Shown here: one piece after another, positions 1 through 64,000 of the stretch
Position numbering within the stretch: position 1 is the stretch's first letter
Layout: each line of letters begins with the position of its first letter
Program-made: the position numbers and the translations under genes
The notes under the pieces: model-generated
What the model saw: the letters and a program-made list of their open reading frames with translations, nothing else
Databases searched by the model: none
What the model was told of the DNA's origin: nothing
Assembly (NCBI RefSeq): GCF_018873765.1
Contig: NC_057919.1
Location: 63,440,484-63,504,483 of the forward strand
From: Telopea speciosissima
Taxonomy: Eukaryota > Streptophyta > Magnoliopsida > Proteales > Proteaceae
Direction: 5' to 3'
DNA length: 64,000 nucleotides

Positions 1-167
1 TTTCTTTGGTTGTGAACTGGGTTGCAGGGACATTCCTACAACCCAGGTAGTAACAAAATTTTGTCCGTTGCAAGGAGATAGATTGATATATTGCTTAGAT
101 AGATGATGGGGGTACAGTAGGATACGGCCGCAGAGGAGGCGGAACCACGTTTTGAAAGGATAAAACT

Positions 168-685
168 ATGGGGGTGTCAAATGGGATAATTCTGGGTAAT
201 TAGAACGGTTCTCAAAATTAGGATCCCATCCCGTTTAATCTTGGGAAGATCTTAAACAATCAAATATGTGCAAAATTCCTAACTATACTAAAAAATTTCC
301 CAAGCAAATAAATAATTAAATATATTAAACATAAAATAATTAAACATCAATTCTTAAGAATACAACCACTCAACTAAGCCCAAAATAATTGTAAGCTTTT
401 GGATCTTTTGTAATTATAATATAACTCTTAAGTATTAACTAATCTTAAATAAGTAGCTTATGCATTTTAAACAAGTCCTAGTGGTTTCGGTTCTAGTCGA
501 TTCCTCATTAGGCTTTTCAATTCTGGACCTGTTGGAAACCTATCCCAGAACCATCCCATCCCATTTAATAATCGGTCCCAAAATTAGTTCCCAAAGCCAT
601 ACCATTTAGTAATGGGACGGATCGGTGTCGATTTTGGGTTTTAGCAAGGACGATTATGGTTTCGAACCCAACTAAACACCCTTAT
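168..685. mobile_element. hAT-like non-autonomous element
   Basis: The ends are inverted: the left begins ATGGGGGTGTCAAATGGG and the right, read in reverse complement, begins ATAAGGGTGTTTAGTTGGG. The flanks are ATAAAACT (160-167) and ATAAAACA (686-693), a 7/8 match to an 8-bp target duplication, as expected of hAT transposons. The interior is AT-rich with no coding capacity. Its ends resemble those of the elements at 5182, 26854 and 27659. Confidence 0.6.
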
Positions 686-693
686 ATAAAACA

Positions 694-2500
694 CAAATGA
701 ATGTCAACCCGTCTAGCCAAATTGGTTCACATTAATTTGAGGTCATGCACCGTTACCAACTGTTTAGGTAATCAGGCCTCGTACCCTAGGGTATGGACAA
801 ACTTCTACTCAGTCAATCGATCACCAATCCATAATCGGACTCATGGTAATCGGGGCTTTAAACGGGTTACTTGGTTATTCGATCTATAATTAGACTATAA
901 AGGGGCCTTAATTAGGCTATAACCAGGTTATAATCAAGCTAAATAGTCTTAAATGGACTAATCGAGCTGTAAATGTTTGGTTAACTGTCGGTTAATGGTG
1001 TTGGTCGGTCTTAGTCAGACGCCCGTCAGACTACAATCAAATACCATTACCAACCCTTTCCATAATCGGGCTAGGCTCGGCATCGGGCAGTTTACTAACC
1101 TATCAATCCAGGCTCGAACTTTAACCGATCAAGCATATCAGTGCAGGCTAGCAATTGACCCCCTACTGCAAGCCACCTAAGCAAAGAGGTTGTTAGCTAT
1201 TGGATGGGACTTTGGGAGAGGCTCCCAAGGGGGACATTTTAAAATCGTATAGACTAAGAAGTAGATACTTTTGTTGGAAATATTTAAAAAATGAGATTTT
1301 TTAATTGACGCCTCTTAGGGTGTCAAATAAATTTATTTTTTGGTAAATAGAAATTCATTCAGATAAGAGGCGTGAGATACACAAGGTTTGAATACGAAGT
1401 ACCCAAAACCAAGGAACGAAGTATGAGCATGCTGTCTTACATACCATTGACAGGGTCTTCTAGGTTAGGGCGTGGGCAAAACCATTAGAATCCCTAAAAA
1501 TAAAGTTGTAGACACAACTTACAAGACCAAAGGCTACATAAAATATATCCTTAGGAGAATTAAAAAACTACTGGTGGAGGGGGCATGCTATATAATGCCC
1601 CATGCTTGTCCATTCCGGTTTGGACGTTGGAAGCAGGGCCTATTTTCGCTCCATACTCTGTGCCTGCCTTCCATAGTGCCAACTGTCTCATCAATGGTTT
1701 CAAAACTCCAAAAAGGTTGTCTTCTCCAGCAATGGCTATCACAACGATGCTATTCAACACCGGCGTGAACAACTTGTACAGCGCTAGTACAAAAGAAGCT
1801 CTGGTCTTGTTTTACCATTCATGCTCCGGCAGTGAAGGCATGAGATGCTTGGTAAAAGGAAAAGTCCATAGGCCCAAAAAGAGGGGAAGAGTTTATTAGA
1901 GGAAACCCAAAGTGATTGTCGCTTCTCACCATGTTAGAGATAGGAGAGTCAAACCTCTAGCGCTACTACTGCAGCACTAGAGCTGATGACTCTGAAACTT
2001 GTTGTAGTGAGGAATGGTCATAGGGGCAGACTAGTCTATGGTCGAAGGTGGCTTCAAATCTGGTGTAGATTTTGGCAACAAAGGAGCACTAGCAAGTCTT
2101 AGCTGTGCAAGAGTAGCAATAGTGCAATGCACAGGAGGTAGGGGTGCAGTGGTGATGCAAGCCCAGCCTGCATCTTGTAGACCTCAGCCCAACTCCACCG
2201 TGTGGGTTGACATCAACTCATTCAAGGTCATAAAGCCTAAAATTATTTCAAGGTTCAGCACCAACTCTTGGTCCAAAATGAACCAAAGACCAAGGCCAAA
2301 AAAGTGATCACTCAAAGTTGACCAATGAATAATCCAAAATTATGACTTTGCACATGTCTCCACTTTAAGTGAAATTTGGGATTATTTTCATTAGAAATTT
2401 GAAAAAAATTAAAACATAAAAGTTATATATCTTTGAGTCGTAGTTCAAATGGCTTTGAAATGAGCTCAATATGATTTAAAATGAATGAGTTATTGTCATT
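694..2500. other. Intergenic, no gene recognised
   Basis: No supported gene. About 700-1180 is rich in short degenerate TAATCGG/GGTTA-like words typical of decayed repeats. Open frames between 1472 and 2307 are short, overlap on both strands, and match no family I recognise. Confidence 0.5.
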
Positions 2501-2599
2501 TTACTGATAGGGTGTGAATCTGTCCTGTTTAACCTTTTTGTAATTATTTGTTCTATCACTCTCCCGATCCGTTGTTCAAATAGCGTAGGTGAGGCTTTA

Positions 2600-3723
2600 T
2601 CATTTGGTATCAGAGTCTAGGAGGAAAGGATCACTCATCAAGGCTCCCAAGTGTAGAGATAGCCTTTTAGCCCAATTGGAAGACATGCGCATTCAACAAC
2701 AACTCGCTAATTCGTCTCTTCAAGTGCAGCTTCAACATCAAATCGTTGATTTAATTCGTAAGATAAATAGAGTGCAAATAGTGTCACTCAACCCATTCCC
2801 AATTCGCATTTCACATTGTCCATAGATTAAGTTTGCATACAATAAATTTTTTTTATTCAAATCATTATTGATTAATGATGCGGTCTATCCCTAGTTTTCA
2901 AGAGAGACCTCTTCTGTATCTTCCAAGGAAGATGAATACTTTAAATCCCAACAAACCACCATTTTTTGATAACTATCAAGATGACAACTTTAAAGAGTGC
3001 AATTTGTTTGAGGCGTTTGAATCAGACATTGATTCGAAAGCACCACAAGAATGCGATTAATTGGAGGAAGTTGAATCAGATTCACCTTCGACACCCTTCC
3101 TTTGTGCTTTCAATAGTTTTGTAGGTTTCTAAGATGAGAGGAAGCCCACTTTATATGATGTTGGATTTATCGTCAAAGAATGCTTGACTGAGGAAAGATT
3201 AGAAGTATTAGATCTGTTTTTCCATTTGACCACTCCACCTTCTTTGTCACCCGGATATGTTCTTCAGTTCATGGCCAATATTTCTAATATTATCTCCAAG
3301 CTCTCCATCACCACTGAATTTTTTATGTCACACCTTACGTGGCATGTTTTGCTTTTCTTCCTATGTTAGAGCATTAAACATGTTGTACACAAGATGTTCT
3401 TAGTAAATATCCATTTGATCCCGGTAGAGCTCAAGTATTTTGGGTGGAACAAGAATTCGATGATGAATTCTTTTGAAGAAGAAAAGAATGATGGAGGCCA
3501 CACCCGCACCCATGTGGCTGACCCTAATCAGTGCTTCACTCAAATGGACCATAGTGTAGACACCTCATTTTGTCTTTTCCCTTTGGAGGTTTCTCGTGAG
3601 GATAATGAGCACCCTCCAAGGTGTAGAACCATTGTATTTGTGGATTTAACAACAGTGTGCACTGTCCGAATCCGTTTATCGATCATCGATTCTCCTTGTC
3701 GAAGCCTAAATCAGAGCCTCTGA
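2600..3723 (+). mobile_element. Decayed LTR retrotransposon with primer-binding site
   Basis: TGGTATCAGAG at 2605-2615 matches the initiator-Met tRNA primer site of plant LTR retrotransposons. It lies two bases after a CA that could end a 5' LTR (2602). Downstream are short broken frames, including a Gln/Leu-rich stretch at 2650-2780 that could be a gag remnant. No integrase or reverse transcriptase motif follows. The LTR start and the 3' LTR were not found. Confidence 0.35.
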
Positions 3724-3819
3724 ACCCTCCAAGATCCCCTGGAAAGGCTAGCCTTGTCCCAGACCCCTTGGAACCAGTCTGGCCTAGCACAGAACCTGGT
3801 CCAAGTAGCCCAAATCATC

Positions 3820-4095
3820 CTTGTTGACACCGAAGTTCAGGTCGACACTCAGAGACCTTGAGTCGGCATCGACCTAACCTTCCATCGACATCGAGCCCTC
3901 TCCACTCACTATCGAGCAGAGCATTCCTATTGTCTAACTTACCTCAACATTCAAAACATTCACACTGACACCTAAAAACACCGTCCTCGATGTCAAGAAT
4001 TGTTCAACGATAGCCACTCGATGTCGACCTAATCCCTCCTCGATGTTGACTCGACCCCAGTTCAATGTCGACCCTGTGCAATTTCGAGAATCCCA
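3820..4095. repeat. Degenerate TCGATGTCGAC-rich repeat tract
   Basis: The words TCGACAC, TCGACCT, TCGATGTCGAC and TCGACAT recur irregularly over about 275 bp. The tract is CpG-rich compared with its AT-rich surroundings and looks like the remains of a short tandem array. Confidence 0.4.
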
Positions 4096-5173
4096 AACTT
4101 GCCATGTTTAGCTCTGATTTCACTTCCTTTTGAGACCAAGTCTAATTTTGACAACTTGGATGCGTATTTTAGCCTCCTTAGGCCCCCCTAGAAACTCATC
4201 TTTTGACAATTAATCACATGCCCACATCCCCATTGACCATTAACTTGACCAAACACCCACCGTCGATGCAAAGACAACTCTTTTCGATGATCCGGATCAA
4301 ACCCAACATCTTTACACGAATTTGGGATTGCACACACCCCTCTACATCTATAAATACATCCCCTTTCATGTTGAGGGGGATCTCTTGCAAGACCTTTGAT
4401 CTTTGGAATTCTAAAACCCTTGTAGAACTCTCTCTAAGTCCTCCATTGGCAAGTTCTACTCATATTGAGTGATCCTCGAGTACGAACGACAAAGTGCTAT
4501 CCGAATGAGTGATAAAGAAGCCTGGCAAGCGGCGATATTGTCTCTATAAACTACTCCCCTGAGTCACAAAAGGGAAACCTCCAACACTCTTTGAGTTTAA
4601 CTAGGTAAATTCTCTCTTTCTCGCTATTAATCCGTTGTTTTATCGTTTTCTTCTTCATACTTATTTTGCATCTCTTAGGAAGCGTATGATCCCATCTCCT
4701 TAGTTGGTGATCATACAAGATCTTCTCAAACATGATCCTCATCCCCTGTAGTTTAAGACTCCCCTATTTCTGTTTACCATTTATGCTTAATGATTTTTCA
4801 ATGTGATTGAGTTTTTTTTTTTTTATATATGTACTTTCTCATACATCTTTTAGCCTAGATCTCATGTCTCCATTTTTCTTTTAACTAGTGTTTCAAGGTT
4901 GTCTAATACATCTTTCTTACGTCGTATTTCATGCATTGTGTTACACCCTCACAACATCTTTTTCATGTTTTAACTCTTCGCTTACATGCACCCAGATAAG
5001 GTTTTTCTCGTCATTTCTTTGAATTTTCGTCATGCTTTGTATCCTTATTTCATCCTTTTTTGTTCTTAAACATGTTATTTCTTTATTTTTGTCTCTTTCG
5101 TTATTCGTTTTTACTTTCATGTATACTAATCTTTACCGTGCAGCCAAACCTCTAGGTGTGTCTCATAACCTTC
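4096..5173. other. Intergenic, nothing recognised
   Basis: T-rich sequence with no convincing open frame, splice pattern or transposon terminus. Confidence 0.5.
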
Positions 5174-5181
5174 CTTTGCAC

Positions 5182-5797
5182 TAAGGGTGTAAAATCCTAA
5201 CCCGAACCGTTAAGATCGATCGAAACGAACCGAAAAACCTGAGGCCGAACCAAACCAAACCGATCCTTATTGGATTGGTTTTGGACTGGGGTATGACGGG
5301 ACCGGATGAAAATCGGACCGATCGATAACAAACCGAAAATCGAACCAAATGGAACCGATAAAAAAATACTGAGTATAAGGTTATGAATAATTGAATTGAT
5401 TTCAATATTAGTAAGGAAATTTATGGTTGTAAGGGAAATTGTTACAAAACAATGAGTATGAGGTTATGAAAATAGGAAAATTGATTTGTAATAATGCTTG
5501 TTCCATTGATCTCCTTTTTAAGTGTGGGGCTAATGAAATATTTTATGTAGTTGAAAAGAGAAAGAGGAGAAAATAGGCACAAACCGAACTCAACTTGTTT
5601 AAAAAACACCTGGTATCGAACCGAATCCAAACCACTATAAACCCGTTATCATAAACTGAAACTAACATGAAACCAAACCGCACCGACACTGAAACCGAGC
5701 CGAAATCGAAAAGTCCTTATTGGTTCGGTTTCAGTTTTCCCTAAAAGCCATATCGAAATTGAAAAAACTGGACCGAATCGGCCGATTGACACTCCTA
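5182..5797. mobile_element. hAT-like element with ACCGAA-type interior
   Basis: The left end TAAGGGTGTAAAAT and the reverse complement of the right end, TAGGAGTGTCAATC, are imperfect inverted repeats. Flanks CTTTGCAC (5174-5181) and CTTTGTAC (5798-5805) match at 7 of 8 bases. The interior is degenerate AACCGAACC/GGTTCGGTT words on both sides of an AT-rich core. It codes for nothing. Confidence 0.7.
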
Positions 5798-5805
5798 CTT
5801 TGTAC

Positions 5806-6638
5806 ATTACCCTTTATTTCTACTCCTTGTACCGTACATTCCCTCCCAAAAACATGTTATAACCCTACCTAGCCAAGTAATAGAAAGATCGACAAGTCCG
5901 GAAGGACTGGGATGCCTAATACCTTCTCCAGATCATAACTTGACCCGTACCCAGACCAACAAACCATTTGTCTCCAGAAGGGTATAATCATGAGAGTCAT
6001 ACATTTCAAAATCAATTGAAAAGTAGTCAATGGCTACGTAAATTGTTCAAATAATTGAAGGCAAAAGTTTCCCTGATAGATAGGCTAAATAAAAATGTAT
6101 TTATCTCAAAGATGACCTGGATAAACCATATGTGAAATTTTAGACTAAAGTTTAACATTTAACTACATGTATTGACATGCATTCTTATGTATATCCATGG
6201 TGCCTATTGCCCTAGTGGTAATTCTATCACCATCGAATCTCTTCTAAATTTTCAATGATTTGTTTTACCATTATTTTAACTAGAACTTGATAGAATGAGC
6301 AGGGGCTGGGGTTTACTTACCCACAAAATTTAACTTTATTCGATCGATCACATGGCAAAAGTAGGCTCTCAACCAAGGTTTTGACTACGTGTCAATTAGA
6401 AAATTGTTTCCCATAAACAAACATGGAGATTAAAAGAAAGAGTTCTCCACAATGCCATTGTGGGGAAACAATCAGCACCGCCATACCAATGGCAGTGTGA
6501 AGAATAATGTCATCTATATGGGACCAAGATGGGTGGATGAGAGAGAGTAAGTGTGGGCCTAGGGCTCATTATGTGAAAGAACATATAATGGAATCTACAC
6601 TTTGGCATCCATATAATTCCCTCACCCTTTTATTCCAC
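5806..6638. other. Intergenic, nothing recognised
   Basis: AT-rich DNA without a supported gene. The open frames are short and none shows family motifs. Confidence 0.45.
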
Positions 6639-6960
6639 AACAACTCAGCCTTATCCAAACTTAATAGAATCAGCTACATGCATAATTACCTTCCAATCAG
6701 CTTTATTCGAGATCATACTTGATACAAGAGCTTAAGCTAGACATTTTTTTTCTCACTTCTCTTGGGGCCAGTTTGGACCTGCCCCTAACTCTTCTAATTT
6801 CTTCAATCTGAATCAAATCCTTCCTCCGTAATAGAACATTCAAAAACTTCCTTTGAATTCTACCCAAAAAAAAAAAAAATTTCCTTTGAACATGGTTATG
6901 CCACTTCAAACGATTTTTTCAAAACTATTTCCAAATCAGCTCTAATACGATCATGCTTTA
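6639..6960 (-). mobile_element. RTE-type LINE 3' fragment
   Basis: On the minus strand, about 6909-6703 encodes a degraded version of the C-terminal region of plant RTE reverse transcriptases: an HVQRK segment, then IEEIRR, then a basic GRSKLAPREV-like stretch. At 6639-6690 the plus strand reads ACAACAACTCAGCCTTATCC, the reverse complement of the usual RTE 3' end and (TTG)n tail. The copy is short, 5'-truncated and broken. The LINE at 36302-38917 has the same 3' end. Confidence 0.65.
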
Positions 6961-7126
6961 CTTAATCCTTCCCAATCCTGATTACTTTCACCCCCATTAA
7001 ATTACGACAAACGGATAGGACCCAAAGGAAAAGAATTGTGCAGATTTATTCCTGGGCAATTTTTCTCATGTCTCACTTATCTTCATTAAAACCCATCCCT
7101 ATGGAGGATTCGATTTTCCATCCTCT

Positions 7127-8427
7127 TAGGGCGCATTTGGTAATGATCTCGGGAGCTGTTTTTCAAGCTCGGGAGTGTCTTGGGACCAGAAAAATGGAAT
7201 CTAATGTTTGGCAAAACTGATTCTGATTTTCACTCCCAAGAACGAACCGGGTACCAAAACTGGTCTGGAGATTGGTTTGGAGAAACATGGTTACCCATGT
7301 TTCTCACTCCCAAGATCAATTTTAGGGTAACTTGGTAGGTGAAATCCCGATAAAATCTTAAAATCTTTAGGCTTCTCCACGATAAAAAAAACTAAGGCCG
7401 CTGGACATCTTGACGGCAAGACGCAAGACTCAAGAGCATCTCAGGTATTCTTCTTCTTCGGTCTTCTTCTTCTTCTTCTTCGTTCTTCTTCTTCTTCTTC
7501 TTCTGCTTCTGCTTCTTCTTCTTCTTCTTCTTCTGCTTCTTCTTCTTCTGCTTCTGCTTCTTCTTCTTCTTCTTCTGTAAATTCGTTTTTTTTCCCTTCA
7601 TTCTTGTTTTAAAATTTGTATTTGTATGCTTCTTTTTTTCTTCTTTAAATTTGTATTTGTATGCTTCATCTTATGTAGTTTTAGAAAATCTGCAGTTTCC
7701 ATTAGAGGATGTTCTGTGAGAGAGAGAGAGAGATGGAAGCTATACACTATTTCTTTTGTTGGGTACGGTAACCGTCTCTGTGTTCATAGGATAAAAAAAA
7801 TCAGAATCTTTTATGTGGTAGCTATTGCGTATTCTCAGCTGGATTTGATTAGTGCTCGTTTTTTGGAGAGGTAAATTTCCTGGTTACAAAAAGATTTCTC
7901 TAATTCCCTGGTCACGTGTGTGTAAACCAAAAAGCTTCAGTGGTTTGGGTTTACAAGAGCTTTGTGCACAATAAATCTGTTCTTGGAAGACTTGGCTTGA
8001 GTTGTGTAGCGTCTAATATGGAAAACTAAAGTGCATCCAAAATTTAGGATTTTTAACTGTTGAATGGTGGAATTACTACTAGGGGGAATCTTACTCGGCT
8101 TCTTTATGTTGGGGATACTCATGTATTTTGTTCAAAAGAAAAAGAGACTGGTTGACATTTATTTTTATCATGTCCTTTCTCTAAAGGTTACAGGCAGCAG
8201 GGGTATTAGGATTAAGATCAGAATAATGGCAATAGTTTTAAATTTCTATCCCAGACCATGTTTTACCAAACACCATTTGGTTCAGGAATGATTTCGAGAA
8301 CAGTTTCAGAACAGGTTTACCAAACGCCTAACAGTAGGACAAAAATGATCTTTCGAAAAAAAACAGAAAAGATCATTTTATCGAAGAACACCGTTCTCAG
8401 AACGGAATCGTTACCAAACGCGCCCTT
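7127..8427. mobile_element. TIR element next to the RZFP34 promoter
   Basis: The left end AGGGCGCATTTGGTAATGATC (first 20 bases from 7128) is the inverse of the right end, which reads AAGGGCGCGTTTGGTAACG in reverse complement. More FTTTGGTAA-type words lie inside both ends. This end sequence is common in non-autonomous plant DNA transposons, probably hAT. No target duplication is visible. The interior includes a (TTC)n tract and a GA-rich stretch. The right end is about 45 bp upstream of the TATA box at 8473. Confidence 0.5.
7438..7577. repeat. (TTC)n microsatellite
   Basis: About 140 bp of TTC/TTCTGC repeats. On the minus strand this produces a spurious Lys/Gln-rich frame. Confidence 0.9.
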
Positions 8428-8472
8428 ATTGGTGGGAAACGAAGCTATCCCTCTCCCAATTAATAACTACCG

Positions 8473-8480
8473 TATAAATA
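8473..8480 (+). promoter_or_regulatory. TATA box of the RZFP34-like gene
   Basis: TATAAATA lies about 165 bp upstream of the start codon at 8640. This would place transcription start near 8505 and leave a leader that includes a run of 16 C at 8591-8606. Confidence 0.55.
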
Positions 8481-8639
8481 AGGGTTCTGTTCAACAGATC
8501 TTCTCTCCGTTTTTGGGTTGTAGCGACATGTGACGTTCCGTTATTCATCTTTCCAAATCAGGCAATTTTGGCTTCCCTCCTTCCTCCGCTCCCCCCCCCC
8601 CCCCCCAAGTTGTCTGTAACTCTTCGTTCCCTTTCAACA

Positions 8640-8691
8640 ATGGAAGGCATTGCCAATGAACGTCTCGATTTCGGAAAGATGGAATATGGGT

Positions 8692-8738
<47 letters not shown>

Positions 8739-11700
8739 ATATTTTCTTGATTCATTTTCTCTGTTTTATTGATGTTGTTGGTATGGTGTTTGGTTCATTC
8801 AGATGCAAGCATTATCGGAGGAGATGCAAGATTCGAGCTCCCTGCTGCAACGAGATCTTCCCTTGCCGTCACTGCCACAACGAGGCTATGGTAAGAAACT
8901 CTCTAATTACTTTTGTTGTTACCTTATTTAATTTAATTTGTTTTTGGGTTCTTCAAATTCATTAAGTACGTTCTCTCTTTGATTGCACCAGAGCACTCTC
9001 AGAAACCCCCTTGATCGCCATGAACTTGTCAGGCAACATGTTCAGAAAGTAATTTAAATCCTCCGATTCCCATTTTTATTCAAATAATACCCCTACGTCT
9101 TTGTTTCCTTTGTATGTTTCATTCATGTTTAATTTTAGCTTTAGCTGATGAAGAACGGTGTATAATTTCTTTTTTAGGTTGTTTGTGCAGTTTGTGACAC
9201 TGAGCAGAAGGTGAGTTGTGCTGGTGCATTTGGGTTTATATTTCATTACCCTGTTTCTGTTCTATTTTTCTCTGACATTAATAGTTGGATTCTGGATATG
9301 CTCACGTCTCAGATTGCTCGGGTTTGTTCTAACTGCGGTGTCAATATGGGTGAATACTTCTGTGAAGTCTGCAAATTCTACGATGATGATGTGAGATAGA
9401 TAGTTCCGTTTTCCTGCTTTCTGAATTTTTTTTAATTGTCTTAGCTCGCTGTTACTTGACCAGGGTTTCAGAACCCTTTGTATTTATATTTTCGGATCTG
9501 ATCATAACTATTTCCTTTTTGTTGCAGACTAGCAAAAAACAGTTTCATTGCAATGATTGTGGAATTTGCAGGTGAACAAGAAGTCCACCCTTTGGTTTTA
9601 AAGTTTTTTATTTGTGTTTTCCTGTGGTCAAGCTGGATACCGATATGTGTCTTTGATGGCTTGATCAGAATTGGTGGCCGCGATAATTTCTTTCACTGCA
9701 AGAAGTGTGGTATGCATTATTCGCTCCCCTATCGTTATTTTTTTTCAAGCTTTCTTTGTTACTGTAAATGGAAAGTTAGCATGCTAGAAGGTTTTCATGG
9801 ATTTTTCCTCAACTCAATCACATTCTATTGAGAAAAAGCAATCTTTAGAGACAAAACAAAGCAACAGTTTCTCATTCTTTAAATTTTCTAAATATTTCAG
9901 TGTGTTCTATCAACACTTACTCCTTGAATTGTATTGTTGGACTCAAGAATCAAGACTGCTGAAAGCCAATGAGGCTGTGTTTGGTTGACAGTTCAAGCTT
10001 CCTAGAGCTTAGGATGATTGATTAACAAATACTAGCAGATTGAGCTCTTTTGTCTGTTTTCCTGCTGTGCTTTACAAAATGGAGATTACATTTATTGTCT
10101 TTCATGGAATTGCAACTAAGTCCTGATGTAGATCGAAGCATGAAGAAGACCAAAGAAAGAAGAAAAGAAAAAAGTTACTGTTCACGTAAACATTACAGTG
10201 TGCGACACTGTTCACATGAATAGCGATTTGGGGGCTGATATGGACTGGTGGCTTAGAAGAGTTGATTATTGTTTAGTTTCCTATTTGAGTTGTAATCCTA
10301 ATTAGGAATCCTAGTTAGACTGTTAGAGTCTAGTTTCTATTTTATAGGTTTGATTAATTAGTTTCTTACTTAGATTAGGATTGGGTTGTTTTATTATAAA
10401 TACATTTATGTGTCTGAACAGAAAATAGACAGAGATTGAAGAGAAAAGAGCTATTGATGAAGCTGTGAGATGTGGCAATAGTGAGATACCATGAGTGAGA
10501 AGCCCTGGGTGAGAGGATGATGGGCTGAGATAGCCGATCCTAACCACCCACCCCCCCTTCTGTATCCCTTTCTTCTTCTTTCCTTATCTTTTATGTTCTC
10601 CTTCATATGTAAACAGAAAATTAGCAATAAAAAAAGAGTTTCAGATATTTAATTTTATCCCTTTCATTGTATTTATCCTGCTGCAACCGACCTCCTGCTA
10701 GTTTCCCTAGTTCGAGGTCGATTTTGCATCAAGTCCAGATCTATTAGTGTGCTTCCAAACTTTGTTTACGTGTTTAGAATAGATAGAAGTGTCAACCACA
10801 CGTACCAATTTCATCTTTTTTCTAGATTTAAGACCCAAAATAGCCCAGTCTTCTCCTTCCAATTGAACTAAAAGCTTGCAAAATTACGTTTTCTATGGGC
10901 ACACATACATTCTTGTGAAGTCAAAAAGTTCATAACATACAATACTCTGTTGTTAGTAGTCAATAGCTGGGTTCAGTCTTTTCTTGGAAAATTAAAGCCA
11001 TGATTTCCTCATACTGTAAAATACAAGCTGATCCTAAACTGATTTAACAATTTTAATAGCCAATTTTTCCCCTTTATTGATAAATAAAGCATGAGAGTCA
11101 AAACCAAAAAAACTGAATTAGGTATTTAACTTAGATCTATGGTCTAGTAGCCTGTCAGGCATGATATACTGACTAGGTTTGGCCAGTTACTTATATTCAC
11201 TAACTAAATGAAGCAAAAGTTAGTCCACTGGCTAGTGACAACAATCCGAGACTCTCCATGCTCAAGTATATATCAAGCTAGCCCAGCCACTGTTGATCAT
11301 TGTCAGTACTCCTGGAGACTATTCAGAGATTGAGGGCCAAAATCCAACATTTTCAATTGATGCAGCAGGATGTATCATTTTAATTTTCGTTTAGGATGGA
11401 GGAATATTGGGTTTCATTTGATGCGTTCTATTTTTTTTTTAATGTACTGTGGCGTTTGAGGATCTTCCTCGCACCATACCAAACCATTTTAATCAGCTTT
11501 TCCTGACCTCGTAACATAATGGTGCTTTGACAAAATTGTATAGAATGCAATAGTGTGTTCGTTGCACTGTACAGTGCACATGTGCTGCTTATTTTTGCAT
11601 AAACTCAAAAGTAAACTGTTAACATATTTTAAGAGTACAGGTTCTTGCTATGCGGTTAGCCTACGTGATAATCACCTGTGTGTGGAGAACTCCATGGGAC

Positions 11701-13243
11701 ATCACTGTCCCATCTGTTATGAGGTTTCACTCCTACCTATTCCTTTTTTTTCTTTGTTACAAATTTTCAAGGGATTTATACTTATAGCTTTAGTGCATTA
11801 TGTGGCAGTATCTTTTTGACTCACTGAAAGAAACAACAGTTATGAAGTGTGGCCACACGATGCACATGGAATGTTATCGTGAGATGATAAAGCATAATCA
11901 GTAAGTTCCAGCAATACCTTGAATTAGTTTCATTTTCGGCCTGTTTAATGGCAACATGATGACTTGTACATTTAGACCCTAAGTAGCTTTGTGATTTGTC
12001 AACCAGATATTGTTGTCCCATATGCTCAAAGTCGGTCGTTGACATGTCTAGAGCCTGGAGGAAAATTGATGAAGAGGTATGGGGTTCTTGATTATGTTTG
12101 GCCTTTGTAAAAATATTGGAAGGGTAAACATATTTTGTGTATCGATATATGGTCGACAGAGATCATTGATAATCTTCTCCAGACTCAATAATCTTAATTT
12201 TAAACTTGTGGTCAGTTAGAACTTGTTTATCAATATATAGTTTTGGCTGTTGCATAGCATTTTAAGAATCAACAGTGATATACTATTGTGTATAACGTCC
12301 ATGCTGTACTCAGGAAGCAGCTGGGTTGCTTTAACCATCTTAGATTCTTAATAGGCAATGTTGCTGCTTCTGGTAGGTTAACGGGTTGGTTTGTTTTTAG
12401 TTTCTTCTTTTGGTGCAGTGTTTGCTAGTTGGGAATTCACTGTAGCCTAGATGTGCTACAGTGGCTAGTGTTTTGAAATCTTTTTTTGGCTTGTGGGGGA
12501 GGGGGAGGGGTTTTGGAGTTTAGAACCTTTTAAGCATTTTGTCTGGATCAGGGTTGCTTTATACTTCTCTTTTGGTTTAGTAGATTAATGTCCTTATCTT
12601 TATGCTCGTTATCTTTCCAAAATCAACTAACAGTTTCTGTTATAGGGCATTTAATGTTGGATTTGTTTGTCCAATTTATGTGTATATTAACTCTTGTAAA
12701 ATTGACACCTTTTCAGGTTGAGGCAACCATCATGCCTGAAGATTACCGTTACAAAAAGGTGTTTACTTCATGCTATACTTTTCTCATTTAAACTTGGATG
12801 TCAGTTTAGAATACCTCAATACCCTGTGTTCTGTTATAGACATTTGATTCATCAATTCAGAGATGCACTAACACCAATAAAAAGATGGTGTTATAGTAAA
12901 TGGTGATGCACCAAAGGCATCATCCTTTCTTACAGAAATTTAAAAAATCAGAATCGGATCAATCGAATTGGTCGATTCGGATCAGAGTTGGCACTCACCA
13001 ATTTGGACGCTTCCCGTCGATTCTGACACTGGATGATTCGATTAGCGATTCCGAGGTTTGAAACTCTGCTTTCTGAGCATTTCAGGTAATAATGCTTTGA
13101 GAAGTGATTTTCTGTTGCAGGTGTGGATCCTCTGTAATGATTGCAATAACACTGCTGAAGTCTTCTTTCACATAATTGGGCATAAATGTAGTCACTGCAA
13201 TTCCTACAATACCCGCAACATTTCCCCTCCGGTTCTCCCTTGA
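8640..13243 (+). CDS. RZFP34: CHY/CTCHY/RING-H2 zinc-finger E3 ubiquitin ligase
   Basis: Probable E3 ubiquitin ligase of the RZFP34/CHYR1/MIEL1 family, which in plants moves ubiquitin from E2 enzymes to regulators of stress, ABA and defence responses. Coding exons: 8640-8689, 8803-8890, 8992-9048, 9178-9210, 9313-9390, 9528-9571, 9669-9709, 11641-11723, 11809-11900, 12007-12076, 12717-12758, 13121-13243. All introns are GT-AG, phases join, and the total is 801 nt (266 aa), normal for the family. The CHY finger starts at residues 18-40 ([15 protein letters not shown]), followed by CTCHY-type Cys/His pairs at about 68-130. The RING-H2 is complete: C153, C156, C172, H174, H177, C180, C192, C195. 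A C-terminal zinc ribbon uses C231, C234, C249 and C252. Met1 was chosen because the next in-frame Met is already inside the conserved lead-in. The C-terminal SPPVLP ending suggests the At5g25560-like subclade (from memory). Confidence 0.93.
8697..8737. repeat. (TC)n microsatellite in intron 1
   Basis: About 20 TC units directly after the first splice donor of the RZFP34-like gene, forming a pyrimidine-rich stretch in the sense strand of a 113-bp intron. Confidence 0.9.
10124..10731 (+). mobile_element. Solo LTR in the RZFP34-like intron
   Basis: The element begins TGATGTAGATCG, ends TTTTGCATCA and is flanked by perfect 5-bp duplications AGTCC (10119-10123 and 10732-10736). It has no internal region, so it is a solo LTR left by LTR-LTR recombination. 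A TATA-like TTATTATAAATAC near 10390 is in the same sense as the host gene. It lies in the 1.9-kb intron between coding exons 7 and 8. Confidence 0.85.
12930..13065. repeat. Degenerate GATTCG/AATCGGATC repeat fragment
   Basis: Short recurring words ATTCGGATC, AATCGAATTGG and GATTCGATTAGCGATTCC lie in the last intron of the RZFP34-like gene, close to the final acceptor. They resemble the interior of the ACCGAA-type hAT-like elements, but no termini are visible. Confidence 0.35.
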
Positions 13244-13653
13244 CGAGCAGATTATTTGCATTGGAAGATTCAGTTTATTCTTTGAGGGATACATTCTTCA
13301 TTTGCTAGCCAAAGGTCAAGTCACCTGTTGATAATCTGTTGTAGGCTTCATCCAAACATAAATCAAAATGGTCTTGTTGGTATTTGGCTAGTTTATGTTA
13401 TTACCTTGTTTTGATAGATTGTGTATTACCATACCTATACCATTTCTTGGCAATCATCTTCGAAGAACTGTAACTAGTTATATCTTCATTGATCATTATT
13501 GATTTCACTCAGAAAAGTTTCAAGACTCCTCAATTCTTGTTTGATGTTTATCCAGGTTTTTCTTATGAGACACAAAATTTAATACACCACATGAGGGTTT
13601 AAAAAAAATTTGGGTGGGGTTGCAAGAGGAAAGACCTTACAAGTCATACGAGG

Positions 13654-13691
<38 letters not shown>

Positions 13692-14956
13692 ATATACTTT
13701 TAAACGTGTGGTGTATGGGCCTAGAAATTTGAATTAGCTTCTTATTCAAAGAGGGATATAAGCATTGTTGATTAGCCCTTTGGGTTCCAATTTATTCCAT
13801 TGTCCAAATTCTCTCTTGACCATGTTTGGATGCACAACCACCATGACCCAACAGGGAGATCCTTGGTCGTTCGGTTGAATGTGGTGAAGATGATTATTAT
13901 ATAAAGCTAAAGCTCCACTAAGGCCCAGATTCTCACTCCTATTTTTCCACATTTCTTCTTTTTGGTTGTCCAGGCAATTTGCCATCTACAGGAACAGAAA
14001 TAAACTCTCCAAACTTCTTTGGGCATTTGCTGTTTCTTCTGTTACATTATCCAAACTACTTTGGGTTTTACAGTTACTTCTGTTACTCTATCCAAACTGG
14101 TTTGGGCTTTTGCTGTTGTCTTTTTCTTCCAGTTTGTCCATAAACTCGGAACACAAATAAATATTCATAATGCTTTTTGGGGTTTTGCGGTTACTTCTGG
14201 ATAAGGATCATTTTCACTATCATCTCCGAATGGAAACCAATCAAATTTGATGCCCATCCCTTGCAATAACAAGCAGTGCCCCACAAAACATAGATGATGA
14301 CAGAAATCCCTAGATAACACAATCCTTTCCCCCAAAAAAAATCTGACAATCACAGACCTGCTTTACAATGCATGCACCATTCCCATGCGCTGAGTAATCC
14401 TCTTCAAGTCGATCCCATTAGGAGACATTATTTAATACCAATGCAATGCACTGACAGCATCAATAAAATTTCAAGGGAAAAACAAAGATATCAGTAACAT
14501 CTTTAGGCAACGTCAGAAAGGAAATAGATTACAAGAATTTGTTTTGATGACATATTTATTGGATTTTCACTAACCTAACCAGTAGGTCCAGTACTCGGTT
14601 TTTAACACAAGGTATGAATTAATAAAAAAAAATATACATAATTAAGGAAGCTTATCCTCTGACCTGTAGTAAAGCCAGCCGTTTCTCTATCTCTCTCCGC
14701 CGGGTCTTTCTCCCCTTCCCCACCCAAAAAATTAGAGAAAAAAAATGGGAAAGAGGAACAAAAATGTAAGATCCTTTACCTCCCCCATCGACCTTAATAT
14801 CCAGTTTTGTGGCCGGTTTATGATCTGTATCAGAATGTATAAGCATCCTTTCGAGCTATACCAGAACTCAAATGAATCAAGTCTCACGCACATGGACAAT
14901 CAGACAAATCTTTATGCAATGCTTGGACAGTCAGGCAAATCTTTATGCAATGCTTT
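13244..14956. other. Convergent intergenic region
   Basis: Between the stop codons of the RZFP34-like gene (+) and the kinase gene (-). It holds both 3' UTRs, a run of 32 T at 13656-13687 and a short repeated segment (CCAAACT...TTTGGG, about 14005-14110). No further gene is supported. Confidence 0.5.
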
Positions 14957-17900
14957 CTACGCTTTGACACGAACACCACCACGCTTGTCTTTGTGTGCTT
15001 TTGATGGGTGAATTGATGCACGGGCATCAGTAGCACCGTGCTTTTTACGCCTTGGAGCACCAACAGCAGCAGGATCCACCAACGGACCAGACCAAGTCTG
15101 GATCGGCCCTTTCGAATATGATAGTGCCGTGGAACTGAATGGAACATCAGGGGGATCGAAGGAAGAATCAATGTGATGTGAAGTACCCAAAGGAAAGCCA
15201 AGTGCTCCATCCTGGTGGGGTGGAGGAAACTTCTCACTCTTGCTCTTAGCATTTGCATGTGAAATGAGACGCCGCCTCTGTTTGGAATTAAACACAGTAA
15301 TCAAATTTAAACAATAAAGTAGCTGCATTGGATCTAATGATGACAGCATGTGAAAATAAAATCACAGAAAAACAACAATCACAAAACACAACCAAACAAT
15401 ACTGAAAATAAAGCTGCATAAGCATCAAAAGAGGCTTGACAGATAATCCTAATTGCATAGAGGGCATAAGCAAAACTTAGTCATCAGAGAGAAAAATTAT
15501 CACACTGAACTTGTAACAGTAAAATGTGTGTGAGATACAAAATGGACACTTCTCAAATTAGGGGTGTCAAAACCAGACCTGCATCAATAAACCGAATTAG
15601 ACCGACCGATAAAGAAACTTAACCAACCGTTTAATAAATTATCCGGTCTCAGTTCCAGATAAAAAATCCATCAGTCACCCGACTAATTACAGACCGAGAC
15701 CGAAAACCTACTTACAATGGCCGAAACCGAACAGTAATATAAACATATAAATAGTTATTATATAATTGTAATTATTTATTATTACTAAGATTGTCCAAAG
15801 TCTCTTCACAATTCTTCCTTGACATTTCCCTATTATGTTGTCAACCAAACTTTATCATTAACAAGCAACATATATAACTGGAGCTTGAAGTGGAGTAAAA
15901 CACAACTGTAGGGCTCCCTCATCCCTGTAAGTTACAGAGGGACATTTGGCTTCTAGGCTCCAGATGAGGAGCCTTTTAGGGTTGGTATCTATGTCATCAG
16001 AGTAGATTTTATAATATGTCATCCTTGATTATGTATACAAGACAGCATTCTTTTGAGCGATGTAGTTTTCTCCCCCACCCCCCTCTCCAGATTTGGGATT
16101 ATTTCTTTCTCAAGTTGATATTCTCTTTTTTTTTTAAATATTAAAAAGGGAATACCCAGTGCACAAGGCTCCTGCCACTGCGGGGTCTTGGGAGGGTCAT
16201 AATGTACACAGCCTTACCCCTGCTTTCGCAGAGACTGTTTCCAGACTCAAACCCGTGACCACTTGGTCACATTGGAACAACCTCTACCCTTGCACCAAAA
16301 CCACCCCCCCCCCACCAAAAAAAACACTATTTACAAAAAAAAATTACAAGGGTTTAATTAGTTTTTGAATAATGAACAGACTAGGCATGCAAGCTGGGTG
16401 GGGCTAGCCTGAACCCAACCAGGCTTGGCCTGATTTTTAGCCAGACTCAGTGGGCCTTTCCAGCCTGCAGGATGAACTAAGGGTCAAGGCTTCCTGCTTA
16501 TCTGGCCCAAACTTGATTCTATTTTTCTTTCTTTTTTCATACACCAAATATCATTTATTGGATACATTACAACTTAATAAAACAGAAGGTGATTCAGTAA
16601 AAGATATAAAAGATTACATGCTGAAAATTTGTAATTCAGGCTCCGCTTGACTGAATCCACCTGATTTTTTAAACAATGGTTTTGGTGGTGGGAATCGCAT
16701 AAGAAAGGGGGGGGGGGAGAGAGAGAGAGAGAGAAGACTAGAAGAGTGCACACGCACAGCCACACTGGCTTCAAACCATAACTCAACTATTCCATTCAAT
16801 TCAATCTGTTCTCACATTGGTTACAATGCAACTATTTAAAGGGGAAAAATAAAGACAAAAACCAAAGACTCAACAACTCCTACTCCTAGTTGGACTCTAA
16901 AACTGAAACTGAAATAATTTGCTATCTATCTCCTACGTACCCTACCCAAATGAAAAGATTTCATAATACTTTCCCAAACAAAATAAACTTCCTAAAATCC
17001 TACTAAACCAAGACTCAAACTGGACCCAGTTCATCTCCATCTGGATACCCAACTAGGTTTGAGTCGATCCAAGGTAGTGTACCTGCATCAATTCTCCCGG
17101 TGTTGAGAAAAACTCACCCTCGAATTTTGTAAAATGAGAGAATCAGCACCACTCGACAACATCCACAGACATCGGCTTTGATGGGACGATGATCCAATGA
17201 ATATCATGATCAACCATCACGATCGTCAAATGGTCGTTAGCAAAAGACGTATCTACAATAGAAATCTGATCGTGGGGTTTCACAACTGAAATCGGACAAT
17301 TCTTCAATTGCAACCCAGATCGGACCGTGGACTCCAATTTGATTGTCACTTTTGTTGTCCACATTTTCTTCCACATTTGATCCGCCTTCTAACGATTGTA
17401 TCATGCTTGACATCTTATCATAGAAGTTGTTGTTAATATTGGCAAGCTCCCGAAAACCTGTTGTCAAATTAGAAAGTTCTATTTGCAATTTACGGAAACC
17501 ATGGCTAATCGAAAGGAGCAATTCAGATCGATCAACCTCCATGATGTAGTGGGTTTATGATATTAATGGCAGAATTGTAATTTGTTGGACTGCAAACTGA
17601 AGAAAAGAAAAGAAGTGTGGAGTAACGTATGGATGGGACTGGGGAGGAGGGAAACTTGGAAGAAAATAAAATAAGAATAGAAGGGCGGGGGCAATTCTGG
17701 GAAGAGGAAAAAACAAAGAATAAGAAGTAACTAAGGAATAAGTGGGAGAGGGGGGGTTAATTCTGGAAATAGAGATAATAGACCCTAAATAAGAGAGAAT
17801 ATTTACAAGGGGGTATAACGGAAAGAAGAAGAAAAAAAGCTATGTTAATGATGAAAGACTTATCGTGTTTCACGGGGAGGAGTTGAAGTCGAGTTGGAGT

Positions 17901-20900
17901 CTTCTTTTACCAGCTCATAGTCAGCAGAGAAAGGAGTTCGACTTCCATTTGGATGCTGGTCTTTGATTTCGACTGGGGTTGAGATCGAACCAGCAATGCA
18001 CATCTGTCTCTCGTTCTTTCTTCTTCTCTTCTTCTTCTTTTTTTTTTTTTTTTTTTTCTTTTTTTTTTCTTTTTTTTTTTTTTTTGGTTCTCTGATTCTT
18101 GTTCTTCCTCCCTTTTTTTCACTGGGTTGAACCCTAGAAGGGGCGATCGAAGTTTCAAAGGGAAAAAAGGGGCGGTGGGAGCTGTCGCTGGGAATAGACA
18201 GTGGTTTTTTTTTTGGTTCGCTGTTACAGGCTTTACAGCGATGGGTAATGAAAGGAGAACAGGTACTGTTGGAGTCGGGAGGGAAGATTGGGGAGATGGT
18301 GCTGCGGTGGTTTTTTTTTTTTTTTCTAGCTGCTAGTATATACAGCAGAACGGTAATGGGAAAAAAAGGGAGATAAAAATTATCAAAAATGAAGTAAAGT
18401 TTATTCATAGAAGACTACGAGGGACATAAGAAAAGAGAGAAATGAAACTCAGATTGGAAGCGACGCCATAGAGTGATGCAGAGCTGAAGCACTACATCCG
18501 CAAGAAGAAGAAGAACAAGAAGCTGCTGCCCAAGTAGAAGTATTAATAGTAGTAGTGGTGGTTCTATACTTAAATTTAACCGGCCCAACCTGGTTGAACC
18601 TATAGTTCTGAGTGACTTGAATCACCCCCTTTTATATTATGTAATTTTCATTTTTTTTGGGGTCCACACCACACTCCCACGATTTAGAGAGGAGTGTGGA
18701 TTAGTTTTAGTCGGCTAGGGGTATTTTAGACTCCTAGGCTGAGTAGGTGTAAGGATATAAGCCATTATTTAAATCAATAGAATCGTGGAGCTCATTACTT
18801 TCCACTTTTGTAATTAAATTGCTTGTGCAAGCTGCTGCTTCTCTTCCACTGTGAAGATTGCTTTGTGTCTGATCAAAGCAGGTAGGATTGGTGTGTGATC
18901 CAATCAACACCTTGCAGTGTGAAGCCCAGGTGATTCGTATAAGCTCTCCTTCAAGTTTTCCTTTCCAAGCTGCAATTTTTATTCAAGTTTCTGCTGCAGC
19001 CAGTTGATCTCTGCCACTGTAAGTAAGTGTGGCAGCATCCCCATCCCCTTACTTCTTCTCATCCTCTACAACCCAACCCTAACCTTCCCCTTTTAGTCTT
19101 TACTATTTTCCACATTCTAAATTCTGCCCAGACCTAACCCTCCATCAGAATTACATCAAATTCAAACCACAGCATCTCCAGCATACCCCCTCCACTCGAT
19201 CCAGACCTCTGCCCCCTATCATCCATCCAAACCCTAGATCCTCCATTACCACATTAAACCCCAAAACCCTAATCTTACAGTCCAGCACCTTCCAGCCATC
19301 ATCAGATCCTCGAACCCTGGCCGAGTGACCCTCTCTACACTTGGAGAACTCGACCTGAAGCCCTTGCCCAAATTCCCCCTCTACACCCTAGATCCCCTCA
19401 CTTTACACTTCTCAAAAACCCGAAACCCGAATCCCTAACCGACTGCCATTTAAGTTTTCACACTTCCACTTATCAAACCATCACTGGACCTTCACTGATA
19501 AACTCCCCTACACGGCTACACCTTCCTAGCATAACCAACACCTCAAACCCTAACCTTAATTTTGACCTAAACCCTTATTCTGCCCCAATCAGACTGCATG
19601 TTCATAGCAGATCCTGTAGTACTGGTTCCTAGTTGGTCTCCTATCCACCTAGGACTACAATATAGAGGAAGTGTACGCATCTGCAGAAGGAACTAATTGG
19701 AAGAGCTCAAAACTACAATTGCATAATCTCGTCTTGAAGTACTATCAAACATTCAAACCAGGCAAAAAAAAGCAATTTTCCTTCACAAAGAACTCCAACT
19801 GGACCTGTTATAGGCAAAATTGAAAAATCACAACAGGAAAGCAACCACCATAATGTACAATTGGACCATCTATGGATGAAAATGAGCAGCAGGAACAAAA
19901 TAATGAATAAAAGGGATGCCATATGCTATTACATACAAATCAGCATACAGCCATTCATGTATCGACCTAATAGAGAACCACAACTACTAAACATCTGCTT
20001 ATAGTAATGTAAATCTCATCCAGATGTTCTTATCCCCAATGAAAATTAATAATTAAAACCATCTTCCATGCATTCTTTTTTCCAAAAAAAGAAAATTATA
20101 AAGCCTACAGTATGTTGTTCTTCAGCAAAATTTCAGAGATGTTTACCACACCATAACATAAAGATAAAAGAAAATGACAGTTGAAAGAAGCAGCAAATGA
20201 CATACATCAAGATTGGCTTGAAGCTCAGCATTGGCTTCCGGAGCAGGATATGCTCTTACAGCTCTATCACGTGCACGAGTTTTCTTCACACCATCACCAT
20301 TGGCTCTGCCAGCAGCTCTCAGCCTAAACAATCACGAATCAGGTCACTCTTCATTAAAAACAAACACATGTAGTGTACATATCGATTCATGCAATCTTAA
20401 GAAAGCCTGGAGAATGCAACCCCCAAAGAGAAGCCCTCATTATAGATCCCAAATTGACCATCAGAAATGCATGCCATGCTGCCCCTTAAAGCTCTATAAC
20501 TCCATATGTAATGATAGACTCCTGTATCCGTGTCATATTTTGCTTATTTGAATAGTGTTTCTATCTCAAAAATGGAACGCAATGGCTAATCCAAGGGGGG
20601 GGGGGGGGGGATAGAATCCTTTCATGAGGTACAACTAGTCATTTCTATTTCTATTTCTATTCGTGGTGATTTCTAAACATCAAATTTCATCTTTCACATA
20701 TAGAACAGAATTAATATACAATAACAAAGAGTATTCACACGAATCACACCCATGAAGTAATTCAACTAGGAAGATATTATATACGCAAAAAGGTTTTTTT
20801 TCCCCCCATTCAGCTTCAAGGTACCACTAAGAGGACAAGGGAATGCCAGAAGGCAATGTCATCCTAGAAAAAATACAGAATAAGGAAATCTAAAAGGATT

Positions 20901-23900
20901 AGATGACTAAGACTGTAATAAAAGAAATAGCCATACATAGAGTAAAATGGTGGATCCAAAATTTTGAAGCTACCCCAAAATAGTGGGGATGAGGGTTTCA
21001 TGATCCACAGATAGGGACTGACATCAGTGCAGGAAAAGCTAACTGGAATCAAATCTCACAATTCAATAATTGTATCACTCACAGAGATCACAAATGAATT
21101 AGAAAGCAATTTGTCGGTTCCAAGGGAAAGCTTCACCCAAAAAATATCATTATATATCAAGAAACAAAATTAACTTTTGAGTTGCATATTAAAAGTTTAG
21201 TGTATATGTTGCATGCAGAATTTTGAGGACCACTTACCTTCTTGCTTCTTCATCCCGTAGTTTAGCATCCATCTCCTTGCTTGGAGGATATTTTGGAAGG
21301 CTTGAAGGCTCACATGCATAAGGTTTGGTTGTGAAGAACTGCAAAACAAAAACCACGTGGTTCACTGAAGGGATGATATTCTATAGAAAACATAGTATAA
21401 AGGGATTTTAAATTCACTCCAACAGGATTTCAAGCATAAATTTCTGGCGACGTAAAGATGGAATTCAACCAGATCAGTGGTTACTATTTTGTGCTGTTTC
21501 TGATAAATAGTAACAACCAGATCAGTTGTTACTATTTTATCCAAAAGATTCACACCAGATACTATCAACCCACAAAGAAAAACATCACATGTTAAAACAT
21601 TTAGTACCGTCACTTGCTTTCTCCTTTCATATTAATGAACAATACAGTGCTATTTTTCCAACATATCTAGTTGTTAGAGACAGCTAACCTATGTTCTAAT
21701 CCATTTTATAGGCATCAATTTTTTTTTAAGAAAAGCTAGAGAACAGCATACAAATTAATAGGTCTCAGTTCAGTTTTAAAGGATGAAATGACAAGGAATA
21801 TTCCGATTAAAGTCGTGCATGAATGGATCCCCATTCCTAGTGGATGTGATCAAATTAACTCCGATGGCTACTTGGGTAATGCTGGTCCCAGAGACATAGG
21901 TGGGGTTATATATATATATATATCTATGGTGACTCTGTTAGAGCGAAATTACTTTCGCTTTGCACTGCTCTAAAGCTGGTAAGAGAAAATCACAATTACA
22001 TCATGGCATAAGTGATTCAGCAATTGTGATTGGCTGGTTCCAACAAGATGGTGTATACCACGGAAATTTTTTTCTTTTATCCCCCCCAATGGGTAAATGT
22101 ATGAAAATAGATAGCGACTCAACCCGGGTGCCATGATGATTTCTCACATTGCACATTAGATTTATCATTTGGTCTCCCCCATTTCAGTTTTATTTGATTG
22201 GAAGCTAAGATTAGCTAATTCCGTTGCCGCTGATCTTGATAGGCAAGGTGTCGTTAGGCCAAGATCTGTCGTGGGGGTCGATATTCCTCTGACATTTGTG
22301 TTAATATAGCTCTCTTAGTCTCTTTTATGGTTTGAGCTAAGAGGATTCTGATCCCTTTATTGTTGTAGAGTATTCTACCAACATACACACCAGAGTGGGT
22401 GATCCAAGACCTCCCATTGCAGGATCAAGAGAGACTACCTGGTACCTCAAATTCAAAACCAAGGAGAATCCAGTGCAAAAGCATCAAATATGGCATCCAA
22501 GAGATACAAATATGATAGCTTCCACAACCTTCATTAGTAGCTTGCCTGCCCTACCCCAAGCATCCAAAAATTTATCCCAAAAAAGTAAGATATTCTTAAT
22601 TGAGCTATGGAGTACAGACAGCACAAGTAAGCCATAAGAGAAGGGGAAGGGAAGAAGAAGAAATCGCATGCTCTGATTGAAAAAAGATATAGCTTCTTGT
22701 AAGATACCATGTTCCTCCCCACCACAAGTCCAAGGTATTTGCCAGAGACACATGGTACATTTCCAGTGACAATACTTACCACCCCTGTGAGCAATCACTT
22801 GGATAAAAAGAAGGGGAGGGGAAGATGAAGAAATCACATGCACTGCTTGAAAAAAGACATAGCTTCTTGTAAGATACCATGTTCCTCCCCACCACAAGTC
22901 CCAGGTGAAGAAATCACCTGTGAGCAATCACTTGGATAAAAAGAAGTATTTCTTCATTTCCAGTGACAATATTTACCACCCCTGTGAACAATCACTTGGA
23001 TAAAAAGAACGGGAGGGGAAGATGAAGAAATCACATGCACTGCTTGAAAAAAGACATAGCTTCTTGTAAGATACCATGTTTCTCCCCACCACAAGTCCCA
23101 TGTACTTGCCAGAGACACATGGTACATTTCCAGTGACAATACTACATTACTACCCCCCCTCCCACGGTGAGCAATCACTTCGATAAAAAGAAAAAAACCC
23201 TTACAATACAGAGGCTCAAACACAGTCCACTGCACACAGATGATAAGCACATGGATGTATGCACTAATCACTATGCACTTCAGTAACAAGGGAACAAATG
23301 CTTCCAGACCATCCTTATCTGTATGATCAAACAAGTTTTTTGCTTGGTATCCAAAAGAAGAAAGGGGGGAAAAGTCTGTAGCATTCACATCATACTAAAC
23401 TAGACAAATACAAATGCACTCAAGGAATTTTGGAAAACTACAAATGTTCGTTTTTGACTTTCCGATAACTAAAAGACTAATCAAGCAAAACATGCAAATA
23501 AACCAAATATATGGGGTTGACCGCCTAGCTTACAGAAAGGGAGACAATATATAACAATTATACATAGTAGATGCTGCATTGCATCACAATTATTGAAAAA
23601 TAAAACAAAGGAGTAAATATCTGAAAGACAAATGGAACAAAATGAGAACTTACCTCACTATTCAATGCATCCGTAGCAGTCAAACGTTCAACCGGATCAA
23701 TAGCAAGAAGAGTTTCAATTAATGGCAGCGAAGATGGTGGAAAATCCTTAAAAGTCTCTGCTATGCATCTCTTGTATGGTTGTTGGGGCTTAAATATGGT
23801 TGCATGGGGCAACTTTGACTTTTTCCAATACTCCTCAGATGGAGAGCCACATAGCTTGAAAATTTTGTGCAGTTGCTCGACCTAAATATCAGAAGAGAAT

Positions 23901-25614
23901 AAGGTCAGTGGCAATTGAGATATTTTAATAGGATACTACACTTACATACTTAGATTAAGGAAAGAAGCCCATTCACCACAAACTATACAAAAACCCAGTA
24001 CTGGATGTTAACAGCATTGGGACATCACATTTAAGTCAGTGCAAATGCAGCAGATTGAACATTTCCTAGCAAATATATAAGCATGTGTCATTAAAGATTC
24101 CCTGCCAAGGTATAAGAGTACATCTCAAGATACACATGTACACATTTAGTCTCAGTGTCTCACTATATCCAAAAAACGAATACACTAGGTCTTATCATAT
24201 TATATCCATTTGAAACAGGAATACATTACTCGGCATCTTGACTGATTAACTTGTTTTTACTCATCGACCAAAAAATTTGTTTTGCTTAAAGTTCGGAGTA
24301 AAAGTATATGGTACCCTTCAGATGAAACATCTAATACTTCCCAATGAAATTTGAAAGGAACTTCTTTTTTTTTGGGGGAAGGGGGGGGGGGGGGGGGAGG
24401 ACAAAACTATAAAAACAAACTCAGACAGTTCAAGGCGGTGCAAACACCAAAATTACCTCTGTACGCCCTGGCATTATGGGCTTCCCTGCCAAGAGCTCAG
24501 CTAGGATGCAGCCTGCACTCCAGAGATCTATACCTACACCATAATCAGTAGCCCCTAGAAGAAGTTCAGGCGGCCGATACCAAAGCGTGACAACCCGACT
24601 AGTCATTGGTTGCTTGCGGTTGGGATCAAAGAACGATGCCAACCCAAAATCAGCAATTTTAAGTGTTCCTTCATTGTCAATAAGGAGATTAGACCCTTTA
24701 ATGTCACGGTGTAATACACCACCATTGTGACAGTGCTCAAGTCCTGACAGTAGCTGGTGCATATAACATTTCACCTGCCATTCAGGAAAACACAAAGTAA
24801 GAAGCAGAGGTTACTTAAAGTATATCGAAACAAAACCAAAGCTAACCTGAGATTCTGTAAACTTGATTCCTGGGCTTGCAGCGAGTCCAGCCAAATCATG
24901 CTCCATGTATTCAAATACAAGGTACAAACTACATGACATTCTTGATGTCACCAAACCCTCCAACTTCACAACATTAGGATGATCAAGTCGCCGTAGGATT
25001 AGAATTTCTCTAGCCATAAACTTCACACTTTCAGGCTCCAAATTGTCGAACCGGACCTTCTTCAGGGCAACAATTTTCCCGGTCAAAGTATCTCTAGCTT
25101 TGTATACATTGCTGTAAGTTCCTTGCCCAATCTAAGAAATATGAGAGTCAGAGCATCATCATCATAAACTAAACTAGATGCTTTTATATCTTTCTTTTCT
25201 CTTTTGGGGAAAGGGTGGGGAGAGCAACTGATTTACCTTATCGAGCTTTTCGAAGGTGTCAGCCCGACGAGGAGTCCAACCATTGATCGCCTCACCAGCA
25301 ACAGCAGAGAGCCAAGAAGGCCACCCAGCAGCGACCTGCTCCCCATGTACATTCTTTGGTGGGTTACTCAGTCTCGGATTCTGCTTCGACCTTCTCCTCT
25401 CCCCACGTGATCGTTGACTCCCATCCTGATTCTCCTCTTTCTGATTCTCCCCATTCTGAACCTCAGTGGTCTCGATCGTTGACACTGAGACCTGCAATTT
25501 CCTCCCAGATGGAACAGACAAGGTCCTTTCCTTCTCCCTATCAACCTCCTTCTCTTTCTCCCTCACATCCGAACCTACCACGGACGAAACCTCTCTTCCA
25601 AGCACACACCCCAT
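14957..25614 (-). CDS. CDK-like Ser/Thr kinase with myristoylation motif (At1g54610/IBS1-like)
   Basis: Cyclin-dependent-kinase-related Ser/Thr kinase of the plant MGC-starting group (At1g54610, IBS1/At1g18670). Exons on the minus strand: 25614-25237, 25131-24847, 24774-24457, 23881-23654, 21338-21238, 20323-20206, 15277-14957. All introns are GT-AG and phases agree, giving 582 aa. Gly2-Cys3 after Met1 forms an N-myristoylation/palmitoylation signal, so membrane attachment is likely. The kinase domain begins near residue 123, with Gly loop IGQGTYSNV at 127-135, ATP lysine K150, HRD at 243-245, DFG at 263-265 and WYRPPE after the activation loop. All catalytic residues are intact. The C-terminal tail after about residue 405 is basic and low-complexity, as in the family. 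A 4.9-kb intron before the last exon carries SINE and LTR insertions. A 5' UTR intron is probable (acceptor near 25620, donor near 25949). Confidence 0.93.
15559..15735. mobile_element. Partial hAT-like element with ACCGA interior
   Basis: It starts TAGGGGTGTCAAAACC, the same end as the other small elements here, and continues with degenerate ACCGA/CCGAAA words. A matching right end and target duplication were not found, so it is truncated or rearranged. It lies in the 4.9-kb kinase intron. Confidence 0.4.
16144..16306 (-). mobile_element. Au-type SINE
   Basis: Read on the minus strand, this is the Au SINE: a GGTGCAAGGGTAGAGGTTG-like head, then an RNA polymerase III B-box-like GGTTTGAGTC (16244-16253 complement), then GAAAGCAGGGGTAAGGCTG, GACCCTCCCAAGACCCCGC and GCCTTGTGCACTGGGTATTC, closing in a T-run on its own sense strand. 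Au SINEs are tRNA-derived, moved by LINE machinery and widespread in angiosperms. The copy is nearly full length and lies in the last kinase intron, in the same sense as the gene. A second copy is at 54808. Confidence 0.85.
16683..17090 (-). mobile_element. LTR of a non-autonomous retrotransposon
   Basis: On the minus strand it runs from TGATGCAGGTACACTACC (17090) to CCCACCACCA (16683). It is homologous to the LTR at 35183-35631: both contain a GTGCACTCTT...GTTTGAAGCCAGTGTGGC segment and GGATACCCAACTDGGTTT. A purine stretch CCGGGAGAAT directly before the minus-strand start suggests a polypurine tract, making this a 3' LTR. The matching 5' LTR was not seen. Confidence 0.55.
17091..17545 (-). 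pseudogene. Retroelement internal ORF remnant
   Basis: A minus-strand frame starts at 17542 with [10 protein letters not shown] and is rich in Leu, Ser and Asn. It then breaks by frameshift near 17370 into a second frame. Near the LTR junction it reads [12 protein letters not shown], which runs into the LTR start. I do not recognise a catalytic domain. It is best read as the internal remnant of the element whose LTR is at 16683-17090. Confidence 0.4.
17860..19690. other. Kinase intron section, unassigned repeat-like DNA
   Basis: It contains poly-T tracts (18039-18085, 18309-18325) that cause a spurious Lys-rich minus-strand frame. A pyrimidine-rich segment at 19030-19600 has many CCCTAA/AACCCT words. 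The TGTGGATTAG...AGACTCCTAGGC stretch at 18694-18745 looks like LTR U3 sequence, but its boundaries could not be set. No gene is supported. Confidence 0.35.
22637..23196. repeat. Three tandem copies, about 165-190 bp each
   Basis: Three direct copies share GGGGAAGATGAAGAAATCACATGC-like starts, AAAAAGACATAGCTTCTTG, CCATGTTCCTCCCCACCAC and GAGCAATCACTTGGATAAAA. The middle copy has lost its ATTTGCCAGAGACACATGG segment and gained a short extra repeat of the junction. They lie in the 2.3-kb kinase intron 4. Confidence 0.85.
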
Positions 25615-25950
25615 CTCTCCTATAACAAAGCCTCATCTCTCAACATATTCTACTCTCGTACTCTCCGTCTAATCCCTCCCGATCATCCGAGAATTCAACA
25701 ACTAAACCAGCCACCTCCTCATCCAACTCACAACCCTATAGATCTGCTCCGATCATCCAAATCATATAGTATCTAAAAAAGAAAAAGGCGCGAAACATAA
25801 ACCCTAATTCAGTAACCCAAACTTTTCTCCGACAAATCAAAATTTGTAATCATTTGAAATTGCCACAATTAATGACAGTCAACAACCAACTAAACTCAAA
25901 AAAAGAAGAATAAAAGGAAAAGAAAAAAGCAAAACAGTAAAAAAACTTAC

Positions 25951-26217
25951 TTTTCTTGGTGATCCAACTTTAATAGTTGCAGACTAGAGTGAAATAGAGA
26001 ATGAGAGAAAGAGATAGAGAAAGCTTCGCTTCGCTTCGTTTCGTTCGATCTCACTCTCACCAGATGATATTCATCTCTAAAACTCTGTAGTTGTTGAGAA
26101 AGAACTCTTCTAAACTGTCTTTCTCTCTCTTCCCTGGAGAGATCTCCGCTTTTCTGACTCTCCGACAAACGAAAAAACGACGTAAAAGCTTACTGAACCC
26201 AACCACTCCTTTATATC
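25951..26217 (-). promoter_or_regulatory. Kinase 5' leader exon and TATA box
   Basis: On the minus strand a TATAAAGG-type box (complement of about 26208-26216) precedes a leader rich in GAGA and CGAAACGAAGCGAAG repeats. This ends at a GTAAGT donor (about 25944-25949). The matching acceptor TTATAG lies just before the ATG at 25614. Inferred from sequence signals only. Confidence 0.5.
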
Positions 26218-26219
26218 TA

Positions 26220-26853
26220 GTGGCCTGAAATTCCGATCTTCTCCATCCCAAAGTCCTTATAAAGTCAAAAGCAAAGCAAACACACTCGAATTAAACCATG
26301 CCATGTCATCCAATACTTTGGTCAATAATTACGGAAATGCCACAACAGAAATTAGCCACGTGGCAAAAAGAAAAATGAAAAGCATTGGAGCTAATCACCT
26401 TGAAAAGGACCAAGTGGGGCAGAACTGAGGTGATGTGGATTGTGGAGAACAATTGTTTTTTTTTAATAATGGGCTTTGAATAGCGGCCCAATTGGAGTTG
26501 TGGAGTGAGTTTCTAAAGGTAAAAGCCCAATAGATAACAATGCATTTAAAAGCATAAACAAATACATGGGACTGGCTAACAAGTCACTAAGGTCTAAGGG
26601 CAAGTTTAGATGCTGATGTCTCAACTACTTCATTTAAAATTGAATTTTATTAATTTGTTAACTGTTTTTTTCAGGGGAAAAATTCTCTACCCCTTTCAGT
26701 TTTTTCTTATTGGTTTCTTTCTCCCATGTGGGCTCTATATGGATGATATTATTCTTTCGTGCTACTAGTGTGGCGTGAGAGATTCTTTCCACATTAACAT
26801 CGTGAGAAACCTTATCTTCTTTTTTAAGATTTTTACTAGTTCATTATTCAATG
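26220..26853. other. Intergenic, upstream of the kinase gene
   Basis: Distal promoter region of the minus-strand kinase gene. No open frame or repeat with defined ends was recognised. Confidence 0.4.
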
Positions 26854-27132
26854 CAGGGGTGTTAATCGATCGGTTTGAGCAGATTTCAGTTTGGTTTCAC
26901 CAGTTTCGATATGGTTTCTCTAATCGGTGTGTTATTTGGTTTCACCAGATTTCGATTTGATTTCCTTTTTTTTGTTGTATGACTTTTGAACGGGTATCAG
27001 TTAGAGTTCGGTTTTGGTCCGGTTTTCTGAGGTCAGTTTGATGTCTTATCGATTTTTGTGCAATCCGGTTTGAGTTTCGATCATTTTGGTTCAACCGATT
27101 TGGTTGATTCAGACTATGGTTTGACACCTCTA
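26854..27132. mobile_element. hAT-like element with GGTTTCACC interior
   Basis: The ends CAGGGGTGTTAAT and TTTGACACCTCTA are inverted repeats of the same type as at 5182 and 27659. The interior is degenerate GGTTTCRNTTTGG/ACCAGATTTCG words. No target duplication is preserved. Confidence 0.5.
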
Positions 27133-27650
27133 GACTTCACTGCTTTCACGCACGAGACTATAAAATGGAAACATATCAATGTGAAAATGAGATAATAGTT
27201 TATGCCCTTGATTTTGGGAGCCTTTATAAATTGTTTTGGCTTTTTAAATATAAAACACTATTCATAAAAAAATAGTTTATGCCCTTTTATTTTTTCTTAT
27301 TAAAAGGGAAAAAATTATGTTTTGGTCCCATCATATCACAAGTTTTGTGTTACGGTTGGACCATTGTCATAACATTGTAGTATGGTTGGACCACTTATTT
27401 GGAGATGTGTCTGGACAGTACTGGTGGAAGTAGATCATGAGTTAAGACCTAATCTTATATGGATCCCAAGTTCATAAACTTCTTAGGTCAAAAGTCAACC
27501 TGATTGTGTGATCACATACTGTTCCCTATCTTAAAAAATTTGTGGATTTGTTGTGGAAACATCCATAAGGTCTAATATATTAATTTCATATTTAATAAAG
27601 CACATATACCTGAGCAATATCATTATTGTATTTCCAAACACATGATATGA
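27133..27650. other. Intergenic, nothing recognised
   Basis: AT-rich spacer with a short repeated phrase (GTTTGGTCCCATCA and GTATGGTTGGACCA, 27320-27400). No gene. Confidence 0.4.
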
Positions 27651-27658
27651 GTATTACC

Positions 27659-27879
27659 TAGGGGTGCAAGTTTGGCCCTGTCGGCTCGAACCTACCCTGG
27701 CCCGCCCAGAGCTCAAACAGGGTCTGGGTTGAGATATTTGGTCCTGAGGGCGGGTTAGGACTGAAAATTTTTGGCCCTGAGTCAGGGTCAGGTCAAGTCA
27801 GGGTTGAGACCTCGGGCTAAGTTTGGCCCGGTCAGGCCTGATCCAACCCTGTTTTAAGTTAATACTATAAAATATATAT

Positions 27880-27935
<56 letters not shown>

Positions 27936-28246
27936 ACCCACATTTTGTTATATAATATATTATATATGACGACAATAAGTGATATAATACATTTTATTAC
28001 AATATTATTTTACGAAAAATTGATAATTTTCTCCCCGGCCCATTCTAGCCCATGCATTTCCTTCCCCCTTCCCATGATCAGGGCCAATCAGGGTCAGCCC
28101 AGCCCGACCCTGAGGGCGGGTCAAGGTTGGATTTTTCTGGTCCTAAGTAAGGATTGAGTCGGGCCTGAGCCCAGCTAAGGGGATTTAGGGTTGGGCTAGG
28201 GTTCTATAAAGCCCAGCCCAGCCCAACCGACCCTGTTGCAGCCCTA
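27659..28246. mobile_element. hAT-family MITE with perfect 8-bp duplication
   Basis: Terminal inverted repeats TAGGGGTGCAA and TTGCAGCCCTA (10 of 11 match) are flanked on both sides by GTATTACC (27651-27658 and 28247-28254), the perfect 8-bp target duplication of hAT transposons. The interior is two arms of degenerate GGCCCTGA/GGGTCAGG words around an AT-rich core with an (AT)n run at 27881-27932. It has no coding capacity and needs a transposase from elsewhere. This is the best-defined copy of the family here. Confidence 0.88.
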
Positions 28247-28261
28247 GTATTACCTAGTAGG

Positions 28262-29960
28262 TTTTTTTTTTTTTTTAGTGAAAATAAAAAGAAAAGAAAA
28301 ATTAACTAAGAAAAGAGATAATATCGTTTACAGTATTAGAAGTTGAAAGACCTGTCTTGATCCCACATGCCCTTTGAGCTAGCAAATTAAACAAATGACA
28401 AAACCAACTATCCCCATCATTACAAAACGTAACAGTTTGAGTATAAAGTTCAAATTGAGAAAAGTGATATATAGAGTTTCAAGGCCATGAAGATATGAAA
28501 GACACCTTCATCACTTCCTGCAATTCCTGAGAAACAACCCAAACTTGAGTATTAGTCTATCCTAGACTATGTACAATTTTTACACCCTTTAGGAGGGCTT
28601 GAGCTTCAGCCTCAATGAAATTGTTTACCAAAATATTGTCCAACTCAACCAAAACAAAAAGACTTTGAAACAAAATACCAAATGCCCAGCCAAATTTGTT
28701 TAGAGAACTGTTAGTATATCCTGCACAAATTAAGATAGGATCAATTAGGTAAGGAATATCAAAAGATAAGAGATGGAAACAGTACCACAATGTTTGGTTA
28801 AGTAATTCAATCACTCATCCTTGAATGGGGATAAGTTCAAATCAACAATCCATTGATTGCCATTGTCTAAAATCTGCTTCGGATTCAGGACGATATCCGA
28901 GAGAACGACTTGGTGCTTATGCTTCCAAATGAATTAGAAAGTGATTGCAATCACACTAAAAACCCATTTGCGAGTAATCTTGTTTGAAGATAAGGATTCC
29001 AAGAGACCTAATAGAAGAGGCTTGATTGAGGAGTAGTTGAGTCTTTCAAAATGTAATCCTAAAGGACCTACAGCCCAGATCCTTTTGGTAAAGTCACATG
29101 TGAAAAGAATATGCCAAATAGATTCCTAGTGTGTGCCACAAAAAGGACAACACATATTAGGTTAATCCATTTACTCAGGATTTCTCTAAAAGGATAAAAA
29201 AAACCTCCATATTTTAAAAAATCTTGAATTTGGAGTGAATATCCAATTTTCAGAAGAAATTCCACCAATGAGATGTCGGGGTGAGGTTGTGTAATCCAAT
29301 GATAAGGGGGGATTATTTTTATCTTGAAGAGGTACCTAGCAGCCAGTTTGGTAGTAAACTACCCAGCACCAGATAAATAACACACCATTGATCAAGGCCC
29401 TGAGAAAGGGGAATATTGATGATATCGCTAACTAATGGTAGAAGAAATAAGGTGTAAAGAAGACTCACGTTCCAAGAAGAAGAATCGAGTGAAGGCGGTA
29501 ACTGTTACGATCATAGGCTGATGTTTTATGGTATTTTGGTAGTTTGTTAGGGTAGATGGGTAATTTGCTAGAAATAGGCTTTATATAATCTAAGGGATCG
29601 GTTGTAAAGGGCATCAAGAATTAATCAAAACTCTTTTCTCATCCCTGTTCTAGGAGGCCGCTGACCTCGAAGCAGCATTTCCCTTTCCTTTCTCCTTCCT
29701 CTACTTAATTTCTTACCTTCCCCTGCAACTAGTTTGTATCAGTAACCTTAATCATGGGGTTAACAGTAGTAGTATGGGAGGCTGTGAGAGAAGACAATAA
29801 GCTTTTACCTACTAGTTAATAAATAGCAAATGTGCCTTCAAATCCATCGAGAGAACCGAGTGAAGAAGTCCTTAAGTGCATACTTCCTTGCTCATCTCCT
29901 TTGCAAAACAGAGAGGTACTTTCCCACCTTCCAGCTATGGGATCTAAGGTTTATTATTAT
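28262..29960 (-). mobile_element. L1-type LINE 3' remnant (zf-RVT and RNase H)
   Basis: On the minus strand, about 29270-28300 preserves pieces of the L1 C-terminus: a CVVLFVAHTRNLFGIFFSH stretch matching the zinc-binding zf-RVT region, then GWAF...EAEAQALLKGVKIVHSLG, the RNase-H-like domain. Stops and shifts break the frame. A run of 15 T at 28262-28276 is the minus-strand poly(A) tail. A solo LTR at 29503-29741 has split the element; the sequence on its far side seems to continue the LINE. Confidence 0.6.
29503..29741 (+). mobile_element. Solo LTR with 5-bp duplication
   Basis: It starts TGTTACGATC and ends GTTTGTATCA, with perfect GTAAC duplications at 29498-29502 and 29742-29746. A TTTATATAATC box lies near 29581. 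It is 239 bp with no internal region, inserted into the L1 remnant. Confidence 0.8.
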
Positions 29961-31578
29961 CAGAGAGAAATATGATTGCGTGTGAAAGCTAACATGATTG
30001 GGGTAAACGTTAAGGGAGAAGGTTATCTAAAGCAAGCAGAGGGTATGCTAGCGAATAGCGCCCTCTCTCTCTCTCTCCTCACATTAAATGATTTCTGTAT
30101 CCTCATTATTACACAAATCCGTTCCATCGCCCCTTATTGATGCACGCCCCCCCCCCCCCCCCTTATTGATGCAGTCCCGTATGCCACTTGCTCAGAGAAC
30201 CCTCTCCTATACATTACATATGAATTCTGAATGATCTTGTCACCAGTTCTAGGTTAAAAAAACATTAGGCAGAGAGTTTTCTGAGCTAGAGGCACTTAAG
30301 GGGCAATTTACAATTTATCAATAGGGGACAAGAGGAGAGAGAGAGTGAGGAGGTGTTGGCATGGGCCCACAGGCAGCTTAGAGATACTTTTCTCAAAAAT
30401 AATATAGTTAAGAGATCATTATTTGGTCACGTGGCTCTGCACTAGTGAGGGGTCAATAAGAACACACACAGAGACATCAACATGGATGTGATTTTTTTAT
30501 TTTGCAAGAGCAATGCAGTAATTTAATGCACTCCTGCGTCGTCTGGGTGCAAAAGCAAAGCAACCAGGCAGTGTTCTTTTTTCCAAATTATATTTATATG
30601 GGCTAAAAAGATACTTAACCAAATACAATTAATTAGAAGCTGAGGAATTAAACAGTTGTAGAGGCACGGAATCTTCTACAAATTTGCAAATGTTGATATA
30701 AATTAGGTTAGAGATCTCAAGAAAATTCAAGAATATGGGATTATCTCTGGTTCATGATTTCTATTCACTATAAGGTTCATCCGGGTGAGAGATAGAGCTT
30801 CAAGAAATAGTGAATGGCTTTATCAAAACACAAATGTATAATTCCCCAAGAATTGCAATTGCGCTTATATTCATATATTCATTACTGTAGGAATTGGGTT
30901 CAAGCTTTCCCCAGCCCATTTTCATCAATTTTGAATTATGGCGATAACGGTTTATCATAGCAGATCCAATTCTTCTATTCCATCTTGTCAAATTTGACAC
31001 TAGAAGAGGCCACAAGAACCATCCTTTCTGAAAGACGAAGAGACTGAAATGATCAAATCACAATGCTCTTTGTTGCAGCTGCACAGACCTTTTTATGGAC
31101 CAGTAACAGCAGCAACGCAGAGTGCATCTGAATGCCCCCATAATCTACCAGAAGTTCTGGTGTGGCCATAGAGGTTCTCCAGATGAAATAGAGCTTGCAT
31201 TAAATATTCTGAAGAATGCAACAAAAGAACCATATATTCCTCAATATTGATGAAACTGTTGAACCCATCCATGGCCTTTAGGTATAGGACCACCCATATC
31301 GGCCAGGCACAGAACATGGTGGGGCAAAGCCCATGGCTGCACAATGAATGGGGCCACTTGGATCCCCAATGTGCCATTGGGCACAAGATGCCAGATTCAA
31401 CAGGGGGTTAGTCCAGCATTGGTCCAGGCTTAATGCTCTATGGACACATTTGAGGAACAAATTTTTAGTCACAAAGCTAGAAGTTTGAGAGAAATAAAAG
31501 ATGCATTCTATAAATATGGGATCATCAGGAAGCATCCAATAGATAACAGTAACTGAGAAAAAATTATATATGCTGTGC
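29961..31578. other. Intergenic and DRB2-type 3' flank
   Basis: It holds a CT microsatellite (30062-30078) and a run of 16 C (30147-30162) bounded by direct CTTATTGATGCA repeats. Beyond about 30,900 it is probably the 3' UTR and terminator of the minus-strand DRB gene. No coding region is supported. Confidence 0.4.
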
Positions 31579-34500
31579 TCATATTCGAAGCTTACCCAGC
31601 TCTAAATTCGCTGCCTTCACATCTTCTGGCTCCTTAGTTCTCTCACTAGCTGATAACAATCCATCCTGCTTAGTTTCTGGGATTTTCCTTGCCGGTGGTG
31701 ATGCACAGACCGGGACAACTGATCTGATTTGAACTGCTGGAGCCATCATATTAGCAGGCATTCCTCCAATCATCATTCCTCCAGGCCAAGGTCTAGATGC
31801 ACATGTAGGAGCTGCAGTCCTGAATGCAGCTGGAGCAGGCACCCGAGGATTTGAGTTTTCCAGTCTGGGGCTCACTGAAGATGCAGGCCCAACAGTTCTG
31901 ATCATAACAGGAGCTGCAGTTGCAGGTAGTCTAAAACCTTGAGCCATCACTGGAGAAACTCCTCTGGGGGGATGATGTGGCCTGGGACTGGAGTGAGATG
32001 AATCAAGACCGTGCAATTGACGCAACCGGAAGTCAGCATGACCAGGGTTTGTCGGTCTGGACCCATTTCCAGCATCCGAGGTCCCCCGAGAGGTCCATTC
32101 AAAATGATCACTTTGGCCTCCTTCCAGTTGTACAGTGTGCCTAATGCTGGGATCGGACTCAACATTCTTTTGTTTATCCACCTCCTGTGTTGTCTCTTGG
32201 ACTAATGGTTCTGCACGACCGCCACCAGAAACAGGAGAATTTGCAGCTTCAAATGGAGAAATTCCAGAGGCATTTGACCGTATATTCACTTTCCGGCCAT
32301 CACCATCTGCATCACCATGAAGCCATTCCTCACCCATTTGTGTTCTCTCTTCCTGAATCTCTTGTATGGTTACCTGGGACCTTCTCCCAACAGGAACTGG
32401 CACCAAAGGGTTTGAAAAGTATAAAGATGGACCTGAGGTAGGCATTGCAACTCCTGGCACAGCCTGGATAGGTTGTTCTTGCTCCCTTAATGGAACATAG
32501 TGCCCATGTTCTGGCCGGAATATAGACTGAATAAATGGAATAACATGAGGACCAGGCGGAGGAGTTGGTGCTACTGGATGAGTCAACAGGTGGCTCTGCT
32601 GCTGGGATGCCTGTTCCTGCTGCCACATTTGGTACATCGCCATTTCAGGAAAGAAATTAGAATAATTCCAACTTTGGTACTGCATTGGGTACAATGATAT
32701 GCTTGTGCTACCAGGCTTTGTGGGCCTACGAGCAGGAGCTGATCTCCGACGCCCACGTTGCCGATCATTTTGAGTTGATTTATTTGCTTCCGCTGGACGC
32801 AAGCTAGCAAGGGTGCGAGCCACGACAACCTGTTCCTGCTCCTCATTCCCTTCAGACTCCAACCCAGGAGAGGGCGAAGAAGAGCCAAGATGGGACACTG
32901 CATGAGTACCAATGAGAAAGATAGTTAGCAACCATATCAGGCTAATATATCCCTTTATTCACAGTTTAATTAGTTATCCAAATTGAACAAGTATACACAA
33001 TCAGTTGAAAGGGCATGGTATTGATTCAACGAACGTGATGATCGATGCTTTGGATCACGGCGAGCAAATTCATAAAAGAAGCAGCATATGGCATATCAGA
33101 AGAAGGGTATACAAGGTGCAAGAAGCCTGCCCCCCCCCCCCCCCCGGCAGAAAAAAAAGATATCCATGGACCCACAGGAAGGGATATGTGCACCAACTGT
33201 ATTTGCACAGTACATAACTGAATCTTAATAATTCCCTCATACAAGAATAGGAGACTCTAGAAAAGATCAAAGGAAAAAGAAAGACATACTTTGTTTCAGG
33301 GAAGACCAAGCAGCCATGGCAGCATTCTTCTGTGCTTGCTTCTTGGTCTTAGCTGGCTCTCCAGTAAAGCTCATTCCTGCAAGCTCAACTGTGCATGAAA
33401 ATACAGGAACATGACCTGGTCCAGATCGAACAGTCGTATATACAGGAAGGTTTAACCCAGCTCTGTGGGCCGTCTCTTGAAGCAGATTCTTGTAAACTCC
33501 AGTTTCATCCTGTGCAGCAGAAATATACCAAAGGAAAGAACATGAATTATCAGTTACATTCTCCCAGAGGAAGGTACAAATAAAAACTGAAAAATAAATC
33601 CGTAAATTTTATATATAATTGTTGAGATGTTGGAAGTTATAGAGGTATAGTCTCATGTCAGTTAAGTTCGGTCCTTGGTGCCTTCATATACTTGAGGAGC
33701 AATATCCACGTAATGCCTTAAAGTTTTGGGTTGGACCCTCCAACAATAATAATGACGTTTCACACAAGTACTTCATAGAGAGCCAAGGCAATAATCATTT
33801 CCAATGATTGTTCAAACTTGCAAAGTATTAATCGAAAATAAGATCTGCATTCACTTCAATGTAATAATAATGCCTCAAATGAGGTACATAGGATTCTTGA
33901 GGAGTGTAGCCTTGATCTTCTAATACATACAGGCATTACAAGTTTAAAACTACTCTTGAACAATATGGATCATCACCTAGATGAAATCGAACCTGATCTT
34001 AAGTGCAAATCAAGCACACAAATAACAGAATGACACACAAACATAATCTACCACATTTTTCCCATATCCCCGGTGGTTCAAGCAGAAATCTGATTGTACT
34101 GAAACTAGGGTAAAGTGAACAGTTTAATAGGTAGAATTGGTCTGTGAATTATGATCCAGATCTGATGGCTGGATCTCAAAGTATGGAGAAATTCTACTCC
34201 TACTAGAAAACTAGAAAACTAGAAAACATGCCAGAATTGCAGAACTGATTCAGGTATTCCAGCAGAAATCAATAAAGGCTTGATGATTCAGGGGGGGAAA
34301 AAACTGCATTCCATTTCAGAACAGAAAATCAGAATCTGAAAATTTGCAGAAAATTAATATTACTAGGAAACCAGAAATCACATGGGATTTTGAGTTCTAA
34401 AACAGAAACTGAACTAGAAAACTAGAAAGACAATTGAAATCAGGCTATGGACTATGGTAGAATCTTATTCAGTAAACCAGATCAGCAATAAAAATATCAG

Positions 34501-37500
34501 TCAAAGAAAACCTGAATTAAAATAAGATTGCAAATAGGATATGGCCACAGGATATGGAAGTTGGAAGTTTTGACCTAAAATTGATAAGAGTAATACAAGG
34601 AGGATAGAAAGAACCAGATTAGGAATCCACCCAATCTTCAGGCTTGGAATTCTTCAAGTACACCCAGAATCCACTAGGTAACTACTGAATCCACAACAGC
34701 TTGTTTCAGAAAAACTGAAGCTTATTAACTCATACATTCGTGTATGAGCCTATGAGGCCATAGGCCATGACATTTATCTATAGAATTCATAGACTGTCTC
34801 TAACAGTTCTAAACTGACATGGAATTCAAACTACTACTTGCAATAGTTAAAAACAGACTAGTATTTGACGCTAATCAAACTGTGACTCAAAAGAAAAAAA
34901 AACATAGACTATGAATATAATCTGGATTCTGGACTCAAATTCCGAATAATTGTAGGACTTTACTTGTAGAATCCTTATCCAACCTGAACGAGGACAAATA
35001 ATCAAAGTCAAAACAAGAAAAGAAATTGAAACAGAACTCCAAATCAGATGAGGCGAGTAAGATTCAGACTAGGTATAAGATTCCCAAACAGAATTGGATT
35101 CTTAGAGAGAATAAGAATAGGACTCCTAGAAAAACTAGGATTCTGGCCTTGCCTTCTTCCTTCTCTGGGACTGTAGCTTGTATGGTGGAGGGCCGGTTAG
35201 GAGAAGAGAGGAAGCTGGGAAAAATCAGAGTTGCAGAGGGAGAGAGGAGATATCGTGTAACAAGAAGAAAAAGGGGGGGGGGGGGGGGAAGAGTGCACAC
35301 ACAGCCACACTGGCTTCAAACCATAACTCAACTATTCCATTCTATCAATCTGTCTCCAACGATAGGGAATTACATCATATATAAAGAGCAATAAAAGACT
35401 CCGAATTACTTCCTACAACTTAAATGATCTAAAATAGAAACTCAATAAAACTCAAATTGAAAATTTCCCTACAAGTCTAATAGCTACCCCAAAATAAAAG
35501 ATTACATATCTTTCCCAAATAAAATAAATTCTAAATATCCTACTTAACAAGAACATGGTTGGGACACTGTTCATCTTGGTTTGGATACCCAACTGGGTTT
35601 GGATCGGTCCAGGGTAGTGTATATGCATCATTGTACCTAGCTGCTGCATCAGGTTCTTTAGGTCATCCCTGGGTGACCAGATGCTCATATTCACCAACAT
35701 GTGGCAAAAGGAAAATCCATTAGGTTTCCACCCAGTTAAGTGTCTGCATCTTTATCAAATAGAACCTGTGACTTGCTATACTATGTCCAAATAAGGCTCT
35801 TTGGCTGCTTCTAAAGGCCTGGTGTTTAGTCTTATTGTCCTCCTATCAAGAAGAGGGGAAGATCCTACTTGACCTCATGAAATAAGTCAGCAGCAAAATA
35901 TCAACTTTAGGGGGTCAGTGAAAAGAAAGTTGCCATAAAGTGCAAAGAGTAAGGCATGCATAGTTCACTTCTAAAAGTACGGAAAGGATTTGAAATTGAC
36001 AAACCAGCTAGAAAAGAAGTGTAACATAAAATTTCCACCAAATGCCTAAAGTACAGTTAGAGGCCCAAAAAATACAATATCTACTTAAAAGTGTCAAAAT
36101 CAAGGAAGACAGGTGAGCAAATGCTCCCCACCAACCCCAAGCTACAGGACAATGTACAAATCCCTCTAGTACTTTTGCAGACATGGGCAGGTTTTTCCAC
36201 CTCATTATTCCAATTTCCAATATATAAATTTTGTAGACTACTTCTAGCAATGTAAAACTCGTTATCTCTAAAAGGAAGTCAGTTTCCACAATACTGAGGA
36301 TACAACAACAACAAAACTCAGCCTTATCCCAACTAAATGGGGTCGGTTAAATGGATCCTTTCAAAAACAAAATAAGAGGAATGAAGAAATTCGATAAGAA
36401 AAGTAAGTAATGGAAAATGAAAAATGAAAGTAAGAGAAAAGAGGATAGCCCAGGAAAACAGGAAAATTTCCATATGGTGTCAATAACGTAGATCCTTGCC
36501 CTCCAAAAGGCTTTATCTGATATCATACTTGGCACAAGACCCAAACTAAGGATGTCATTCTTCACAACCTCACCTATGGTCATTTTAGGCCTGCTCCTAG
36601 CTCTTTTAGCTCCTTCAATCAGCATCAAATCACTTCTCCGTACTGGGGCGTCCCCAGGCCTCCGTTGCACATGGCCAAACCGCCTTCGCGGAGCTTGTTG
36701 TTGATCGGGGCAACTCCCACATCAGCCCTAATACGTTTGTTCCTCACTTTATCCTTCATAGTTTTGCCGCACATCCATCTTAACATCCTCACCTCTGCAA
36801 CACATAGTGATGCATGGAGAAATTGGCTCACAAGGTTCTTTTCCAAAACCTAGGCCAAATGCTGGTCCAAAGGCCAGCACCAGCCCAAGCCGCAGGCAGG
36901 TCCTTGTTGTCCCAACCTGGCCCTGCTGAGTTTATTTTATATAGTTCTTTTTGGGTCCACCTAGGTCCATTATTTTGGAACAGTTGTTGGAGAAAACTTT
37001 TGGTATTCGTAGTGTCTTTTAGAATTCCAAGAGTTCTTTTTGGGTCCATTATTTTGGAACTGCTGTTGGAGAAGACTTTTGGTATTCTTAGTGTCTTTTA
37101 GAATTCCAAGAATTAGTTAATTTTCTTGGTTTATGTTTCTTATGTACTGGGGGTGGGGTTCAATATTTTGGGTTTAGTTTTCTATGTCTTGGGGGCAGAT
37201 TTCTATGTCTAGGATTTGTTATCTATGTATGGGGAATTCCTAAGAGTCTCCTTATTGCTATTGTATTGTACTCAAGATTTCTGTCTCTATATATATAATG
37301 CAAGTTGTGACTGCTCTCAAAGGCAACCCAGAATTTTGAAAACAAAAATCCTCTTGTGAGAAACAAGAGCTGTGTCCCACCAGTCTACCAGCCGTAGGAG
37401 TCCCACCTGGGTTGTTGAGTCTCACAGCTCTTGTTTCTCACAAGGGTTCTCACAAGAGGATTTTTGTTTTCAAAATTCTGGGTTACCTTTGAGAGCAGCT

Positions 37501-40500
37501 AGGACTTGCGTTATCTATAAGGGTTCTCACAAGAGGATTTTTGTTTTCAAAATTCTGGGTTGCCTTTGAGAGCAGCCACGACTTGCATTATATATATAGA
37601 GACAAAAATCTTGAGTACAATACAATAGCAATAAAGAGACTCTTAGGAATTCCAAAACCCCTTTGGAATTCCCCATACATAGATAACAAATCTTAGACAT
37701 AGAAATCTGCCCCCAAGACATAGAAAACTAAACCCAAAACATTGAACCCCACCCCCAGTACATAAGAAACATAAACCAAGAAAATTAACTAACTCTTGGA
37801 ATTCTAAAAGACACTAAGAATACCAAAAGTCTTCTCCAACAGCTGCTCCAAAATAATGGACCCAAGTGGACCCAAAAAGAGCTGTATAAAATAAGCTCAG
37901 CAGGGCCAGGTTGGGACAGCAAGGACTTGCCTGCGGCTTGGACTGGTGCTAGCCTTTGGACTAGCATTTGGCCCAGGTTCTCAAAAAGAACCTTGTGAGC
38001 CAATTTCTCCCTGCATCACATAGCTTCAATATATGACACTTCTTAACTGCCCAACATTCTGCCCCATACATCACAGTAGGTCGGACAACAGTCCTATAGA
38101 ACTTTTCTTTAAGCTTTAAAGGAACACGTCGGTCACACAGTACTCCAGTCGCACTTCTCTACTTCATCCATCCTACTTTAATTCTTTGCGAAACATCATC
38201 TATGACACCTTCTTTGTATATGATAGACTCCAGATATCTGAAATAGTCACTTGGCGGTGTCTCTCTCTCCTCAATTTTCACCATATCTTCATCCATCATA
38301 GTGTGACTAAAGTTGCACATTATATACTTTGTTTTTGATCTATTAATCTTAAAGCCCCTTGTTTCCAAGGTCGATCTCCATAACTCTAACTTAGCGTTAA
38401 TCTCTGCTTTTGTCTCATCCACCAAAACGATAACATCGACGAAGCGCATACACCATGATACTTCATCTTGGACGTTCTTGGTTAATTCATCCATGATAAG
38501 CACAAACATATAAGGGCTTAGGGCTGATCCTTGATGTAACCCAACCGTTATTGGGAATTCCTTGCCCTGTGGCCTCCCACAGATCTCATATTAGTCATCA
38601 CACCCTCATACATATCTTTAATTAACTCTATATACTTATTGGACACTCCTCTCTTCGCAAGAACATGTCGGATTAAATCTCTAGGGACTCTGTCATAGGC
38701 TTTCTCCAGGTTAATAAAGACCATATGGAGATCCTTCTTGCTAGCTCTACATCTTTCCATGAGCCTCCTCAATAGGTAGATAGCTTCTGTCATGGACCTA
38801 CCTGACATAAAACCAAATTGATTCTTCGAGATATGAGTCTCTCTTTTCAAACGGGCTTTAATAACCTTCTCACAAAGTTTCATAGTATGACTCATCAGTT
38901 TTATGCTTCTATAATTATTCCACAATATTGAGGATGGGGGGGAAAAGGGTAGGAGCATAGAAATAGGTGCATAAGTGTGCATCTCATAGAAGCATGTTAC
39001 TTTTCCTCACCTGAGAGAAATAAAACTTATTGCTCCACTTCTTTCCAAGTAAAATTTGCAGGTCAAACCAATACAAAAGGTTAGGATTTTACTTGAAATT
39101 TTTCGTTTCACACATCTTTCAAACAGAGCCTACAAGGGAAAGAAAGGCAAGAATGCAGAAATTGGTCAATTGATGAATGACAACTAACAGAAGCATTTGG
39201 AAAATAAGCATCTCTAAGTTGAACAAATAGCCCAAATATTACCAAAAGATAAATGGGGAACTTATTCAAACTATCAATGCTATAACTTAGTAGTCGCACT
39301 GACAAAAATTTCAAATTTTATGTCACATCATTTCGCCACTAACAAAGGAGTAACAATGAACATGGACAAGGAAACTGCTGGAGATGAAAGTGTGAAAATA
39401 TCTAGGCCTACGATGGCAAGTACCTATCATCCATGTGTAAAAATTGTGTGGCCCAACACAAATTATTTTGTTATTTTTGCATATTATTGGACATTTCTAC
39501 ATTTTCATTTTGTGGCATATGACATGTATATTTTGTGGCTTGTAAAATTGATTAAATGGTACCATGGTTTTTGGTCTACTAGGTTAGTGGACCGGGTTTG
39601 TGGATGATCATCTCGATGAGCCACTTTGTAGTCCTCGACTTGACCGCACCTATCATGATGTATTATGTGCTTACGTGTGCATTGTTGGACTGTGATATGT
39701 TTGAGGGGTACAAGTCAAAATTGCTCAGATTATGGGAGACATGAGAACTAGTCTCTTGATGGTCAGTACAAATAAGGTCTTTGAGTCCATCCATGAAAAG
39801 ACCTCGTGTACGTTGAGTGTTGATCTTAGTGACTAATGCTCCATTGCCAGTGACTTAAAGTGTACGCATACCTATAAATTGCCAGTTTAAAAGGTTTTTG
39901 TTAGCAAAACCGAGAATGAGAGTATTAGAGAATGGCTAGAATAATTTCATTGTTAGGTAAGCCCTCTATTATAAATAGAGGGAAAATTACAAAGGGGACA
40001 GAAATACCCCTAACTAGCTGACTCTATAAGAGCAGCAGTCTATACCTAATGAATAACAATTAAACTACCCCAAAAGATCAGAATACCCCCACGATATTCT
40101 GGATTACATATTCCAATAGATTTATTATCAAATGGTTTTGTGAAAAATGTTTTTATTTATTAATATAAAAAAATATTATATATTTCCTCTCTTTGCAAAA
40201 CCGATTTTGATTTGTTTTACAGTAAGGGCAGTTTTGTATATTTGGTCCCTATTTGTTTTGGGTGAATAAATAATTTAATTCATTACCAAAGGAAAAGAAA
40301 GGTGGGGGAGAGACAGAGCGTACAAGGGCACAAGGCCACACACAAATTACAAGGCCCACCTGGGAGGAGGCTAAACCTGTAAAACCCAAAGCCCAATGGG
40401 CAATACCCAGAAAGGAAGCCCAATAAACAGAAAGAGAAGGGCAACCAAGTCATTTCCAGGTAGGGAACCACAAACCCTAAACTAACTTTCTCATCTCATC

Positions 40501-43110
40501 TTTGACCAGCCGCCGAGGCAAAAATGGAGCATCACCAGAGCCAAACAGCCAGCCGCTGGCCAAGCAGAGAACCACGGCCAAGCTTGAAGTAGGCCGAGCG
40601 TAGGTGACAACCACGTCGAAGAGGCACCAGCCTTGCAGAGGGCAACGGCAAAGTGGCTGCCGGCCAAGCATAGGCTGCAGATGGCAGACTATACAGCTGG
40701 AAGAAGCACGGTGGCGTTAGCCGAGCGAGCCAAGCAGATCAAACAGAAGACTAACCGAGAAGAGCTTACGGTCAAGCAACAGCAGTCCAAGGGCTGGCGA
40801 CGAACAGCGACTGAGAGCTCCAGCGATGAAGAACGTCTGGCGAGAGAGAGAAAGCAAGCAGGGCTATCGGCGAAGAGACAAGTCATCAGACCAAGCGAAG
40901 AAAGCAACCAACAAGGGAGGGGACCCAGCAAAGAGTAGTTGACAGAGACGAAAGCCCACGAAGCATCGCGACCAGGAGAGACCCCAACGAGCCTGAAGAC
41001 AGACCTAGTGGGAGGGCGACTCGCAGGTCGACAACCCAGGCAAGACAGACGTCAACGATACAACAACCCAGGCAGGCTGTCGACAAGCAGGACTGCAAAC
41101 AAGCAAGGGTGGTGATTGCTAGCACTTCGCAACCAAGCACAAAACCCCAAAGAAGAAGGGAAGAAAGGAAAGGAGAGGAGTTGAAGAAGGGGAAAGGAGG
41201 AAAGAAAGGAAGGGCGAAAGGGGGGGAGGGAAAAGAGAGAAGGAGAAGGGGGGAAGAAGGGGAAGGAGCAGCCTGGCCGTGAGGCCGAGCTGCTCCTCAA
41301 CGGCGTCGCAGGGTTTTCTCTTCTATCGTTAGATTTTCAGTGTCATTCCTAAACTTCAACCTTCTTCGACATCTCTTCTGTCGTTTGATCCCTATTTTTT
41401 GTTTGGGGGAACTTTTGGTAATTATCAAGGTAAGCCCAAGAGGCATTCCGGATATGGATATTAGGTGGCTAGCATGTAGCATCTCACCTTATGATTGGAC
41501 TTTATGGTTGGTCATCTCCACCCTAGAGATATAAATATCTCAAGGTCACAAAGGCAAGGGGATCTTTGGCAGCGCAAAATACCGGGTTGTGGCATACCTG
41601 TCCACCTGGGGTGAGCACCCTAATTGCTTATGAGATCCTTGGAAATTCCAGTGGCTTCATCAAATTGTGATCAAATACAACCTTCTTCTACAACATACTA
41701 AAAGAGATTTACAATCCTCTTCTTCAACTCATTCAACAAAGTAATATAGATTTATATCTCCAAAAAGGTATGTCTTTTTCATTTCATTTTTATTGAACAA
41801 TCTATAGATAGACAAATCTGAATTAGGACTTTGCATTTCATGAGTTGGAATTATATGGTTCGTTGTTTGAGATTCTTCTAGGACTCAATTTCTAATACCA
41901 TGAAGATAGACCTGGACATGATGAAACAAGGATGACAAGGGCTAACTACTCCATTTGGACTTTCAATCTTTTAATAAAATCAGTTTTTCTTAATTCATTC
42001 TACGATGTGTTACCACCTCTGTATTGCACTAACAGATTGACCATAATCCTCAATATCAATTGCCATCTGAACAGTAATAGTTCAAATTCAACATTCTGCA
42101 CTACAATACTGATCTGGAGTTTCTTCCATATGGTATAGACAGACCTCACCCTTTCAATCCCTCGAAGTCCCATCTGTCTTGTTTCAATTTCACAGGTTAC
42201 AACGACGCACCAGCTAGAGATGAAAGATTCAGCTGAACACTGTTTGTAATGTATTAGCATGCTTCTAAGATTCACAATGTTGTTGTTAAAATGTGAGCCA
42301 TGTTGGAACTCGCAGTATTGAGTAAAGACACAAAACACATTCATCCGAGAGTAGTACAATTTAAAATAAGAGGAAAATTTTCTCCAACTACATTACATCA
42401 CATGGAGAACACTGTAAACATCCCTTAATACTTGAAGAGGATGGGGAGCTTTATAAAGAATCTTGGTTGAGGGCCTAAATCAGCCCCCTGATTCTGTTTC
42501 TCCAAATAAAAGTTTCAGGTTGGAGCGACTCTCCACTTTCCCTGTACTATGTTTTTCAATTTGAAATATCACTAGCAGATCTAGAACATGCAGCAGAACC
42601 AAAATGCTGCATATTTTTCATTATAACTTAATGGTCAAGTGTACCTAGTAGCTACCCTTGTCGGTGCAAGAATTAAACTCAAGACTGTTTATCCCAGTTG
42701 ATCTTTGACTAATAGTAATGCATGGAATGCACAGTAACAAAAATAAATAAATAAATAAAATATCAGAAAGGACCAGAAATATAAGCAGCAGAAGAGGCAA
42801 GCAGAAATAAAATGTCAATACAATGACAGAAGATGAAAAGAAAGAGCATCAGTCAGACACCTACCAAAACTCTTGCAGCTAGAGATCTAGAGGGGCCCCT
42901 CTTCGAAAGCGTGTTCAGTGCCACCTCGGCTGCAGCATGCTCTGCTTGCCTCAGGGTGGTGCAGAAGGTTGGACTTTCAAAGGTCTCCCCGTTGAAGTTA
43001 ACAGTGGCTTTGAACCGAGGTGCATGATCAGGTCCTTCACGAATACAAGCATAAGATGGCAGGTTGAAACAGCTTCTTTGAGCTAATTCTTGCAACTGGT
43101 TTTTATACAT
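31579..43110 (-). CDS. DRB2: DRB2/3/5-type double-stranded-RNA-binding protein
   Basis: Double-stranded-RNA-binding protein of the DRB2/DRB3/DRB5 clade, whose members act with Dicer-like enzymes in miRNA and siRNA biogenesis and antiviral defence. Exons on the minus strand: 43110-42865, 33509-33290, 32897-31579. Introns are GT-AG, phases 0 and 1, giving 594 aa. Two dsRBD domains lie at residues 2-70 (opening MYKNQLQELAQRSCFNLPSY) and about 87-155 (VYKNLLQETAHRAG to AAMAAWSSLKQ). The 439-residue tail is Pro/Ser/Gln-rich with VQIRSVVPVC and VMIRTVGPAS, echoing the VTIRTAVPVF repeats of Arabidopsis DRB2, and ends GKLRI. It is longer than Arabidopsis DRB2 (about 430 aa). Intron 1 is 9,355 bp and holds a LINE and a long inverted repeat. 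A 5' UTR intron is likely (acceptor TGTCCAG before the ATG, donor near 43990). Confidence 0.92.
35183..35631 (-). mobile_element. Solo LTR in DRB2 intron 1
   Basis: On the minus strand it runs TGATGCATATAC ... CCCTCCACCA. TTGTA lies on both sides (35178-35182 and 35632-35636). It shares long segments with the LTR at 16683-17090. A run of 16 G (35273-35288) lies inside it. The outer boundary was found by looking for TG/CA next to the duplication, so it is less certain than the homology. Confidence 0.6.
36302..38917 (-). mobile_element. RTE-clade LINE, 5'-truncated, split by an insertion
   Basis: The minus strand encodes RTE reverse transcriptase pieces: SKNQFGFMSGRSMTEAIYLL, VFINLEKAYDRVPRDLIRHV, VSWCMRFVDVIVLVDETKAE (the usual catalytic ADD is altered to VDV), then ADVGVAP and LIEGAKRARSRPKMTIGEVV. 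It ends in the RTE-type 3' tail, GATAAGGCTGAGTTTTGTTG. Direct repeats TTCCACAATACTGAGGAT (36284-36301) and TTCCACAATATTGAGGAT (38918-38935) are an 18-bp target duplication with one mismatch. Without the 1,211-bp insertion at 36808-38018 the copy is about 1.4 kb. It is dead: frame breaks and a mutated catalytic site. Confidence 0.85.
36808..38018. mobile_element. Long inverted-repeat (foldback) LTR-derived element
   Basis: The left arm 36808-37376 and right arm 37423-38018 are reverse complements over almost their whole length, around a 46-bp spacer. The outer ends are TGATGCA...TGCATCA with perfect CATAG duplications (36803-36807 and 38019-38023), as in LTR retrotransposon insertions. Each arm has a TATATATA box and an R/U5-like TGTATTGTACTCAAGAT segment, so the arms look like two LTRs in head-to-head orientation. 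The left arm carries a private tandem duplication of about 70 bp (36965-37105), and the right arm one of about 78 bp (37442-37596). The insertion interrupts the RTE LINE. Confidence 0.85.
38936..42864. other. DRB2 intron 1, 5' part
   Basis: Intron DNA upstream of the LINE in gene sense. A probable minus-strand LTR fragment with a TTATAAATAGAGGG box lies at about 39899-40095, ending TTTTGCTAACA on its own strand. A GC-rich, Arg-codon-rich stretch at 40480-41300 gives long but unconvincing frames on both strands. No host gene was recognised. Confidence 0.4.
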
Positions 43111-44472
43111 GCCTGGACATTATAACAAATATATAAAATGAGCAAAATACAAAACAGATAAAAGGGAAGGAGGGGAGGGGGGGGGGGGGGGAGGGAGTGA
43201 GTGAGGAAAGAAGAAGAGGATAAAAACCCCACATAATTAGAACAAATGACTCATTCCCCATCTCCGGAATTCAGTTTTAGCTCATACTACTTCCAGTAAA
43301 AGAGATAACACCAATGACTTCAACCGACCCTTGTCCCCAGTCGAAGTAATAACCTTCGTTGCCTCAAAACCGTTCTGAAAGTTATTGTTCATTACACACA
43401 CACAAAATCCTGGAGACAGATACTAAGATAAGAATTAACAAAAGTTTAAATTAAAAAAACCCATTAACCTCCTTTGGTTGGGTAAAACCTACAAAATCTC
43501 AATTCTGACACAAGCTCATCGACATGGAAGTGAACTAGAAAGGCTCAAAGCTCGTCAACATAGCAATATCAACCATTTAGGGCTCATGAAGCCCATAGCT
43601 TCCAAAAATACCCAGTGATAAGAAACCAACCAAAAGGCATTCCATAAAGGCAGATGAGATGAAAAAATTGCCAAAAATTATCTGATCCGCGTAATTCACT
43701 TCTATAGAACATCACGTCGCATTTACGAATTCCCCCATGAATTCTAATCAGCATTCTTGAAGGCAAAAACAAAGCATTTACGACACAAAAATTACCTCTA
43801 TCAGATCAACCGAAAAACTCAATCAGAACAGAAACCCATCTGAAACTAACCTAAGAACCTATAAGGTACCCCGTAAAAGTAAACAAGCCCATACTACAAG
43901 ACTACGAGTGACACCAGAAGAAAACCAAAACCCATTTCATTTGGTCTATCAAACTCAGCATAGAAGGTGTGAACTTGATAGATAACTGACCTCAGGCCCT
44001 CCAAGTGCCGAATTGACGACCTGCAAGCCGTTCAAATGATCGGATGATCGTCGGAGACTGACATGAGAATCGCCGGAAAACAAGTTGAAGAGGGAGTAGA
44101 GATGGATCCCTAAAAGAGCATAGGTGCTTAGAAGATCTGAACAACAAACTGAATTTTCACACTATTTTATGAGATATCTATCCTTCCATTCTCTCTCTCT
44201 CTCCTTTTTTTCTGCTATTGCTCACTCCTTTTTTTTTTTTTCTTTTTTTTTCGGTAGAATTGCTGACTCCTTTCACTACTACGATAAAGGAGCTACTTTT
44301 TCATCAGTCATTACTACGAATTAAGTCTGGAGGTTTTGCTAATGTACACCGACCTCACTAAATTCCCTCTGAGAGTTTTACCTAAATGCCCCCCATGTGT
44401 CTATCTCTCTCCTCCTTAAACAAAGGGATAGAGTTATCTTCTAATATAGAGAGAAGAGAGATAGACTCGTGG

Positions 44473-44655
44473 GAATCCTTATCCCCTCCAATTAACTGCC
44501 CCATACAATTCCTCCAATTCCTCACATGAGGGCGAAAATGATCACCCTACCCCTTACCCCTGACCCAAAAATACTACCCAAGGTGGGGTCCACTCCCCCC
44601 TATTAGAGGAATTGGAGGAATTGAAGGTGCCCGCGAATTGGAGGTGATAATATTC
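44473..44655. mobile_element. Mutator-type MITE with perfect 9-bp duplication
   Basis: The inverted ends GAATCCTTATCCCCTCC and GGAGGTGATAATATTC are flanked by GACTCGTGG on both sides (44464-44472 and 44656-44664). A 9-bp duplication is the Mutator-superfamily mark. Inside, CAATTCCTCCAATTCCTC and GAGGAATTGGAGGAATTG form a second inverted pair. It lies upstream of the DRB2-type gene. Confidence 0.8.
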
Positions 44656-44937
44656 GACTCGTGGGAGTGCTGGCATAGCGGATAGTGTTCTTTTTCTTCT
44701 TCTTTTTATTATTCAATTTTACTTTTTTTTTTTAAATAAAGACAGAAACCAATCCTATAACATCTTGCCTGGATATCAAGATCATGAGTTGGAGAAATCA
44801 AAAGTTTGTCCCGTTTAATTACATTTACATAAGAAAAGTCTACCAAAAAGAGCTTAAATGTCCCACAAAATAGTAATAGATCCCAAGGCTATTGTTGAGA
44901 GTCTTGTTCAAGCCACTACACCAAATCACTACAGTCA

Positions 44938-45557
44938 GTCCAATTCGCAAGCCCTTGCGGGTACCTCCAATTCCTCTAATAGGGGGGAGTGGACCCCATC
45001 TTGGGTAGTGTTTTTTGGCAGGGGTAGGTGTTACGAAAACAACGCCCAGAATGGCAATTTGCAAAAGAAAAACGAAAATAGAAAAGAACACACAACGCAC
45101 AACATAGAGATTTTACATGGTTCACCTCCAATCTGGAAGCTACATCCACGACTGAGCAGTAAAACGGATTTCACTATGTTTCTAAAGTATTACAAAACCC
45201 TCATCTTTCTCTCTCAAAGAGATAAGAACAATAAATAAGAAAAGCCCTAACCCATAAAGTACAAAAATACCCTTAACCTAAAAATACCCAAAAACTTGGG
45301 CCGGACCAAAACATAACACATGGCTCAAAAGGTACTCGTTTTGAAGATCTTGACGAGCCCAACACCACTCCATGCCTAGCCCCGCCAGTTTTCGGTATTT
45401 CGAGATCGTTTCAAGGCCGAAACAGCCCTCCGAAGATATTAGCCGCACTTTCTAGACCAAATCAGGCTTCACCAACAACAGTAGGGTGGTCATTTCTATC
45501 CCCATGTGAGGAATTGGAGGAATTGAAGGAGGCAACGAATTGGAGGGGATAACATTT
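44938..45557. mobile_element. Second copy of the same MITE, split by a solo LTR
   Basis: 44938-45028 and 45486-45557 together are an inverted copy of the MITE at 44473: CCTCCAATTCCTCTAATAGG, GGAGTGGACCCCA, GGGTGGTCATTTCTATCC and GGAATTGGAGGAATTGAAGG. The left terminus is degraded and no target duplication is visible. Confidence 0.75.
45029..45480 (-). mobile_element. Solo LTR nested in a MITE
   Basis: On the minus strand it begins TGTTGTTGGTGAAGCC and ends TTTTCGTAACA, with perfect GTAGG duplications at 45024-45028 and 45481-45485. It contains the Copia-like ACATGGTTCACCTCCAATCT segment. It is 452 bp with no internal region. Confidence 0.85.
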
Positions 45558-45730
45558 CACACCCTTGATCTGTAATTTCCTATTCTTTGTAGTCCTTGGA
45601 AGATGCCCTCTGCTTATGTTTCTTGTGTTGTCCCTACATAACCGAAATCTGATAAAACCAATACAAAGTTTTGATTATGAAAAGTAATAGCACAACCTGC
45701 CTCATGAGAATCCTCTTTAAAACTGTCATC

Positions 45731-46474
45731 TCATATTATTAAGAGAGCATTAGGAGGGGTTAGTGATTTTAGGTGTTCAAATGAAATGTGAGGTTGGGGA
45801 AGTGAAGATGGTAAAAGATGTAAATCAGACACCCATTTGTTTATATCCTGAAGTAGAATTGTAGGATTTGGTTTGGAATTATTAAAAGCAATTGAGTTCC
45901 ACATGATCCATATGAAATAGTAAGAGATTGAGAAAAAGGCTAAAAATGGCTTTTTATTAACTAAGAGTAGGGAGGATTGTAAACAAAGGTAGGATGTGGG
46001 ATAAACGGTTCCAAATCCATGAGCCTCTCTTTGTTTTGAAATTATATTTGAGCGGACAAGTGTGAGGGACGTATTTAGACTTAAGAATCTTAGCCCAAAG
46101 AGAGAAAGGGTTGGATGAGGAGACACCATCCAAGTCTAAGGAGAAAGAGATTGAATATGATCATAATTTAGGCGAAAGTTTAGACCCCCGAAATTCTTTG
46201 GTTTACACATAGCATTCCAAGATATGAGGGAAAGGTTTCTACTATTGGGAGGGACATCACGCCAAAAATTAGCATTGATGGAATCAAGGCGATGCCAAAA
46301 CATATTTGGGGAACAAAAAACATGACATTTGGTATGTAGGCATAGATCCAATGACAAATTGTACTTTAAGTCATAGAGTTGTCCAATTGAATCAAAAGGG
46401 GGAGAGTATTTTATCCGGGAGCATGGCCCAAGGGTCAATGGGAGCACGTACAGTTTATCTTCAACCACAATCAA
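45731..46474 (-). mobile_element. L1-type LINE fragment
   Basis: Minus-strand frames 46474-46136 and 46129-45731 carry L1 C-terminal features: SINANFWRDVPPNSRNLSLI, then SWNAMCKPKNFGGLNFRLN (the conserved W..IC.PK..GGL.. block after the reverse transcriptase), then a zf-RVT-like stretch with WIMWNSIAFNNSKPNP. The frame is broken by a stop near 46133. The copy is truncated at both ends. Confidence 0.65.
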
Positions 46475-46479
46475 GGTTT

Positions 46480-47855
46480 AAGAAATCTGTGAATTATGGT
46501 GAATATTCACTGCACCATCCTAGGGTTCACAAACTCTTATAGAGTTGTAGTATTTTCCCAAAACACCCTCGTGATGACCTCTCACACCCATCCCACACCC
46601 ATGACAAATGGATTCCCATTCACCATGGATTGAGGGAAACTGAGTCCTAATTGTAACTATGGATTGGTTTTTGCTCTTAAGCACCTATATCTGAAGACAT
46701 GAACATTTAACTCCAACTCATAGCCCACACATTGATAGTTCAATTTGGACCTACTTCAAGTGATTGATTAAAATCTCTGCCATGAAATGTGGACCTTTAT
46801 CTAACTCTAATTTGAATAATGGTGATGATGATTACACAAAACCTAAAAAATATAGTGTTTCTCTAAAGGAGGTAAGGTTTTTAAGATAGAGATTACAAGT
46901 GCAAATGGGCTGAGTTGGAAAATGAGCATGAGAGCCTGTTGTGGTTGGGCTTTACTTGTTTGGGCTATAATGTTTCAAGTCAAGCTTGACATATGAGAAC
47001 AAAGGACTTACATTTTGCCCTAAATTTTCAAAGGACCATTTATGGGACATAAATACCTTGATAGTGCCAATTGAACTACCATACTTTAGCACAAGCAAGC
47101 TATTGACTCATGTACCCATCAATACATATGAGAAAGAAAAACAAAGCAACACACACAATAATTATTTGACCAAAACAACTTAAACCCTAAACTATGATTA
47201 GAGTTAAAAATACATTTAATTAATCTATATTATATATTTGTAATTTATCTAATCCTTATATGCACGAGTTTTCTTTATTTTTGTCAATAAATTTTTTCTT
47301 ATTAAAAAAGAAAAGGAAAAAAGTTTCCCACGACGCTGGTGTACTATTATTGTCCTCTCACATGGTTTTTTTTATTTATTGTATTAAAAAGAGGAATTTT
47401 TTCATACGATGCTAGTGTATCATCTCCCTCTTACATTGAATTCTCAATAGTCAGTATCATCCCTGGTGTGGTGTGGAGAGATTTTCTCCACATTGGCATC
47501 GTGGGAAACCCTCTCCCTAAAAAAATAAGAGTATTTTCCTTGGAAACAATTTTTTTTTGGATAGAAGCCATAGCAACATTGACAACTAAAATGATGATTG
47601 CCCACTATACACGAGATGTGGAATAAAAATTAAAAATTTAATGGCCAATAACATAAACTTATGGTATAGTGAAATTCAATTATATGATCCAAAATTCTTG
47701 TAAAAATATTTCTGTACAAAAAATTTTGAATTTTTTAAGAGTAGACTAGATATATTGTCAAACAAAAAAAATAAAAAATAAAATATTGTGACTAATAATA
47801 CAATGTTTTCGTGTACAAATATCAACTACACTAGTGCATTTTGGGCTTGTTTTTT
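46480..47855. other. Intergenic, nothing recognised
   Basis: AT-rich DNA. A short inverted pair, CCCACGACGCTGGTGTA (about 47326) and CATACGATGCTAGTGTATC (about 47403), with CATTGGCATCGTGGGAAACC at 47490, suggests a small repeat but has no clear boundaries. Confidence 0.4.
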
Positions 47856-48176
47856 TTGAGGGGGAGGGGGAGGGACCAGATCGGGCTCCTCTACAGCATA
47901 GGGGTGTGCCGAACATCTTTAGGCGCACTACCAGAGATCACCAAGTAGAAGAGCTCCCATTTGGATGGCGCGGATTGAGTTAGGACAGCTGAGCATGGTG
48001 CACATTCGATCAACAGTAGCATGACTCACAAGACTTGGAAGTTGTGCCAGCTCGATCCGCATTGTCCAAATGGGAGCTCGTCCACATGGTGAGCTTTGGT
48101 GGTGCACCAGAAGATGTCTGATGCACCCTTGTGCTGTAGAGGCACTCGTTCTGAGCGGGACCCCCCGTCCCTTCAA
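47856..48176. mobile_element. Foldback element, about 145-bp arms
   Basis: Nearly the whole segment is an imperfect inverted repeat: outer TTGAGGGGGAGGGGG against TTGAAGGGACGGGGG, CTCTACAGCAYAAGGGTG, ACATCTT, and GAGCTCCCATTTGGAYRATG with its complement CATTGTCCAAATGGGAGCTC. The loop lies at about 48000-48035. No target duplication is visible. It codes for nothing. Non-autonomous MITE is the simplest reading; a transcript would fold into a miRNA-precursor-like stem. Confidence 0.7.
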
Positions 48177-48629
48177 CTGAACCCATTAAAGGTTATCCAT
48201 ACAAAATGAGAACACATAGAACAAATTACATCAATTTATAATCAATCTATTTATCGGGAAAGGAAAAATCTGTTTAATCTATGAGGTGGCATAAACTAAA
48301 GCTGAGTATTTTTGGTATATTATTGCTTGAAAAGTTAAGCCATTTTCCCCATAAAACCGTAGATGAAGTTTGCACAAAAAACACATTTAACCCGGCAAAT
48401 TTAGCAATGCATAAGCTCTAATAAACAATAGGGAAAAATGTTCTCTGGAAAAATCAGGAGAGTTTTCTTTTTATGAGGACAATTGTGGGGTAAAAGTGTG
48501 GAGCGTAAAAGCCCCCCCTACCAGGAGGGTCTTGGGTTCAAGTCATCTGGTTCTCATTTCCCCCCCCCACCCCAATCCTATAAAATAAAATAAACAATAG
48601 GGAAAAAGGTTCTCTAAACCAACGGGGTA

Positions 48630-48683
48630 GGATTTGGATCCTCTTGCGTCCACTCAACCCCAGGTCGCAAAGGATCCAAATCC
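48630..48683. mobile_element. 54-bp foldback with 9-bp target duplication
   Basis: It begins GGATTTGGATCC and ends GGATCCAAATCC; the inverted pairing continues into GCG/CGC. AACGGGGTA lies on both sides (48621-48629 and 48684-48692), a perfect 9-bp duplication as left by Mutator-type transposases. Only about 17 bp separates the arms. Confidence 0.75.
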
Positions 48684-49277
48684 AACGGGGTAAGGTACAC
48701 TAGTAACTTTGTGTCTACGTCTTTCTTAATTCCTCACATGAAATGATCTCATTGTTCTCCATTGTATGACGTCGTTTTGTCCCATCTCATTGGTTTGCTC
48801 AAGAATCCTCTCCCTAAACAATATATCAAGAGAACTAAATCAATACATCACAAAATAATAACTAATTATTGGGCAACCTAGGCCTAAGGCTCAATCATGC
48901 TTTGCTAGAAAATTTCACAAACCTACTCATCTCGGATAAAAATCATCTCCAATTCTTAGATCGAACAGTGCAGTGCAGTGTTGGTCTAGGAGAATGAAAT
49001 GTGGCATTTTTTGATCGTGCGGCTCAAGTTAAAACGACCCATTAATTTCAAATGGTACCCATATTACATCCGAATCTTCTCAGATGACCTGTCCGTGGCA
49101 AATTCGCCCTTTGTTTTTTTTTTCTTCATTTGTTCTGTTTTCCTTTATTCGGGTCTGTAATGTAACTTCCCCATACCCCTAGCTAATTCGGTTCATCTCT
49201 ACTTTGCTCTCTACGTCATCGATCTGCATCGTGAGCTCTCGTTGGTAATAAAAAATGAATCCAGATCAACTACCCAC

Positions 49278-49390
49278 ATGGGGACGGGTGGGGACAGATT
49301 TGACCCCTCCATTGGGCATGGATCCCGCATCCTAGAGGTGGGTCCCACACCCACATGGAGGGGTCAGATCTGTCCCCACCCGTCCCCATG
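49278..49390. repeat. Inverted repeat, about 36-bp arms
   Basis: Left arm 49278-49313 (CATGGGGACGGGTGGGGACA, then GATTTGACCCCTCCAT) pairs with right arm 49354-49390 at all but one or two positions. It could be a small MITE, but no target duplication was found. Confidence 0.75.
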
Positions 49391-50278
49391 TTCCCTTCCC
49401 CCTTTTTTTTTTTTTTGCTTTGTTCTTCGCATTGTACATTTGTACTCGTTTGATCAACCTTCGCCAAAAATCCGTCCTTCTGAAGTGACCATCCCTGGTT
49501 CTTTTCTTCCCGTGGAATCTGCCTACCTTTGCCTAAAAACCCAAATGCAGGGAGAAAAATAGGGAAAAATGGAGAAGAGATGGTTTGCAAGTTAGGGGTT
49601 AGATGAGAAATGGGAATAGGCATGGTGATGGTTTCGGTTATATGGGGTTTTAGAAGAAAGTAGAAGAACAAGGGAAGGAGATGAGGGTGAGACAGCCACG
49701 GAGGTTTCCTAGATAGAGTGTTCGTCATCATCGTTTTGGGATTCAAATTGAACAGGTCGACCTCAGATCCGGATGTAATATGAGTTTCACTTGCACTTGA
49801 TGGATCTCTTTAACATCAACCGCATGATAAAAATGCCACGTGTCACTTTCTAAAAAACCGTACTTCACAGCACTGCTCAATCTAAGAATTGGAGAGTACT
49901 TTTGAGTTGAGCTTGCCTCCACGGAGACGTGCGCCCAGGGTGCTGCCAAGGGATATCCAGCGGCTGAGTTGTGCTGCACACATCTCGGTGCATGTCTAGG
50001 GATGTGTGCAACACAACCCAACGGCTAGCAGCGCCCTGACAATTCCCTACTCCCTGAAGACGATCCTGATCCAAGTATTTTCATCCGCTCATTTGAGGCC
50101 CAAAAGAATAGTTACAGTCGAACCGAGATTCTCTGCACTATCGGTGAGGTGATGATGCACATCGGACGGCACAGCAAAGACCAAGTGGCGCTGCAGAGGA
50201 TTTTAATAAGTTACGGACCCCGACTACCGTGAACTGTAATACCAAGCGCCACTCTCTCTCTCTCTCTCTCTCTCCACA
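49391..50278. other. Upstream region of the PPP4R2-like gene
   Basis: Mixed-composition DNA with a (CT)n run at 50252-50274 just before a TATA-like box. Short frames on both strands (49270-50074 minus) show no family motifs. Confidence 0.4.
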
Positions 50279-50289
50279 TTTATATATGC
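50279..50289 (+). promoter_or_regulatory. Candidate TATA box, PPP4R2-like gene
   Basis: TTTATATATGC follows a CT-rich patch. Transcription from near 50315 would give a leader exon spliced to the acceptor at 51466 (ATGCAG). The leader donor could not be fixed. Confidence 0.35.
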
Positions 50290-51182
50290 ATTATCGGCGT
50301 ACCTGAATTACATTCATCTGCTGAAGCAGTCGAGGTGGAAGAGATTTTAGTGCACCGTGCTTCATATATAGGTATAGGGCTCCTTGCTCCGCAGATACAA
50401 TCTCAGATTTCAAGAAACTTGTCTAGCATTTGCTTCTCTGGTATAGCGAAATTGATTTCGTTAATATAGCTTATTTTTGTTTTCTTAAGATTAGGCTATC
50501 CACGGGTAAATAAAGAGCTTTAGATTTGTGGTTGGGTTCTGTGTATTTAAGAAGACTATGAACTTGCAAAGTTTTTTCTCTTCTTTTCCTTCTCATTAGA
50601 TGATTTGGGCGTCAGAAGGTTTAGCTTATTATGTTGCATGTAATGGTGTGTTTTGGGTAATATGGATTTGGTTTAAGTTTATGGTCAAGATTCCTTCTTT
50701 TAGGCTCGTAACCCTGGTTTCTACTGAATTTGTATCTGTGCTACGTACGTGTTTGTTCTGGTTGAGCTGGTGTGCTCCTTTGTGGGCTTAAGAAGACAAA
50801 CTGACTTTAATTTAAGTACACTAATGCAACTATGGCAAATATTGCTAGATTCACCACCGTGCTCATACCCAAAAAATTTCTGGAAACATTGTTTCTGGAA
50901 TTTCTGTCAGTTCGAGAAATTCTTGTTGAAATCCATTTTGTGTGTGCCCTGTACGTTACACCTATAAACTATAAGCACCAAGAGTAAGTGGGATTGGTTT
51001 TTTCTGAATGATATGGGTCTCATCACTTCCAATCATAGTTAACAAATGGGTCATTTATCACTGCATTCAGGATACGCTTCTGTGTGTTCACTTCCAGAAA
51101 CACCCTAGAAATAGTGAATTTTCAGGATCCATACTTAAAGTGTTGATGGACTACACATTTTCAGAGTGCTGGGTAGCAACCT

Positions 51183-51372
51183 GACATTCCTAATATGATT
51201 CCCAAGGAAAATAAAATAGAGTATAGAGTGCTTTACATGTTCAATTGAAAACGATGATATTGAGGTATTGGTTGTTGACATTCCTAATATGATTCCCAAG
51301 GAAAATAAAATAAAATATAGAGTGCTTTACATGTTCAATTGAAAACGATGATATTGCGGTATCGGTTGTTGA
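51183..51372. repeat. Two tandem copies, 95-bp unit
   Basis: GACATTCCTAATATGATTCC through GGTATTGGTTGTT is repeated directly with only a few differences (starts 51183 and 51278). It lies in the presumed 5' UTR intron about 90 bp before the first coding exon. Confidence 0.9.
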
Positions 51373-51485
51373 ACTATTTTCATCATGCCATATCTTATAA
51401 TACTTTTTTAAAAAAAAAAGAAAATGTCGAATATATAATTATCGTATATCTGATCCTCTCATGCAGGTGGCAGGGTGGAGGTTCA

Positions 51486-53879
51486 ATGAAAATGACTGCA
51501 ACAGAAAATTCTCAGTCTTCATCATTTTCTTCTAATGCCCTGAATTATCAATTTAAAGATCCTGATAAACATCTCTCAAGTCACGGGTATGTACTATTTC
51601 TTGCTTGATGCTCATTTCTTCTTTAATACTGTCTTATGATGTAACGTTATTATGTTAAACCTCGCAAATTTTATTGCATTCAATAACCTGGATTCTTTAC
51701 AAGGTTATCATCTATTCATTTGCATTCCTTTCTCTATTTCCCTCTCACTGAACTGCAAGGTTCTCTAAATCTCAGTTTCGATCAGCCAAAAACCGAGATA
51801 TGGTCGAAACTAGTCGAAACCTAGTTGAAGGTAGGTACTTTTTCCCAGACAACTTGAGACTGTGGTTTTGAGGCCCAGAAAGGGTTTTTAGGTCTGATTT
51901 TTGGCATAAAACTATTTTTGACATTCTAAACACAATGCACGAACTATTTTCACAAAAATAAAAAAAAAAAAAATAAAAAAAAAAAAAAATAAAAAAAAAA
52001 TAAAAAAAATTCAAAATGGTATTTGTGGTTATTGACCCAAGTTTACTAGTGTACGCTACAGTGTAACATTAGCCATATTATAAATACCAAGTTCTTTAAG
52101 TCTTAAAGTACTTGAAAACAAAATAATTCATCTTAACCAAATAAAACATAAATTATACAACACTCACCGAGACTACGTACCACTAAAGATGTTGGAGCCG
52201 TTCCTCTGAATGCACCACATATGTATCCCATGACATGTTTTGGGCCCAATTGTTCTGATAGTCTATAACTGCCCATTGATAAGCCCCATCATCAACTTGT
52301 ATGAGATATCCCAATTTCGGGAAGGGCTCACTGAGACTGTAAGAAGGTGGAGTTGGCACACATGGCTGGGATAGATACCCGAAGATACTGTTTGAGATTG
52401 AAGGTTCAAACACCACCCTAGGATGCTTGATACAGCTCTTAGATGCAAGATCCGTCGAAGTTACGCGAAGAAATGCGAGGATTTGGGCCAAAATCAGCCT
52501 CCCCTAGTCGAAACCTGCGAAACCTGGGAGTTCTCTACTGAAATCTTGCGAAATGGGAAAGTTTCGATCACAACTTAGTATTATAAGAGGCTGGTTCAAC
52601 CAAGTTTTGAGTGAAACTACTGTTTCAGTCGAAACATGCTTGAAACCAGTCGGTACCGATCGAAACCAGGTATTTTTTAGAGTACATTGTTTACTCGTCT
52701 CGGAAGTCTGCGAAACCGAGACCTAGAGATTTGTTTCCATGCTGAACTGTCCTCCCATCAAGGCTATACATCTTTGATTTTGAGATGAAAATTTATTTTT
52801 CTGTGCTTTTGGGGTGCACATGATCACCAGTGACACTTGCTGTTTTGCATACTCTTAACTCTATTTTCTCCAATTTGGAAATCTTCGGCAGTTTTCAATT
52901 CATCCTTCAGCTGGCAGTGTATAAATTATATTAATCATTTATATAACTGGACAGGCATGTTTTCTTGAGTTAAGAAGATGACACTCATTTATGGACTTCG
53001 AGCTGTCAGTTCAGTTGAGTGAATCTAAGAGATCATTCCTGAAAGTATATTCATCTTTTGCTTTTGTGTTATGGTTACCGTCCTATAACCCTCAGTTGTT
53101 TTTTTTTTAATATATATATATATCTATATACTTTTAAAAACAATTTACTGACAAATATTTCATTAGAAAGAAGGGGAAAATAATAGAGAACCAAATTGAC
53201 AAACACTCTAAGAACAACACAACAACAGTCACCTGCCAACTGATCATGGCTACTACATTGGAATTGTAAATGTGGAAGTGTAAAAGTAGAATTTGATCTG
53301 TCATCATTTGAATCCCAAGTGTTAATTGGGAAGGATTTTGCTTGATCTGGGTCTCCGTATCCACATGAATGAGATGTTCATGGAGGGTGCTTGGGACTGA
53401 GCCTCTACGATGAGATGGGACAATTTCCAAGGTCCACTGGATCCTGACTACTGCCTGCCATGGAAATAGTTGAATTTCCCATGATTTCCAAACTTGTAAG
53501 GCCACTAGAATAGGCAAGCCTGAGGGTAAAGTGGTTGTGATATTTGGTCTGAATGTATTTTCTGCTGTAGTAGGATGAAGCTGAGAGTTAATTTAGGCAC
53601 CATAACTCTCTGTGGACGCCTACAAAATCCTGGATGGACCAAAGTTCCCTATAAAGCACCCATTGGAGTTAAGTTCCAGAATGTGGAAGATCAGTCATTA
53701 TGCTGCACTTAAATGCTTAACTGTTCAAGATTGTTTTTTTCTGCAAGTTACTTACTTTTATTCACTATGTTATTAATGTTTTATTGCCTTTGGCATAAAA
53801 GGGATGAGGCAAAAAATAGGGAGACCACTGATGAAGTTAGAGAGATACTGGAAGTCATTGCAACCACTGGAAAGTTTTG
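51486..53879 (+). CDS. PPP4R2: Protein phosphatase 4 regulatory subunit 2-like, N-terminal part
   Basis: Probable PP4 regulatory subunit R2, which targets the PP4 catalytic subunit to substrates, including DNA-repair factors, in the nucleus. Two coding exons are visible: 51486-51586 and 53802-53879, joined with GT-AG and matching phase, for 59 codons plus two bases. The second exon encodes TTDEVREILEVIATTGKFW, matching the start of the PPP4R2 domain, in which HDW normally follows; the exon ends within that Trp codon at a GTATGT donor. The 33 residues before it are Ser/Asn-rich and unconserved. The next exon was not found in the remaining 10.1 kb, so the gene either has a very long intron or is broken. 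Met1 is MKMTATENSQ; a second Met lies two codons on. Confidence 0.68.
51768..52731. mobile_element. Repeat with CTCGGTTTCG-type inverted ends
   Basis: Left AAATCTCAGTTTCGATC and right CGAAACCGAGACCTAGAGATTT are imperfect inverted ends. GTCGAAAC/GATCGAAACC words repeat just inside both. The core has A-rich runs at 51958-52008. No coding capacity; the family is uncertain. It lies in the intron between the two PPP4R2-like exons. Confidence 0.4.
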
Positions 53880-54807
53880 GTATGTTTCCTTTCCTTATGC
53901 TATTGAGATCTTGTGTTTGCAGGCTTCTCTGAACCTCTTGAACTGTTGAAAAGGTCCTACATGGTCTAGGCAGTTATGCCCCTGGATGATGCTTAGTCTA
54001 TATTGTTGCAGTACCATGTTTTGCTTAATCTTTGACACTCAATCAATTGACCCCATGAGTACCCCTGCCAAAAAAATTTAAAAGGTGAGACCATGTGGGA
54101 GATCCCTTTGCTCAATCATTAGTTTGATATGTTGATTTCTGCCATCTGATGGATCATAGATAGGGTGCTTTCCACCCTGCAGCCTTTGGAGTGAGTGGCT
54201 GGTGCTGGAATGGTATTTTTAATTTATAGCTAGTTTGTTACTAGACTAGCCACAAATTGGGTATTTTGGACTGGTAAGAATATGCACCCACTTTATGGTG
54301 GAGGTTCTGGGTTCATACTAACTAAATATATTGTCTTATATGGGGTTCCCATGTAACTCTGTGTGTGTGTGTGGGTCATGCGTGATGCAGTTGCATTAGG
54401 TGTTAATCCCGTATGGAGTCCTATATCCAAGCTTGGGAGGCTCATAAGGTGCTGTTGGCAGTTCAATTGGCTGAAATTGACCTTTGGGTAGCTATATTAT
54501 AGGTTGGGTCTTTTATTTTTTTTGGGTTTCATTGTAATGGGCCTATTTATAAGCCCATATGTGGGGATAAAGTTAAACACAGGAGTAGTAGTTAAACTAA
54601 ATATTTGGGTTAATTTAGAATACTTAATAGCTAGATAGAGTTCTGTTTGGAGTTTATTTACTTTATTGAGTGTGTTAGAGTGATTAGGAGTCCTTTTATG
54701 AATCAAATTAGGAATTTTAGAAGGTCTTCATATATATAACATACATCCCATCAATTACAGTTGATTTGAATAAAGAATATGAAAATTTTCTTTTTGAGAG
54801 AGTTTTG

Positions 54808-54951
54808 TTGCGCTATTGCAACCATCAGTTTTCCGGGTTCGAAACATGGAAACAGCCTCTCCGCGAAGCGGGGGTAAGGCTGTTTACATTTGCCCCTCCT
54901 AGACCCTGCAGTAGTTGGAGCCTTGTCCACTGGATGCTTTTTTTTTTAAAT
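54808..54951 (+). mobile_element. Au-type SINE, degraded
   Basis: Plus-strand segments match the Au SINE: GGGTTCGAAACATGGAAACA (B-box region), CCTCTCCGCGAAGCGGGGGT, AAGGCTGTTTACAT, CCTAGACCCTGCAGTAG, GAGCCTTGTCCACTGGATGC, then a run of T. The tRNA-like head is eroded. It is the second copy besides 16144-16306. Confidence 0.8.
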
Positions 54952-56000
54952 TAGTTTTGGTGTTGTTGAGTAGTGCATACAGCCTGATTTCTTCTCTTCT
55001 CTTCTCTCTCTTCTTCCTCCCAAGAAGATCGATCTCATCTCGTTTCCCTACCCTTCCATTTATCTGATTTCTTCCCTTAACAACATAGTTGCTTCCTTTA
55101 TCTCAGATCTAATCACATATTTGGTCATTAGGCATGCTTGCATCTAGATCCATAATCTGGATTTTCATATTGCGTGAATGTGGCTAAAAATGGTGTGGGG
55201 GAGGGGAATTAATTACATGTAGGAACATACAGCTGATGTGGACAGGGAAATTGGACACTGCCCTCTCTACCACACAGCTGAAGACGATAACAAAAATGAC
55301 CATTACATTTTGAAGGATGGGTGCATACAGTTAAACACTCATGTGGTCAGACTATTGCCTTTCATACTAGGGGGTGGTCTAGATTGGGTTCATAATCTGT
55401 CCATGTCCTGAAATAGGAATGGGCCACTTACCCAAAGGGATATACATCATCTCCCTGATGGTGGCACATGCATGTGTCAAATGTTTGCAAAGTCAAATTG
55501 GATTTGAATATCATGAGGAGTGGCATTCAATCAAAAGTTTCAAAGACTCATGATTTCATTACAGAAAGTTTGTTATAGATTTCACGAAACGTTTTCTTAT
55601 GATATTAGTAAAATTATGGATAATGTTAAATGAACCTTGAGCAGTAGAGGATGTAGAAGTCACATTATAAAATACTATTGTCTATGTAGCGTAACAAATT
55701 ATACTGAATTACTAATAGATGATCTCATCCTTCAAGTTTTAAAAACTTCAGTAAATGAGGTAATACATTGTAGTTTCAAAATTTTAAGAAGTTGAAGTGG
55801 CGTCTCTATTAGGAAGCTAAGTTTATGTCTAATAAGAGATGGATTGTTGAGATAATAATGTAGTGATAATAAATTAGTTCTCGACAAGGTGTCAAATCTC
55901 AATACATGTTGATTGCATCGGTCTGATACATTTTGAGATTGGCCACGTTGATACGAAACAAAACCGATTCATAAAATTTATATACAAAATTTATCGAACC
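54952..56000. other. Intron or intergenic, nothing recognised
   Basis: AT-rich DNA without a supported exon of the PPP4R2-like gene and without defined repeat ends. Confidence 0.4.
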
Positions 56001-58610
56001 TGTTGACAATATAGTGCTGGGATGGTTTGTTATTATACTTTTCCAGTCAGGGGGTTATTTGTAATTCTTTATAAGTTCTGTCTTTGGTTGCCATTAGGGT
56101 TATTATCCTTGCTTGTAATTATGCAAAGTTTATATTATAAATAAACATGCTTATGGATGGCCTTTTCTTCTATGTTGCACTGATCATTACATGTTCCTAT
56201 TTTGTCACATGGTATCTAAGCGGGTTTGATCAATGGGTTACAATCTTTTTTTCTCTCCACTGTTGAGAGTCCCTTTTAGGATTCTTCGTTGTGGTGTGCA
56301 CCTAGTGCTGTATTGTTCTTATTCTATCCATGATGTAATTCCTTGTTGAATCAATATAAAAACAGGGTTTAATGATTATGATGTCTCCTACTACAAAAGT
56401 AATGCTGTTTTTGGTGCTATGCTATTGCCTTTGATGTCCTATTGCACTGTCTAGTGATCTGAAAGGGTTTCTGCTGATTCTCTGCAAATCTGGGATTTTC
56501 TGTAATCGGTTTACTGCAGCTGAGTGAGTTGTGTATGTGTCGCTGCTCTCTCCTGTCTCCTTTCATTCTTTTCCTTCGTTGGTCTTCTTCTATTTTATGT
56601 CCTGACGTAGTTGATCTGTTCTGACATTAGCACTGGTACAACAAGTGAGAATTAGATCTCTCTCGTCCTGTTTCCTATTTTCCTGAATCCTTCACCTAGG
56701 GGCGACTTTAGTCCTATAGTCTCATCTCTTCCAGATCACCCAGCTGTGAGCTATTAACCTGAGGCCAAGTCTGAAACTGTTCTTACCACTGGAATTTATT
56801 TCCAAGATTTTTTTCCCTGTACATTTAGATTGTTGTTCATGAATTCGATGGTTGGAATCCAGAAGGTTATGGACTGGTCGCATAAACCTGGAATTTCGAT
56901 TCAAACTCCTATTAGAAGAGTTCTCTAAATCGCAAGTCCTATTTTCTGCAGAATCGTGAGGTTGAAGACAATCTCTATCTGCCCCTCCCCCCCCTCCCAA
57001 AAAAAAAAAAAAAAAAAGGGCCCTCCCCCTTCATCTCTTATTCATATTCTACCCTTAATTTTATTTTAATTGCCAACTCCACCCTTATTCTTTAATAAGT
57101 AATACCCTTCATATCCTTTCCTATTCACTACCCTAAACAACTGTTTGAAGATTCTCTTTATTACCAAATTGCCACTCCCTTTTGTAAACATTGAAGTAAT
57201 TACAGATTTCCCATTATTTTGTTCCTCTTGGCTTGATTGGGTAGGCCCATAGATGATCCAAATCAGGGTTTTCGAACCCTGAATTATATCCCTTGGCCTT
57301 CATGCGATGTCTGCAGAAACTCGCCAGATGTCACCCTGGGCTATTTGGGAGTTTCAAGTTCTTGTTTCTGCTACTATGATATTGTTTCTATACTATTGCG
57401 ATGTGTTTGGCTTGCTGTTTGCTATAGTTTCTTAGAGATTGCTGTCTATGATCTACTTTGATACGATCCGTGCTGCTATTGATGCTATTGCGATTGCTGC
57501 TCTGGTTGATCTGCCCTATTTCTTCATCTTGTGAGTATTTTGCTGTTGTTATTATTGAAGATTATTTTGTTCAGAGTTGTTTCAATCTGAAATATCTGGT
57601 CTCTTATTTGTTGCATCTGTTCTTGGTTATGTGGTTTATTTGTTGCTGATGCTAGTTGTTATTGCAATATAATGTTGGGTTATTCTTTGTTGTCTTCCCT
57701 GCATTATTTGTTCACATGTAGTGCTACATGTGAGGGGGAGTGTTGAGGATTTAGTGAGGATTCAGTTTTTTGAAGATATATTGAGATATATCGTGAAGAT
57801 TATTTGCCTGGCCCAAGATATTGGGTTGTAAAGATTATTTTCGCATTGTCAAGATTATTTGCCCTGCCTTGCTCTGTCTGCTTATGCAGATTGACAGTCT
57901 GTCTTCCTCGTGAAGGTCATTAGCCTATGTCTCATTCGTGGAGATTATTGCCTGTGTCTTCCTCTTGAAGATTATTTTATTGTGTCTGTATTGGAGATTA
58001 TTGGTCTGCAACAATGATTTATTCATCTTCCCCTGCTGCTATTTTTTTAGCTTTTGCTACTATTGTTGCTGTTGATGCTATATTCTGGCCTGCGGCTGGT
58101 ATTTTCTGCCACTCATATGGTTATCTGGATTTCTTCGTCATGAAGGTTTTTCTTTACTACTGTGCTGATGGTTGATGTGCTTATGTTGGTGTTGCAATAG
58201 GAAGGAGTATTTCCTTTGGTTCAGTTGTTGTTGACTACTGGCTTCTATAGTTATATCTGTTCAAGTTGGGTTCTGCTGGTTATATCGATCCTTCTTGTTT
58301 CAAGCTAGAGCCTAGGATACATGTGCTCCAAGCTCGAGGGGGGTGTTGAGAATATATTGTTGGGCTATTTTGTTATTATATTTTTCCAGTCAGGGGGTTA
58401 TTTGTAATTCTTCACAAGTGCCTTCCTTAGTTGCCATTAGGGGTTATCATCCTTATTTTAATTATGCAAAGTTTATATTATAAATAAACATGCTGCCCTA
58501 ATGGTTAGACTAATCTAGTCTAGCCGTTCGGAAGACGTTCTTTTCTTCCTCGTGTTCCCTCCTTCCTTTCTTCTATGCTAGACTGATCATTACATGTTCC
58601 TATTTTATCA
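56001..58610 (+). mobile_element. Non-coding LTR retrotransposon with both LTRs
   Basis: The 5' LTR 56001-56207 (TGTTGACAATAT...TTTTGTCA) and 3' LTR 58344-58610 (TGTTGAGAATAT...TTTTATCA) are homologous. Shared blocks include TTTTCCAGTCAGGGGGTTAT, TTATATTATAAATAAACATG and TGATCATTACATGTTCCTAT. The primer site TGGTATCTAAGC is at 56210-56221 and the polypurine tract GAGGGGGG at 58336-58343. The 2.1-kb interior has no gag or pol. The outer five bases are GAACC on the left and TAGGC on the right, so no target duplication. The 3' LTR holds about 60 extra bases near 58490. Confidence 0.85.
57735..58015. repeat. Degenerate GAAGATTATTTGCCTGTGTC repeats
   Basis: Inside the LTR element, about seven imperfect units of 30-45 bp (GTGAAGATTATTTGCC, GTCAAGATTATTTGCC, GTGGAGATTATTGCC, TTGAAGATTATTTTATT) follow one another. 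Confidence 0.7.
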
Positions 58611-59097
58611 TAGGCTGCCAAAACCAGTTTTTGGAAGAAAAATTCTTCCTACTCGTATTTTTTGGCAAAATCCTACATGGATCCTATTTACATTAAAAAA
58701 CAACCTAGGAGTGTTTAACAAGAAAAATTGCATTAAAGCTTATCAAAATGGAGATCGAATATCAAAGTGGGGGTTGAACGGTTGAAGTATATTAAAATCT
58801 ATTTTTTGGCTTGAATCTTGGTCTTTCTTTCTTGTTGCTAAGTAATTTTTAATAGTTACATACCACTCCATGCTTGTTTAATATGTTAGTAGTAGAGTAT
58901 TAGTATGGTTAATGTGTATATACTTCATGTATGTTATTTAATACTTAGTAGTATGTTTATACTTACAAATTGCTTGTTTGGTTTGGACCTTTAGGGGTTA
59001 TTTTAGGCAAGTATCCTAATATGCAAACAGATTTTTCTTTTTCAATTTTTTTTGCTTAATTGCTTTTTATTACTTATTAGTTGGTTTGATATTGCAC

Positions 59098-59665
59098 TTG
59101 CCAATGGAGATTTGAATCACATAGAATGCTGTGAAGGCCGAGATAACCTGACATTGGTTGGATATCATTATTTATTGATGGTGCATAATACTTAAAACCA
59201 CTAGTTTTGCATGTGTCATTAGCATATCCATGTGTATCAAAATCCATTTTGAGTGTATCTAGCATCTCTCCTATATGTCTCTGAGACGTCTGTGCAAAAC
59301 AAAATTTCGATACAGATACTGATAGTTGACACCCAACTTGTCATACCAAAAAAGGATAACTATGAATTGACTTGCCAATGGAGATTCGAATCACAGAGAT
59401 GTTGCGAAGAAAGAGATAACCTTTCATTGATTGGATATCACTATTTATTACTTATTTATGGTGCACAATGCTTAAAATCACTACTTTTGCATGTGTCATT
59501 AGCATATCCATGTGTATCAAAGCGCATCTTGAGGGTATCTAGCATCTCTCCTATATGTCTTTGAGAAGTCTCTTAAAAGTTAAAACCAGCTTTTGGATAT
59601 ACTGCTTGATATTGCTATTTGACACCCAACTTGTCATACCGAAGAAGGATAACTATGAACTGGCT
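59098..59665. repeat. Two tandem copies, about 274-290 bp
   Basis: TTGCCAATGGAGATTYGAAT through GGATAACTATGAAYTG occurs twice in direct order (starts 59098 and 59372). The second copy is longer near its end by an AAACCAGCTTTTGGATATAC segment. I do not recognise the sequence. Confidence 0.85.
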
Positions 59666-59689
59666 TCCATAAATGATATAAGCTGATGT

Positions 59690-62600
59690 TGTTAGTGTTA
59701 GAGTTTATATGTTGTAAGGGTATTTTAGGGACTAGTTAGTTTACTAGTTGCCTTATGTTGTAATTCTCCTTTTTCCCTTTTGCCTCCCTAGGGAGGAGTA
59801 TGTAATTTGTTCTATTCTCATTAGTGAAGTAATATAGGTGTGTGAGAGACATTCTCTCTAACACACAACTTTCCCACCGAATTCTCTTTCTCTCCATTTC
59901 TTCATCTTCTTCTTCTCTTCTTCTTCTATTTTCTTCTTCTTTCTTACCTTACATCCATTACCTAAATCTCAACTTGGTATTAGAGCACATTCCGTTTTTG
60001 GTTTGAGAGTCGTCCTCCAAGCTCTCTACCTCCTTTCCCTCTCTTTGGAACCCTAGGTTACAAAGGGGTTCCAAGGAAGAGGCTGATATGTGAAAACTTT
60101 GAAGACATTATGCCATATCTCTTGATGAAGCCTATGGAAGCACTAAGATAGGTCTTCATGTGAAGACTTGGCTGTTTGAAGCCCAAATCAATGAAAGATA
60201 ACCCAGAATACTGTTCCGTGAACAATAATCCGAGAAATTACTGTTCCTTTTTCTGAAACAGCCCTTGTTCTCCCTCATCTTGGCTTTGTTGAAGCTTGGA
60301 CCTGGCCCATTGGAGTCGCCCTAGGGTCCCCTTTCAAGCCCCCAAAACATTGGTTGCAAAGGAGGAAAGCCCAAAGTCCGCAACTCACTTTTTATGCTGC
60401 GCACAGAACTCGCTCTCGGGAAGTTTTTCTTGTTTCTCCTTCATCCAAGGTCAGTTGGAGATGAAATCAGGTCCTGTGGAGTCGCCTTGGAGTCTACTTT
60501 CAAGCCTATATAGGCTCAGCTGGTGATATCTAGCCCTCTTTCTCTGCTACTCCAAACTGTGATGCTCTATAATGCTGCCAGTTGTTGAAATAATGACTGT
60601 TTTGTGATATACTACTGTATTGAACCTTTTGATGGGTTTTACTTACTGAGTTATATTGTTTCAAGATTATGGTTTGTTTTATAATGGATAGAAGGTGCTA
60701 TTGGTGAAGAAGGGAGCTACCAACCTAGATGGTATATGATACTTTCAGCTACTTGGTGTTGGTGAGGTGTGTTGTTTGAGTCTCTCGTGTTGTTGCATGA
60801 TGCCATTACACTTTGAAGCATATGGTGGAATTGGATATTGTTGAAGTATTAGCTTGGTTTGCTACCTGGACTGCAATTACCAGTATTTGAAAATTTCTTT
60901 TTAGGTTGAGAATATACTCCCCATTGGATTTGAGTATCATTTCCTTTTCTTTGGTCATTCCTACATTTTGTCAATTCTTGGTGGAAAAGGCCAGGGCCTA
61001 ACCTAAGAAAATGACAGAGATAGGTTCCACTGTGACCACTGTGGGAAGTTTGGACATACGCGAGTGAGATGTTGGACACTTCATGGTTATCTCCCTGGTA
61101 TACCAGGCAGCAGAAGAGGGGGAGCCAGAGCATGCACCTTGTTGACTGAGGATACACCTATGCGACCTCCATATGGACTATAGACAGACACTGGTGTACT
61201 GCCAGCTTCCACTTTACAAGCCTCTACATTTGGCTCTTCTACTACCTCTATGTGGGTTATTGACTCTGGAGCCACTGATCATATGACCGGCATCTCTCAG
61301 TGTTATGACTCTTACTCTACCTATTATGGTCAGGAAAAGGTTAGAGTTGCTGATGGTTCCTATTCTTCCATTTCTGGTAAAGGTAGTGTCTGTGTTACTT
61401 TATCTCTCTCTCTTGACTCTGTTCTACATGTTCCTCAATTTCATACTAATCTCCTATCTGTGAGCCATCTAACCAAATCCTTGAATTGCTCTGTTATTTT
61501 CTTTCCATCTCATTGTGTTTTTCAGGATTTGGTAACAAAGAGGGTAATTGGCAGAGGCCGTGAGGAAAAGGGGCTCTACCTTCTTAATACAGGTCCATCT
61601 TCTTTTACGACTGCTCAGTCATATGTATGTGGGCGTAATGAGAATAGTAATGTTGACTCTGTTATGTTGTGGCATTAGCGTTTGGGTCACCCTTCTTTTG
61701 GTATTATGAGGGCAAAATTACCCCACCTGTTTTCTTCTATTCCTTCTTCCCATGTGTTTAAGTGTGAACCCTATTTATTTGCCAAACATTGTCGTTCTCC
61801 TTATCCTTATCATGGTCATAGATCTGATGTTCCTTTCCATATTGTGCACTCTGATGTTTGGGGACCATCTCCCACTACTTCTCTATCTGGCTACCGTTAT
61901 TTTGTTTCCTTTGTTGACGACTATTCCAGGTCCACTTGGACCTACTTGATGAAACAAAAAAGTGATGTTTATGATGCTTTTAAAAATTTTTATCAGCTCA
62001 TTTGTACCCAGTTTCATACTCGCATTCAAATTGTTCGCTCTGATAAAGGGGGGGAGTATATGTATGGGGGGCTTCAACAGTTTTTTACTGATCATGGCAT
62101 CATCCATCAAGTTGCCTGTGTTGACACCCCTCAACAGAATGGGGTGGCAGAAAGGAAAAATCGTCATCTGTTGGAAATCACTAGGAGTCTCTTGTTTGGC
62201 ATGCATGTTCCTAAGACTTTTTGGTCAGCAGCCCTTCTTACTGCTGCCTTTTTAATCAATCGCATGCCCTCTAAACTTCTTGGCTCCAAATCCCTTATAG
62301 ACTTGTTGTCTCCTCAGACTTCTGCTTTCTCTCTTCCTCCTAAGGTGTTTGGATGTGTCTGCTATGTCCATGTCAATAAATGTGCTCGGACCAAGCTTGA
62401 CCCCAAAGCACTCAAATGTATTTTTCTTGGATACTCCTCCTCTACCAAGGGGTATAAGTGCTACCATCCTTCTTCCAGAAGGACATTTCTCTCCAAAGAT
62501 GTTACCTTCTTTGAATCTATTCCTTTCTTTACTTCTTCTCATCATCCTCTTCAGGGGGAGAATAGTGGAAATGAAGAGGTTGCTTATCCCTTTCTATCCA

Positions 62601-64000
62601 CCTTTGCCTACTTCTCCGTTTCTGTTTGATATTGGGAAACACAAAGAAGGGGTTGTTGTTGTTGATACTAATACTCATTCAGGTAATGATGCTAGCAATG
62701 AAACAGAAGGGGCTGTTGTTGTTGAAAATGGTTTTGGTAATCAGAAAGATTACCACATTACATACAAAAGAGGTGAAGGGTTGCATAATACAGGACAGAA
62801 GACCTGCCAAGAGCCCTCTTTGGATCCTCATCCTGAGCTCCACTGACCTCATTCAGGTGATATCCCTTCTCCTCCCTTTGATTTAGACCTTCCGATTGCT
62901 GTTAGAAAAGGAAAGAGAGCTTGTACTAACCCTATTTCCCAGTTTGTTTCTTATGATGCTCTCTCTCTCACAAGTCTTGCTTTCACTGTTGCTCTTTCTT
63001 CTGATTCCATTCCCAGGAATCTCACTGAAGCTATGTCTGACCCAAAGTGGAAGCAAGCCATGTCTGAGGAAATGATGGCTCTTGAGAAGAATGATACTTG
63101 GAAATTAGTAGATCTTCCCAGGGGAAGAGTCTCAATCGGATGCATGTGGGTTTATACAATCAAGTATAGGTCTGATGGTGCAGTTGAGAGGTACAAAGCA
63201 AGATTGGTAGCCAAAGGTTATAGTCAAGTATATGGGATTGATTATCAGGAGACATTTGCTTCTGTAGCTAAACACAATTCTATTCGGGTTCTTTTATCAT
63301 TGGCAGCCAATAGGGATTGGCCCCTATTCCAGTTGGATGTGAAGAATGCGTTCCTCCATGGTGACTTAGAGGAAGAAGTATACATGCAGCCTCCTCCTGG
63401 CTTCAAGTTCCCTTTAGCTGAAGGCAAGGTGTGTCTCCTCAAGAAGGCTTTATATGGTCTCAAACAATCTCCAAAAGTATGGTTTGAGAGGTTCAGGCAG
63501 ACTATTCTGAAGAATGGATACTCTCAAAGTCAAGCTGACCATACCTTATTTACTCGGAGTAGTAATGGTACCATTACAGCCCTTATAGTCTATGTTGATG
63601 ACATTATTGTGATTGGTAATGACAGTGTTGAGTTAGCTAGACTGAAGTCCTACTTGGCTCAACAGTTTGAGATTAAAGATTTGGGTCCCTTGAGGTATTT
63701 TTTGGGAATTGAAGTGTCACGGTCCAAGAAAGGCATCAACATATGTCAAAGGAAGTTTGTTCTTGACTTGTTAAACCAGCAAGCTCTCCTATTGAGCAAA
63801 ATCACAAACTAGGAGAAGATTGTGGTCCCCCTCTTGTTGCTGCAGGGAAGTATCAGAGATTAGTGGGGAAACTCATCTACCTATCTATGACTCGCCCAGA
63901 TATTTCTTATGCAGTGGGAGTTGTGAGTCAGTTTATACATGCCCCCAAGAATGGGCACTTGGATGCTGTATACCGTATACTTAGATGCTTGAAGTCCTCC
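59690..64000 (+). mobile_element. Ty1/Copia retrotransposon, right end outside window
   Basis: The putative 5' LTR is about 59690-59971 (TGTTAGTGTT...AAATCTCA); its start is uncertain by a few bases. The Met-tRNA primer site TGGTATTAGAGC follows at 59975-59986. A zinc knuckle, protease, integrase and reverse transcriptase follow in Copia order (protease-integrase-reverse transcriptase). About 1 kb between the primer site and the zinc knuckle has no gag-sized frame. It contains a partly duplicated GGAGTCGCC...TTTCAAGCC segment (60310 and 60479). The 3' LTR is not in the window. Confidence 0.9.
61025..64000 (+). pseudogene. Broken Copia pol (zinc knuckle, protease, integrase, RT)
   Basis: Zinc knuckle CDHCGKFGHTRVRC (61031-61072, CX2CX4HX4C). 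Protease WVIDSGATDHMT from 61253. GAG-pre-integrase RLGHPS at 61679. Integrase core with first Asp in HSDVWGPS and last Glu in PQQNGVAERKN. Reverse transcriptase 63033-63770 with QLDVKNAFLHGD and YVDD at 63591-63602. The RNase H lead-in TRPDISYAVGVVSQF is near the window end. It is non-functional: in-frame stops at 61181-61183, 61676-61678 and 62844-62846, a frame change between 62560 and 62630, and a small deletion with shift near 63771. The integrase zinc finger reads CEPY where CxxC is expected. Confidence 0.88.

Follow-up and report, generated by a model that had tools for sequence, protein, structure and literature searches.

The near-palindrome at positions 36808–38018 (1,211 bp) of a 64,000-nt stretch of the Telopea speciosissima genome (GCF_018873765.1, NC_057919.1:63,440,484–63,504,483, forward strand; the whole stretch is referred to as the window, and positions are window positions) is probably one insertion of an aberrant cDNA in which two long terminal repeats (LTRs) had been joined tail to tail (U3-R-U5/U5-R-U3) prior to integration, a reading to which we give a probability of about 0.8. 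An origin from a pre-integration cDNA is argued for by the LTR identity of the arms, the U3 terminus at each border, the 5-bp target-site duplication, the empty site in copies of the receiving LINE, the arms being each other's closest relatives among the copies compared, and the recurrence of the design elsewhere with other junctions.

Self-comparison of the window sequence confirmed the presence of the palindrome, as an inverted repeat of three ungapped blocks (92, 97, and 97% identity) with a best inverted self-match of 459 bits; none of 100 dinucleotide shuffles exceeded 38.1 bits. A single gapped alignment of arm against arm has 455 identical columns out of 477 (95.4%) and 22 mismatches, besides one 79-nt and one 19-nt gap. 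The initial annotation had proposed arms of about 0.55 kb around a 46-bp loop; the pairing holds at ~95%, but the loop measures 48 nt, and the description of the hairpin as “perfect-looking” was too strong given the mismatches and a tandem duplication in each arm (left, 36964–37114, plus strand, two copies 79 nt apart at 36964 and 37043; right, 37442–37595, minus strand, 77 bp, copies at 37442 and 37519). Pairing is perfect in the innermost 22 bp of the arms. The left arm (36808–37374, plus strand) starts with the U3 terminus TGATGCA at 36808 and proceeds through U3 and R into U5, matching positions 1–228, 154–489, and 492–513 of the LTR of copy L002 in the sense direction, with its border also compared with other copies; it contains TATATATAAT (37290–37299, plus strand), which we take to be a TATA-like stretch. 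The right arm (37423–38018) carries the LTR in sense on the minus strand, with its U3 terminus at 38018. The 48-nt centre (37375–37422, minus strand) is U5 sequence and part of the right LTR, which together with it spans about 37375–38018 and lacks the last ~83 nt of U5. The tail-to-tail junction is the left edge of the centre, where it adjoins the inverted 7-mer AGAGCTG/CAGCTCT. Because of this tail-to-tail arrangement, a U3 terminus is present at both borders, and the palindrome is not an ordinary solo LTR with one U3 and one U5 border.

Both arms are LTRs of one dispersed retrotransposon family, the U3 end of which occurs at 103 places genome-wide. The units are mostly 640–780 bp, single copies ending in TGATGCA...TGCATCA; of the 12 single copies whose two termini were both read, five have exact 5-bp duplications (AGGAT, GAAGG, AGGGG, CTAAG, and CTTCT) and two further copies agree at four of five bases. 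In paired copies, the primer-binding site (PBS) TGGTATCAGAGC follows the LTR 3′ end and a purine tract precedes the 5′ end. The family shows the marks of LTR retrotransposon insertion, namely TG...CA ends, 5-bp duplications, a PBS, and a polypurine tract, the latter two seen in other copies, the window copy having no interior. An orientation with U5 ends outward was rejected, because the PBS and polypurine tract positions show the U3 ends to face outward. Pfam searches of five interior open reading frames of the family returned no retroelement domain, gag-pol included, and the family copies that were read seem to be non-autonomous. A separate kind of DNA transposon, of the foldback or long-terminal-inverted-repeat type (MITE or Mutator-like), would also have long inverted repeats, a short terminal match, and a target-site duplication; the LTR unit, however, also occurs singly with 5-bp duplications and in direct pairs around a PBS and polypurine tract, and the junctions differ among the palindromes read, so that no palindromic element multiplies as such. 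The usual forms are the single LTRs and direct pairs rather than the palindrome; the MITE/foldback class was rejected, and such an origin has a negligible probability.

The palindrome lies within a LINE relic. On its right, reverse-transcriptase fragments in two frames are found at 38162–39006 (minus strand; Pfam RVT_1, E values of 1e-12 and 1.3e-15), and the relic continues on the other side at 36350–36802 (minus strand), a region that gives no Pfam match over 36350–36721 but, in three of the four LINE copies fetched, is collinear with the sequence to the right of the insertion. An exact 5-bp duplication, CATAG, flanks the palindrome on both sides (36803–36807 and 38019–38023), as read from the sequence and the empty-site pattern. 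This 31-base pattern occurs at 32 other places in the genome; among the four that were opened, both flanks match the LINE in three and one flank does in the fourth, and in three of the four the two flanks are collinear with exactly 5 bp between them. The exact duplication and the empty LINE site therefore indicate a single integration: on this sequence evidence, the palindrome is probably an insertion made as one piece into an older LINE relic by a cDNA that already had two U3 ends. The same two observations, with the divergence of the arms, argue against an assembly artefact.

U3-out arrangements recur in the genome at a minimum of nine loci, the window copy included, across the two related LTR families surveyed, with differing junctions. 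The first family has six U3-out pairs less than 3 kb apart and no U3-in pair among 100 listed of its 103 U3 ends; the related family has two and none, respectively, among the 113 distinct ends in its listed matches (the best 100 of 155 and the best 100 of 135), plus a third U3-out pair, 13 kb apart, in which a nested element has split the palindrome. A candidate pair 15 kb apart (C4:4143895/4159235) was dropped as two independent insertions, because its left LTR runs to a U5 terminus of its own and is flanked on both sides by the 5 bp GGTAT. An exact 5-bp duplication is present at four of the six loci with both borders readable (CATAG in the window, GTTGA at L010, ATGCT at L013, and GTATT at C10); at L082 the duplication agrees at four of five bases, and comparison of the borders of L009 gave no target-site duplication.

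These counts bear on a scenario of two ordinary insertions in the LINE, the second antisense within the first, followed by deletions, possibly between copies of the 7-bp TGCATCA. This heptamer ends both LTR borders, and a deletion between its copies could leave a U3 border beside the old duplication; a nested antisense insertion is reported for Arabidopsis EVD (PMC11624286). Such a history predicts as many U5-out as U3-out pairs, however, whereas the listed places include eight U3-out pairs below 3 kb (6 + 2) versus one U5-out pair, at C1:40167408 (L074; among 100 listed of 182 U5 ends). The latter contains a 172-bp U5 palindrome beside an antisense PBS and is not a clean insertion; the same U5 scan also lists two wider pairs (C6, 14.7 kb, U5-out; C1:65892373, 6.2 kb, U3-out orientation), which lie outside the count. 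Under this scenario, two insertions would also have to be followed by an exact deletion in which the second U5 end disappeared, and this several times over with the duplications left intact; moreover, the window arms are mutually closest among the LTRs compared: they are 94.9% identical over 488 columns, compared with 92.4% for the next closest relative, and are sisters (support 0.96) in a tree of 33 LTRs that leaves out the C10 and L082 arms. We therefore consider two insertions improbable. Gene conversion could also maintain similarity between arms.

The junctions offer some indication of how a tail-to-tail cDNA might form. At two loci, C10 and L010, the junction reaches the PBS. The C10 centre contains TGGTATAAGAGCCAGGTT, complementary over 18 nt to the 3′ end of tRNA-Met apart from one mismatch; its junction is therefore past the LTR terminus, on the far side of this tRNA-like stretch. 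From eight native family stretches fetched (four with a recognisable PBS, two with an unclear PBS, and two with none), all four with a recognisable PBS have ATGGCTGG after the 12-nt PBS, differing from the tRNA; the tRNA-Met end itself has 12 exact occurrences, one of which was checked by ARAGORN. At L010 the switch occurs at TTTTGG, a 6-bp microhomology between the inverted LTR and the beginning of the PBS. The tRNA-Met copy at C10 and the junctions at the PBS point to plus-strand strong-stop DNA whose transfer had failed, a source that we regard as about an even chance. Plus-strand strong-stop DNA (U3-R-U5-PBS) would miss normal transfer, and its 3′ end, pairing through a few matching bases with a second plus-strand LTR or with its own strand, would act as a primer; copying of the primed strand to the U3 end would yield a U3-U3 molecule, the two ends of which integrase could join to the target. 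Against this model, the PBS copy at C10 has a mismatched base of its own, and the 15 nt that follow it are not explained by the model. In the window, the junction falls ~83 nt short of the LTR 3′ terminus, at a 7-nt microhomology (CAGCTCT) offset by a small misfit, and the strong-stop step is therefore not visible in this copy.

Tail-to-tail cDNA could alternatively arise by autointegration (strand transfer of cDNA into cDNA) or end joining: one cDNA would enter the LTR of another with its U5 end, leaving U3 at both ends, and the interior would later be lost by LTR recombination. In L010, L059, L075, and L013 the junction leaves one LTR intact as far as its 3′ terminus, as this route would have it, and L059, L060, and L075 retain internal sequence on one side. 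Together with the patchwork structure of L013, this retained interior means that not all loci came from strong-stop DNA alone. On the other hand, the C10 junction past the LTR end, the microhomology at L010, and junctions inside U5 in the window, L009, and L082 speak against this route, and in the window, L010, L009, C10, and L082 no interior was recognised past the PBS in either direction, so that each would have needed two further recombinations. We view autointegration or end joining as a possible route, appreciably less probable than strong-stop DNA.

According to the initial annotation, the long inverted repeat sits within an intron of a gene for a double-stranded RNA-binding protein, and the DRB2-like exons and their splice borders bear this out. 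The exon with dsRBD1 (42865–43113, start about 43113, minus strand) has 42% tblastn identity to dsRBD2 and is followed by a GT donor; the intron containing the LINE and palindrome (33510–42864, minus strand) has GT...AG borders; and the exon with dsRBD2 (33291–33509, end approximate, minus strand) has a Pfam dsrm match (E 2e-17) and an AG acceptor. As part of this intron the palindrome should be transcribed, and its transcript could fold into ~0.55 kb of double-stranded RNA. The suggested Dicer-type hairpin is supported by the predicted fold of the minus-strand RNA, at −901 kcal/mol, an absolute value with no shuffle control at such length; an Rfam scan of 33000–43500 gave no match.

The proposed relation of the hairpin to DRB2 itself is not supported. 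Retention of the hairpin by selection as a DRB2 regulator, through siRNA feedback or DRB2 protein binding, would suit its strong fold and its place in the intron of a small-RNA-pathway gene. However, at E 0.01 the hairpin matches neither of the dsRBD exons, nor the coding frame downstream, and its arms have no other match within the window at E 1e-3. Further, the arms are ~5% diverged, somewhat less than, though comparable to, what separates the LTR pair of an ordinary element (L011, 92.7% identity). Because similar palindromes sit at other loci, the host gene looks incidental, and a regulatory role is very unlikely. Any siRNAs would plausibly address the LTR family rather than DRB2, since the arms belong to this repeat and match no DRB2 exon; a comparable action on its own family has been proposed for maize Mu killer.

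LTR hairpins have been considered as silencing triggers, with genomic rearrangement or tandem or nested insertions as their proposed origin (PMC11624286). More speculatively, and at a low probability, missed-transfer strong-stop DNA may repeatedly copy itself into U3-U3 palindromes that integrase accepts, and the resulting one-step LTR hairpins, some in transcribed genes, may serve as sources of siRNAs against their own family and as a possible origin of LTR silencing. This touches on the question of how silencing of LTR retrotransposons begins: a one-integration route would give the trigger idea a defined, searchable structure, the signature of which is a U3 terminus at each end, a single target-site duplication, and a junction at U5 or the PBS. 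U3-U3 palindromes would thereby record failed strong-stop transfer in genomic DNA, traceable in any genome.

Among known systems, a solo LTR shares the terminal motifs, the 5-bp duplication, and the LTR-only makeup of the palindrome, but has one LTR with one U3 and one U5 border in place of two LTRs with two U3 borders. The Ty1 cDNA autointegration products described by Garfinkel in 2006 are reportedly mainly circles. As proposed here, the Ty1 cDNA is joined to itself before integration; the palindrome, by contrast, is a linear U3-U3 product that has integrated. DIRS-type elements have inverted terminal repeats and are not known to make target-site duplications; the duplications present here do not fit this type. 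Mu killer derives from a rearranged MuDR copy. It is likened to the palindrome in that an inverted transposon duplication in a transcribed place could give trans-acting siRNAs, and differs in that the present hairpin would arise in one retrotransposition step, its silencing being only putative; Mu killer and LTR hairpins are both treated as silencing triggers in PMC11624286 (citing Slotkin 2003, 2005). The open-licence literature on inverted LTRs, autointegration, and strong-stop palindromes, in the portions accessible (including PMC10959353, PMC11302176, PMC7215508, and PMC11624286), does not describe the structure. For template-switch complex LTR insertions in Triticeae, Sabot and Schulman (2007; PMC1950507) report a single 5-bp duplication, unusually similar outer LTRs, and aberrant template choice in reverse transcription, the complexes being direct-orientation dimers of three LTRs and two interiors that arose when synthesis switched from one RNA to another at their R regions. 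The palindrome is alike in having a single duplication around a composite and highly similar outer LTRs (sisters, at the identity given above), and unlike in consisting of two inverted LTRs with no interior and U3 at both borders, with a switch that would have taken place on plus-strand DNA at U5 or the PBS.

The near-palindrome reported in the initial annotation was recovered as three inverted blocks (92, 97, and 97%) spanning 36807–38019, with a best inverted self-match of 459 bits, as compared with a maximum of 38.1 in 100 dinucleotide shuffles. When the arms are aligned with gaps, 455 of the 477 aligned columns are identical and gaps of 79 and 19 nt remain; the 48-nt center is enclosed by 22 perfectly paired innermost base pairs. 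Used as a genome query, the palindrome, which lies on contig C4 of the 823-Mb assembly, returned 134 matches (40 scored of 329 candidate places); the loci opened are mostly single units or units in direct orientation. The unit is mostly 640–780 bp, with TGATGCA at its start and TGCATCA at its end; in paired copies TGGTATCAGAGC directly follows one border and a purine tract, e.g. AAGGGGAGAAT, directly precedes the other. Recognition of these as a primer-binding site (PBS) and a polypurine tract, respectively, identifies the unit as an LTR and fixes its orientation, such that the TGATGCAGGGAG end is U3. In the window, the left LTR starts at 36808 and ends within U5 at ~37374, and the right LTR, on the opposite strand, extends from 38018 into U5 without its ~83 terminal nt; the U3 terminus of each forms an outer border, and CATAG is present on both sides of the whole palindrome. 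No retroelement domain was found in five interior ORFs, thus the copies read look non-autonomous. Both termini were read in 12 single copies: five (L003, L004, L018, L020, and L023) have an exact 5-bp duplication, two (L002 and L016) match at 4/5 bases, and five at two or three. A direct-orientation complex, L012 (G000:C11:29973037–29977597), contains three same-orientation family LTRs with two stretches between them.

As first proposed, the palindrome lies within an intron of a dsRNA-binding-protein gene: minus-strand exons encoding the first (about 42865–43113) and second (33291–33509) dsRNA-binding domains (dsRBDs) flank sequence opening with GTAGGT and closing with CACAG, which defines a 9,355-bp GT…AG intron (33510–42864). 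The gene has a Pfam match to dsrm and a sub-threshold match to Dicer-dimerization, and by resemblance we take it to be DRB2. Within the intron, the palindrome splits a LINE relic, with reverse-transcriptase pieces (Pfam RVT_1) at 38162–39006 and a continuation beyond the palindrome at 36350–36802. The two flanks, joined as a 31-base pattern (≤3 mismatches), gave 33 matches, i.e. the window's own border and 32 other places, four of which were opened. At L069, L070, and L071 both flanks are collinear (82–88%) with exactly 5 bp between them; at L072, alignment beyond the pattern is on the left flank only. The CATAG duplication, together with an empty site with collinear flanks, implies a single integration of a molecule with two U3 ends. 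Elsewhere in the window are a smaller inverted repeat (47877–48153; 114-nt arms, 75% complementary, 49 nt between), a 149-bp unit in three direct copies (22588–23103; 71–100% to the reference copy), adjacent ORFs (23558–25131) that are presumably kinase-like by their motifs, and, at the right edge (61184–63812), reading frames that we take from motifs to be Copia-type gag-pol.

Among 33 aligned LTR sequences, identity between the window arms is 94.9% (488 columns), as compared with 92.4% for the next best sequence to either arm. The two arms are sisters (support 0.96), as are those of the palindrome L010 (95.8% identity, support 0.88). In L011, an ordinary element, the two LTRs share 92.7% identity. 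The kinship of the window arms fits an origin of both in one replication cycle; alternatively, gene conversion may possibly have kept the arms similar.

A 23-base U3-end pattern (≤3 mismatches) was found at 103 places, and its reversed control at none. Among 100 listed of these 103 ends, neighbors within 3 kb comprise six pairs with U3 termini at both outer borders (U3-out), none with U3 termini inward, and nine in the same orientation; the corresponding counts for a related LTR family, among 113 distinct ends listed and pooled from two scans, are two, zero, and five. The related family's listed ends include two wider U3-out pairs: one (C10:26592136–26605093) is a palindrome flanked on both sides by GTATT and interrupted by an element that nested in it later, and the other, on C4 and 15 kb apart, was dropped as two independent insertions. 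A U5-end pattern (100 listed of 182 places) gave a single U5-out pair within 3 kb among the places listed, L074 (G000:C1:40167408–40168322). It is structurally messy: two U5 ends form a 172-bp palindrome, and next to it lie a PBS in antisense and a different LTR. Two more pairs are farther apart, one U5-out (14.7 kb) and one U5-in (6.2 kb).

Both borders are readable at six of the nine U3-out loci. Exact 5-bp duplications are present at four (CATAG in the window, GTTGA at L010, ATGCT at L013, and GTATT at the C10 palindrome), a rate at least that in single copies (5/12); L082 matches at 4/5 bases, and at L009, with both borders read, no duplication was found. Internal sequence occurs on one side at L059, L060, and L075; the U3 border on the far side of L060 has decayed into a CT run. 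L013 (G000:C8:61418434–61420783) is a patchwork insertion within one 5-bp duplication, consisting of an LTR piece, antisense interior that includes a PBS, a polypurine tract accompanied by the beginning of another LTR, and an inverted full LTR, a composition suggesting that synthesis of a single cDNA switched template several times. Together, the duplications, the empty site, the kinship of the arms, and the recurrence of such pairs argue that the window palindrome was a tail-to-tail LTR cDNA before integration (probability roughly 0.8).

The junctions differ between palindromes, thus no single palindrome is multiplying. The window palindrome turns in U5 beside an inverted 7-mer (AGAGCTG/CAGCTCT), with a small misfit, and L009 and L082 likewise turn within U5. 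L010 extends as far as the 3′ end of its LTR and on through TTTTGG, which is common to the PBS-region start of family elements and the inverted LTR; a turn at the LTR 3′ terminus is also seen in L059, L075, and L013. The C10 palindrome continues past the LTR end CTACACCA, then AAT and TGGTATAAGAGCCAGGTT. The tRNA pattern GGATCGAAACCTGGCTCTGATA has 12 exact occurrences in the genome, one place being called by ARAGORN as tRNA-Met, presumably of the initiator type. CCA is added to tRNA in maturation; the last 18 nt of the tRNA-Met are complementary to TGGTATCAGAGCCAGGTT, the C10 sequence differing at one base. Eight stretches adjoining family LTR ends provided a native comparison: four have a recognizable PBS (≤2 changes), followed in all four by ATGGCTGG, two have an unclear AGTATATGAGTG, and two diverge at the LTR end. 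Synthesis of plus-strand strong-stop DNA extends over 18 nt of the tRNA primer and stops at a modified base; with an 18-nt tRNA-end copy unlike native sequence after the PBS, C10 looks like a strong-stop DNA fossil. At its center (L080, G000:C10:26592859–26593445), the tRNA-like 18-mer occurs twice, via an 84% tandem duplication, and is followed by 15 further nt. No interior beyond the PBS was recognized at five loci (the window, L009, L010, L082, and C10). For the origin of the tail-to-tail cDNA, C10, L010, and these five loci give about even odds to a route in which strong-stop DNA would miss its transfer and prime on a plus-strand LTR. The main alternative is autointegration or end joining, above all for L059, L075, and L013.

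The predicted hairpin was upheld by folding of the palindrome as minus-strand RNA, the gene's strand (−901 kcal/mol), and the DRB2-like transcript should carry it in an intron. The feedback on the gene suggested in the initial annotation found no counterpart: no tie to DRB2 function emerged, and neither of the two dsRBD exons nor the downstream coding frame matches the hairpin. If the hairpin is diced, the putative siRNAs would match the LTR family. LTR hairpins have been sought as silencing triggers in Arabidopsis (PMC11624286).

Searches of open-access literature brought up nothing that describes LTRs inserted as inverted U3-U3 pairs, and such insertions may tentatively be considered novel. 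The nearest described structures found are template-switch complexes in Triticeae, which are in direct orientation and are recognized by the same two criteria as the window palindrome (PMC1950507).
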